From assembly GCF_037975245.1 (NCBI RefSeq), contig NC_092575.1, forward strand, positions 28,667,341 to 28,731,340: a stretch of 64,000 nucleotides of DNA. Direction: 5' to 3'. Numbering within the stretch: the stretch's first letter is position 1; the number at the start of each line of letters is the position of its first letter. The translations under genes and the position numbers were made by a program. The notes beneath the pieces were generated by a model, which was given only the letters and a program-made list of their open reading frames with translations, was not told the origin of the DNA and made no database searches. This stretch comes from Apostichopus japonicus. Its lineage: Eukaryota; Echinodermata; Holothuroidea; Aspidochirotida; Stichopodidae. Shown here piece by piece: positions 1 through 64,000 of this stretch.

Positions 1-840
1 GCTTAGTAAAGTTGAGTTTCATAGGGTTTTAAGCATCTAGCATGGTTATCCAACACATAGTAATGATACACTTTACATTAATTCTAAATAATACTGCCCG
101 AATGTTGGAAAACTTTCTGAATAACTCGTTGATGAGGTCAACATTAGGCACAAACAAATTAAAAAAATGTAGATTTTGTTGGCTATATAATTGCTATGTG
201 AGATTGATATCCAGGAAATACCCCAGGAATAAAATATCACAGGGATTTAAAAGTCATGTGTATGTTTCACCTGTTTGATATGTAGCTTAACTCGTCTTTC
301 ACCTAAACTTGGGTTGATATTATGCAAGCCCATAGCAAGTGGTGTCAAAAAAAGCCCCCCCCCCCCACACACACACACCAACCTGATTAGAAAAACAATT
401 AAGAATAAGAAAAGTACATTTCATTATGCAATGGCTCCCCTACAAAAATATTTTAGCCTACTATGAACAATATTATTAACCTATATATGTGGCTGCATTG
501 CTGCTAATACTGTAATGGTATTCACTTGTATGATTTTCATGTTCTGTTTTATGCAAGAGAGAAAATCCATTTTTCCTGATAAGCTGAAAGTTATTTACAG
601 AAGTCTTAATAAATTTTATCAGTTCATTTTGATGTTACAAGTGTTTTATTTTCTTGCACTGAGATCATAGGCTTCCTTGCCATAGAGCCAATGTTTGTTC
701 CCATGTTTGTTCATATATACTAAAGTCTTAAAATTATTGCAACCTTACTTAACACGCAAGCATATGCAAGTATGGAAGTTATATCAAATTGTTCAAAGGT
801 ATATGTTTTTGACACGATTTTGAAACATTTACAGTATATA
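1..840. other. Non-coding, no gene seen
   Basis: AT-rich DNA with only short ORFs lacking any recognisable domain. A C-run followed by a short CA repeat lies near 355-378. I see no exon with convincing splice sites and no terminal repeats. Confidence 0.5.
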
Positions 841-844
841 TAAA

Positions 845-1245
845 ATTATATTATTTACACAAGTGTGTGTGTAAAAGTAACCCCAAAAGGTGTGCTTATA
901 TTACACAACTGTTGTGTAAAAAAAAGGAACCCCAAAAGGTGTGCTAATATTACACAACTGTTTTGCAAAAAAACTACACAACTGTGGGGTAAAACCAGTG
1001 CCCTGCTTGACATGGGTAAAATTTACACAAAATGGGGTACAAAAGGGAACATGGTCATTGTTGTGCAAATTTTACACAATGCTCAGTTGGTAAAATAATT
1101 TACACATTGTGTGGTAAAATATTACCCCACAGTAAGGTAAAACTTTGCCAAAGCATTCATGTGTAAAGTTTACACATCTGTTGACCATGTTCCCTTTTTA
1201 CACCATAGAGGTGGTCCATTTTACCCCATGTTGAGCAATTATTTT
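845..1245. repeat. Dispersed-repeat region rich in TTTACACA / TGTGTAAA motifs
   Basis: The motifs TTTACACA, TTACACAACTG and their complements recur about a dozen times, and two roughly 57-bp blocks (each with CCCCAAAAGGTGTGCT) stand in tandem at 880-995. Dense short motifs in both orientations are typical of subterminal regions of non-autonomous DNA transposons. I could not fix termini or a target-site duplication, so the element class is open. Confidence 0.45.
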
Positions 1246-1557
1246 TAAGTGTGCACCGAGTGGATTGTTGCCATATCATACTTAATCTGATTCATTTGCT
1301 TTGAGTAAGAGGAGACAGCTAACTGGGACAGAAATACTTTTCTTGCAACTTCTATCCACCGGCGGGTTTTCTGTGCATCCTCCATCCAGGTTGACGACAA
1401 CGGGACACTCAGATTCGAGTTAATACAGTATGAATAAACTATCTTTACTCAGCAGGTTTGTATGGGAAGGGCCTCGAAATCACGTATGCTGTGACCATAA
1501 CCTCTAGGGCATTCAAATTGAAAGGAGCTATACATATAGACCAGGAATCACTGTGTG

Positions 1558-1941
1558 CAAGGGCGTAGGAACCGGGGGGCTGGGGGGGGGGGGGGCGCCA
1601 GCCCCCCCCCCCCCAGTGAAAAATATGGGGGGCGGAAGTATCGTTCCGCCCCCCCCCCCCCCCCGCTCCGCAAGTCAGAAAACCCCTTTTTCATTTCCAA
1701 ATGAGAAAAAAATCTCATTTGAAGCACCAAATTGCATCTAAGGCCAGGTGAAAATGCAAAATTCTTTACAAAATGGAGTGGGTGTTGAAGTGTGCTATAT
1801 TGCACCAAATTGCATCTGAGGCCACCTGGAAATGCAAAAAAATTCCAAAGGGGAGGGGGACACCCCCTCCCCTTAGACCCCTCCCCCAGGCCGGCCATCA
1901 GTCTTCAGCCCCCCACTCAAAAGTACCTTCCTACGCCACTG
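1558..1941. mobile_element. hAT-like non-autonomous element (MITE)
   Basis: A 384-bp element. The ends are inverted copies of each other: CAAGGGCGTAGGAACC at the left, and GTACCTTCCTACGCCACTG at the right. It is flanked by a perfect 8-bp direct repeat ACTGTGTG (1,550-1,557 and 942 onwards at 1,942-1,949), the target duplication length of the hAT superfamily. The interior is long G-runs and C-runs that create spurious proline- or glycine-rich ORFs on both strands. No transposase is present, so it would have moved in trans. Confidence 0.8.
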
Positions 1942-1949
1942 ACTGTGTG

Positions 1950-3011
1950 GATATCAGTGTGAATTAACCTCATGTTCTTTGCTCGTTTAATACAAGATGG
2001 AGGCGACGTCAAATTCAAACATCACTATTATGAACCAGCTAATTATAGTTCTTATTAAATATCTCCCGTTTTGTTAATACACAAAAAAGTTGATTTTGAA
2101 CATAGTAAATTTGGGAATGAGGTTCAGAATGCAGATACTGCCAAATGCTTGTCAACATTCCTTTAATAAAATCGTTGTTGTTATTGTAAGGAATTGAAAC
2201 AATTAAGGCTTAACTATTAACTTTATTTCAACTTTTAGGAAAGAACATTTTTTTTAGCGTTATGCTGAATATAAGTCTAGATAACGGAGGCCGTGGCAGT
2301 GAAACTTCCTTGATATAGTATATTGATAATGATATCCAGTCGGCTGCTTCAAAGTTTGGAAATATTAATAATAGCTAACATGTAAGTCACGTCTGGAATA
2401 ATAATAATAATAATCATATTCAAAGCCTTACCTTGATAATGTTATTCGGGACTGGTATAAAGAAACAAGTGCAGTGAGTTGTTTTCTGTCTGTCCGATGT
2501 AAAGCAATTGCAATACTTCTCATACGAAGTGACGTAAATTAACCGTCCGATGATAATGTACGGAAGCTCTAGACCGTCCTTGTGGTGTCATGTTTAATTT
2601 TTTAGTCAATATTAGTTGTTGTTCTTTATGCTACAGCTTATAACAAAGACGGATAGGCGGTGCATGAATGATGGGTGTTGGTTGCAAAATTGAGCGATAT
2701 ATGAATGGCATTTCTATCAACATGCCCTTATTATGTACGTACAACAAATCGAGAGAGTATTGTCAAATTTCAATGTATGAAGATGAAATAATCGATCGAA
2801 AACCACATCAGTCCCTGTACATTGGATTGTAAGAGCCAGCATGTATACATGGAACTGTTCAGGAAAACGTCGTCATCCCAATCACTTCCATCTGGATTTG
2901 TTTTAGAACCAAAAGAAAGGTTCTTGAGGCCATGAACGCTTATGACCAATTGAATGCATGTGTATTTGGAGTTATGGATTGATCACGGACCAATATGAGT
3001 ATTGTACTTAA
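1950..3011. other. Non-coding, no gene seen
   Basis: About 1 kb of unique-looking AT-rich sequence with a short TAA microsatellite near 2,397-2,415. No long ORF, no exon-like block and no terminal repeats were found. Confidence 0.5.
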
Positions 3012-3019
3012 TGTAGATT

Positions 3020-4098
3020 CAGTGGCGGCGGAACCGGGGGGGGGGGGCTCAGCCCCCCAATGAAAAAGTTGAGGGGGCAAATACATGATAAGCCCCCCCA
3101 ATATTTACCAAGGCTCCGAAACGTGTATCTGCCCATTTTTCAATGCATACTTGTCGATCTGTCCGATGCACACGTATACTATATAGGTGTAATAATTTTA
3201 GTAATTGCTGGGGCACCCTCGGCCCGTCCCCTGGCTATAGACCACATTGTCACCCCAACCGCGTCTTCACGCCCCATGAAAAGTGGAAGCAGTGAGTGTG
3301 AGTACCGGTAAGCGTAACACAACTTCGTCTTAGGCCAATGACTTGCGCCTCATTTCAGCCAGTTCTCCAACATCCCCTTACTTAGCGGCGGAGCGTCCAT
3401 ATATACAGTCAGGGGCGGATGCCCCCACCCCCCCCCCCTTGACGGACTCAAATGGTCAGCTTTTCACTACTTTTTATTTATTCGCGATTGTTGACTATTT
3501 TATTTCGCTCTAATATACCTATTGACATTTGTCATATTCTGTTGGTGTAATTTTCCGACAAAATAGCGACGACACCTATTTATTCTCCGTTTATCTGCAA
3601 ATTAGCAAGGCCCGGAAAGGGTCATTTCCTGCAGTCTAGGGAGTATCTTTACTCAAAATTTTTCTGTACGCTCCGCGCCAACCTGTGGTGGCGCTCCGCT
3701 TAGATAGTGTCGAAAGCGCCCCTACAGACCATTCTTGCCCCCCCCCCCCTGACCAATACCCCTAGCTCCGCCACTGCCCTTACTACACTCAAAACGTCTT
3801 TGCGAGTACACTACTAGTAATAGCTACTCTCTTAAAACACCATCGAATATACAAATTACAATGTTTTTACAGACTTTTACGTGCAATCTGAGAAATTGCA
3901 GGCTTGAGACCCATATTTTAGGGCTAGATATTCGCAGTATAAAACACTCGGGAAGTGCCGTTTCCGGCCATCTGGGGGTTTGAAAAAAACCCAAAATTTT
4001 TTGTACGCTCCGCGCCAACCGATGGTGGCGCTCCGCTTAGATAGTCTCCACACATTAGCCCCCCTCCCCCCAATAATTTTTCCCTTCCGCCGCGCCTG
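3020..4098. mobile_element. hAT-like non-autonomous element, outer of a nested pair
   Basis: It begins CAGTGGCGGCGGAACC and ends CCGCCGCGCCTG, and is bounded by a perfect 8-bp duplication TGTAGATT (3,012-3,019 and 4,099-4,106). Runs of G and C lie just inside each end. The right part carries a segment with TACGCTCCGCGCC and GGTGGCGCTCCGC that recurs within this element near 3,668-3,710 and, diverged, near 8,820-8,860, so these elements belong to related families. No intact coding sequence is visible. Confidence 0.75.
3383..3776. mobile_element. hAT-like element nested in the 3,020-4,098 element
   Basis: A 394-bp insertion starting TAGCGGCGGAGC and ending GCTCCGCCACTG, flanked by a perfect 8-bp duplication CCCTTACT (3,375-3,382 and 3,777-3,784). 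It interrupts the outer element and is therefore younger. Its right part carries C-runs and the GGTGGCGCTCCGC motif family. Confidence 0.75.
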
Positions 4099-4139
4099 TG
4101 TAGATTCACTACACTTGTTGTGAATATATGCTAAACCTA

Positions 4140-4291
4140 ATAATTCCAAGACAATTAACATTGGCAGGGAACAGAGGGTAGATCTGGGGGTAAGATAGAG
4201 GGGAAGGGGATCTGGGGGTAAGATAGAGGGGAAGGGGGTCTGGGGATATAAAATAATGGAAGGGGAACTGGGGTAAGAGAGAAGGGAAAGG
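4140..4291. repeat. Short purine-rich tandem repeat
   Basis: Imperfect tandem copies of a roughly 29-bp purine-rich unit containing CTGGGGGTAAGATAGAGGGG. It abuts the larger three-fold repeat that follows. Confidence 0.5.
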
Positions 4292-6255
4292 GGAACTGGG
4301 GGCATTGTGAGAAGGAGCAAGAGAATCGTAATCAAGACGGAAACGGTCTATCTGAAAGTTATACTTGTGGGGGAGTGGATGGGGCGGCGTGGGGGGTGGG
4401 CGTGATTGGTGGGGGCAATGATCGAATGAGGGTATTTATCTAGCTGCAAACATTTCTTTCTTAAGACCTAAGCATATTTAGGATGCTTAAGTGATCAACA
4501 TGATTTGATAAGTATAAAAGAATCGATTATATTTTTTGTGTCTATGAATAATTATTTCGCCTTCTTATATAATGATATTTTGATACAATTCATCCCCTCC
4601 CACACTACAACTAATATTCATCACAATTTCAGTAACTAAAATTGAAACAGTTATTCTGAAATGTGCCATCTAGAACTCCGTACCTTTCCCTACAATGGTT
4701 TGAGTTCACGTGGCTGTAGCTACGTAAGTAGTGATAAGGAATATTCTAAACATTACAACATAGGGGTATTCCAGGATTTACAATTGTGCACTCGTAGGCG
4801 TTCCATAAATATCGAAAAAGAAAGTAAAGTGTCCAATTCGATATCAACATGTTGCAATTCCATATGAACACTGTATGCTTATTTTGAATTTGATATGTTG
4901 ATGGACGTAATGATATATCGTATTATGTTTCGACAATTGTCACTTTGTTTTACTAAAAATGCAACGGTGTCACCGCTATAGCACATGAAAACTATTCAAG
5001 TTTTAGTTTCACATTCCAAATTTGAGTTAAAGAGAGTTTAGAGTGAAGGAGAGGGGAACTGGGGGCATTGTGAGAAGGAGCAAGAGAATCGTAATCAAGA
5101 CGGAAACGGTCTCTCTGAAATTTATACTTGTGGGGGAGTGGATGGGGGTAGCGTGGGGGAGGTGGTGCTAGGGGGAGGGGAGAGATGGTCGAATGAGGGT
5201 ATTTATCTAGCTGCAAACATTTCCTTCTTAAGTCCCAAGCATATTTAAGATGCTTAAGTGATTAACATGATTTGATAATTATAAAAGAATCGATTATATA
5301 AAGATTATATAAAGATAGATATAATATTCGATTATATTTATTTGTGTCTATGAATAATTATTTCGTCTTTATATTTAATGATATTTTGATACAATTCATC
5401 CCCTACCTTACTTCAATTAATATTCATCACAATTTCAGTAACTAAAATTGAAACAGTTATTCTGAAATGTTCCATCTAGAACTCCGTAACTTTCCCTCCA
5501 ATGGTTTGAGTTTACGTGGCTGTAACTAGGTACGTATTGATAAGGAATATTTTGAGCATTACAACATAGGTGGTATTCCAGGATTTAAAATTGTGCACTC
5601 GTAGGCGTTAGGTATTTAGGAAATCTACGGAGAGCCAATCGTTCCATAAATATCGAAAAAGAAACTGAAGTGTTCAATTCGATATCAACATGTTGCAATT
5701 CCATATAAACACGTCATGCTTATTTTGAATTTGATATGTTGATGGACGTAATGATATATCGTATTTTGTTTCGACAATTGTCACTTTGTTTTACTCAAAA
5801 TGCGACGGTTTCACCGCTATAGCACATGCAAACTATTCAAGTTTTAGTTTCAGATTCCAAATTTGAGTTAAAGAAAGTTCAGAGAGAAGAAGGGGGGAGG
5901 GAGGGGGGGACTGGGAGCATGTGTCACCGTATAGCACATGCAAACTATTCAAGTTTTAGTTTCAGATTCCAAATTTGAGTTAAAGAGACTTAAGAGAAAA
6001 GAAGGGGGAAGGGAGGGGGGTACTGGGAGCATTGTGAGAAGGAGCAAGAGAATCGTAATCCAGACGAGACGGTCTTTCTGAAAGTTATACTTGTACTGGA
6101 GTGGATGGGGGTGGGGTGGCGTGTGGGAGGCGGGGCGTGGAGTAGGTTGGGTCTAGGGTTTACGTGGCTGTAACTAGGTACGTAGTGGTAATGAATATTC
6201 TAAACATTGCAACATAGGGGTATTCCAGGATTTAAAAATTGTGCACTTGTTTAGG
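4292..6255. repeat. Three-fold local tandem duplication (unit about 0.76 kb)
   Basis: The block beginning GGAACTGGGGGCATTGTGAG occurs near 4,285 and 5,055, and with slight change (TACTGGGAGC) near 6,020. A second anchor, TACGTGGCTGTA followed by ACTAGGTACGTA or similar, occurs near 4,707, 5,513 and 6,160. Units 1 and 2 are nearly full length; unit 2 carries small insertions (an extra TATAAAGAT stretch near 5,295-5,330). Unit 3 lacks the middle. No coding sequence was recognised. Confidence 0.7.
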
Positions 6256-6259
6256 CGTT

Positions 6260-7731
6260 AAAACCCATAAACCATTTTAACCAGTTTTTCTCTCCAACAG
6301 TGAAAACTAATAAAATCTTAGAGTCAGAAAGCAAACTGACCTTCAGACATACAATGGCTTTTGTCAGGCTGGCATTGTTGCCATGGATGAACAGATATCA
6401 ATTGTTTCATTTCAATGCCAGTTATTGGACACTGTGTTAGCTTAATAGCACCTTTACGTATCATCACGTATCATGGAAATTGTGGTCTTTAATCAGATAG
6501 TGAAGTCATACTAGTTGAACACAATACAGGAATGTAGAAATGCATTGGCTATTCAACCAATCCTACCATTCAACCTTGATGATTACTGGTAATTTAAGCA
6601 AACCATCAATTTATCACTGGATTTGAGGTCTGATCTTATGAAAGTGTATACTCATAGGACACGAATTGCGATCCTGTCTTTTTAAACATAGCCCCCCCCC
6701 CCCCAATCAAACATCCTCATTCCCCCAACACCATGTACCTGAGCTACAGATTCATGGATATATTACTTCAATGGTACCGTGCATGCAAACTTAAACAAGT
6801 CTTCAACTGCACAAATGAAATCACTATGCAAAACTAGGATGGAAACAGTTGGAATCAAAGGGGCGGGGGTGAGAATCAAAGATATTAAGTAACCTCAACC
6901 ATTGTGCACTTCCCAGGTTCAAAATCAGAGATATTCATATACCTGTGAGTCAAAAAGACGGTTAGTATTTGTTCTTTCGGCGCATTGTTCATTTAGGCGG
7001 TTGTTGCTTCCCATGGGATTGTAGAAATATACATCACCCAACACTGCTGCTAACAAGAAGGTTAAAATAGATGCACAGCGCAAGAGGATCTTGGTTGTTT
7101 ATTTGGTTTTCTATAAGATTAATAAAATATAAAAAGAATCAATACCAGACTGCAAAACGGACTAAAACGGATGGCGCTCCCAAAGTCCCACGTACAGACT
7201 TTAGTATATAATGGGATTACCCCTTGATCAACCAAACAGCAAAACTGCAGTGTGGTTTTCGACGATGCAATGTGAATAATCATATATAATAATATAATAA
7301 TCACACTAGGCTGTAGGGTATAGCCATGATGAACAACATACTTCAATCTAAGTAGTACAGCTAATATACAGAGATATGATATCAATATTCACATTGGCAG
7401 CTGATGACCGAGATGGAAACTTTTCTTGTATTCAGCATACAGATTGATCTCTAGCAAATACAATCGGCTTCTTCTGCTCAATGTTGTACACCTAATAGCC
7501 GTACATTAGGCAGGCGTCGAGCGATTTTTACCCCTGGTCACCAAGATTTTTCCTATGCTTTGCCTCTCAAACATCTTACTAGGCGACAGTTAATTTCGTA
7601 AACGGCGCCTAGTCATTTCACCAACATTACTACATCCAAATCTGAAGTTTTTATTTGGCACTGAATCTCAAAAATTGCGAGGTACGACGGAAAACTTAAA
7701 CAACGGAAGCAAAGATATAATACTGATTATT
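6260..7731. other. Non-coding, no gene seen
   Basis: Nearly 1.5 kb with one 88-codon ORF (7,119-7,385, - strand) that shows no domain and no supporting splice sites. A short poly-C tract lies near 6,691. Confidence 0.45.
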
Positions 7732-9056
7732 CAGGGGCGTATCCAGGGGGGGCGCAACAGGCGCGCGCCCCCCCTATTGGCCGTCACCAAAAAAAAAAAA
7801 AAATTGATGACGACCTTTATGTGAGATGTCGGTGATCGCTCAACACCCCCCCCCCCCCTCCCGTATGCTTTATTTTTTGTTTGCCAAAAAAAAGTTCTGG
7901 CGAAGTTCGGCGGCATAATAGTTTTAGAAACATAGATGGTAATTGTGTTTGTTTTATCACTATAAACACTAAATGGCATGCCAGCCATACTAAATTGTGC
8001 ATTTTGTGTCCATATTTATTGGAAATGTTGCTTATTATTAAGGTCGAAAAATGGATCACATATGGCCATGGGCGGCGATCCTGGGTGGAGGGGGGATATA
8101 TCCCCCATGAAAATGGGTGGAGGGGATGTAATGCACCATATCCCCCCCCCCACCAAATGCCAGGGATAAGAATATTTTCATGCCTACATTTATGCATCTT
8201 CGTTAATGTACGGCTCTTTTTTAGCTTAGCTTCATTTCTCGCCTACCATAAACGCAGTGCGATCTTTTCAAATAAAGCGTCTTTATAAAGCAAAAATAGT
8301 TGACTGTAGGCTTCATTGGCCCTATAACAACAAAATGTATTATTGCGCCCACGGTATTGATATAGTACATATATGCACCCTCATAGTATTCATATAGGCC
8401 CTATAGTAGGCCTACACACGTACATGTTCCCTCGAACAGCTGAGAATCTCATGTAACCAGGGTAATGCTTAATACACGTTTCACCTGGATGCCCTAGCAA
8501 TCGGTACCTAGGAATGTAACTATGTGTAATTGTGTATTGCATGTGTATAGGCCTATAATAGCCTGCATGAGGCCATTTTCTTCATCGAATAATATAACAG
8601 AGCTCTCGAACATTCTAACGTTGCGCCTGAAACAAGATTGACAGGGGCAATTTTCCCAAAATAACACCCGAAATAAAAAAAAAAAATGTATTTTGGATCC
8701 TGATTATGAGATATTTCGGACATGACATCCCTATTTTAAAGTTGGGTATATGCCGCTTGGAAACCTCGGGAAGTGCCGTTTCCGGCCATCTAGAGGGTTT
8801 GTTAATCCCAAAATTTTCTTGTACGCTTCGCGCCATACATGGTGGCGCTACGCATAGATAGTCAACAAGGTCATATCCCCCCCCCCCCACTCGGAAGTAC
8901 GGATCGCCGCCCATGCATATGACACCATTTTGCGTTTCAGCCCTTCTTTGAAAGCAAAAGTTGTACACCCCTCCCCTTAGACCCATCCCCCAGGACGGCG
9001 ATCATTCATGCCTGGCGCCCCCCCCCCCCTATTGGAAAATCCTGGATACGCCCCTG
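7732..9056. mobile_element. TIR DNA element (non-autonomous), 1.3 kb
   Basis: The left end CAGGGGCGTATCCAGG is matched by the inverted right end CCTGGATACGCCCCTG, a perfect 16-bp terminal inverted repeat. Both ends are followed inward by GGGGGG runs and CCTATTGG. Flanks share a 5-bp direct repeat TTATT, a plausible target duplication. The element contains a second TIR element (8,067-8,915). No transposase ORF; the ORFs inside are by-products of G- and C-runs. Confidence 0.75.
8067..8915. mobile_element. hAT-like element nested in the 7,732-9,056 element
   Basis: A perfect 15-bp terminal inverted repeat: CATGGGCGGCGATCC at the left and GGATCGCCGCCCATG at the right. The flanks are CATATGGC and CATATGAC, an 8-bp duplication with one mismatch, fitting hAT. 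G/C runs lie just inside the ends. It carries the TACGCTTCGCGCC / GGTGGCGCTACGC segment also found in the 3.0-4.1 kb elements. No transposase. Confidence 0.7.
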
Positions 9057-11927
9057 TTATTCACAATGATATCGTCCATTCCAATACATTAAGCATGTAG
9101 AAACAGTACGTTTCATTACACACCGATGTACACAGGCATGTATGTAGCGACGTAAGTTAGCGAAACCACTCAAGTCAATGGAGATTGTCCAGACTTCTTG
9201 ATTCATATTGACGGATGCCCTTAAGCTAATTCCAATTGCCAATAGCCTCTTCTATGCTAATGAGGCGTAATGCACATCTATCTAATATGTTGGTCGGTTG
9301 GAGATACGGTAGATTATAAAACACGGTTTCCACAATTTGACCCCTAGTGACACCATACACTCTAAAAACTAAAGTGCTGATTTCAGCACTTAAAGACCTA
9401 TTTCATAGCACTTTGTAAGAGCCCTATTAGGGACAGCACCCCAAGTGCTAAACACAGCACTGACAAAGTGCTATCTCTCCCAGCACCTCATAAAGTGCTA
9501 GTTTCTGCACCCAATAAGGTGCTGGTTTCTGCACCCGCTAAGAGCTATACCCAACACTTTAAAGTGCTTAAACTATTATATTCAGAGGATCTTCGCCATT
9601 GCTTCAAATAGTCCACAACCCCATAAACAAGTGTCTTCTTTGATGTCAAACAACAAATTGATGGAAGCTGAGGATACCATTCTTCAAGACATTCCTCACT
9701 TTTTTGACACATTTTGTGCATACTAAATCAACAAGAATAAAGGAAAACAGAGAAACTTATAAGATTTACGTTTTTATTTCATGAAACAAAGAAAAATATC
9801 AAACACAAAGTGAGAATGAAGTGATGAGATTTCAGATCGTTAACTAAAATTTCTGATTTTCTTATATATTTTTACCCTAACATTTGTTTTGAACCAGTGA
9901 CTTAATTAAAATGAGTAAACCATGAATTTTGCATCACATTTTGGCCTTCTAATTCATTTACAAGGAAGTATGAATGTACCTAATAGTTTGTAAGGTATCA
10001 CACAACAGCTCAGAAAAATTGGGTCCCATAGATGAATCTCTATCAAAGCAAGCAATATCATGTTTGCATGTGTTGTTTTGTCAGCTGTGATTTTATGATG
10101 CCACATTTCTCTCAGATTCTCTTGTTTATTATATTACTAAACACAAACACTAGAGCATAATTAGGAAATTCAAAAGATAGGAAACATTAAAACTGATAAA
10201 TTATGTCGATTTACACTGGTTAGCATCATCAACAAGCATTGACCCATGATAGTTTGCAGTAAAGAAATATTTAGGTCTTTGTAACCAACATAAACATATC
10301 AATACTTTTGCCATGGTTCTTAAGAAAGATGAATAGCTGTATGTTATCACAATCAAATAGTAAAATCATTCAAAAAGACTTTTCTATCAGCTGATTAATA
10401 ATGCTGTCAATTCTCACTCTACTTCAATACTTGCACTTGAACCTGTACTGCATTTGCAATTATCATATAAGAAAATGAATTGAACACCCCCCCCCCCTCC
10501 CTTTTAGACTCTGCACTTGTTTGGAGTAAAAGGAAAGATGCAAGTTTTATAGTTAAGTTATAGTAAAACCTTTAATATTTTGTTGCGGATCTCAGATATA
10601 ACCACCAGCCTAATAGTAACATAATTATGAAGCAAATTCAGTGAATCAAAGATATATCACTTATCCAACTTTTCACTTAAAGGTAGTCTGTATTGGCCCC
10701 AAATTGCATGCTAAACTTAATAGAAGTTTTCAAAAACTACTTTCCTGGAGATCTTTACTTTCCAAATTGACATTCTACATGTGCACTCAGGATAACTGAA
10801 ATGTTCCAGTGAGGTTAATTTCCTCCAGGGTGTTAATAAGAAAAGTTTAAGAATTTTGACCAAATGTGACCATATTTTAAAATCTAGCATATTTTGGGCC
10901 AATACAACCTTTAAGATATCTAAACTCATAACCATATAGTGTAGACAGATTAGCTTAAGTATTTCAGCTAAGCCCTTTGGTTACTATAAAAATTTAAGGC
11001 TGTTGACCAGAAGTGCTAGAGTATATCCATGCATAGTGTTCTAGCCTAACTTTATGTTTACATTTAGCCATGGATGTTACAATGTTGAAACATGATATTA
11101 ATTTACTGTATTAGTACTGAGTGATATTGACAGGAAATGGGACTATGCACCCCTAAAATCCAGTAAAATCCAGATTCCAACTGGATAAGATCTCAGATTG
11201 GACAAAAATTAAATTAAAAAAAAAAACAGTTTTGACCACCCAATGAGGCTTTGTTCCCATGGTCCCTTATTTTGGACATCTTCAAACCTATTCACTCCAA
11301 TCTTTTCATGAAGTCAAAAATAAACTGAAACATAACACTGAATAACATCTAACAGTCGGAATGAATGTTTTAAAACATGATAAAAGGCAAATGTAACAGT
11401 GACAACACCCAATCAAGACTAAGTTAGGCAAACCTACGCTACCAAAGGGTGAGCAAGTACTTGACATATTGTGAGTCGTTAATTATTAATGAGTAATTTG
11501 TGTGAGTGGCTGAGATCTGGTGCAAGCAGTATCCCTCCCATGTTTATAAGCCCAAACTTAAATCATCAACTGTACAACCTGAATAACTGGTCAAAACTTG
11601 ATTTATCCATCACAACCAGGTTCATCTGGAGATGATTTTAGAGATATATGTGGGTCTAAGTTGTGTAGTGGTCAGTTTTGTATTTGTTTACCCTGTTTTG
11701 TAGGCCTTATAATTCTGTTCATGTCAAAAATCCAACTACACTTTAGATAATAGGTACATACTGAGCTCTTAAGGATTACTAGAATTGAAACACTGATCCC
11801 AAAGTAAAAACATACGGCATGTTTTTCTACTTCAAAATGGCCATTGCAACTTAAGAAACGTTAAGAGAAATCTTGAAGAGATTAATGGTAGTAATTAAAA
11901 CGAATACATTTTAAGACATGCTTGCAA

Positions 11928-12262
11928 CTACTCCACATTTTGCAAAGCAATCCTTATCTCCTTAACACGATTACTTATCTTTTGACCTGATGGAGGTATG
12001 CCATACAACACAGTTTGGATAAAGGTGTAGAAATCTGTGAGCTGCACTGCATATGCTACATTAAAAACATAATGAACTTTCATTACAATATCTGTAGCTG
12101 CTACAATTCCACATGCTTGCCTGGAAACAGGTAGGGCAACTCCATCCAGAACTACAAAAAAATGCTGCAAGTCAGTCACATTGCTTCCAATGGCCAGGAG
12201 GTGTGGCTGTTTTCTGCTGAGTTGGCTTTTCTTTGCATATTCTTCCACATTTGCTCCGATCT
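11928..12262 (-). CDS. Terminal exon of an uncharacterised gene inside the 5.3-kb element
   Basis: About 110 codons read from an acceptor (TTTTCTTCTTAG just above 12,262) to a stop at 11,928. The encoded segment contains FVVLDGVALP, VHYVFNVAYA and FYTFIQTVLYGI. It resembles, from memory, the C-terminal part of a repeat-associated protein group in fishes and cnidarians where a YVFN-like motif is followed by a helix ending F.Q.-; I cannot name the family. A donor (CAACCA/GTAAGT) at about 12,772 ends an upstream candidate exon in the same phase (residues ...NIRYFIVWQP), so at least two exons survive. I found no 5' end, hence probably a partial or decayed gene carried by the transposon. Confidence 0.4.
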
Positions 12263-12772
12263 AAGAAGAAAATAAATTAAGCATGCGTTAATTTCCAAAA
12301 TAGTGCCAATTTCTCTAGTAATCTCTGAAAAATTCAACTAGTCCAGGTGACAATCAGTTCACATCCTGCTTGCATCACTAACCGTACTATTATTTATCTT
12401 GCTTGAACTGCTGCCTGGCTCGTGCCATATTTTAACCAAATATAAAATCCATATTAATATCTAACCAGCTAAAAAGATATGCAGATATAACTTGATATAT
12501 AATAAAGGATTATCTGGCTCAGGTACAGAATAGTCTACATTGACCCACATCTGTATCAGATAGTTTTATGTGGTTGACTCTTATCTCCTGAAGGAAAGAC
12601 ACATTTAATAAGAGCACCTATCTGGACTGCCCAGCGCAGATTGAGCCAAGGGGGCTGAGGTCTAGAGGGCAGTATGTCAGCACCAATATCCCCTAGGCTC
12701 AAATGGTTAAAGATTGATCACTCTGCATGAATTTTGGTAGATCTTTCCACTCAACACACAAAACAACTTACT

Positions 12773-12860
12773 GGTTGCCAGACGATGAAGTAACGGATAT
12801 TGTCATCTCGACTGCATTTTCCACTTTTTCTTGTGTTGAAAGACGGCAATAGGTGAACCT
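12773..12860 (-). CDS. Candidate upstream exon of the same element gene
   Basis: An open stretch on - reading ...RDDNIRYFIVWQP up to a good donor (CCA/GTAAGTT). The phase (0) agrees with the terminal exon, giving a continuous ...IVWQP-IGANVEEY join. The 5' limit is uncertain; the stated upper boundary is a guess and only the donor side is firm. Confidence 0.3.
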
Positions 12861-14714
12861 ATGCAAAGAGACCGTACCTGGATGCATGTTCTAAAGAAGA
12901 AAATAAAAAGTTTCTTAATAATGAAAAACATAAAAACAGATTACATATCTCAACAAAACAGATGCATATGTCAACAAAATAGTGTGACGTGTCAGTTACT
13001 AATTGTTCGTTCCTACTACTTGCTCTAGAAATTGCAATATACAAATTACACATAGGCACTGCATGCCAAAATAAAACAAGAAAGAATTTCTGGGATACTT
13101 CTATAATTGAAATTGGTTTGGCCAGGAAATTAATACTTTTGCTTATTGAATACACTCTTGGATGGAGGAAACTAGGGCATCAAGTGGTACAGTAACTTGT
13201 ATCAATGAAGGAACCAAGCAAGTGGCTATACAGGTATACACCACCAGACCTACAACATTGGTTCTACAATGTTTCTAGAATAATAACACACCCCTCCACC
13301 CACAGCGCTTTACCAGTACGTGGCTCAAGAAACAAATTTCCTTCAGTTGACCCTCACTCCACAGCTGGAAGTAAAGCAATAGTGAACAGGATTGCCAGCT
13401 TAGTCAATTTTAGTGCATGGGCCTAAGAACTGGCTACAAATTTAGACCCAATAGTTATAACCTTTGATCTGAAATCTGGATACAAGTTTAAATCCACTGA
13501 TTTCAACAATTTGCGAGCAATCTGATAATGATCTGGCTATTTTAGATTCACACGCTGCAGCCTGAATTGACACCTAAATGATCTTTGACATCAAGTTTTG
13601 TATACATTGGTGATGGGTCCCCTCCCATGGATCAGTTTAGCCAAGTTAGCTTCAGTACTTGAAAATCCACAGAAGACTGCTGGAGATAATACCACTAAAT
13701 GAACTATCGTTAGACTGATAGACAGGTAATCACACACAGACCTTACACTGCAAAGTAACATTAACAACACCAACGTTAGGCCTGTTACCACAATACTGTT
13801 AGGCCTAGGCTAGGCTACCACAAATTCAAAGCGTAATATGGGTTGGCAGGCCTTCCAAAACGTTTTCCTGTTGACGTCTAGCGGCAATCGGCTCGTATTC
13901 TTTAGGCATTGGCATATAAACCAATACCAATACTTATTGCATTGGGCCTGCCTCTCTTATACGTTAAGACTCTGTGATGGCCACTTGTGCAAACATAGTA
14001 GACGGTAGTACCAGTAGCACACCTCAATCGAATCACCATTGGCGGCCATAAAGTTAGGCCTTATAAATGTTACAATAAGGAGGTAGGCTAGGCCTATAAT
14101 TTATAAACGCCCAATCATAAACTTGGCATAGCCTAATGTTATATCAGAGCGCATTTGGCATCTACATACGTGAATAGACCTATGAAATCAGTGGTAGGCT
14201 ACCATCACTAAGACGTCAACAGAGCAATTATTTCAAGGGAATTCCCGACGTCATCAGCGAAGCTAGGTTATTGAAAACATGAATGATCACTCAAATTTCA
14301 TAAAAGGTCGCCATATCAGCTTTCAAATATTCCTTACTCTGGAGAATATTCACAGATTTCAATTCAGAAACTTACGTCTGCCGGTGGAACGTTCTTCAGT
14401 TGTCACGTCTAGCGATGCGATATGCAACTATTTGGTTATAACCAATAGCGTTGTTGCATGTTACTGACGTCACCGCCTTCAGCCAATCAAAAGTTAATAC
14501 GAAACTTTCAGCACTTAATAAGTGCAGTGCATCACAACTACGGCGATAGCACTTTGGTATGGTGCAAGCTATTTAACACTCGAAGGTTTAGATACTAGCT
14601 CTTAAAGTGCTAATTGATGACTAGCACCGTGTTGGTGCTACTAAATTAGCACTTCAGTTTTTAGAGTGTATGACATTTGACCTCCATGAAAAGGCAATGT
14701 ACTTCTTTTACTGA

Positions 14715-15115
14715 ACGTGTCACAACTGCATACTTAATATGAGATTGGTTTAAGCTTCCCTTTGTGAGATATCGTGTTTACAAGCAAGGCATCACACACA
14801 CGCACCCAGGATCACCAGATGTCAAATTGTGTCAACCTTGTAAACACGATATCACAAGAAGAAAAGCTTGGATTAATCTCGTATTTCGTGTGAAGGAGTA
14901 CCACATTGAGTTCAAGATCCCTAATGTGGAGGTCCAAGTCCATTTGGGGTCACTACAGGTCAAATTGTAAAAACCTTGTAAACAGGATAACTCAAAAACG
15001 GAAGGTTGGACGAATCTAATATTTAGTATGTAGTTGGTACACGTTCAGTACAAGATTTGATTGAGGTCAAAGGTCAGTTGGAGTCACCAGACGCCAAATT
15101 GTGGTAACCTTGTTT
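14715..15115. repeat. Tandem repeat, unit about 140 bp, three diverged copies
   Basis: The phrase GTAAACA(C/G)GATA(A/T)C followed by an A-rich stretch, and TCA(A/G)ATTGTG / CACCAGA(T/C)G motifs recur at about 14,770, 14,840 and 14,975. The copies are strongly diverged. No protein is supported, although short ORFs run through. Confidence 0.45.
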
Positions 15116-15119
15116 TATA

Positions 15120-15990
15120 AGCTACCGTATCTCCCACCGACCGGCCTATCAGATAACATGTTCGCTACGCCTCATACGAATAGGAGGCTGTTGGCAATTG
15201 GATATAGTAGTGACCAGGCAACGTATATGAAACTTAACAGTTTGTCTAGTTAGTTTTTTACTATGACCAATCTCAATGCGAAATAATTGTGTAAAACGGG
15301 CTTTGTTTGGCAGTGAGTTCACGAGCTTCTGTCTGGGTCGGCTGTTGATCTCAATTTGTTTAGTCTCTTCCACCAGCTTCTACAAAGCTAGGCCTTAAAA
15401 TTAACGTTCGACTTTCGTCACGTCTATGCTCATGGGCCCAACTTGAACAAACCTGGGTAGGCCTGTCAGTAATTTATGTTGTCTAGGCCAGCAACTGTTG
15501 GGTAGAATTGGGTTCGTTAACACAACAACGTGAAGAATACCAGTTAGAAGACCAATACACTTAAGATAGCAAAACATCTCATTAATTTTTTTCTTAAGGC
15601 ATTTTCCTACTGGCTATCAGTCATAAATTCGCAAAGTATAGAACAATTTAAGGAGTTTTGAGATAAGTTTGCTTTTGTTGCTGCTAGGATTTCACATGAT
15701 ATCTAACGATGGAAATCGTGGATACCTCTAATACTTGGTATGTGGATTCATAACATTGAGTACAAGACCCATATTGTTTTTGGTGTATAGCCACGTACAG
15801 TAGACTGACCTGTGTTTATCATGCCATAGTGTTATTGTATCAAAATGGTGGTCCCGACCGTCCTTGGTCCTAATTAGGGTTAGGGCCATTTCTAGTGTAA
15901 CAGCTAGTTCTGGTTATACTAACAACCAGAAGTCTAATGCACTGAAGTCATCGAAACCTCAATGCAATTTGAATTCTGGTTTTATCAGAA
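15120..15990. other. Non-coding, no gene seen
   Basis: No domain-bearing ORF or exon-like block on either strand. A 74-codon ORF at 15,149-15,373 (-) has no recognisable features. Confidence 0.4.
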
Positions 15991-16199
15991 TTGATGGATT
16001 GTCGACTCACGTCATCCCTGTTGACAAAGTTCCCTAAACTTTACAACACTATTGTAGAGTCTAGACCATCGCACATTGTTATGTTCAAAGAATATATATA
16101 TATATATATAAATGTATATTTCAAACTTGGGGAGTTTATCCTCAAGAGTATCAATCTGGAACATGATAACGAGGCAGCAATATTACAAAGGTGCTCTGG

Positions 16200-16845
16200 A
16201 AGGTCCTCGAAGTACCAAACTTTATGTAGTTTCCAGCATTCACTCCAAGTACCAAGCTTCATGTTGTTTCCAGCATTCACTCGAAGTACCAAGCTTCATG
16301 TTGTTTCCAGCATTCACTCGAAGTACCGAGCTTCATGTTGTTTCCAGCATTCACTCAAAGTACCAAGCTTCATATTGTTTCCAGCATTCACTCGAAGTAC
16401 CAAGCTTCATGTTGTTTCCAGCATTCACTCCAAGTACCAAGGTTCATGTAGTCTCCAGCATGCACTCAAAGTACCAAGGTTCATGTTGTTTCCAGCAATC
16501 ACTCCAAGTACCAAGGTTCATGTAGTCTCCAGCATGCACTCAAAGTACCAAGGTTCATGTAGTCTCCAGCATTCATTCGAAGTACCAAGCTTCATATTGT
16601 TTCCAGCATTCACTCGAAGTACCAAGCTTCATGTAGCTTCCAGCATTCACTCCAAGTACCAAGCTTCATATTGTTTCCAGCATTCACTCGAAGTACCAAG
16701 CTTCATGTTGTTTCCAGCATTCACTTCAAGTACCAAGGTTCATGTAGTCTCCAGCATGCACTCAAAGTACCAAGGTTCATGTAGTCTCCAGCATTCATTC
16801 GAAGTCCCAAGCTTCATTTATTTCCAGCATTCATTCGCTGTATCA
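16200..16845. repeat. 37-bp minisatellite, about 17 units
   Basis: Unit of 37 bp containing TTCCAGCATTCACTCGAAGT and ACCAAGCTTCATGTTGT, repeated about 17 times with substitutions. Two main variants alternate: one with AAGCTTCATGTTGTTT and one with AAGGTTCATGTAGTCT. Because 37 is not a multiple of 3 and the unit has no stop in any + frame, the array translates into a 37-residue protein repeat in all three phases. I regard the long ORF across it as an artefact of the repeat. Confidence 0.85.
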
Positions 16846-16849
16846 TTTT

Positions 16850-18655
16850 CCGAAAGAAACCGTAAAAGGATTTCTGAGGTGTTAAATAATGGCGGTATTC
16901 TTCTTTTGATATTGGGTTGAAGGAAACGTTACAGTAGAGCTCTTTTATAGTTTGCTTAAGAAAAGTTACTTCTTATTTACTTGAAATCATCTCCTTAACT
17001 CCATAAAGACGCTTAAAGGTATTAAAAAAAAAACTTACACAATCTCTCCTCTCCTAACCCTTTGAAAATTTTATTTATAACTTCTTCGTAGATTATTCTG
17101 ATATGTAGCGGTTCCCGTGGCGTTTCCATATGCCCGACATAAACTTATTGAACAACAAGAATGCAGGGATCATCAAACCGATAGGACACAGCATTCCATT
17201 CGCTTCAATGAGTATTGATGTGAAATCTGTGAGAAGCTTTTACAAATATCCGTAGATGATGATATTCACACGTTGTTGCAATGTTATCTTTATTATATCT
17301 TTATCTTAATATCTTTATTCAACAACTGTGTTTGATTTCTGAATGGAAGAAGGGATAAGAACATAGGGTAACTAGTAAATACACGTAGGAAGAACAAAAT
17401 GTGATGACATGTTACTAACCCCCCCCCCCCACTCCAACAAACACACTAATAAAACAACCAAACTGATATCTCGTGATGCTTTAAGTAGACGTTCAAACTT
17501 CTGGCACTAATAGGCATCCGTACATGACATTAACACGTAATCCTAAGTGACCGTCACAACGGAAACATATAGAATAAAGTTCTGTCAACAATGGGTCTAT
17601 ACTCTTGTTAATGTTCACATCGCTGGTAACTGTTACCCATACCGTGTTTCTGTAGTTTACCGGACAGTGTTCCTATTCCCGCAGATTAATATTACAGTAC
17701 TGCCTACACTCTTACTTTTCCATCGGCAATCGGGTAAGTTGTGAATCTTTCTTTTTGAAGAAATTTCAAATTGGTTACAGTAGTTCATTAAAGATACTTA
17801 AAGCTGACGAAAACTCTTTTCGAAATCTGAATCAATATAATGCAAACAACTTAATACAATAACATAAAAATGGATGAAAAGCTTTGAATTGAAATTGTTG
17901 CAACGATCAATTATCTAAACATAAAGGCGAGAATAAGTTGATGTTCGTATATCCTCAAACAAAAACTAATTTGAGTTTTTAGTATAATAAGGTGGACATA
18001 AATGTTCATGTTAGTTTGGACATTAATATTACTGTTCCGTGTCGCTCTGTAATCTGTATTGTAAGCTGCACGCCTCTGTCATCGGTCTCTTCATTCTAGA
18101 CAAATTAAGAGGAATGTTTGAGAACAGTGACACAGACGACACTGTATAGGGACCGTTACTTTCCCGCCTTCGATGCAAGAAAAAGCTGAAAACATAACAT
18201 AATACAATGAAATATCAATAACATGCTTAATGTGCCTTTTCTTGTCCAGAACCTTCCAACAAATACAAACACATTTAAACAATAAGAACTTCACCAGACA
18301 AAGACACGCTGCTATGGTGACCGTGTCAAAGGTAACCATAGGGGTGAAGACAAAAAGAACGATAACCTTTACAGCTTGTCAAGTTCTACAATAACAGTCA
18401 ATACTTAAAACTAATCCAATTCTAATTGTATAATCTTTCCTTCGTTTTGAAGAAAGTGGCAGATATGCATATCGTGGCATCACTGCCACTGTCGTTTTAG
18501 GAGCTAAATAAGGGGAATACTAGCTAGCTGCCGGGCGACGTGAAATAAACTGTTTGTTAAACTTTATAGTCTGTGCATATATGATATAAGCTAGAGTATG
18601 AGACGACAACGCTTTGTACAACTTTTTCCATTCTGTGTAGAAAACTTAACATCCC
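16850..18655. other. Non-coding, 1.8 kb upstream of the HNMT-like gene
   Basis: No supported gene. An ORF at 17,547-17,744 (+) ends shortly before a donor-like GGGTAAGTTG but has no recognisable domain. A poly-C tract lies near 17,421. The last few hundred bases before 18,660 would hold the promoter of the methyltransferase; I see no clear TATA box. Confidence 0.4.
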
Positions 18656-18659
18656 CAGT

Positions 18660-21112
18660 ATGACGTTACCCCATCGACAACTGTCCGAAGATTTTGATTG
18701 TTACAAACGATCGTTCCAAGTATTCATAAAGAGCAGCATAAAACGGGATGTTTCGACGTCTTTGGTGGATGACCTTATAACTTCGAGAATAGGGCCAAAG
18801 CTTAAAGAAAATGATGTAGGAAATGAGGAAGATCTTCGCATTCTGGGAGTTGGATCGGGAACAGCTATAATGAAAATATATCTCAAATATTTATTAATGC
18901 AAGCTTTCCACACAATTCAATATATGTTGATACTATGTAACGTAAATAATTCAGTAATTATCTGTGTATCTTTCATGTATTTCATGGTTTTCAAATACTG
19001 TGCGAATGCTATATCCGTACTCGTAAGAGCCCCATGTACTTTATTTTAAATCTTGCCTTCACCAGGCTAGTAATACACACCGGACGATAAACCATACAGT
19101 GCATGCCTGTTTTGTAGAGGATTGAAATAAAACTAAAAGTAGAGTCGTCGGTCAGTATGGCGTTCGTTCGAGCATACAAGTACTAATTCGTACAAAATGG
19201 AAGTATATACATGTGGTGTTGATTTATGATTACCTTTGTTTAAGTCTGTAAGTTTTCAACTCAAGACGGCAACTCAAGGACTAAGCTAACTCTGGTAGTT
19301 CATCCAATACTCATACCTATAGTACAGTAGCTACTGTTCATGTTCCACAACCCTGCATCAGTAACTACTGCGCTGTGTTCGTAACACGGTAACATGTGTT
19401 ACAGGTGGCAGTAATTACTGCAAGTTTTTTCTTACTGCAAATTGAAGGGTTTTTTATTCTTTAATTAGGCTAACGCAATTTTCACCTGTCGGACTGGTAT
19501 TTCAACGTGTAACAGCTTTCCAGTAATTACTGTGCCAACTGTAACACATGTTACCGTGTTGCGAACACAGCGCAGTAGTTACTGATGCACGGTTGCGGAA
19601 CATGAACAGTACTTACTGCACTAGCTATGAGTATCGGGTGAGTTGTAGAAAACAATTTCCACGCAAACACGTTCATTAAAATTACAGCAGTGTAACCAGG
19701 GCGTCGCAAGTTTAGAACAATTTTTCATTCGTTCTAATTAGTGCAGGTTGAATAAAATTATGAAATAGATTCTTCACCTTTATTTCAAAAGTTTCAAAAT
19801 ATAGCAAATTTTTTCTTGGAAATACTTATTTGTTTTAATGACGATGCTCTCTATTCATCGACAGGACACATGGATCTACAGATCATATCAACCTTGCTAA
19901 CAACATTCCCCAAGATACAGAGCAGTGTCATGGAACCAGTACCAGAGCACATCGCTATATACAAGGACAACGTATAAAGATGGCAAATTATTCATCAATA
20001 AGATGGGACTGGCATCAAATGACTTTACAAGAATATTATGGAACAGGAGCTCTTAAAAATAAGAAATTTCATTTTATTACCGCCATTCATGTGATGTATT
20101 ATTTTGAAGATCTGGAAGCCACTGTGCATCAACTCCTTGATTCCTTGGTAGATGGCGGAATTTTGTTCATGATTGTTAGAGCAGGTAGCTTTTTCATCTT
20201 TCTTCATACAGGTACTTTGTTTCTGCCCTCATTTGCAGACATTCGTTCCTCGTTTTCTAAATGGACAATTTAACACTACAGGAGTCTTATAAACACAGTG
20301 CCAATTGGAGGTGAATGTCGTAGCTATAGGCCTACTATTTCAAATAATCCAAATCCGCAGAGGGTTCAGTTAGAGCGTCCGGGCAGTGTTCGAGCAATAT
20401 TCAGACCACAAGATTGATAACTCTTTATATTTGTTTTGTTACTTGGGTTAGGTATGTGCAACAAAATTCACAGTTATGTCGACATGTGTATGGATATGTT
20501 ATGAGTATTAACGCATCACTGTTAACACATGACCTAACTTTACAAAAGAGTAACATGGAAGTTGTCAAGTTTGAACAGTGGAAACGGCACAACAAAGTCA
20601 TTGAAAGAGCAGAGAAATTTCTCTGTCGCTCTCTTCATAACAAACATGTGTCCTTATGCGGGTATACGAAATGTCTGTTCTTTTGTAATACAAACTGATA
20701 TAGCGCTCGAACCCTGCTGTGTTTATGAATCGAAGTACAAGTAGTTATTCTTTTTCGCCATAGAACACCCACAGGATTTCGAATTTGTTGATCGGTTTGC
20801 TGTATTGGGTACAAATATCTTTAGCGAGTACAACGCCGCTACAATCACAAAGATGTTGCAAAGACTTCATATTAAGTATGATTCGATTCGAGTGAGAAGC
20901 AGCGTTGATATTACAGCTTGCTTCGACAAGAATGATCAAGAGGGCCAGCTTCTCCTGGACTTCATTATGAAAACAATTGGTTTCCAAGACGCCTTCCCTG
21001 CGGAAATAGTCAAAGATGTCTTCAATGCTTTCGATCTTCGCAGTTTTCTGAACAGGTCGAGGAAAAGGTCTTGTTCCGAAATGACTGGGAAGCCATTATT
21101 GTCAGTAAATAA
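18660..21112 (+). pseudogene. Histamine N-methyltransferase-like gene, copy A (broken)
   Basis: Three exons: 18,660-18,864, 19,865-20,184 and 20,764-21,112. Joined without lesions they match the layout of vertebrate histamine N-methyltransferase (292 aa), a cytosolic SAM-dependent enzyme that inactivates histamine; here about 290 codons. Exon 1 has the SAM-binding ILGVGSGT (HNMT: LSIGGGAG). Exon 2 has MDLQIIS, then MEPVPEHIAIYKDNV (HNMT: VEPSAEQIAKYKELV) and FHFITAIHVMYYFEDL. Exon 3 has SSVDITACF and LLLDFI. Lesions: the exon 1 donor reads CT instead of GT at 18,865-18,866 (inferred from the phase-1 join); an extra TA at about 19,974 shifts the frame; one base is missing at about 21,020 compared with copy B. 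Exon 2 and 3 borders are otherwise good (ATCGACAG/ and GCAG/GTAGCT; CGCCATAG/). The substrate may not be histamine. Confidence 0.8.
19303..19638. mobile_element. Foldback/MITE element in HNMT-like intron 1 (copy A)
   Basis: About 336 bp whose two ends are inverted copies over roughly 115-120 bp: both arms read ATACTCATA..., TGTTCATGTTCC, CATCAGTAACTACTGCGCTG, AACACGGTAACATGTGTTAC and AGTAATTACTG. The loop is about 100 bp and AT-rich. No ORF. An inverted second copy lies at 38,908-39,255. Confidence 0.8.
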
Positions 21113-21260
21113 TTATACGATATTTGTTTTGTTACCTCGGAAGGGGCACTGGGAAGCCATTATTTTCAGTAAATAATTATGCGATATTTTGTATTGTTAC
21201 CATGGGAAGGTACTGGGAAGCCATTATTGTCAGTTAATATTTATACGATATTTGTATTGT
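21085..21260 (+). repeat. Tandem repeat spanning the HNMT-like stop codon
   Basis: The last codons and the stop (GGGAAGCCATTATTGTCAGT plus AAATAATTATACGATATT) recur three times with a period of about 62-68 bp in copy A, and twice in copy B (44,884-44,990). Each unit contains its own TAA. Confidence 0.7.
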
Positions 21261-21821
21261 TACGGTGGGAAGATTGTCACTAGAAGAACCTTTTATTTCA
21301 ACATTTTAAGCCATTACTCGTCATTATTCGTCATTGCTCGGTCGTGTCTTTTTATAGCAATTATATATATGTTCGGTTAGTTTAGGCGTCTCCATAAGAA
21401 TGTAACTAAAACGGAATCTATTTAACATTATCCTAGCAAGGAAATCATTCTATCCCGATTATGACATCAGTTTATATAAGTTGGGACAACATTTTTGCAA
21501 TCGGCTAGTTAATTTTCATAGAATGTCAATATCTGACATGTACTTTTTAAACTGATTCCATTTGTAACGGGCTCCGTCTATTGTTAAAATGTCCATCAAA
21601 ACCTAAAGTTTTGTACTCACGTGCATGAATCAATGTCAGTGTTGTTCGACTATACGATTGATATCTACGAATTATATGTTATTACGTTCCACTAGATTCC
21701 ATCAAATAACTACAGAGTGATTTTCATGTTAACACTATGATTAGGTCTATGATAATGGTCTCTTAGCCAATAAAATGGAAATTCGAATCGATCATGTAAA
21801 CGTTTGCTTCTTTGTGAATAT

Positions 21822-22811
21822 TGCTACGTTGGAATGCGAGAGGTCTCGATAACTAATATTTAACGAGACACGGGCCTGGGTTCGTTTCCGTAAGGAACAC
21901 AGACAAATTGACGAGTCTAGAGGATTTTAATGAAAACATAAACTATATTGAACAATGGAGTTTGTACCAACAACAAGTGGTAATTACAAATATATAGAAA
22001 ATTACTCACAAACTTAACAAGATAGGATACACTTTAAAACACGCTGGTCTCTTCCAACGGCGATATCCCTCAGCGGCCACGACCTTGATGACGACGATTC
22101 TCGGTCCGTTGTACCGCGAAATTCACTGGTCCTCGACGAAGTTTCTCGCGATCCCAGAAACAGCAGTCACCCTCTTTCCGGCGATGCTCCAAAATAGAAG
22201 ACGGACTTCCAGCCACAATCGAGTGAAGCACAAGTCGAACTGCTCGCCGACTAAATATTACCAGAGTCAGTCCAAAATCAGCTTTATAGCCACCAACTCC
22301 TGGCGTAACGAACTTCCTCAACGGAGACATAAAGACTGGAACACTGAAATTTCACAGCAAAGTCCTCTTCAAACTTCTGAATGGAAGTGTAGAATCAATC
22401 TTGGTATAGATATCTCAATCCCTCAGAAACTACTGGCAGTTGAGCACTGACGATATATAGTAGAATGGTATAATATGTGTCGTCGCTTGTATTCGTTCAG
22501 AAACTGAGACACTTTCCGATCTGGGCGGGTTTTTATACGATGTGCCATGTCAAGAATCATCTAGATCTTTCTCGATACACCTGAGTAACAATTCGACCCA
22601 GTTTCCTCGTTCCCGGAAGTCCTTTGCATATCTCGCGAACATTCCAGAGAATCCACGAAGTGGCGTGTACAACGTACAACAGGACTTCACGTAAACCGAC
22701 GGTAACCCGAGACCAGCGTGTCATCATAAGGACTATACCAGAACAATCGTGTATTGCTCAGGTTTCTCACTAACTGTGACTAGCGTTAAGCTACAATGGG
22801 CCCTCGTAACA
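21822..22811. mobile_element. Solo LTR, present in copy A only
   Basis: A 990-bp insertion that starts TGCTACG and ends CTCGTAACA (TG...CA), flanked by a 4-bp repeat ATAT (818-821 side at 21,818-21,821 and 22,812-22,815). The matching place in copy B (about 45,541) is uninterrupted: GTGAATAT runs straight into the downstream sequence. No gag, pol or second LTR is seen, so this is best read as a solo LTR left by recombination; the TGTTACG-type end is common in Ty3-like elements. ORFs at 22,070-22,450 on both strands are not recognisable proteins. Confidence 0.7.
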
Positions 22812-23530
22812 ATATCGTCATCAGCTTTACATTAACTATAACTAATTAACTAAGAAATGAAACGAATCTTGGTCGGTCTTGATAACAGCGTACAGAAATG
22901 AATAAATATTTGGATATTCATAGATACATGATCACATTAAACATCTACATTATGCTAATTTGATATTCAGATTCAAGAAGAGATACTGTCACTAAGCTAT
23001 ATATATATATATGCACACCGTAAGACTAGAAACAAACATGGAACAATTATTTGGCTTTATGCAAATTGTTGAAAAGTACGTAAACACTAGAATTAATTGA
23101 GTAATCCAAAATAAACAACTTCGGCTATATATACTAAAACAGTGCCATTCCTTTGTGATAACCTTCACACCCGCAGAGAAACGAGTTAAACGAACTCCCA
23201 AAAGTTACTTTGGCTAATACAATGACCACATTTTAACATCTACCTCCTTTCGGTTGATTCTTTAAAATCCTTGCGACCAACTGACTGATACAATCCATTT
23301 TGATCTTTGATCACCGTAAGCACTTCCACATGATTTTCGATAACTTTGACATATTTTGGTATCTCAGTAGGTAGTAATATATCGTATAACTGGTATACCC
23401 CAACCGTGAGCATATAATGCGGTGGTAACGTAATACGACGTTACCACAAAAATATATCAATTGTTTTTCACAAATGTCCTTAACCTGTTCTAGCTCATGT
23501 GAAGTACGCTGGTGCTCTGTCATTAATAAC
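22812..23530. other. Non-coding spacer between convergent genes (copy A)
   Basis: Matches copy B 45,545-46,265. It contains a short TA run near 23,000 and no ORF of interest. It separates the 3' end of the HNMT-like gene from the minisatellite. Confidence 0.55.
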
Positions 23531-23534
23531 ACGA

Positions 23535-25575
23535 CTCTTGAGCACAACTCCCTTTGAGACACACACCTCTAACGCGTCACTCTCTATAAGATACACAGCT
23601 ATAGAGCACAGCTCCCTCTTATATACACGGTGCTCCAGAGCACAACTCCCACTCATATACACGGTGCTCTACAGCACAACTCCCACTCATATACACGGTG
23701 CTCCAGAGCACAACTCCCAATCATATACACGGTGCTCTAGAGCACAACTCCCACTCATATACACGGTACTCCAGAGCACACCTCCCACTCATATACACGG
23801 TACTTAACTCCCACTCATATACACGGTGCTCCAGAGCACAACTCCCACTCATATACACGGTGCTTTAGAGCACAACTCCCACTCATACACGGTGCTCTAG
23901 AGCACACCTCCCACTCATATACACGGTACTTAACTCCCACTCATATACACGGTGCTCCAGAGCACACCTCCCACTCATATACACGGTACTTAACTCCCAC
24001 TCATATACACGGTGCTCCAGAACACAACTCCCACTCATATACACGGTGCTTTAGAGCACAACTCCCACTCATACACGGTGCTCTAGAGCACAACTCCCAC
24101 TCATATACACGGTACTTAACTCCCACTCATATACACGGTGCTCCAGAGCACAACTCCCACTCATATACACGGTGCTCCAGAGCACAACTCCCTCTCATAT
24201 ACACGGTGCTCCAGAGCACCACTGCCACTCATATACACGGTGCTCCAAAGCACAACTCCCACTCATATACACGGTGCTCTAGAGCACAACTCCCTCTCAA
24301 ATGCACGGTGCTCTAGAGCACAACTCCCACTCATATACACGGTACTCCAGAGCACACCTCTCACTCATATACACGGTACTTAACTACCACTCATATACAC
24401 GGTGCTCCAGAGCACAACTCCCTCTCATATACACGGTGCTCTAGAGCACCACTGCCACTCATATACACGGTGCTCCATAGCACAACTCCTACTCATATAC
24501 ACGGTGCTCTAGAGCACAACTCCCTCTCAAATGCACGGTGCTCCAGAGCACAACTCCCACTCATATACACGGTGCTCCAGAGCACAACTCCCACTCATAT
24601 ACACGGTGCTCTACAGCACAACTCCCACTCATATACACGGTACTCTACAGCACAACTCCCACTCATATACACGGTACTTAACTCCCTCTCATATACACGG
24701 TGCCCCAGAGCAAAACTCCCACTCATATGCACGGTACTCCAGAGCACACCTCTCACTCATATACACGGTACTTAACTACCACTCATATACACGGTGCTCC
24801 AGAGCACAACTCCCTCTCATATACACGGTGCTCTAGAGCACCACTGCCACTCATATACACGGTGCTCCAGAGCACAACTCCCACTCATATACACGGTGCT
24901 CCAGAGCACAACTCCCACTCATATGCACGGTACTCCAGAGCACAACTCCCACTCATATACACGGTGCTCTACAGCACAACTCCCACTCATATACACGGTA
25001 CTCCAGAGCACAACTCCCACTCATATACACGGTACTTAACTCCCTCTCATATACACGGTGCTCCAGAGCACAACTCCCACTCATATGCACGGTACTCCAG
25101 AGCACAACTCCCACTCATATACACGGTACTTAACTCCCTCTCATATACAGGGTACTCCAGAGCACAACTCCCACTCATATACACGGTACTTAACTCCCTC
25201 TCATATACACGGTGCTCCAGAGCACACCTCCCACTCATATACACGGTACTTAACTCCCTCTCATATACACGGTGCTCCAGAGCACAACTCCCACTCATAT
25301 GCATGGTACTCCAGAGCACAACTCCCACTCATATACACGGTACTTAACTCCCTCTCATATACACGGTACTCCAGAGCAAAACTCCCACTCATATACACGG
25401 TACTTAACTCCTTCTCAAATGCACGGTGCTCCAGAGCACAAGTCCCTCTCATATACACGGTGCTCTAGAGCACAACTCCCACTCATATACACGGTGCTCT
25501 AGAGCACAACTCCCACTCATATACACGGTGCTCCAGAGCACAACTCCCACTCATATACACGGTACTCCAGAGCAC
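23535..25575. repeat. 34-bp palindrome-bearing minisatellite, copy A (about 2.0 kb)
   Basis: Unit of 34 bp, built from GCTCCAGAGCACAACTCCCA and CTCATATACACGGT. Many unit joints form the perfect palindrome GTGCTCTAGAGCAC or its near match GTGCTCCAGAGCAC. A 26-bp variant (ACTTAACTCCCACTC...) is interspersed in a higher-order pattern, for example four regular alternations at 25,030-25,400. Unit differences are concentrated at a few positions. Long ORFs across it on both strands are repeat artefacts. It lies downstream of the large receptor's last exon. Confidence 0.92.
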
Positions 25576-25967
25576 CACTTCCTGCGATATGCAGGTTGAG
25601 TACATTCGCGCTTAATATTTAAATACATGTAGCGGTGCAGTCTCTCCGCCTCTACAAAGGGGGATGACAATGTAACAGTATTCTAAAGTATGATATTAGT
25701 AAGTTTTCAATCCAGTGGCAAATTCTCTTCCCACCCCACTCCCTCAGCCCATTTGCCTTAACATCATGTGTCCCTCGATGTAAATGATAAGTGCAAGTAA
25801 CATTGATAACATTGAAATAGACAAGCATTTGTTAAAGAATCACAAAAATGCAGTTCCCAATCAACTTTAGATTGCTGACTCGGTTACTTCATGCTAATGA
25901 AGGTAAGAACATCGAATCGAATATTTCAACATAATACAGTAAAAGGGAAAGTTTCACAACAAATGAA
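25576..25967. other. 3' flank of the large receptor gene, copy A
   Basis: About 390 bp between the stop codon (25,968, - strand) and the minisatellite, conserved in copy B (47,054-47,441). It probably holds the 3' UTR. I did not find an unambiguous AATAAA on the - strand here. Confidence 0.4.
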
Positions 25968-26225
25968 CTACAGCTTAGTAGTAATGGTAGATGTATTGTT
26001 TAGTTCCTTCTTTGCTTTTGTTCCCTCTTTGGTGGGAACAGCATTTTTCTGACTACAGCGAGGTATTCTGAGAATCTTCCTAACACTCGGCGTCAAGAGA
26101 AAGGTTGCAAGCATCAGCACACCTTGCAGGGAATTAACAATTACAGAAACCCAAAGAAGGTACACGTTGTTGAAGATACCTTGTAGGAGAGACAATATCC
26201 ACGGTAAACCTAGCAGAATCGTCAG
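25968..26225 (-). CDS. Exon 6 (TM6, TM7, cytoplasmic tail), copy A
   Basis: Acceptor ATCTTTTCAG/CTGACGATT at 26,225, phase 0. It begins LTILLGLPWILSLLQG (TM6), a short loop, then VYLLWVSVIVNSLQGVLML (TM7), and a tail of about 35 residues rich in Lys and Thr ending ...TITTKL. Eighty-five codons plus TAG. Confidence 0.82.
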   Translation of the reverse strand: MTILLGLPWILSLLQGIFNNVYLLWVSVIVNSLQGVLMLATFLLTPSVRKILRIPRCSQKNAVPTKEGTKAKKELNNTSTITTKL

Positions 26226-29200
26226 CTGAAAAGATACAATTGAGCAAATAAATAAAAAAGAAAACTAGCCCTCTAGTCAGATCAATTTTGCCGTGCATCG
26301 CACCATCACTTGTGCGAGAGCTTACCCATGGCTTCCCTTTTTTGGTAATACAGTTGGTTCCTTTCGAAATAGTGTTGTAGTTTTACGTAGGCCCGGGAAT
26401 ACATGAACGTTACATTCCGTGCATTGTATGAAGAAAATGAATCACCAAATGACATTGCTATTTTTGGATCAAAATTTAGAAGCATGAATGTGTGTATGCG
26501 ATTAATGAAAAGTATAAAATATTTCCTAGAGACAAGGACAGACTGTAATTGGCGTCTTTTTCTAAGCAGTATTCTACCAAAACAACAAAACTGTACGTAT
26601 AGATACAAGCCTTTGTTTTAGTTCCTCTTAAACAAACAATAACTGATATGAACAGTATGAGCTGATGTTTCAATACATTGATATGTGTGTGTTTTTCTGC
26701 ATTTCTTTGATCTCGGTATTTTTTAAACAGAATTATGTATAAACTAATGTACGTCTTAAATTTAAGTTCCCTTTTCTTGACGTTATTGAATTGTTGACAT
26801 TGAACATGAACGTGAAAGCATGTAAGTCCACGAGAGGTGGCGAGAGGGGGGCACAGTGTATACAATCGGAAATTTCCTACACGTCTGAGTCTACAACTGT
26901 AATTATAAACCACGGTGTATAATTTGATGTACATTTGATTTAAATGTTGCTCGGCCAATACTGCAGTTGGTCTCAAAGAGCTAATCGGTCTCAGAAACGA
27001 CCTATTTTTCACCCTCTTGAGAGGCGATATTTCCAGGTTGCCAGGATGATAGAGGCTTTATTTGCCAAGTTTGCGGAAATTACCGGTCAAATCGGATAGT
27101 AATTGACCATTAACCAATGGCCTGATAGGATTTAAAACTGATTTAACATCTGGAAAAAGACTACCAGACAGGGCTGGGACATGTGCCGAAAAAACATCCA
27201 CTTAAGCCGGCCTTCTAAATAATTGATAAAATATTCTCCCGATACTAAAAAGAAATTCAAAGGAAATTCTGTCCTTGACAGAGAAGACCCTGAAAGTCAT
27301 ATCCGGGTGTCTAGAGTTGCCCAATATAATACAAAACAAACTGTGCACTCATGCCCTAACAATGGACTTTCCTTTGGGCTCCCATAATACTGCTGCACCA
27401 CTCCGACGCAACCTCCCTTAGTCCCAGACAACAATTAAGTATTTAACTTACTTTCACAATGATGAACAATTCATCTGTTTGTTGCTTGTTTGAACTTTTG
27501 ACTTTCCGTCCAGCTTTTAAAGAGCGGTGAACTGAAAGAATAGTCACTGTCAATAGTACCGAAGTCGTCAGGAGGAACAATACGTTCGGAATCGTTACAA
27601 ACACCACCAAAGGCCACCCACTACGAAGATAACACACCAACGTCGAAGATGTGTAAGGAGTGTAGGAACTATTGGTAAATTGTAACACTATTGCCACTGT
27701 AACGAAAGGTGTTGGAGCACCGAATGCGACTAAGGCAAGTAGTAAGAGAGATTCACTCTTATCTTCGTGCACTCGTAGAGATTGAGTAAACGTTTTGGTA
27801 ATCCTGAATGCAATTACAGTCATCCAACTGAAGGCAGAAAGCCACACAAAGTGGGACACTGTAGCGAGAACAAAGCATACGTCAGATATTTCATTCAGAA
27901 GTGGATTAATCTTAAAGAAAGCTTGTCCGAGAAGTAGGCATGCTGTAAATACAACAATACATTTGCCTTGAATATTCATCAATGATGGATGACAAATGTG
28001 AATGGCTATCATACAAAGCAATGCAACAATCGACAAACCACCGAAGACGGTCTCAATGTGATACAGTATCAATTCGACTTCAGTCACGATATTTTCCGAG
28101 CAAGCCCAAACTCCATCTGGTGAGATTTCAATCTCTATACGTCGAAGTAGAGAAGAAGATTGAACGTGTTTGACCACAGGTTCGTTCCAGTCCGTCACAC
28201 TCAATCCATCGTATGGTATGAATACGCGATTCTCATTGCATTGTAGCTCTCTGTCAAGTAAAGACAAACATTCGTTTGGAATTATGCTGTAAGTCATGAC
28301 GTGGGTTTCTTTGTCATAGTTGTAGGTAGCATATATGACTTTGCATAAAGGATTTTTCATACGATTGGTAGAGGTAGCTGTGGAAGTACAATCGATGAAA
28401 TGTGTACAGTTCCTGTCTGCAATAAAAGGTAGCTCTGTAGGTTCGAACACAAACCGCCACTTGTCAGTGAAGCACGTTGGGTCTTCGACAGGTGTGTTTA
28501 AGAGCAAAGGTCTTAGGCTACTTTCGATTGCTATAACTATGAGTATGTTTTCACCAAACACTTCCATTTCTATGGAAGAAAATGTTTTGGTCAAAGAGAA
28601 ATGAAACGGTTCTACATCGTCCAACGCATTGAATACCTTACTGTAGTTACGAGTTATATTTAAGACACATGAAAGCACGATCTCTTCTGATATATTCCGT
28701 GACTGATCATCCGGAGAACCCGATGTCACCGGTTCTGCGATACAACTTGAAAATGATGGGCACGTCAATCTTCTACATCGTTTAGAAAAAATATCATATA
28801 TTTCGTTCGGTGGGCACACGAGGGCTAGTCTTTCTTGAACTTCTGTGTTACTGCCGAAATCAAATAGAAGAGATATGGATAAGATAGTGTCCGTGAAACC
28901 ACATAGGCCATTGCACTTAAGGTATTTATTGTCTGTGCACTCAGTCGCACATGCACTTCTGCAAAAGTTCGGAAAGTCAAAGTGCGACTGCGAGTTTTCA
29001 CAAATTAAACATAGAGAGTTCTTATAGATACCGTCTGATGGAAACACTGGAGCATTGTAGCTTGCACAGACATCACCAGCTTCGTTACTTTCAGGTATTT
29101 TATCAGAACACTTAGAATATTCTTTCAATATGCAAGGTCGCGGATTTGAAAGTTTACTCGGATAATAAAAGTAGTAGTTTCCCGTCAGAATACCGGGTAA

Positions 29201-32200
29201 TACTGTACCAAGGTAAGGATCATAGAATGCTCTGGTTCTATCATACTCTGCCGATATTTCCCACGGAACGGCTTCGTTAAGTTCTACGCCATGACAGACC
29301 GCACAAAAAACATTTTTGTACGAAATATTTCGTGGATCGTAAACCGGCATGATTCGCATAGGGTCAAGTTCAATACTCTTGTCTTCACAGAGTTGCCTCA
29401 ATTCTTCGTCCGTCCACCTTGGAGAACAATAGGAAACCAGGTAGAAAGTTTGGTCAAAATTAACCGCCTCACATTTGTAAAATTTAAAGTCTAAATGTTC
29501 ATTGATTGCTAAAGGTTCAAGATAATTGTCCTCCACATCGCGGGGTTTGTCGAATACGTCATCATCAAAACAGAAGTCTTCAAAGTCGTGACAACAATCT
29601 CGATAAAAATAACAAAGTTTATCACAAGAACAAGAGTCAAGACTTCGGATCTCACCACATCGTGCTGAGCAAGAGTGACGAGCACCGCAGGTACGCACAT
29701 CTTTACCAGCGACTGTTATGTCTGGAATAAACACACCAACATTTAATACATGCATAATAAACATATTATTGCACACATTTTTCTTTTCAAGACGCCATAA
29801 AAGGTTCACTGCTGCATCGGTAACGTTTTTGTCATTGGAATCATGAAAACGGTGTTACCATTGTACATAAACCATTGATTGCTTCGAAAGTAAGAAAGGG
29901 AGTAATACTCTAAAATGGAAGAGCGTTCTGACAAAAAGGGATTATTGAAACATTGGATATCTAACTGAGTTTAAAAATAACGAATTGATGAGCTTCCATC
30001 TCACTATAAAACTTGGTTTCCTTTTCTCTCTTGTTCATTTTAAAAGTTCTATTCAAATTTGTTGAATTTCGGTATAAACAAAGTAATTTTAACTAATGAC
30101 ATGCGAATGCCACGTTTAGGCAATACAGGCTCGCACCTAAAATTGATCTCTATATAAATACAAGCTTCTCATACTAGTTATGTCCTGAAATTACAGATCA
30201 AAGGACATTTGATAGCATGCGGCGATTGTCTGTGGCTGTGGTATGCTTCTTTAAATATCATTGGCGTACTTATCTCTATCCAAGTTCACAATGCTCATTA
30301 AGTTTGGAAGTAAGCCTAACGTTTCGGTGATTTTAGTTACTCTTACCTTCTCCACAGTCCAGTAACGCAACTTCATCATCAAAACACCCATTCTCCAAAT
30401 CTCTCTCACACTGAAGAAAATGTTCGTCAGTATGAGAGCAATAAACCGCCTTAATCAAAGTAAGATCGGTACGTCTATTTTCTACCCCAGTAGTTGCAGC
30501 TGACCAAGGGTAACCAAGGGTCCTACAAATACTATTACCATCTCGAAGATCCCAAGCCTCGGCGCAGATTCGCATCCAACCGGTAACGTAGCTAATACAA
30601 GATGGACGAATAAATAGCGGTTATGATGGATGGGGAGAAGCTGAGAGGAGAGTCAATGGACAGAGATGTTGAGAGAGATGGTAAGGAGTGAATTATCTTG
30701 GAGGAAAGAGAGAAGATTAAAGAGGGGTGGAGAGAAGTCGATGTGTAATCACATTATTGAAGGAATGAACTAGAGTATATCACAACCATATGTTGCTCTG
30801 TGCATGTATTTGAAAGATTCTTAGAAAATGACTCTCTGAAAAATTGCACTATATATATGGCATAATTTTGTTGTTTAGTAGAAAAAAGTTACCAGTAAAA
30901 TAATATTTACTGAAATTCAACATTTAGGAAGACTGGTGCATTAATTTATTACCTGCAGCGTATTTCTACAACACCGTTCCCAGGCAATGTTCCATTGATA
31001 AGTCTTACTTCAACATCATTTACTCCTAGAATGAAAGAAGAAACAAAAACCAGATCACATAAGTGGATCCGACATTGATCCTCGTTATGCTATTGTAAAC
31101 GACATAACAAATATATGCGGTAACAAAAGTGACCTGGTCGGATCCCAAGATGAAGCAGTTTAATGAAGCAGTACATTCACACTTCATAGCTTTCCAGGTT
31201 TATCATTTGAACGAGAGGGAATTATACAAACAGGATATAAGTATGGAACAATACAGCTAGATGCTATTCCTGCTTTACTTGTTATCTTTTTAAACAGAAT
31301 TCTATTCATGTTTTTAATCACTGCAACTAATTAACAAGACACTTAACTAGTCATGATTAATTCATCAATGCCTTCATTATACCCAGTCTGCTATTATTGG
31401 TTAACCATTCTGTATTGTTCTCATTACTGCTGAGTCAAATTGCCAGAATATCGTAATACGGCGGTTTTGATGTGTAGGTATATAAAATAGTCATGATAAT
31501 AGTTTTGTATTTGATGCGGTGTCCGTTGATATGTGTTAACATGTGATTACTACCCATGTAACGAACGTGTTTGACTGAATTATTTGAATCGGTGTTTTTA
31601 AATTGCCCTAATGGATATTTCTAGCATTTAACGCAAGGGTCGTCTAGCAGATTTGTACTTTAAACAGTAATCGCTAATTTCAAACAAAAAATGGATGAGG
31701 GATTTGAACAATTGGAATGGTTAATTCAATACAGACCTGCTGGAAATAATAGAAATCTGATCGCAAAATGTTGCTTTAATAAACAAGCATCCCCAGTGTT
31801 TGCATGGGTAAATCTACTGTACATTAATTCATGAACTGGTATAGGCCAAACTACAACTATAACTGTTATTCTGCCTACCTTCACTGCACACTAATCCAAG
31901 ATAGCCTTCTTCACAACTGATGTTACTGTTACGAGCGATGGTACAGTTATGAATACTACTGGTGGATGGCGGACAAAAAACTTCATCAATGACGTCCAGT
32001 GGATCTTGCGATATGTCAACGTCATTTATTATGCCTGAGTCAAACGACTGACAAACGTAGGGATATCCCAGACTGTTACATATTGCCACAGCTAGTCGGT
32101 AGTCCTTGTTGCCCGTACGACATACATGCAACCATCGATTGTCAACAAGAATCTGGAGCAGGCCGTCCTTATCACTGCCCCCATTTACCAGGCGAGCCTC

Positions 32201-33123
32201 TGCCAAGGAATAAACATTCCACATACATGTAAGCAAAAGAGAGATTCTTAAATAAACAGAGCTTGTTGACATAGAATGATATGACAGGCAGGGACGTAGC
32301 CAGGGGGCAGCAGGGGGGAGCGACCGCTCCCCCCTTTCAGTGTCGAAAAATGCTAAAAACTGTTGTTTTTTTAGCATGGTATTTTGTCAGTGCTCTTTTG
32401 ATCTTGAATACTCGTCAGCTCCGTTAACTCGATTATAATCGTAGTAACATTCAGGCCTATTGATTCACCTACTAACTTAGTTTGGCAGATGCAATTAGCT
32501 AAATTTTGCCTATAGCCTATAACAAGCCTACAGTTGGCCACTGCGTAATAAAATACATATCGCCTACCTAACCGCGATGGAGTGTCACGAACCGTATGCA
32601 CAACGACGCTGACAACGTTCGTTCTCATCCTTTTTATGATTCGTCCTAAGACGTTGCACGAACAACATGTTATGAAGCTAAGCTAGCAACAGTACGTGAT
32701 ACGCGCTTCCTATAAATAATTATTGCACTGCTAATACACTGCAATAATAATATTTGTTTTTAAGCCACTGCACATCTGGCTGTCTCACAAAATATGAAAG
32801 TTTATATTGTTCATCAGTTAAGTTCGTCAAATGTATTAAAGTCCAGACATTAGACAATAAACAAGAGCCATCCTACTGGAAAAATTGTAAAAGAGCAATA
32901 TGTTTGTCTTTCTGATATAATATGTAAAAGAACACGTAAAAGAATTCAAACAGGAAACAAAATCTGCTGATAATATGATACATGATAATGATGAAACTGG
33001 CAAAACATTGCACCAGATCGCATCTAAGGACACCCCTCCCCTTAGACCACTCCCCCATATCAATCACAAAATGTGCCCCCCCCTTTCAAATTCCTGGCTA
33101 CGTCGCTATGCTTAGGCATGGGT

Positions 33124-33166
<43 letters not shown>

Positions 33167-33250
33167 TATGTATATATATATATTACTGTGTAGAGTGCTC
33201 TATCAAAAGATTTGAGAGCAAATTAGATATATATAGATTAGATATATATA

Positions 33251-33288
<38 letters not shown>

Positions 33289-36200
33289 ATATCTAATTTG
33301 CTCTCAAATCTTTTGATAGAGCACTCTACACAGTAATTGCCGTGCACGGCAAGCAACGCGACGATGAATTCCTTTAACTTGGACTACTCCGGTAAGAACA
33401 TTCCTATTCTATCCAACAAGAAATATACCATAAGATTGCTAGAAAAAACGGAGGAACTAATAAAACGCATAAGCTGGAAAACACTCTTCTTCCTGAGCAA
33501 CAACGCTGTCCTTGATGCAACTAATGGTAAACAAGATGAATCCATACCTGAATACTATACGGGCTAAAATCTAAACGTTGAACACCCCAAATCCAAGAAA
33601 TGATAGAACTCTAGCGTGACCATTTGACCATAGTGAAAAACATCCAGTTTAAGAAAGTTGGCGATAAATTCCAATCTCTGCTCAAAGAAAAGGTAGCTGA
33701 GATCAACTAATCAGATAAATATTTGCGGAAGCTGCCAAAAGCAGAAACATGTACAAATTGAGCCACCCAGACTACGACAAGCTCCTCACTGAAAACATCA
33801 CCTAAAAGTATTTGCATACCAACCTCTAGACAACTAACGAAATAGATGCCGAATTCAACGACATATAGCAAGAAAGCTCAACGTTTCGTGTAGAATTAGC
33901 GAGACTCCGCGCAAACCTGCCTTCGGAACAATCAAAGACCACAAAGTAAAAATTCCATTCAAGAACGCAATGCAGATTAATAAATCCAACGAAGCCAGAA
34001 ATGGGACGCGTGAGCAAGGCAATCCTCGACCGTGTGAATAATGCTATACGCAATAAAACGCATATCAAGCAGTGAAGAAGCAGCGAATCGGTCCCAGAAT
34101 GGCTTTCTGGCCTTAGAGTGAAAGAAAAGCTAACATTCCTGCTCTTCGACCAAGTCGACTTCGACCCTTCAATTTCCGAAGAATTACTAACCAAGTGTAT
34201 AACATGGGCAAAAAAGATTACACCCATCCCGGACAAAGAGTTCGACACCATCATGCACTCAAGAAGATCTCTCCTATGTGACACCAGTAGCAAACCCTGG
34301 GCAAAGAAGGGCACCCAGAAGCAATTTGACGCACCATGCATGGGTGCATTCGACGGCGCCAAGATCTGTGAGCTCGTTGGACTGTTCGTACTCAGCGACC
34401 TCGAGAAAAGGCTAAATTGGGACAGCATAGGTTTATACCGGGACGATGGCTTGGCCGCTTTTAAACTTTTAACAAGATTATATCTTATCCAAAACAGAAA
34501 ATGTTGGATTGCTCAGTTGCTTTGACTGACCAATTGAACAATTTTCTGCAAAATGTTTAATTGACAACTTATCTTATCTCGTCAATTGAACGTTTTTTCT
34601 GCAAAATGTTTAATTGACAACTTATCATATCTCGTCAATTGGACATTTTTCTGCAAAACGTTGAACTGTTTGCTTCATTCCAAGTGAGCAATTGAAAAAT
34701 TTTCTGCAAAATGTTTAATTGACAACTTATCGTATCTCGTCAATTCAACATTCGTCTGCAAGATAATATCTTATCAAAATCAGAAAAATGTTGGATTGCG
34801 CAAATGCTTTAACTGAGCAATTGTCTAATATTTATATTTAAATCTACTTATATATATTAATATCGTTTTATTGTAATGTCGTTTATTGTTGATTTCTTGA
34901 ACGGTACCAAATGCATTGATGACTAATTTAAATAAAACATGTGTCCTAAACACATGTTTGTTGTTTGTCGTGTTTAGGACACATGTTTTATTTAAATTCG
35001 TCATCAATGCATTTGGTACCGTTCAATAAATATTCCTATATATATATATATATATTCCCTATATATATTCCCTATATATATTCCCTATATATATTCCCTA
35101 TATATATTCCCTATATATATTCCCTATATATATTCCCTATATATATTCCGTTATTGCGTCTTATTATGTGTCCTGCCAAATGTATTGAGATAATCTCCTG
35201 CAAATATGAAACGTCAAATCCAACAGTTTTTTAAATCATGTTCGAGTTGACAGGTTAATGAATCGCTCTTTTGCCCTCTCTCCTCTGTATATAGTACTTT
35301 ACGGCCTCTGGTGCACATGTGCTGCTTCTTTGCTGCTTGGCCTGAAGCTAACAACACAACAGTTGTTTATGGAACATGATACTTTAATGATATTACAATA
35401 AAATCAATTTAAATTTTGTTTTTCCTCAAATAGTGTTGCGATGATTTTCTTTTTAAATGTTGTTGTTACAAATTGTTGTTACAAAGAACATATATATGTC
35501 GTAACATCACCATACCAAGTATAAACTAAATCGGGCAAATCAATAGGGCATTCAATATGACATTGATCCCACTTGTGTTTGTTGAGATATCGTGGTTACA
35601 AGCTGTTTTTGACAATTTTCCATTAAGGCCCATCCACTCATGAATATTAATGAAGTAAAATTGTTGTTGCAAAGAACATGTACTTACTATGTAGTTACAT
35701 TACCATACCCAGTATGAACTAAATGAGACTTACAGTTGAACAGATACTAATATTTTCATAATTTAACGTAAAGACCCGTACAAGCATTAATGTGCATGAT
35801 AGCCCCATCATAAACAATAGGGATCATCTGCTGACCAGTATCAACATATATACCAAGTATGACATTGATGTAACTTGTGTTTGTTGAGATAATCGTGTTG
35901 AAAAGCTGGTTTTGAAGATTTCCCATTAAGCAACATCCACGCATGAATATTAATGTGGTGAACTTGTTGTTGCAAAGAACATGTACTTACTATATAGATA
36001 CATCACCATACTCAATATGAATTAAATTGGACTTAACGTTGAAGAGATATTGACATTTCCATATTTTAACGCTAAGCCCCGTCCACTCATTAATACCTAA
36101 GATAGCCGTACCAAAAACAATAGGGATCATCTAATGACCATGACCATGCATATATAAATACATACACGCATATATGCACACGCACACACACACACGCATA

Positions 36201-36614
36201 CACGCACCCTAACACGCATACACGCACACCCCAACTTGGCTGCGTAGGTTCCGATGGATGCCAAAGCATCGGAACGAAAAAGCACGGAAGAACGAAAGTC
36301 TTAGCTCCAATACCCCTCTCCCAAGATTTCCGCTCTCTCTCTCCATATTTCTCACTATATTTAACTCTGTAAGTATCTCTCTTTATTCTATGTTAGACTT
36401 TCATCAGCGATAATCTCAGATGTTGGTCTTATATACTGATTACTGATGCAACATATTATGATGGCAATGGGCAGATATCAATATATTATGAAGACTCACC
36501 TTCAATCTGTAGGTTAGAACTTTCTCCATTGTCCTCAGAACAGTTCGATCTATTAAACTTGGTGAAAAGAGTCAAGAGAACACAGACGTATCTAAATATT
36601 AAACGACCTGCCAT
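25968..36614 (-). CDS. SRCR-SRCR-SMB-7TM (Mth/secretin-like) receptor, copy A, gene model
   Basis: Six exons on -: 36,500-36,614; 31,879-32,199; 30,953-31,025; 30,347-30,591; 27,452-29,721; 25,968-26,225. All joins have GT/AG and matching phases (1,1,2,1,0), giving 3,282 bp, 1,093 aa. Order: signal peptide (1-25), SRCR domain 1 (about 39-145), SRCR domain 2 (about 147-251), somatomedin-B (about 269-302, eight cysteines), a long cysteine-containing ectodomain (303-800), then seven helices (TM1 about 805-835 to TM7 about 1,035-1,057). The core has class B marks: VNSLQG in TM7 and TILLGLPWI in TM6. No HLT/HLS proteolysis site is visible before TM1, so it is nearer to Methuselah-like than cleaved adhesion receptors. 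SRCR and SMB modules suggest binding of a protein or microbial ligand. Neighbours: convergent with the HNMT-like gene. The gene model is inferred; no transcript evidence. Confidence 0.8.
26226..27451 (-). other. Intron 5 of the large receptor, copy A
   Basis: 1.2 kb intron between TM5 and TM6. ORFs at 26,306-26,608 and 26,476-27,012 (-) carry no domain; their copy B counterparts are shortened and shifted, as expected for intron sequence. Confidence 0.6.
27452..29721 (-). CDS. Exon 5 (SMB domain, ectodomain, TM1-TM5), copy A
   Basis: A 2,270-bp exon. Acceptor GTTTATTCCAG/ACATAACA at 29,721; donor GTGAAA/GTAAGT at 27,452. It opens with DITVAGKDVRTCGARH, then the SMB signature: cysteines spaced C-x3-C...CxC-x3-C-x4-5-CC-x6-C, with the typical DCCHDF. 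About 500 residues of unrecognised ectodomain with many paired cysteines and N-glycosylation sites (NIS, NITRNYS, NCT) follow, then TM1-TM5. The frame stays open upstream to an ATG at 29,809, but that stretch crosses the polypyrimidine tract and acceptor, so I treat it as intron. Confidence 0.9.
30347..30591 (-). CDS. Exon 4 (second half of SRCR domain 2), copy A
   Basis: Acceptor TTGTATTAG/CTACG, donor GAAG/GTAAGA. Encodes YVTGWMRIC, then DLRDGNSICRTLGYPWS, then YCSHTDEHFLQCERD and VALLDCGE: the CRxLGY, and C...C...DC pattern of scavenger receptor cysteine-rich domains. One codon shorter than copy B (CAEAWDL here, CAGTSWDL there). Confidence 0.85.
30953..31025 (-). CDS. Exon 3 (start of SRCR domain 2), copy A
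   Basis: A 73-bp exon: acceptor TTTCATTCTAG/GAGTA, donor CTGCAG/GTAATA. Encodes VNDVEVRLINGTLPGNGVV plus EIRC, the classic VRLxNG opening of an SRCR domain. The phase-2 join to exon 4 restores ...EIRCSYVTGW. Confidence 0.82.
31879..32199 (-). CDS. Exon 2 (complete SRCR domain 1), copy A
   Basis: Acceptor TTTATTCCTTGGCAG/AGGCTCG, donor GAAG/GTAGGC; phase 1 at both ends, the usual state of shuffled SRCR modules. Encodes EARLVNGGSDKDGLLQILV, WLHVC, AICNSLGYPYVC, DEVFCPPSTSS, and GLVCSEG. An ORF extends upstream into a hydrophobic MSTSSVYLRISLLL stretch, but the phase-matched join to exon 1 makes that intron sequence more likely. Confidence 0.82.
32289..33109. mobile_element. TIR DNA element in receptor intron 1, copy A
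   Basis: Left end CAGGGACGTAGCCAGGGGG and right end TTCCTGGCTACGTCGCTATG are inverted copies with a mismatch near the tip. G-runs and C-runs lie just inside both ends, as in the elements near 1.6 and 7.7 kb. The same insertion is in copy B (53,788-54,612), so it predates the duplication. No clear target duplication. Confidence 0.65.
33182..33336. repeat. Perfect long hairpin around a TA repeat, copy A
   Basis: Arms of about 49 bp: TTACTGTGTAGAGTGCTCTA... at 33,182-33,230 and its exact reverse complement ending TAGAGCACTCTACACAGTAA at 33,288-33,336, separated by TA-rich sequence. A further TA run precedes it (33,127-33,180). Copy B has the same arms (54,678-54,720 and 54,827-54,868) with a longer pure TA loop. 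Confidence 0.88.
33337..34558 (+). pseudogene. Degraded Penelope-like reverse transcriptase gene, copy A
   Basis: Pieces in several frames follow the order of a retroelement reverse transcriptase: FNLDYSGKNIPILSNKKY near the N-terminus, KNIQFKKVGDKFQSLL, then FLLFDQVDFDPSISEELL (palm motif A region) and GAFDGAKICELVGLF followed by GLYRDDGLAAFK, where YRDD is the catalytic Y-x-D-D box. Several stops and shifts lie between 33,567 and 34,118, and the end after motif C is missing. The motif style resembles invertebrate Penelope-like elements, which I state from memory; the class is an inference. A one-base loss after GLAAFK shifts the frame relative to copy B. Confidence 0.6.
34505..34800. repeat. 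Tandem repeat after the reverse transcriptase remnant, copy A
   Basis: Four imperfect copies of a unit of about 60 bp with TTTCTGCAAAATGTTTAATT and GACAACTTATC, TCTCGTCAATT. A flanking pair, AATGTTGGATTGC, is at 34,499 and 34,787. Confidence 0.7.
34899..35024. repeat. 55-bp-arm inverted repeat (hairpin), copy A
   Basis: Arms at 34,899-34,953 and 34,970-35,024 are reverse complements with one mismatch; each holds GAACGGTACCAAATGCATTG and ACATGTGTCCTAAACAC. The loop is 16 bases. Just 3' lies a run of TTCCCTATATATA units (35,030-35,150), nine in A and fewer in B. Confidence 0.9.
35455..36140. repeat. Tandem repeat, unit about 300 bp, copy A
   Basis: TTGTTGTT(A/G)CAAAGAACAT recurs at about 35,472, 35,663 and 35,963, each followed by ACCATAC(C/T)(C/A)A(G/A)TAT; units 2 and 3 also share CAATAGGGATCATCT. 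Followed by a CA/CG-rich microsatellite (36,150-36,235) and a 9-bp-stem hairpin GTTCCGATG...CATCGGAAC (36,247-36,275). Confidence 0.7.
36500..36614 (-). CDS. Exon 1 (signal peptide) of the large receptor, copy A
   Basis: ATG at 36,614, donor GAAG/GTGAGT at 36,500, phase 1. Encodes MAGRLIFRYVCVLLTLFTKF, a basic start and hydrophobic core, then a short acidic and serine-rich linker ending LQIE. The join to exon 2 gives ...NLQIE-EARLVNG, matching both phase and SRCR domain start. It is the only signal-peptide exon I found upstream; the 4.3-kb intron makes this the least certain join of the model. Confidence 0.65.
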
Positions 36615-38907
36615 TTGAAATCCAATACCTTCAGAAGAATCAAATCTAGCTCAAACAGCTGACAGTCGAAGTATCATCAAAGTATATCCAGAATATTCCT
36701 TTATATGCTCTTTTTCAACCCAATCCTGCAAATCATCTGAAAAACAAATATATCATTTGTAAGATTTCTCGTTCCAATAACATGGAAAGTGCATTAGCCA
36801 AGGCGGAACTAATACCAACGTCTTTAATAGTGCGACATGGTTACAAGATAATTACGAAACAATTCTTTATGCGTGAAAGCTTGTAATTCAGCAGAAATAA
36901 AGAAAAACAAAAAAAGTGTTATTATGCAAAGAGCCTTTCTTTATATTAAAATAAATATGAAATAAGGAAAACACGTTTTAAGATAATAATACAAATGGAA
37001 GAGGTAGGATAATCATCACAGCGTCGTTGCCTGTCACGTTAACATGTTATTAAGATAACACAAGATGAATAGTTAAATAATGCCTAGGCTAACATCACAT
37101 GTCATTAGGAAATTGAAAGTACAATCAACCAACGGAATAAACACATAGCAATGCTTTGCAAATTTAAAATACTGAACTTCCACTGTGTTTTCCCCGTCGA
37201 ACTGACCCAACTAGACACCGGAGGAGGAAGGGTCCTATAGCACTGTAAAGGGACGGTTTACGATAGTAAAGCTTAGCCTTCGAGAGTTTTCTGGGATTTT
37301 TAGGGGGTGTGGAAGGGAGGATTAACAAAATGAAACAAAGTATAGACCATAGCGCGAAATAGCGAAGACATTTTTGCTAATTTGTTTCGAATTAATGGCG
37401 AATTTTCGATCACTTCATGACCATGTCGTCACTCCTTGTTGAAGATGTAATGGACATACTTTTCTACCAATATTTCGTGACTTGGAAGATGTCAGCTGCT
37501 AAAATATTAAAATTCACTTCCAAGTGAACTTGAATAAATGAAATTTGAATTCAATCTAATCTGTAAGATGTTTTGCCCTGCATACTTTCATGCCCATTCC
37601 TAATAGAACACGTATAGCGTTTCCATTAGATTATTACATTTAGAAGTATGAATTAATGGATCATTTTGAAGAATAAAGGTAACAATGTAAGATGTTTTCT
37701 TTCTTTCTGAATGAGTACGTCTCGTGACTGTAAAGGTCTCAAAACCTTTTACAGATTGGTTAAGGCCATTCTGTGGTTGATTTATTTGACGTTTGTTTTG
37801 TTTGGTTCTTTGTCTTTTGGTATATTTTTGTGTTTTCCTCTTTTTTAAGAACAGCGAAAGTTAGGTATGGTTAGCTGTCTGTAATGTGCTGGTTCCTTCA
37901 ATTTGTAAGCCTCTGTTCAAAGGCGATTGAGTTAGGTAACTATAACCTCAGTATGTTGACGATGCACACATAAAATGGAAGCGTAGACATTGAATGCCTA
38001 AAAATGAACTTCGCCATTGTAGCTGGTGAGTGTTAATACTAGGCATGGTTCTGCAACACATGTGTTCATTTCTCCACTATAGTAGTGTTACCAGATGGAG
38101 CGATTATATGGCCTTGTTTTGAACACGCGCTTCTCATTTATAAAATGATCCAATTTTCAGGTGAAAGCGTTGTCTGAATGAGTTCCTCCTCCCCGTACTC
38201 ACATCCCTTGCACTGACTATGTCGATATTTCCCTGTTGTGGACATAAAAATGGGGTACAAATCATATCTGTGTTAAGGTATATAGTGTGATATTCTTACA
38301 TCTTACATCTTTAGAAAGATAACAATTACCACCGATCGTGAAACATTGATACCATTTTATTGAGATCTTCATTAGGATCTTGCAATGATATATTGCAAAC
38401 CAGTAGTACTCGGTATATCCAATATACACTTCTGAAATGCAATAAATTTGTCCTGGTACATAGGTAATGAGGTTTTCCGTTTATATACAAATATATTTCG
38501 CATAATGTATGCAACTACTGTGGCTGTATTTAAATTTTTTATAGCCCTGCCTCATATTTTTTACATTATTCACTAGCCAATAACTTTCTTTACCTAATTA
38601 GGCATAACCTTCTTATCCTTAAAAGAATTTGTTCAATTAATGCAAATGTAATGAAAAACATTGTTTCTTTCATCATCTAATGAGAGGAAACTGCCATGAA
38701 ATAACAAAATTACTCTGTACACTGCTTTATACTTCTGAATCGTTAAGTGCCGAAAGAGCTACCAAGTTCACTGATATGTAATAATCACTGCATATTATTC
38801 ATGAACAGTGATATTCAATTATCGTGACGTTAAAATATCTTATTTCTCCATAATTTTGTAGATGCTACAGTTCGATGTTGCGGACATCATTTGTTATCCT
38901 TCAATAC
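36615..38907. other. Upstream region of the large receptor, copy A
   Basis: 2.3 kb, matched in copy B (58,117-60,403). It probably contains the receptor promoter. No ORF with a domain, no TIR or LTR. An ORF of 62 codons at 38,326-38,514 (-) has no parallel reading frame in copy B. Confidence 0.5.
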
Positions 38908-39255
38908 CCGATACTCATAGCTAGTGCAGTAACTGTTGTTCATGTTCCGCAACCGTGCATCAGTAACTACTGCGCTGTGTTCGCAACACGGTAACATGTG
39001 TTACAGTTGGCACAGTAATTACTGGAAAGCTGTTACACGTTGAACTACGAGTCCGACAGGTGAAAATTTGCGTTAATTAAAACAAAATTAAAAAAATTAA
39101 ACTTAAATTTTTCAATTTGCAGTAAGAAAAAACTTGCAGTAATTACTGTGCCACCTGTAACACATGTTACCGTGTTACGAACACAGCGCAGTAGTTACAG
39201 ATGCAGGGTTGTGGAACATGAACATTAGCTACTGTACCATAGGTATGAGTATGGG
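38908..39255. mobile_element. Foldback element, second copy (inverted)
   Basis: Reverse complement of the element at 19,303-19,638, with the same 115-120-bp arms. Its outer end coincides with the left breakpoint of the inversion. The adjoining 39,256-39,572 is the inverted counterpart of HNMT-like intron 1 (18,987-19,302). Confidence 0.8.
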
Positions 39256-39572
39256 CTGAACTACCAGAGTTAGCTTAGTCCTTGCGTTGCCGTCTTGAAT
39301 TGAAAGCTTACAGACTTAAACAAAGGTAATCATAAATCAACACCACATGTATATACTTCAATTTTGTACGAATTAATACTTGTATGCTCGAACGGACGCC
39401 ATACTGACTGAAGACTCTACTTTTAGTTTTATTTCAATCCTCTACAAAACAGGCATGCACTGTGTGGTTTATCGTCCGGTGTGTATTACTAGCCTGGTGA
39501 AGGCAAGATTTAAAATAAAGTACATGAGGCTCGTACGAGTACGGATATAGCATTCGCAAAGTATTTGAAAAC

Positions 39573-41846
39573 CCGAGGCTCCTATCATTTTACATATAAA
39601 CCTAAGATGACTCAAATATATGAAAGGTACACATATAAAGACTGATCAGTTAGCACAAATTTGACGGTCCTCTAGCGGCCTACTACTGGCCACATCGACG
39701 GTCCATCAGCGGCAGCCACCCGCGGTCCACCGATGAAATGTCCGGTGGCTCCACGGCGGCCCATCGGTGGCCATCGTCAACATCCTTGAGTTCATCGAAA
39801 TTAATTTTATTCTTATTATTCTTTTTGTTATGTCGAAAAATATAGTTCTCCACCTTTAATGCAAACGTGAACTTATGAATAAATTCATTACAACTTAAGG
39901 TCTTGTTTTGACGCTTGGTACTGAAAATATAGAACTTAAGATGAAGAATGAGAAAATTATAAGGGTGACGTTTCTTTAATAAAAACCCAAAGAAGAAATC
40001 CTCATTTGTGAAGTGAATATTTATACCAATATCCTTACTGACCACTTCACATATAAGAGAAGAAGTTATGTGACATTCCCAGAAAAGGTGATGAATGGTT
40101 TCAATTTTACAGAATGAACATAACGTGTTGACAGATATACCCATGAGGTTAAGGAGTCTGTTGGTTGGAAGAATTCTATGTAAGAACGGAATTGAAAGTA
40201 GGAGAGTCTCGTCTCAGAAATAGAGTGCCAGGGCATACTGAAAATGTTACTCCAATCGTGACAACTGATACCCCTAAACTCTGCTTTCCATTTGGCCATA
40301 GCAGTTGGCTCCACGGCGATTTTAGCCATGTAGAAATTACGATATAGATACTGAGAAACAGAACCTGTATAAAACAATATGTGATCAAAAAAATCAATAT
40401 TTAAATTAGTAATGTCATTTATGCTACACCCAGTCTGTTTCCACTGAAGAGGGATACTGCGAATCAGTCCCCATTAAACAGTAAAGGGAAAGTGTGCCAG
40501 CTGGAACTTTTCTTTGAAAGTGTGATATCTTAGGGCCTTATTGTTAATGTCAAACAAATCCGAAACAAACTTCACACCCTTTTTGTACATGAAATCATAG
40601 TAGAAAATATTGTTATTGATGCGAATATGATGATTGTTCCAAATTATTTGATTACCGAAGTTATCAGAGGGAGAATTAAAAGAAGCCTCCAGCCAGGCTC
40701 TAACTGTTTGGCCTACAAACATATTAGACAAGCGTGGGAGATCTTCCACCTTACAATTACACTGAAAAAGCAGCTTACCACCTAACTTGGACAAACTGTC
40801 AGTAAAAATAGCTTCCAGACTCCTTCAGTGTTATCGCAATAACGCTTCATCCAGGTACATTTTAAACTATTAATGAAACTTGGTATATGCACAACATTAA
40901 AACCTCCTTTATCAAAACCATTAATGACACTGTTTCGCTTGACTTTATCCGGGTTTCCTGACCAAATGAAATCGAAAATGGTATTTTCTACATCCTTAAT
41001 AAAGTTACACGATGGGTTAGGAAGAACCAAAAACAAATACACAAGCTGTGATAGTGCATAACTTTTAACCAGAACGTTGCGGCGTACCGGGGTAAGATCT
41101 CTTGTAGACCAAAGTCGCAAATAGCTTTTAAGCCTCGAAAGTTTGGATATATAGTTTAATCTAAAGAGATCGTTCCCATTGTGCGTAAACCAAATACCTA
41201 ACAGGACCAGCGGAAATCTTTAGATTATAGTTCTTTACAAAAGCAGGGTGGAGATGGACGTAAGACCCGAGAGGAAACAAAATGGAGTTATCCATATTAA
41301 TAGTCAAACCCGACGAAATTTTATAAATGTTAAGAATACGGAGAGCTTCATTTAAGGATGACTGGCTACCGTCCAGAAAGAATGTGGTGTCATCCGCATA
41401 CTGAAGAAGCTTAGTTTCGATACCACCAATTTCAATACCATGTAATCTGCTACACTTTGTATAGAAAGCCAAAACCTCAGTACATATAATAAATAAATAC
41501 GGGCCGGGCAGCCTTGACGCACGCCTCGCTGCACCGGGAAAAAAAAACGGTTGAAAAGCCATTATTGCAAACACAAGCTGTGCAATTGCTGTAAAACGTA
41601 CGATCCCAATTTATGAAACTTTGACCAAAGTTAAAATACCTTAAAGATCTTATAAGAAAACTCCACTCTAGTTTGTCGAAAGGCTTCTCGAAATCGAGGA
41701 ACAACGTAAAACCTGACATTTTGTGGAAATTACAGTGATCAATAAGATCAAGAACGTACCGGATATTTTCCCCAATAAACCGGCCGCGTAAAAAACTGTT
41801 TGGTTTGGACCAATGATAGTTTCAATGACGCATCTATCGCTGCTAG
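39573..41846 (-). pseudogene. 5'-truncated Tx1/L1-like LINE reverse transcriptase remnant
   Basis: Read on -, the pieces follow non-LTR reverse transcriptase order: SDRCVIETIIGPNQT; MSGFTLFLDFEKPFDKLEWS (motif A); GVRQGCP; LLQYADDTTFFLDGS (catalytic YADD); LWSTRDLTPVRRNVLVKSYA; SQLVYLFLVLPNPS; IFDFIWSGNPDKVKR; and a C-terminal CSFCKIETIHHLFWECH zinc-binding-like motif. At least four frameshifts break it into ORFs. The endonuclease and ORF1 are missing. The 3' part has GGTGG(C/A)C-type repeats (39,690-39,775) and no poly(A). It occupies exactly the junction between the two cassettes. Confidence 0.88.
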
Positions 41847-41973
41847 ACTGAAACATCAATTATTTGTATCGTGCTAGCTTATGTGTATCTTAGCGTGACC
41901 ATAAACCTATTACTTATCACCTTTTTTATGGCTGTATATGGTTACCGACATACAATTGAAGTGTTTTCGTAAG

Positions 41974-43092
41974 CTACTGAATAATTAATTGTGATCTAGA
42001 CTTACAGAACAGTACTCGAAATCCCATCTGAAGCTTTTTGTATTTGCAAGAGTATATGAAAGGATTAATGCACATATTCGCAGAGTACAACAACACGGTG
42101 GCAACATGTAAAATATTAGGCAACTTCTGAGGTGCCCCAACATTGACAAGAAAAAAGTAAACTTGATTAGGTGTAATGCAAACAGTATAGAACAGGCACA
42201 CCGTTAGCATTGTTACCATAATATTTCTTCTTGCGCGTTGCTTAAGGCTTCTCCGCCGCATAAGTTGTTCTGTGGTATCATTCCTCTCCGAGGCCTGTCT
42301 ATGACGCATCGTTTCAGCCGTTGTGTTACCGGTTAAAAACGTTGGCATTGCTGGCCCTATGACGTCTACCTGTCTCCTTTTGTGTTGTAGTTTCCTTAAT
42401 ATCGAGATGTAAACGAATACCATTAGGCTACAAGGTATGATAACCGTAAAAAGAAATACAAACCAGGCGAAGAAATACGTCGAGAATTCACTTCTTTCTC
42501 CATGTTTACAGATTCCGTCCGAAACGGAATACAAAGATGCCCATGGTATTTTGACTAACAACCCAATGACCCAAACGCTCAGAGATAAAGTCACCGCTCG
42601 TCTCAAATTAATTCTTTCGCGGTAGGTGTAGGGATAGACCACGGCTAAGAACCTCTCAAGCGTCAAAACTACTAAGTTAGCTGTCGATACCTTCAGACTT
42701 GCCCAAGGGAGGAACCGGCTTTGCCAAATAACACATATAAACGACGCTAATCGATTATGGCTGTACCCTATGCCTGACATATAAATGGGAGGCAATAAAA
42801 ACGACGACGATAGTAAAATGAAACTCACAAGATCGGCGAGAGATTGGTTGGCTATATTTCTGAGTGCTGGAACAGAGACAACAACGGTCAAGACTAGCTC
42901 ATTCCCAGCGATGCCGAAGACTGAAATAAGGACATAACTGACAATGGCGACGATTTTCAAATGTTTATCCTCGAGGGTAAACAGGTCCATCTCTTGTTGA
43001 GTTTCGTTGACGGCCATGACACAGCTCGTTGAAGAGAAGAGTATACACAAAGAAATACAATTTTCAAAACATATGAAATCAAAGCCCCTCAT
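41974..43092 (-). CDS. Class A (rhodopsin-like) GPCR, copy A, 372 aa
   Basis: Single-exon seven-helix receptor. TM1 has GIAGNELVLTVVV (GN), TM2 NQSLADLV, the end of TM3 LERFLAVVYPY in place of DRY, a basic third loop with MRRRSLKQRARRN, TM6 CLFYTVCITPNQVYFF and TM7 NMCINPFIYSCKYKK (NPxxY). The conserved TM3-loop cysteines are present (SFICVIWQSR and DGICKHG). Compared with copy B it lacks 15 bp, removing five residues (NLFIA-type) at the start of TM2. Either the first ATG or the one 25 codons in (MAVNETQQEM, with an N-glycosylation site) may be the true start. Ligand unknown; an amine or neuropeptide receptor is possible. It lies in the inverted block. Confidence 0.85.
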   Translation of the reverse strand: MRGFDFICFENCISLCILFSSTSCVMAVNETQQEMDLFTLEDKHLKIVAIVSYVLISVFGIAGNELVLTVVVSVPALRNIANQSLADLVSFILLSSSFLLPPIYMSGIGYSHNRLASFICVIWQSRFLPWASLKVSTANLVVLTLERFLAVVYPYTYRERINLRRAVTLSLSVWVIGLLVKIPWASLYSVSDGICKHGERSEFSTYFFAWFVFLFTVIIPCSLMVFVYISILRKLQHKRRQVDVIGPAMPTFLTGNTTAETMRHRQASERNDTTEQLMRRRSLKQRARRNIMVTMLTVCLFYTVCITPNQVYFFLVNVGAPQKLPNILHVATVLLYSANMCINPFIYSCKYKKLQMGFRVLFCKSRSQLIIQ

Positions 43093-43465
43093 ATGAATGT
43101 TTCACTCTTTTCTAGGATCTTCGACTATTGCTTTCGGTTTTCGAATAACTAAGCCGCAGGAGCCTCTTTGATGACATTAATCAGTCAAATAATACATTGG
43201 AGCATGATCACGCAATACCAAAATTGCCAAATATCAACAAATACGATCGAACCTAATAATTAACATTAAACTCAAAACTATAATCGCAACATTCTTCGTG
43301 GTCAAACAAGGATTTAATGTTCAGAAATCCTGCTTACTGTTAATATATTGAATGTATATTTATGCTGTACAATCTGTAAGTACAACAATATGCTGTCTTC
43401 TCAGCTCTTTCCAAATAAACTGTGATTTTGCTGCACACGGGTTAGTATAATGCTTTATGCTTTGT
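43093..43465. other. 5' flank of GPCR copy A
   Basis: Inverted counterpart of 60,404-60,750. No ORF. It should contain the promoter of the - strand GPCR and ends at the inversion breakpoint, so distal control sequence was exchanged. Confidence 0.5.
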
Positions 43466-43661
43466 TGTAGAAAACAATTTCCAAGCAAACACGTTCATGA
43501 AATTACAGCAGTGTAACCAGGGCGTCGCAAGCTAAGAACGTTTTTCTTCATTCATTCTAATTAGTACAGGTTGACTAAAATTATGAAATAGATTCTTCAC
43601 TTTTATTTCAAAAGTTGCAAAATATAGCAAATTTTTTACTTGTTTTAATGACGATGGACAG

Positions 43662-44909
43662 GACACATGGATCTACAGATCATATCAACCTTGCTAACAA
43701 CATTCCCCAAGATACAGAGCAGTGTCGTATAACCAGTACCAGAGCACATCGTTATATACAAGGACAACGTAAAGATGGCAAAATATTCATCGATAAGATT
43801 AGACTGGCATCAAATGACTTGGCAGGAATATTATGGAACAGCAGCTCTTAAAAATAAGAAATTTCATTTTATTACCGCCATTCATGTGATGTATTATTTT
43901 TGAAGATCTGGAAGCCACTGTGCATCAACTCCTTGATTCCTTGGTAGATGGCGGAATTTTGTTCATGACTGTTAGGGCAGGTAGGTTTTTCATCTTCGTT
44001 CATACAGGTACTTTGATTCTGCCCTTATTTGCAGACATTCGTTCCTCGTTTTCTAAATGGACAATTTAACACTACAGGAGTCTTATAAATACAGTGCCAA
44101 TTGGAGGTGAATGTTTTAGTTATACTATTTCCAATAATCCAAATCCGCAGAGGGTTCAGTTAGAGCGTCCGGGCAGTGTTCGAGCAATATTCAGACCACA
44201 AGATTGATAACTCTTTATATTTGTTTTGATTTGTTACTTGGGTTAGGTATGTGCAACAAAATCCACAGTTATGTCGAGATGTGTATGGATATGTTATGAG
44301 TATTAACGCATCACTGTTAACACATACCTAACTTTACAAAAGAGTAACATGGAAGTTGTCAAGTTTAAACAAGTGGAAACAACACAACGCAGTCATTTGA
44401 AAGAGCAGAGAAATTTCTCCGTCGCTCTCGTCATAACAAACATGCGTCCTAATGCGGGTATACGAAATGTCTGTTCTTTTGTAATACAAACTGATATAGC
44501 GCTCGAACCCTGCTGTGTTTATGAATCGAAGTACAAGTAGTTATTCTTTTTCGCCATAGAACACCCACAGGATTTCGAATTTGTTGATCGGCTTGCTGTA
44601 CTGGGTACAAATATCTTTAGCGAGTACAACGCCGCTACAATCACAAAGATGTTGCAAAGACTTCATATTAAGTATGATTCGATTCGAGTGAGAAGCAGCG
44701 TTGATATTACAGCTTGCTTCGACAAGAATGATCAAGAGGGCCAGCTTCTCCTGGACTTCATTATGAAAACAATTGGTTTCCAAGACGCCTTCCCTGCGGA
44801 AATAGTCAAAGATGTCCTTCAATGCTTTCGATCTTCGCAGTTTTCTGAAAAGGTCGAGGAAAAGGTCTTGTTTCGAAATGACTGGGAAGCCATTATTGTC
44901 AGTAAATAA
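43662..44909 (+). pseudogene. Histamine N-methyltransferase-like gene, copy B (broken, exon 1 absent)
   Basis: Only exons 2 (43,662-43,980) and 3 (44,560-44,909) exist. Exon 1 with the SAM-binding GxGSG motif lies outside the duplicated block, so this copy never had it at this place. Exon 2 has a stop at 43,730-43,732 (TAA where copy A has GAA, in the MEPVPEH motif) and one extra T at about 43,895-43,901 giving YYF-stop; the reading frame around YKDNVKMAKYSSIR, shifted in copy A, is intact here. Exon 3 is open to its natural stop: EHPQDFEFVDRL, SSVDITACFDKN, LLLDFIMKTIGF, ending KVLFRNDWEAIIVSK (HNMT ends GKVLFNNTLSFIVIEA). Acceptors and donor are normal. Confidence 0.85.
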
Positions 44910-46265
44910 TTATACGATATTTGTATTGTTACCGTGGGAAGGGTACTGGGAAGCCATTATTGTCAGTTAATAATTATACGATATTTGTATCGTTACGGTG
45001 AGAAGATTGTCAATAAAAGAACCTTTTAATTTCAACATTTTTAGTCATTACTCGACATTGCTCGGTACTGTCGTTTTATAGCAATTATGATATGTTCGGT
45101 TAGTTTAAGCGTCTCCATAAGAATGGAATAAAAACGGAATCTATTTAACATTATCCTAGCAAGGAAATCATTCTATCCCGATTATGACATCAGTTTATAT
45201 AGGTTGGGACAACATTTTTGCAATCGGCTAGTTAATATTCATAGAATTTCAATATCTGACATATACTTTTAAACTGATTCCATTTTTAACGGGCTCCGTC
45301 TATTGTTAGAATGTCCATCAAAACCTAAAGTTTTGTACTCACGTGCATGAATCAATGTCAGTGTTGTTCGACTATACGGTTGATATCTACGAATTATATG
45401 TTATTACGTTCGACTAGTTTCCATCAAATAACTACAGATTGATTTTCATGTTAAAACTATGATTAGGTCTATGATAATGGTCTCTTAGCCAATAAAATGG
45501 AAATGCGAATCGATCATGTAATCGTTTGCTTCTTTGTGAATATCAGCTTCATCAGCTATACATTAACTACAACTAATTTACTAAGAAATGAAACGACTTT
45601 TTGTCGGTCTTGATAACAGTGTTCAGAAATGAGTAATTATTTGAGTATTGATAGATACATGATCACATTAATTACATCTACATCATTATAACTTCATATT
45701 CAGATTCAAGAATAGATACTGTCACTAAGCTATATATATATGCACACCGTAAGACTAGAAACAAACATGGAACAATTATTTGTCTTTATGCAAATTATTG
45801 AAAAGTACGCAAACACTAGAATTGATTGAGTAATCCAAAGTAAACAACTTCCGAACGGCTATATATACATAAACAATGTCATTCCTTTGTAATAACCTTC
45901 ACACCCGCAGAGAAACGAGTTAAACAAACTCCGCAAAAGTGACTTTGGTTAATACAATGACCACATTTTAACATCTACCTCCTTTCGGTTGATTCTTTAA
46001 AATCCTTGCGACCAACTGACTGATACATTCCAATATTTTGATCTTTGATCACCGTAAGCACTTCCACATAATTTTCGATAACTTTGACATATTTTGGTAT
46101 CTCAGTAGGTAGTTATATATCGTATGTATGGTACACCCCAACCGTGAGCATATAATGCGGTGGTAACGAAATATGATGTTACCACAAAATATATCAATTG
46201 TTTTTCACCAATGTCTCTAACCTGTTCTAGTTCATGTGAAGTAAGCTGGTGCTCTGTCATTAATA
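44910..46265. other. Non-coding spacer, copy B
   Basis: Matches 21,113-21,821 plus 22,812-23,530 of copy A without the LTR. No ORF of interest. Confidence 0.55.
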
Positions 46266-46267
46266 AC

Positions 46268-47053
46268 ACGACTATTGAGCACAACTCCCTTTGAGATACA
46301 CACCTCTAAAGCGTCACTCTCTAGAAGATACACAGCTCTAGAGCACAACTCCCTGTCATACACGGTGCTCAAGAGCACAACTCCCACTCATATACACGGT
46401 GCTCCAGAGCACAACTCCCTCTCATACACGGTGCTCAAGAGCACAACTCCCTCTCAAATACACGGTGCTCTAGAGCACAACTCCCACTCAAATACACGGT
46501 GCTCTAGAGCACAACTCCCACTCATATACACGGTACTTAACTTCCACTCATGTACACGGTGCTCGAGAGCACAACTCCCACTCAAATACACGTATACGGT
46601 ATACACGGTGCTCCAGAGCACAACTCCCTCTCATATACACGGTGCTCCAGAGCACAACTCCCACTCATATACACTGTGCTCCAGAGCACAAATCCCTCTC
46701 AAATACACGTATACGGTATACACGGTGCTCTAGAGGACAACTCCCTCTCATATACACGGTGCTCCAGAGCACAACTCCCTCTCAAATACACGTATACGGT
46801 ATACACGGTGCTCTAGAGGACAACTCCCTCTCATATACACGGTGCTCTAGAGGACAACTCCCACTCATATACACGGTGCTCTAGAGCACAACTCCCACTC
46901 ATATACACGGTGCTCCAGAGCACAACTCCCTCTCAAATACACGGTGCTCTGGAGCACAACTCCCTATCATATACACAGTACTTAACTCCCACTCATGTAC
47001 ACGGTGCTCCAGAACACAACTCCCACTCATATACACGGTACTCCAGAGCACCA
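46268..47053. repeat. 34-bp palindrome-bearing minisatellite, copy B (about 0.8 kb)
   Basis: Same 34-bp unit as in copy A, fewer copies. A private variant with an inserted ACACGTATACGGTATACACG block occurs three times (46,590, 46,708 and 46,788), so the array has evolved separately since duplication. GTGCTCTAGAGCAC palindromes are also present. Confidence 0.92.
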
Positions 47054-47441
47054 CTTCCTGCGATATGCAGGTAGAGTAAATAAGCGCTTAATATTTAAAT
47101 ACATGAAGCGGTGCAGTCTCTCCGCCTCTACAAAGGGGAGGACAATGTAACACTATTCTAAAGTATAATATTAGTAAGTTTTCAATCCTGTGGCAAATTC
47201 TCTTCCCACCCCACTCCCTCAGCCTAGTTGCCTTAAATCATGTGTCCCTCGATGTAAATGATAAGTGCAAGTAACATTGATAACATTGAAATAGACAAGC
47301 ATTTGTTAAAGAATCACACAAATGCAGTTCCCAATCAACTTTAGATTGCTGACTCGGTTACTTCATGCTAATGAAGGTAAGAACATCGAATCGAATATTT
47401 CAACATAACACAGTAAAAGGGAAAGTTTCACAACAAATGAA

Positions 47442-47699
47442 CTACAGCTTAGTAGTAATGGTAGATGTATTGTTTAGTTCCTTCTTTGCTTTTGTTCCCT
47501 CTTTGGTGGGAACAGCATCTTTCTGGATACAGCGAGGTATTCTGAGAATCTTCCTAACACTCGGCGTCAAGAGAAAGGTTGCAAGCATCAGCACACCTTG
47601 CAGGGAATTAACAATTACAGAAACCCAAAGAAGGTACACGTTGTTGAAGATACCTTGTAGGAGAGACAATATCCACGGTAAACCTAGCAGAATCGTCAG
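47442..47699 (-). CDS. Exon 6 (TM6, TM7, tail), copy B
   Basis: Acceptor TTTTCAG/CTGACGATT at 47,699, phase 0. Differs from copy A only in the tail as far as I can see (CIQKDAVP against CSQKNAVP). Confidence 0.82.
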   Translation of the reverse strand: MTILLGLPWILSLLQGIFNNVYLLWVSVIVNSLQGVLMLATFLLTPSVRKILRIPRCIQKDAVPTKEGTKAKKELNNTSTITTKL

Positions 47700-50600
47700 C
47701 TGAAAAGATACAATTGAGCAAATAAATAAAAAAGAAAACTAGCCCTCTAGTCAGATCAATTTTGCCGTGCATCGCACCATCACTTGTGCGAGAGCTTACT
47801 CACGGCTTCCCTTTTTTGGTAATACAGTCGGTTCCTTTCGAAATAGTGTTGTAGTTTTACGTAGGCCACGGGAATACATGAACGTTACATTCCGTGCATT
47901 GTGTGAAGAAAATGAATCACCAAGTGGGAATGACATTGCCCATTTTGGATCAAAATTTAGAAGCATGAATGTGTATGCGATTAATGAACAGTATAAAATA
48001 TTTCCTAGAGACAAGGACAGACTGTAATTGGCGTCCTTTTCTTAGCAGTATTCTACCAAAACAACAAAACTGTACGTATAGATACAAGCCTTTGTTTTAG
48101 TTCCTCTTAAACAAACAATAACTGATATGAACAGTATGAGCTGATGCTTCAATACTATAATGTGTGTGTTTTTCTGCATTTCTTTGATCTCGCTATTTTT
48201 TAAACAGAATTATGTATAAAGTAATGTCTGTCTTAAGTTTAAGTTCCCTTTTCTTGACGTTATTGAATTGCTGACATTGAACATGAACGTGAAAGCATGT
48301 AAGTCGACGAGAGGTGGCGAGAGAGGGGGGGGGGGGGGGCACAGTGTATACAACCGGAAATTTCCTACAAGTCTGAGTCAACAACTGTAATTATAAAACA
48401 CGGTGTATAATTTGATGTACATTTGATTTAAATGTTGCTCGGCCAATACTGCAGTTGGTCTCAAAGAGCTAGTTGGTCTCAGAAACGACCTATTTTTCAC
48501 CCTCTTGAGAGGCGATATTTCCAGGTTGCCAGGATGATAGTGGCTTTATTTGCCAAGTTTTCGGAATTTACAGGTCAAATCGGATAGTAATTGACCATTA
48601 ACCAATGGCCTGATTAGGTTTATAACCTTTAACATCTGGAAAAAGACTACCAGACAGGGCTTGGACATGTGCCGAAAAAAACATCCACTTAAGCCGGCCT
48701 TCTAAATAATTGATAAAATATTCTCCCGATACTAAAATACTAAAAAGAAATTCAAATAAAATTCTGTCCTTGACAGAGAAGACCCAGAAAGTAGTATCCG
48801 GGTGTCTAGAGTTGGCCAATATAATACAAAACAAACTGTGCACTCATGCCCTAAACAATGGACTTTTCTTTGGGTTCCCATAATGCTGCTGCACCACTCC
48901 GACGCAACCTCCCTTAGTCCCAGACAGCAACTAAGTATTTAACTTACCTTCACAATGATGAACAATTCATCTGTTTGTTGCTTGTTTGAACTTTTGATTT
49001 TCCGTCCAGCTTTAAAAGAGCGGTGAACTGAAAGAATAGTCGCTGTCAATAGTACCGAAGTCGTCAGGAGGAACAATACGTTCGGAATCGTTACAAACAC
49101 CACCGAAGGCCACCCACTACGTATAAAACACACCAACGTCGAAGATGTGTAAGGAGTGTAGGAACTATTGGTCAATTGTAACACGATTGCCACTGTAACG
49201 AAAGGTGTTGGAGCACCGAATGCGACTAAGGCAAGTAGTAAGAGAGACTCACTCTTATCTTCGTGCACTCGTAGAGATTGAGTAAACGTTTTGGTAATCC
49301 TGAATGCAATTACAGTCATCCAACTGAAGGCAGAAAGCCACACAAAGTGGGACACTGTAGCGAAAACAAAGCATACGTCAGATATTTCATTCAGAAGTGG
49401 ATTAATCTTAAAGAAAACTTGTCCGAGAAGTAGGCAGGCTGTAAATACAACAACACATTTGCCTTGAATATTCATCAATTTTGGATGACAAATGTGAATG
49501 GCTATCATACAAAGCAAAGCAACAATCGACAAACCACCGAAGACGGTCTCAATGTGATACAGTATCAATTCGACTTCAGTCACGATATTCTCCGAGCAAG
49601 CCCAAACTCCATCTGGTGAGATTTCAATCTCTATACGTCGAAGTAGAGAAGAAGATTGAACGTGTTTGACCACAGGTTCATTCCAGTCCGTCACACTCAA
49701 TCCATCGTATGGTATGAATACGCGATTCTCATTGCATTGTAGCTCTCTGTCAAGTAAAGACAAACATTCGTTTGGAATTATGCTGTTAGTCATGACGTGG
49801 GTTTCTTTGTCATAGTTGTAGGTAGCATATATGACTTTGCATAAAGGATTTTCCATATGATTGGTAGAGGTAGCTGTGGAAGTACAATCGATGAAATGTG
49901 TACAGTTCCTGTCTGCAATAAAAGGTAGCTCTGTAGGTTCGAACACAAACCGCCACTTGTCAGTGAAGCACGTTGGGTCTTCGACAGGTGTGTTTAAGAG
50001 CAAAGGTCTTAGGCTACTTTCGATTGCTATAACTATGAGTATGTTTTCACCAAACACTTCCATTTCTATGGAAGAAAATGTTTTGGTCAAAGAGAAATGA
50101 AACGGTTCTACATCGTCCAACGCATTGAATACCTTACTGTAGTTACGAGTTATATTTAAGACACATGAAAGCACGATCTCTTCTGATATATTCTGTGACT
50201 GATCATCCGGAGAACCCGATGTCACCGGTTCTGCGATACAACTTGAAAATGATGGGCACGTCAATCTTCTACATCGTTTAGAAAAAATATCATATATTTC
50301 GTTCGGTGGGCACACGAGGGCTAGTCTTTCTTGAACTTCTGTGTTACTGCCGAAATCAAATAGAAGAGATATGGATAAGATAGTGTCCGTGAAACCACAT
50401 AGGCCATTGCACTTAAGGTATTTATTGCCTGTGCACTCAGTCGTACATCTACGTCTGCAAAAGTTCGGAAAGTCAAAGTGCGACTGCGAGTTTTCACAAA
50501 TTAAACATAGAGAGTTCTTATAGATACCGTCTGATGGAAACACTGGAGCATTGTAGCTTGCACAGACATCACCAGCTTCGTTACTTTCAGGTATTTTATC

Positions 50601-53600
50601 AGAACACTTAGAATATTCTTTCAATATGCAAGGTCGCGGATTTAAAAGTTTACTCGGATTATAAAAGTAGTAGTTTCCCGTCAGAATACCGGGTAATACT
50701 GTACCAAGGTAAGGATCATAGAATGCTCTGGTTCTATCATACTCTGCCGATATTTCCCACGGAACGGCTTCGTTAAGTTCTACGCCATGACAGACCGCAC
50801 AAAAAACATTTTTGTACGAAATATTTCGTGGATCGTAAACCGGCATGATTCGCATAGGGTCAAGTTCAATACTCTTGTCTTCACAGAGTTGCCTCAATTC
50901 TTCGTCCGTCCACCTTGGAGAACAATAGGAAACCAGGTAGAAAGTTTGGTCAAAATTAACCGCCTCACATTTGTAAAATTGAAAGTCTAAATGTTCATTG
51001 ATTGCTAAAGGTTCAAGATAATTGTCCTCCACATCGCGGGGTTTGTCGAATACGTCATCATCAAAACAGAAGTCTTCAAAGTCGTGACAACAATCTCGAT
51101 AAAAATAACAAAGTTTATCACAAGAACAAGAGTCAAGACTTCGGATCTCACCACATCGTGCTGAGCAAGAGTGACGAGCACCGCAGGTACGCACATCTTT
51201 ACCAGCGACTGTTATGTCTGGAATAAACACACCAACATTTAATACATGCATAATAAACATATTATTGCACACATTTTTCTTTTCAAGACGCCATAAAAGG
51301 TTCACTGCTGCATCGGTAACGTTTTTGTCATTGGAATCATGAAAACGGTGTTACCATTGTACATGAACCATTAATTGCTTCGAAAGTAAGAAAGGGAGTA
51401 ATACTCTAAAATGGAAGAGCGTTCTGACAAAAAGGGATTATTGAAACATTGGATATCTAACTGAGTTTAAAAATAACGAATTGATGAGCTTCCATCTCAC
51501 TATAAAACTTGGTTTCCTTTTCTCTCTTGTTCATTTTAAAAGTTCTATTCAAATTTGTTGAATTTCGGAATAAACAAAGTAATTTTAACTAATGACATGC
51601 GAATGCCACGTTTAGGCAATACAGGCTCGCACCTAAAATTGATCTCTATATAAATACAAGCTTCTCATACTAGTTATGTCCTGAAATTACAGATCAAAGG
51701 ACATTTGACAGCATGCGGCGATTGTCTGTGGCTGTGGTATGCTTCTTTAAATATCATTGGCGTACTTATCTCTATCCAAGTTCACAATGCTCATACAGTT
51801 TGGAAGTAAGCCTAACGTTTCGGTGATTTTAGTTACTCTTACCTTCTCCACAGTCCAGTAACGCAACTTCATCATCAAAACACCCATTCTCAAAATCTCT
51901 CTCACACTGAAGAAAATGTTCGTCAGTATGAGAGCAATAAACCGCCTTAATCAAAGTAAGATCGGTACGTCTATTTTCTACCCCAGTAGTTGCAGCTGAC
52001 CAAGGGTAACCAAGGGTCCTACAAATACTATTACCATCTCGAAGATCCCAACTTGTTCCGGCGCAGATTCGCATCCAACCGGTAACGTAGCTAATACAAG
52101 ATGGACGAATAAATAGCGGTTATGATGGATTGGGAGAAGCTGAGAGGAGAGGCAATGGACAGAGATGTTGAGAGAGATGGTGAGGAGTGAATTCTCATGG
52201 AGGAAAGAGAGAAGATTAAAGAGGGGTGGAGAGAAGTCGATGTGTAATCACATTATTGAAGGAATGAACTAGAGTATATCACAACAATATGTTGCTCTGT
52301 GCATGTATTTGAAAGATTCTTAGAAAATGACTCTCTGAAAAATTGCACTATATATATGGCATAATTTTGTTGCTTAGTAGAAAAAAGTTACCAGTAAAAT
52401 AATATTTACTGAAATTCAACATTTAGGAAGACTGGTGCATTAATTTATTACCTGCAGCGTATTTCTACAACACCGTTCCCAGGCAATGTTCCATTGACAA
52501 GTCTAACTTCAACATCATTTACTCCTAGAATGAAAGAAGAAACAAAAACCAGATAACATAAGTGGATCCGACATTGATCCTCGTTATGCTATTGTGAACG
52601 ACATAACAAAGATATTCGGTAACAAAAGTGACCTGGTCGGATCCCAAGATGAAGCAGTTTAATGAAGCAGTACATTCACACTTCATAGCTTTTCCAGGTT
52701 TATCATTTGAACGAGAGGGAGTATACAAACAGGATAGAAGTATGGAACAATACAGCTAGATGCTATTTCTGCTTTACTTGTTATCTTTTTAAACAGAATT
52801 CTATTCATGTTTTTAATCACTGCAACTAATTAACAAGACACTTAACTAGTCATGATTAATTCATCAATGCCTTCATTATACCCAGACTGTTATTATTGGT
52901 TAACCATTCTGTATTGTTCTCATTACTGCTGAGTCAAATGGCCAGAATATCGTAATACGGCGGTTTTGATGTGTAGGTAAATAAAATAGTCATGATAATA
53001 GTTTTGAATTTGATGCGGTGTCCGTTGATATGTGTTAACATATGATTACTACCCATGTAACGAACGTGTTTGACTGAATTATTTGAATCGGTGTTTTTAA
53101 ATTGCCCTAATGGATATTTCTAGCATTTAACGCAAGGATCGTCTAGCAGATTTTTACTTTAAACAGTAATCGCTAATTTCAAACAAAAAATGGATGAGGG
53201 ATTTGAACAATTGGAATGGTTAATTCAATACAGACCTGCTGGAAATAATAGAAATCTGATCGCAAAATGTTGCTTTAATAAACAAGCATCCCCAGTGCTT
53301 GCATGGGTAAATCTACTGTACATTAATTCATGAACTGGTATAGGCCAAACTACAACTATAACTGTTATTCTGCCTACCTTCACTGCACACTAATCCAAGA
53401 TAGCCTTCTTCACAACTGATGTTACTGTTACGAGCGATGGTACAGTTATGAATACTACTGGTGGATGGCGGACAAAAAACTTCATCAATGACGTCCAGTG
53501 GATCTTGCGATATGTCAACGTCATTTATTATGCCTGAGTCAAACGACTGACAAACGTAGGGATATCCCAGACTGTTACATATTGCCACAGCTAGTTGGTA

Positions 53601-54750
53601 GTCCTTGTTGCCCGTACGACATACATGCAACCATCGATTGTCAACAAGAATCTGGAGCAGGCCGTCCTTATCACTGCCCCCATTTACCAGGCGAGCCTCT
53701 GCCAAGGAATAAACATTCCACATACATGTAAGCAAAAGAGAGATTCTTAAATAAACAGAGCTTGTTGACGTAGAATGATATGACAGGCAGGGACGTAGCC
53801 AGGGGGCAGCAGGGGGGAGCGACCGCTCCCCCCTTTCAGTGTCGAAAAATGCTAAAAACTGTTGTTTTTTTAGCATGGTATTTTGTCAGTGCTCTTTTGA
53901 TCTTGAATACTCGTCAGCTCCGTTAACTCGATTATAATCGTAGTAACATTCAGGCCTATTGATTCAGCTACTAACTTAGTTTGGCAGATGCAATTAGCTA
54001 AATTTTGCCTATAGCCTATAACAAGCCTACAGTTGGCCACTGCGTAATAAAATACATATCGGCTACCTAACCGCGATGGAGTGTCACGAACCGTATGCAC
54101 AACGACGCTGACAACGTTCGTTCTCATCCTTTTTATGATTCGTCCTAAGACGTTGCACGAACAGCATGTTATGAAGCTAAGCTAGCAACAGTAGGTGATA
54201 CGCGCTTCCTATAAATAATTATTGCACTGCTAATACACTGCAATAATAATATTTGTTTTTAAGCCACTGCACATCTGGCTGTCTCACAAAATATGAAAGT
54301 TTATATTGTTCATCAGTTAAGTTCGTCAAATGTATTAAAGTCCAGACATTAGACAATAAACAAGAGCCATCCTACTGGAAAAATTGTAAAAGAGCAATAT
54401 GTTTGTCTTTCTGATATAATATGTAAAAGAACACGTAAAAGAATTCAAACAGGAAACAAAATCTGCTGATAATATGATACATGATAATGATGAAACTGGC
54501 AAAACATTGCACCAGATCGCATCTAAGGACACCCCTCCCCTTAGACCACTCCCCCATATCAATCACAAAATGTGCCCCCCCCCCTTTCAAATTCCTGGCT
54601 ACGTCGCTATGCTTAGGCATGGGTATACATGGGTATATATATATATATACATATATATGTATATATATATATATATATTACTGTGTAGAGTGCTCTATCA
54701 AAAGATTTGAGAGCAAATTAGATATATATAGATTAGATATATATATATAT

Positions 54751-54831
<81 letters not shown>

Positions 54832-57800
54832 GCTCTCAAATCTTTTGATAGAGCACTCTACACAGTAATTGCCGTGCACGGCAAGCAACGCGACGATGAA
54901 TTCCTTTAACTTGGACTACTCCGGTAAGAACATTCCTATTCTATCCAACAAGAAATATACCATAAGATTGCTAGAAAAAACGGAGGAACTAATAAAACGC
55001 ATAAGCTGGAAAGCACTCTTCTTCCTGAGCAACAACGCTGTCCTTGATGCAACTAATGGTAAACAAGATGAATCCATACCTGAATACTATACGGGCTAAA
55101 ATCTAAACGTTGAACACCCCAAATCCAAGAAATGATAGAACTCTAGCGTGACCATTTGACCATAGTGAAAAACATCCAGTTTAAGAAAGTTGGCGATAAA
55201 TTCCAATCTCTGCTCAAAGAAAAGGTAGCTGAGATCAACTAATCAGATAAATATTTGCGGAAGCTGCCAAAAGCAGAAACATGTACAAATTGAGCCACCC
55301 AGACTACGACAAGCTCCTCACTGAAAACATCACCTAAAAGTATTTGCATACCAACCTCTAGACAACTAACGAAATAGATGCCGAATTCAACGACATATAG
55401 CAAGAAAGCTCAACGTTTCGTGTAGAATTAGCGAGACTCCGCGCAAACCTGCCTTCGTAACATTCAAAGACCACAAAGTAAAAATTCCATTCAAGAACGC
55501 AATGCAGATTAATAAATCCAACGAAGCCAGAAATGGGACGCGTGAGCAAGGCAATCCTCGACCGTGTGAATAATGCTATACGCAATAAAACGCATATCAA
55601 GCAGTGAAGAAGCAGCGAATCGGTCCCAGAATGGCTTTCTGGCCTTAGAGTGAAAGAAAAGCTAACATTCCTGCTCTTCGACCAAGTCGACTTCGACCCT
55701 TCAATTTCCGAAGAATTACTAACCAAGTGTATAACATGGGCAAAAAAGATTACACCCATCCCGGACAAAGAGTTCGACACCATCATGCACTCAAGAAGAT
55801 CTCTCCTATGTGACACCAGTAGCAAACCCTGGGCAAAGAAGGGCACCCAGAGGCAATTTGACGCACCATGCATGGGTGCATTCGACGGCGCCAAGATCTG
55901 TGAGCTCGTTGGACTGTTCGTACTCAGCGACCTCGAGAAAAGGCTAAATTGGGACAGCATAGGTTTATACCGGGACGATGGCTTGGCCGCTTTTAAAACT
56001 TTTAACAAAATTATATCTTATCCAAAACAGAAAATGTTGGATTGCTCAGTTGCTTTGACTGACCAATTGAACAATTTTCTGCAAAATGTTTAATTGACAA
56101 CTTATCTTATCTCGTCAATTGAACGTTTTTTCTGCAAAATGTTTAATTGACAACTTATCATATCTCGTCAATTGGACATTTTTCTGCAAAACGTTGAACT
56201 GTTCGCTTCATTCCAAGTGAGCAATTGAAAAATTTTCTGCAAAATGTTTAATTGACAACTTATCGTATCTCGTCAATTCAACATTCGTCTGCAAGATAAT
56301 ATCTTATCAAAATCAGAAAAATGTTGGATTGCGCAAATGCTTTAACTGAGCAATTGTCTAATATTTATATTTAAATCTACTTATATATATTAATATCGTT
56401 TTATTGTAATGTCGTTTATTGTTGATTTCTTGAACGGTACCAAATGCATTGATGACTAATTTAAATAAAACATGTGTCCTAAACACATGTTTGTTGTTTG
56501 TCGTGTTTAGGACACATGTTTTATTTAAATTCGTCATCAATGCATTTGGTACCGTTCAATAAATATTCCTATATATATATATATATTCCCTATATATATT
56601 CCCTATATATATTCCCTATATATATTCCCTATATATATTCCCTATATATATTCCGTTATTGCGTCTTATTATGTGTCCTGCCAAATGTATTGAGATAATC
56701 TCCTGCAAATATGAAACGTCAAATCCAACAGTTTTTTAAATCATGTTCGAGTTGACAGGTTAATGAATCGCTCTTTTGCCCTCTCTCCTCTGTATATAGT
56801 ACTTCACGGCCTCTGGTGCACATGTGCTGCTTCTTTGCTGCTTGGCCTGAAGCTAACAACACAACAGTTGTTTATGGAACATGATACTTTAATGATATTA
56901 CAATAAAATCAATTTAAATTTTGTTTTTCCTCAAATAGTGTTGCGATGATTTTCTTTTTAAATGTTGTTGTTACAAATTTTTGTTACAAAGAACATATAT
57001 ATGTCGTAACATCACCATACCAAGTATAAACTAAATCGGGCAAATCAATAGGGCATTCAATATGACATTGACCCCACTTGTGTTTGTTGAGATATCGTGG
57101 TTACAAGCTGTTTTTCACAATTTTCCATTAAGGCCCATCCACTCATGAATATTAATGAAGTAAAATTGTTGTTGCAAAGAACATGTACTTACTATGTAGT
57201 TACATTACCATACCCAGTATGAACTAAATGAGACTTACAGTTGAACACATACTAATATTTTCATAATTTAACGTAAAGACCCGTCCAAGCATTAATATGC
57301 ATGATAGCCCCATCATAAACAATAGGGATCATCTGCTGACCAGTATCAACATATATACCAAGTATGACATTGATGTAACTTGTGTTTGTTGAGATAATCG
57401 TGTTGAAAAGCTGGTTTTGAAGATTTCCCATTAAGCAACATCCACGCATGAATATTAATGTGGTGAACTTGTTGTTGCAAAGAACATGTACTTACTATAT
57501 AGATACATCACCATACTCAATATGAATGAAATTGGACTTAACGTTGAAGAGATATTGACATTTTCATATTTTAACGCTAAGCCCCGTCCACTCAGTAATA
57601 CCTAAGATAGCCGTAACAAAAACAATAGGGATCATCTAATGACCATGACCATGCATATATAAATACATACACGCATATATACACACGTACACACACACGC
57701 ATACACGCACCCTAACACGCATACACGCACACCCCAACTTGGCTGCGTAGGTTCCGATGGATGCCAAAGCATCGGAACGAAAAAGCACGGAAGAACGAAA

Positions 57801-58116
57801 GTCTTAGCTCCAATACCCCTCTCCCAAGATTTCCGCTCTCTCTCTCCATATTTCTCACTATATTTAACTCTGTAATTATCTCTCTTTATTCTGTGTTAGA
57901 CTTTCATCAGCGATATTCACAGATGAAGTCTTATATACTGATTACTTATGCAACATATTATGATGGCAATGGGCAGATATCAATATATTATGAAGACTCA
58001 CCTTCAATCTGTAGGTTAGAACTTTCTCCATTGTCCTCAGAACACTTCGATCTATTAAACTTGGTGAAAAGAGTCAAGAGAACACAGACGTATCTAAATA
58101 TTAAACGACCTGCCAT
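47442..58116 (-). CDS. SRCR-SRCR-SMB-7TM (Mth/secretin-like) receptor, copy B, gene model
   Basis: Same six exons as copy A: 58,002-58,116; 53,378-53,698; 52,452-52,524; 51,843-52,090; 48,948-51,217; 47,442-47,699. All splice sites and phases hold; total 3,285 bp, 1,094 aa (exon 4 has one extra codon). Domain order is identical. About 22 of 788 residues differ from copy A in the stretch ending at TM5, half of them in TM1-TM5 and loops (for example HPKLMN for HPSLMN, FIRSGWPS for YLRSGWPL) and a cluster near FCRRRCTTECTGN. Both copies therefore look functional. Nothing in the coding sequence explains different roles. Confidence 0.8.
47700..48947 (-). other. Intron 5 of the large receptor, copy B
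   Basis: 1.25 kb. A G-run (48,327-48,340) is longer than in copy A, and there is a small duplicated ACTAAAAT near 48,735. No coding sequence. Confidence 0.6.
48948..51217 (-). CDS. Exon 5 (SMB domain, ectodomain, TM1-TM5), copy B
   Basis: Exactly the same length as in copy A (2,270 bp), no gap. Donor GTGAAG/GTAAGT is a slightly better consensus than copy A's GTGAAA/GTAAGT. All SMB cysteines are kept. Confidence 0.9.
51843..52090 (-). CDS. Exon 4 (second half of SRCR domain 2), copy B
   Basis: 248 bp. Reads GWMRICAGTSWDLRDG: one codon more than copy A, at a loop between the first SRCR cysteine and the DLRDG helix. In frame, so harmless. Confidence 0.84.
52452..52524 (-). CDS. Exon 3 (start of SRCR domain 2), copy B
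   Basis: 73 bp with the same acceptor and donor as copy A; encodes VNDVEVRLVNGTLPGNGVV, where copy A has VRLING. Confidence 0.8.
53378..53698 (-). CDS. Exon 2 (SRCR domain 1), copy B
   Basis: 321 bp, phase 1 at both ends. One visible residue change from copy A (KDYQLAV for KDYRLAV). Confidence 0.82.
53788..54612. mobile_element. TIR DNA element in receptor intron 1, copy B
   Basis: Same insertion as 32,289-33,109, with CAGGGACGTAGCCAGGGGG at the left and CTGGCTACGTCGCTATG at the right; inherited through the duplication. Confidence 0.65.
54678..54868. repeat. Long hairpin around an expanded TA repeat, copy B
   Basis: Arms as in copy A (33,182-33,336), but the loop is almost pure TA for about 100 bp against about 55 in copy A, showing microsatellite growth since duplication. 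Confidence 0.88.
54869..56093 (+). pseudogene. Degraded Penelope-like reverse transcriptase gene, copy B
   Basis: Same remnant as in copy A. The last part stays open a little longer (GLYRDDGLAAFKTFNKIISY, then PKQKMLDCSVALTDQL) because copy B keeps an A that copy A lost. The internal stops between 55,099 and 55,650 are shared, so the gene was dead before duplication. Confidence 0.6.
56094..56340. repeat. Tandem repeat after the reverse transcriptase remnant, copy B
   Basis: Same roughly 60-bp unit (TTTCTGCAAAATGTTTAATT, GACAACTTATC) as at 34,505-34,800. Confidence 0.65.
56432..56557. repeat. 55-bp-arm inverted repeat (hairpin), copy B
   Basis: Counterpart of 34,899-35,024 with the same single arm mismatch. 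Followed by a shorter run of TTCCCTATATATA units (56,563-56,655). Confidence 0.88.
56960..57660. repeat. Tandem repeat, unit about 300 bp, copy B
   Basis: Same three anchors as in copy A (TTGTTGTTGCAAAGAACATG), with scattered substitutions. Confidence 0.68.
58002..58116 (-). CDS. Exon 1 (signal peptide) of the large receptor, copy B
   Basis: ATG at 58,116 and donor GAAG/GTGAGT at 58,002. One residue differs from copy A (NRSKCS for NRSNCS), just after the hydrophobic core. Conservation of frame and donor in both copies supports a coding exon. Confidence 0.65.
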
Positions 58117-60403
58117 TTGAAATCCAATACCTTCAGAAGAATCAAATCTAGCTCAAACAGCTGACAGTCGAAGTATCATCAAAGTATATCCAGAATATTC
58201 CTTTATATGCTCTTTTTCAACCCAATCCTGCAAATCATCTGAAAAACAAATATATCATTTGTAAGATTTCTCGTTCCAATAACATGGAAAGTGCATTAGC
58301 CAAGGCGGAACTAATACCAACGTCTTTAATAGTGCGACATGGTTACAAGATAATTACGAAACAATTCTTTATGCGTGAAAGCTTGTAATTCAGCAGAAGT
58401 AAAGAAAAACAAAAAAAGTGTTATTATGCAAAGAGCCTTTCTTTATATTAAAATAAATATGAAATAAGGAAAACACGTTTTAAGATAATAATACAAATGG
58501 AAGAGGTAGGATAATCATCACAGCGTCGTTGCCTGTCACGTTAACATGTTATTAAGATAACACAAGATGAATAGTTAAATAATGCCTAGACTAACATCAC
58601 ATGTCATTAGAGAGTTGAAAGTACAATCAACCAACGGAATAAACACATAGCAATGCTTTGAAAATTTAAAACACTGAACTTCCACTGTGTTTTCCCCGTC
58701 GAACTGACCCAACCAGACACCGGAGGAGGAAGGGTCCTATAGCACTGTAAAAAGACGGTTTACGATAGTAACGCTTAGGCTTCGAGAGTTTTCTGGGATT
58801 TTTAGGGGGTGTGGAAGGGAGGATTAACAAAATGAAACAAAGTATAGACCATAGCGCGAAATAGCGAAGACATTTTTGCTAATTTGTTTCGAATTAATGG
58901 CGAATTTTCGATCACTTCATGACCATGTCGTCACTCCTTGTTGAAGATGTAATGGACATACTTTTCTACCAATATTTCGTGACTTGGAAGATGTCAGCTG
59001 CTAAAATATTAAAATTCACTTCCAAGTGAACTTGAATAAATGAAATTTGAATTCAATCTAATCTGTGAGATGTTTTGCCCTGCATACTTTCATGCCCATT
59101 CCTAATAGAACACGTATAGCGTTTCCATTAGATTATTACATTTAGAAGTATGAATTCATGGATCATTTTGAAGAATAAAGGTAACAATGTAAGATGTTTT
59201 CTTTCTTTCTGAATGAGTACGTCTCGTGACTGTAAAGGTCTCAAAACCTTTTACAGATTGGTTAAGGCCATTTTTAGTTGATTTATTTGACGTTTGGTTT
59301 GTTTCTTTGTCTTTTGGTAAATTTTTGTGTGTTCCTCTTTTCTTAAGAACAACGAAAGTTAGTTAGTTAGCTGTAATGTGTTGGTTACTTCAATTTGTAA
59401 GCCTCTGTTCAAAGGCGACTGAGTTAGGTAACTACCTCAGTCTGTTGACGATGCAGAAAATAAAATGGAAGCGTAGACATTGAATGCCTAAAAAATGAAA
59501 TTCGTAAATGTAGCTGGTGAGTGTGAACACTAGGCATCTTACTGCAACAATTGTTTGCATTTCTCCACTATAGTAGTGTTACCAGATGGAGCGATTATAT
59601 GGTCTTGTTTTGAACACGCGCTTCTCATTTATGAAATGATCCAATTTTCAGGTGAAAGCGTTGTCTGAATGAGCCCCTCTTCCCCGTACTCACATCCCTT
59701 GCACTGACTATGTCGATATTTCCCTGTTGTGCATGGACATAAAAATGGGGTACAAATCATATCAGTGTTAAGGTATATAGTGTGATGTTCTTACATCTTA
59801 CATCTTTAGAAAGATAACAATTACCACCGATCGTGAAACATTGATACCATTTTATTGAGATCTACATTAGGATCTTGCGATGAGATGTTGCAGACTAGTA
59901 GTGCTCGGTATATCCAATATACATTTCTTAAATGCAATAAATTTGTCCTGATATACAGAGGTTATGAGGTTTTCTGTTTATATACAAATATATTTCGCAT
60001 ATTGTATGCAACTACTGTGGCTGTATTTAAATATCTTATAGCCCTGCCTCATATTTTTACATTATTCACTAGCTAATCACTTTTCTATATCTAATTAGGC
60101 ATAACCATCTTATCATTAAAAGAATTTGTTCAATTAATGCAAATGTAATGAAAAACATTGTTTCTTTCATCATCTAATGAGAGGAAACTGACAGGAAATA
60201 ACAAAATTACTCTGTACACTGCTTTATACTTCTGAATCATTAAGTGCCGAAAGAGCTACCAAGTTCACTGATACGTAATAATCACTGCATATTATTCATG
60301 AACAGTGATATGCAAGTATCGTGACGTTAAAATATCATATTTAAGCATAAATTTGTAAATGCTATAGTTCGATGTTGCGGACATCATTTGTTATCCTTCA
60401 ATA
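58117..60403. other. Upstream region of the large receptor, copy B
   Basis: Counterpart of 36,615-38,907. In this copy it is directly followed by the GPCR flank, which gives the ancestral order. A 73-codon ORF at 59,855-60,076 (+) has no open counterpart in copy A and is not taken as a gene. Confidence 0.5.
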
Positions 60404-60750
60404 CTTAACAAAGCAGAAAGCGTTATACTTACCCGTGTGCAACAAAATCACAGTTCATTTGGAATGATCTGAGAGGAGGGAAGATTGTTGTACTTACAGA
60501 TTGTACAGCATAAATATACATTCAATATATTAAGAGTAAGCAAGATTTCTGAACATTAAGACCTTGTTTGACCACGAAGAATGTTGCGAGTTTAGTATTT
60601 GTTGATATTTGGCAATTTTGTTATTGCGTGATCATCCTCCAATGTATTATTTGACTGGTTAATGTCATCAAAGCGGCTCATGCGACTTAGGTATTCGAAA
60701 TCCGAAAGCAATAGTCGGAGATCCTAGAAAAGTGTGAGTGAAACCTTCAT

Positions 60751-61884
60751 ATGAGGGGTTTAGATTTCATATGTTTTGAAAATTGTATTTCTGTGTGTAT
60801 ACTCTTCTCTTCAACGAACTGTGTCATGGCCGTCAACGAAACTCAACAAGAGATGGAGCTGTTTTCCGTCGACGATAAACATTTGAAAATCGTCGCCACC
60901 GTCAGTTATGTCCTTATTTCAGTCTTCGGCATCGCTGGGAATGGGCTAGTCTTGACCGTTGTTGTCTCTGTTCCAGCACTCAGAAATATAACCAACCTCT
61001 TTATAGCCAACCAATCTCTCGCCGATCTTGTGAGTTCCATTTTATTATCGTCGTCGTTTTTATTGCCTCCCATTGATATGTCAGGCATAGGGTACAGCCA
61101 TAATCGATTAGCGACGTTTATATGTGTTATTTGGCAAAGTCGTTTCCTCTATTGGGCAAGTCTGAAGGTATCGACCGCTAACTTAGTTGTTTTGACACTT
61201 GAGAGGTTCTTTGCCGTGGTCTATCCCTACACCTACCGCGAAAGAATGAATTTTAGACGAGCGGTGACTTTATCTCTGAGCGTTTGGGTCATTGGATTGT
61301 TAGTCGAAATACCATGGGCATCTTTGTATTCCGTTTCGGACGGAATCTGTAAACATGGAGAAAGAAGTGAATTCTCGACGTATTTCTTCGCCTGGTTTGT
61401 ATTTCTTTATACGGTTGTCATACCTTGTAGCCTAATGGTATTCGTTTACATATCGATATTAAGGAAACTACAACACAAAAGGAGTCAGGTAGACGTCATA
61501 GGGCCAGCAATGCCAACGTTTTTAACCGGTAACACAACGGCTGAAACGATGCGTCATAGACAGGCCTCGGAGAGGAATGATACCACGGAACAACTTATGC
61601 GGAGGAGAAGCACTAAGCAACGCGCAAGAAGAAATATTATGGTAACAATGCTAACGGTGTGCCTGTTCTATACTGTTTGCGTTACACCTAATCAAGTTTA
61701 CTTTTTTCTTGTCAATGTTGGGGCACCTCAGAAGTTGCCTAATATTTTACATGTTGCCACCGTGTTGTTGTACTCTGCGAATATGTGCATTAATCCATTC
61801 ATATACGCTTGCAAATACAAAAAGTTTCAGATGGGATTTCGGGTACTGTTCTGTAAGTCTAGAACACAATTAATTATTCAGTAG
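60751..61884 (+). CDS. Class A (rhodopsin-like) GPCR, copy B, 377 aa
   Basis: Single-exon receptor with all seven helices. TM1 GIAGNGLVLTVVV, TM2 ITNLFIANQSLADLVSS, TM3 end LERFFAVVYPYTY, third loop RRRSTKQRARRN, TM6 CLFYTVCVTPNQVYFF, TM7 NMCINPFIYACKYKKF, then a short tail with a cysteine (VLFCKS) suited for palmitoylation. Cysteines TFICVIWQ and DGICKHGE would form the usual disulphide. It keeps the five TM2 residues missing in copy A and the normal GNGLV, so it is the better candidate for the working receptor. The first 25 residues before MAVNETQQEM are hydrophobic and could be a signal sequence or 5' UTR. It is divergent from the large receptor upstream (- strand, 58,116). Ligand unknown. 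Confidence 0.88.
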   Translation: MRGLDFICFENCISVCILFSSTNCVMAVNETQQEMELFSVDDKHLKIVATVSYVLISVFGIAGNGLVLTVVVSVPALRNITNLFIANQSLADLVSSILLSSSFLLPPIDMSGIGYSHNRLATFICVIWQSRFLYWASLKVSTANLVVLTLERFFAVVYPYTYRERMNFRRAVTLSLSVWVIGLLVEIPWASLYSVSDGICKHGERSEFSTYFFAWFVFLYTVVIPCSLMVFVYISILRKLQHKRSQVDVIGPAMPTFLTGNTTAETMRHRQASERNDTTEQLMRRRSTKQRARRNIMVTMLTVCLFYTVCVTPNQVYFFLVNVGAPQKLPNILHVATVLLYSANMCINPFIYACKYKKFQMGFRVLFCKSRTQLIIQ

Positions 61885-63380
61885 CTTTTGAAAACACTTC
61901 AATTGTATGTTGGTAACCATGTACAGCCATAATTGGATAAGGTGATAAGTAATAGGTTTAGGGTCACGCTAAGATAAACACAAGCTAGCACGATACAAAT
62001 GATTGATGTTAGTCTGTGCACTTTTACTAGCCACACGCAGAGCTTTCATATTCGGTAAACAGTGCCCAAAGTTAAGACAAGTAGAACGGAATGAGAATTA
62101 GAGAGCTCAATGTGTTATAATGATGTCAATGTTTCCAGTTTCCTGCTAAATATTTGAAAAAAACATCAGTTAAATTAGCAAGTATCATGGATGTTCGTAT
62201 GTTGCTGAAACAGAATAAAAGTATATTATTCGTATTTAAGAAATTTTACAAGATCGTCTGGATACTTTTATGGAGTATAATCATATTTAAATTATATTGT
62301 TACGGTGGTGTTGATGTCTGCTCTTAAAGACGAATCTAGCGGACAAAATGAAACTACTTGTCGGAGGTGAGAAATATATCAAATGTGACAGGTATGATGG
62401 CATGATTCCGAGAAATCAAGACAGCAGAACAAACATAGAAGCTTATCAAAAATATTTTATGTTAATTCTTAGTGATGATGTATTGTTGAAACCAATATTT
62501 CCGTGGCCCAAAGGAAATGTTTTTTAGAAGAAGAAAAAAGTCGACTAAGAATAACCTAAAAATCTATATTTTTTACATTGTCAGTTGCTTGAAGCAATGT
62601 ATTAAAGTATGATTGCTAGAATACAGATGGATGAAGTTGGTTGTTCCGATTAGTGACTGAATTGATGTAAATTACAAACACAATGGAAAGAGCTCTATCA
62701 ATAGAAATAATAAGGTATACTTCTTCTGAAGCGAATGAAATATATAACTCCATTAAATGAATATACCTGATATTTATTCCAATGATTGCTCTAATACACT
62801 TAATATTTCAACAGAATGAGGCCGAGGTGACGCACACGCTTTTAAGTGTGGCACTGACGTAAATATATTGTAATCGTAAAGAGGCTTAATGGATTTGAAA
62901 TGTACAAATGCTAACAATTCAAAAGTCAATCTAAATATCTTATATAACTGAACACGACCTTGTTGCTTTTCCTTAAAGTATGGTAAAATAAACTCCTTAT
63001 ATTAAAATTCTGGTGGCTAAGTTTGATTGCCAGTCAACCTTCAGGCTGGAACTTCCTGGCGGTTGTCTTAATGGTTATATCAAAACCACATCCTCATCAA
63101 GCACTTTGCTTGATGAATTATATTTTGTGAATACGCCTGAGAGCAGAGGAGTGAGGGATATGTTATCATGGCAATGAAACTGAAATTGTTTGTTGTTTCA
63201 TTATAATATTGCCGTTATGCATTTGATGGTATTAACAGCTAAGCAAGTTATGAATAGGAATAAGTTCCTGTAAACTATGCCACCTGGCCCCAAGGTGGAT
63301 CACGTGAATTAGCCCCTTTTCTTGCGTTTTTGTTCTAATTGTCGCTAGATATACAATGTATTGGTTATTTTGGACATTGC
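61885..63380. other. Non-coding; duplication homology ends near 62,010
   Basis: Homology to the copy A GPCR flank ends with ATTGATGTTAGTCT near 62,010. The rest has no ORF of note and no sign of a LINE. Confidence 0.5.
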
Positions 63381-63384
63381 TGAC

Positions 63385-63985
63385 CGTACAGTTTACTCAT
63401 TATTTGCAAGTTTAGCAGTTTATTGATTATTAATTACTCTGTTGAGTTGGTTGATCTACAGTTTATAAATTATTAATCAATCTGCTGACTGGATTGATCT
63501 AACGTTTATTGATTATTAAGTACTCTGCTGACTGGATTGATCTAGGTTTGATTGATTATTAATTAATCTGCTGACTGGGTTGATCCACAGTTTATTGATT
63601 ATTAATTAATCTGCTGACTGTAATCATCTATAGTTTATTGATTATTAATTAATCTGCTGACTGTAATCATCTAGTTTATTGATTATTAATAACTCTGCTG
63701 ACTGGATTGATCTATAGTTTTTGGATTATTAACTAATCTGCTGACTTAATTGCAGTTTATTGATTATTAATTCATCTGCTGACTGGATTGATCTACAGTT
63801 TATTGATTAATTATTAATCTGGTGACTAAATTTCATTTTATTTATTATTAATTAATATGCTGACTGGGTTGATCTACAGTTTATTGATTATTATTTAATC
63901 TGGTGACTAAATTGCAGTTTATTGATTATTAATTAATCTGCTGACCGGATTGATCTACAGTTTATTGATTATTGGCTACCCTGCT
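63385..63985. repeat. 43-bp minisatellite, about 13-14 units
   Basis: Unit of 43 bp: GTTTATTGATTATTAATTAA then TCTGCTGACT and GGATTGATCTACA. Units vary by small deletions (for example TAATTGCA replacing GGATTGATCTACA). It continues almost to the window's end, so its full length may be cut. Confidence 0.88.
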
Positions 63986-64000
63986 GAACTGATCCCCTGT

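Follow-up and report, generated by a model that had tools for sequence, protein, structure and literature searches.

Class-B seven-helix receptors with a somatomedin-B (SMB) domain are known outside the arthropods, where Methuselah-like (Mth-like) proteins of Nematostella (XP_001628572), amphioxus (XP_002608881) and the acorn worm (XP_006821924) carry one (PMC4768249). The same source counts Echinodermata among the phyla with candidate Mth homologs and reports an expansion in the sea urchin; the 24 homologs that it accepts with high confidence outside insects come from arthropods, molluscs, hemichordates and cnidarians, with no echinoderm among them, and it describes the Methuselah_N ectodomain as restricted to the arthropod members. 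Methuselah-like receptors have been counted in two sea cucumbers (7 and 4; PMC7042368). SRCR domains, in turn, occur on adhesion GPCRs: the sponge receptors Aq712029 and Aq715659 carry SRCR repeats, with some sponge members having no GPS (PMC4302439), and both SMB and SRCR are among the adhesion GPCR domains of amphioxus (PMC2246102). Some echinoderms have greatly enlarged sets of SRCR genes (357 in the purple sea urchin), and in the starfish Acanthaster planci 7tm_2 ranks among the five domains that most often accompany SRCR in these genes (PMC10855680, Table 1).

Here we describe a receptor gene, copy A, of the sea cucumber Apostichopus japonicus, which lies in a 64,000-nucleotide stretch of DNA (C15:28667341-28731340), hereafter the window. 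An echinoderm origin is supported by COX1 on contig C35: translated with table 9, it aligns with mammalian COX1 over the full length, and all 9 of its AAA codons stand at Asn positions, in keeping with mitochondrial code 9, which echinoderms share with flatworms. Like the SMB-bearing Mth/Mthl-like GPCRs, copy A combines Somatomedin_B with a class-B seven-helix (7TM) core and has no Methuselah_N; unlike copy A, those receptors are presented with no mention of SRCR in the accessible portion of PMC4768249. As in the SRCR adhesion GPCRs of sponge and amphioxus, SRCR stands N-terminal to 7tm_2, but adhesion GPCRs are marked by GAIN/GPS, to neither of which copy A has a match, and the corresponding portions of PMC4302439 and PMC2246102 do not describe SRCR-SRCR-SMB on one protein. 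At the level of partner domains, the A. planci genes resemble copy A in joining SRCR and 7tm_2 in an echinoderm (PMC10855680). The order SRCR-SRCR-SMB-7TM was not found in the main text of the open-access literature searched, and is absent from the accessible portions of PMC6208332, PMC8242945, PMC13228809, PMC11959729, PMC7042368, PMC9759900 and PMC10374174. An earlier note on this DNA had called the combination unfamiliar from described families; this stands for the exact order, whereas SRCR with 7tm_2 and SMB with an Mth-like 7TM core are each already in print (PMC10855680, PMC4302439, PMC2246102, PMC4768249).

Gene model and domain content

Copy A consists of six minus-strand exons (window 25968-36614) that join into a reading frame of 1,093 aa, with GT-AG borders at all five introns and exon-end phases of 1, 1, 2, 1 and 0 that are consistent across the joins. 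This agrees with the earlier note, which had joined six exons in matching phase to the same length. Its features are as follows.

Exon 1, copy A: 36500..36614, minus strand; ATG and signal-peptide-like segment, ending in phase 1; the ATG is also in copy B
Intron 1, copy A: 32200..36499, minus strand; 4,300 bp, rich in tandem repeats, containing the alternative ATG at 32272
Exon 2, copy A: 31879..32199, minus strand; SRCR domain 1 on a single phase 1-1 exon; PF00530, 37.5 bits
Exon 3, copy A: 30953..31025, minus strand; N-terminal part of SRCR domain 2; phase 1 in, phase 2 out
Exon 4, copy A: 30347..30591, minus strand; remainder of SRCR domain 2; phase 2 in, phase 1 out; exons 3 and 4 joined, PF00530, 49.6 bits
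Exon 5, copy A: 27452..29721, minus strand; somatomedin-B, ectodomain of about 500 aa, TM1-TM5
Somatomedin-B domain, copy A: 29570..29674, minus strand; residues 268-302; PF01033, 26.0 bits in the whole protein, 34.2 alone
Exon 6, copy A: 25968..26225, minus strand; TM6, TM7, short tail, stop

A second intact gene, copy B, absent from the earlier note though inside the same window, lies about 21.5 kb from copy A (58116-47442, minus strand); it encodes 1,094 aa, and five of its five introns are GT-AG.

Exon 1, copy B: 58002..58116, minus strand
Exon 2, copy B: 53378..53698, minus strand; SRCR1
Exon 3, copy B: 52452..52524, minus strand; N-terminal part of SRCR2
Exon 4, copy B: 51843..52090, minus strand; remainder of SRCR2; net gain of 3 bases over copy A, in frame
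Exon 5, copy B: 48948..51217, minus strand; SMB, ectodomain, TM1-5
Exon 6, copy B: 47442..47699, minus strand; TM6-7, tail

The domain order SRCR-SRCR-SMB-ectodomain-7TM, as originally proposed for copy A, was borne out by Pfam, with two SRCR domains, Somatomedin_B and 7tm_2 all above the curated cut-offs. SRCR reached 73.8 bits over two stretches of the whole protein, and SRCR1 and SRCR2 taken alone each exceeded the cut-off of 26.1; with at least one such domain, the product belongs to the SRCR superfamily. Somatomedin_B exceeded its cut-off of 23.1 in the whole protein as well as alone. The match to 7tm_2 (PF00002; 41.7 bits, residues 804-1045, cut-off 20.6) makes the protein a class B GPCR, and hydropathy gave 12 windows above threshold, which we grouped into seven helices. 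The N-terminus, of some 800 residues with SRCR, SRCR and SMB, is of the long, multi-domain kind found in adhesion GPCRs. However, copy A had no Pfam match at E≤1 to GAIN with GPS, which defines that family, to Methuselah_N (PF06652), the mark of Methuselah/Mthl receptors, or to HRM, the mark of the secretin hormone receptors; nor were GPS or GAIN found at this threshold in the SMB-7TM frames of three relatives (L011, L018 and L017). The claim that no autoproteolysis site is visible is thus upheld, and a diverged, uncleaved GAIN-like fold is compatible with the data.

Between SMB and the helices, residues 306-805 had no Pfam match at E≤10, a search of the ectodomain against PDB returned chance-level matches (best E 0.82), and an AlphaFold2 model of SMB and ectodomain built from both copies was unusable (mean pLDDT 29). 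When the 7TM core was compared with solved structures, all 19 matches at E≤1 were adhesion GPCRs, headed by ADGRG2 (E=9.4e-9). The core had previously been described as 'Methuselah/secretin-like', which holds at the level of class B, although the solved 7TM cores that it matched were all of the adhesion type. Among viral and prokaryote contigs no relative of exon 5 was found.

Since SRCR2 is complete only with exons 3 and 4, and 7tm_2 only with exons 5 and 6, two of the five joins (3/4 and 5/6) are supported by domains, and joins 1/2, 2/3 and 4/5 are spanned by no Pfam domain. Splicing and location at the cell surface are predictions from this model. We consider with good confidence that copy A encodes, as one gene, a putative surface class-B (adhesion/Mth-like) GPCR consisting of signal peptide, SRCR, SRCR, SMB, a cysteine-rich ectodomain some 500 aa long, and 7TM.

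The least sure part of the model is exon 1 as the true start. An in-frame ATG at 32272 in copy A would open a second signal peptide directly before SRCR1, and the first exon might instead be this upstream extension of exon 2 (MSTSS...YSLA), with exon 1 unused and a protein of 1,079 aa. The extension is open and hydrophobic, and by the usual rule for signal-peptide cleavage its final SLA resembles a cleavage site; yet copy B reads ACG in place of this ATG, whereas both copies retain exon 1 together with its start codon and a consensus donor. We therefore prefer exon 1, without regarding it as proven, and judge a start at 32272 improbable. The mature protein would be nearly identical whichever start is used.

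SRCR exons and the SMB-7TM family

Copy A belongs to a family of SMB-7TM genes, marked by one large exon that encodes SMB, a cysteine-rich ectodomain and TM1-5. When exon 5 was used to query the 671.6-Mb assembly (35 contigs), at least 68 matches at E≤0.001 were obtained, which merged into at least 41 places, copies A and B included, when matches on the same strand within 5 kb were joined. In Pfam, both SMB and 7tm_2 were above cut-off in L011 and L018; in L017 7tm_2 was above and SMB below (13.1 bits). We then scanned 15 of the 39 places outside the window with home-made SRCR profiles, covering at least about 4 kb upstream of each. Four had SRCR exons immediately 5' of the SMB exon and on the same strand (C17:30.066, C14:4.29, C2:28.77 and C17:36.76 Mb), and one (C1:15.209 Mb) had a single SRCR-like exon below cut-off (23.8 bits). 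Among the remaining 24 places, no SRCR was seen at those for which up to 1.5 kb around a match was covered, which says little.

The four SRCR-bearing relatives hold seven SRCR2 domains. Six were scored in Pfam, a set to which the second SRCR2 of C2 does not belong, and five exceeded 26.1 (49.6, 33.9, 32.1, 31.3 and 30.8 bits), with the second SRCR2 of C17:30 below the cut-off (20.1 bits). The relatives' SRCR1 is fainter: the four fragments scored in Pfam all fell below cut-off (23.3, 20.1, 16.6 and 15.0 bits), and with home-made profiles the halves gave 10-17 bits, at E up to 0.23. An extra cysteine ('EIRC', Cys169 of copy A) is present in five of six aligned SRCR2 domains. Searched against the genome, SRCR1 had no close relative beyond copies A and B and then matched domains elsewhere at 33% identity, and the SRCR2 of C17:30 Mb found C14 and C2 at 41-42%, followed by unrelated SRCR clusters from 37% down.

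These relatives bear on whether receptor and SRCR exons form one gene at all. Two neighbouring genes would give a secreted two-SRCR protein from exons 1-4, with a stop in intron 4, and an SMB-7TM receptor that begins at exon 5 and has its own, weak signal peptide. Indeed, read-through of the exon-4 donor meets a stop within a few codons, an in-frame Met immediately ahead of exon 5 is followed by a mildly hydrophobic stretch, and at 10 of the 15 scanned places no SRCR was found nearby (C1:15.185, C1:6.169, C1:6.187, C17:35.885, C20:22.25, C11:24.93, C20:30.574, C20:17.308, C20:30.557 and C1:15.160 Mb). Against this, intron 4 is only 625 bp long, has good splice signals and matches in phase, and the SRCR2-SMB neighbourhood recurs, strand included and with phase-1 sites available, in four relatives whose compared frames share only 21-25% identity with copy A across most of exon 5. 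Two separate genes are therefore very unlikely in our view. An argument from polyadenylation signals was dropped: intron 4 has no AATAAA, which is uninformative because the 968 bases after the stop have none either.

A single gene that includes the SRCR exons, the reading we prefer, also accommodates the junctions of the relatives. Candidate phase-1 acceptors and donors border all seven SRCR2 exons of the four relatives, and candidate phase-1 acceptors precede all seven SMB exons read, other AG/GT sites being present in both cases too. The relatives' SRCR1 appears to be split; for most pieces the inner candidate junctions are in phase 2 and the outer ones in phase 1. It speaks against the single gene that intron positions within SRCR differ, SRCR1 being whole and SRCR2 split in copies A and B and the reverse holding in the relatives.

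In C17:30, C14 and C2 the first SMB-ectodomain frame is 355-375 aa long and ends at a phase-1 donor (CTG|GTAAGT or AAA|GTAAGT, three of three); another SRCR set and then the SMB-7TM exon follow, and no 7TM match is listed between the two cassettes. The loci at C17:30.07, C14:4.29 and C2:28.77 Mb therefore seem, as judged from their exon order, to be one gene each, in which the SRCR-SRCR-SMB-ectodomain cassette is present twice before one 7TM core (loci grouped as doubled-cassette relatives: L011, L012, L013, L015, L019, L023, L049-L052, L054 and L055). The cassette is single in copies A and B and in C17:36.76. The N-terminal modules have phase-1 junctions at their borders; the architecture therefore probably arose when entire modules were shuffled or duplicated, and so, probably, did its doubling in three relatives.

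A tree built from 22 family frames united the six SRCR-bearing genes (A and B included) and two genes at C1:15 Mb in one group with 91/94 support. The tree covers 22 of the 41 places, has an arbitrary root and long branches, and supports the eight-gene group below the 95 bootstrap mark; one group member, C1:15.185, has no SRCR within about 5.5 kb.

Constraint on the SRCR exons was assessed between the duplicates C14 and C2. In five pieces of SRCR exons, a count that leaves aside the pair's first SRCR1a exon, dN/dS is 0.34 (13.5 synonymous against 16.5 non-synonymous changes, binomial P 0.002-0.007), and these pieces are free of gaps in a region with 4,308 gapped columns of 14,999. The SMB/7TM exon pieces of the same pair had 39 synonymous and 86 non-synonymous changes (dN/dS 0.60, P 0.006); here the SMB-7TM piece contains 27 gapped letters. 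Neither set fits neutrality, so that constraint on the SRCR exons of this pair is at least about equal to that on its receptor exons.

A proposed route from recognition to signalling

The domain content suggests how such a receptor may work. The SRCR pair and SMB would contact an extracellular protein, a glycan or a microbial or matrix ligand, a ligand class that we infer; the cysteine-rich, uncleaved ectodomain would relay binding to the 7TM core; and the core may signal through G proteins without GAIN/GPS autoproteolysis, coupling being likewise a prediction. Copies A and B form part of a small group within the larger SMB-7TM family of the A. japonicus genome. As a whole, the scheme that leads from ligand binding by SRCR and SMB through an uncleaved ectodomain to G proteins is put forward tentatively as the likeliest one, with slightly less than even confidence. 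SRCR domains often serve in immunity, so that an immune role is plausible, although this role, like one in matrix sensing, is read from domain names.

A bolder reading, which we hold to be doubtful, is that these genes constitute a distinct echinoderm family of pattern-recognition GPCRs, in which a repeatable phase-1 SRCR-SRCR-SMB-ectodomain cassette would couple scavenger-type recognition to G-protein signalling without autoproteolysis. If there is such a family, its union of SRCR pair and seven-helix core in one protein would offer a direct, testable path from recognition to cell signalling, as well as a clean example of module shuffling and doubling in receptor evolution. Should the domains serve adhesion or matrix contact only, the receptor would still be a useful addition to the class-B repertoire.

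The duplicated segment

Copies A and B are 96.2% identical over the 14,174 columns of their main aligned block. Mismatches range from 0.4 to 5.8% per 1-kb step, tandem repeat excluded, and alleles of marine invertebrates can diverge by such amounts, which would fit two haplotypes of one gene assembled in tandem. However, the window contains no N and lies inside a single contig of 29.3 Mb, and the neighbours are rearranged, the rhodopsin-type receptor between the copies having an inverted second copy beyond copy B. The rearranged neighbourhood favours two genes, and we regard a single gene present as two haplotypes as rather unlikely. Apart from the exon-4 indel, 10 synonymous and 30 non-synonymous changes separate the coding sequences of copies A and B; with dN/dS at 0.86, indistinguishable from neutral (P=0.40), this comparison alone proves no constraint.

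The segment of about 20 kb stands in tandem at 18986-38907 and 38891-60404, with inverted pieces at its borders; the larger aligned pieces are 93-96% identical outside tandem repeats, and one repeat-containing piece is 87% identical. The rhodopsin-type GPCR between copies A and B is a single frame at 41974-43101 on the minus strand (Pfam 7tm_1, 111.7 bits), and the inverted copy of its sequence, 94% identical, is at 60595-62010. Also between the receptor copies are reverse-transcriptase-like fragments below Pfam cut-offs (39683-41821, minus strand). Rfam and tRNA scans of the whole window were empty. A pair of plus-strand frames at 20745-21176 and 44541-44909, which had no Pfam match at E≤1, may resemble histamine N-methyltransferase. 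Directly downstream of both receptor copies are tandem arrays of a 34-bp unit, at 23603-25579 (61 copies) and 46328-47059, of unequal lengths.
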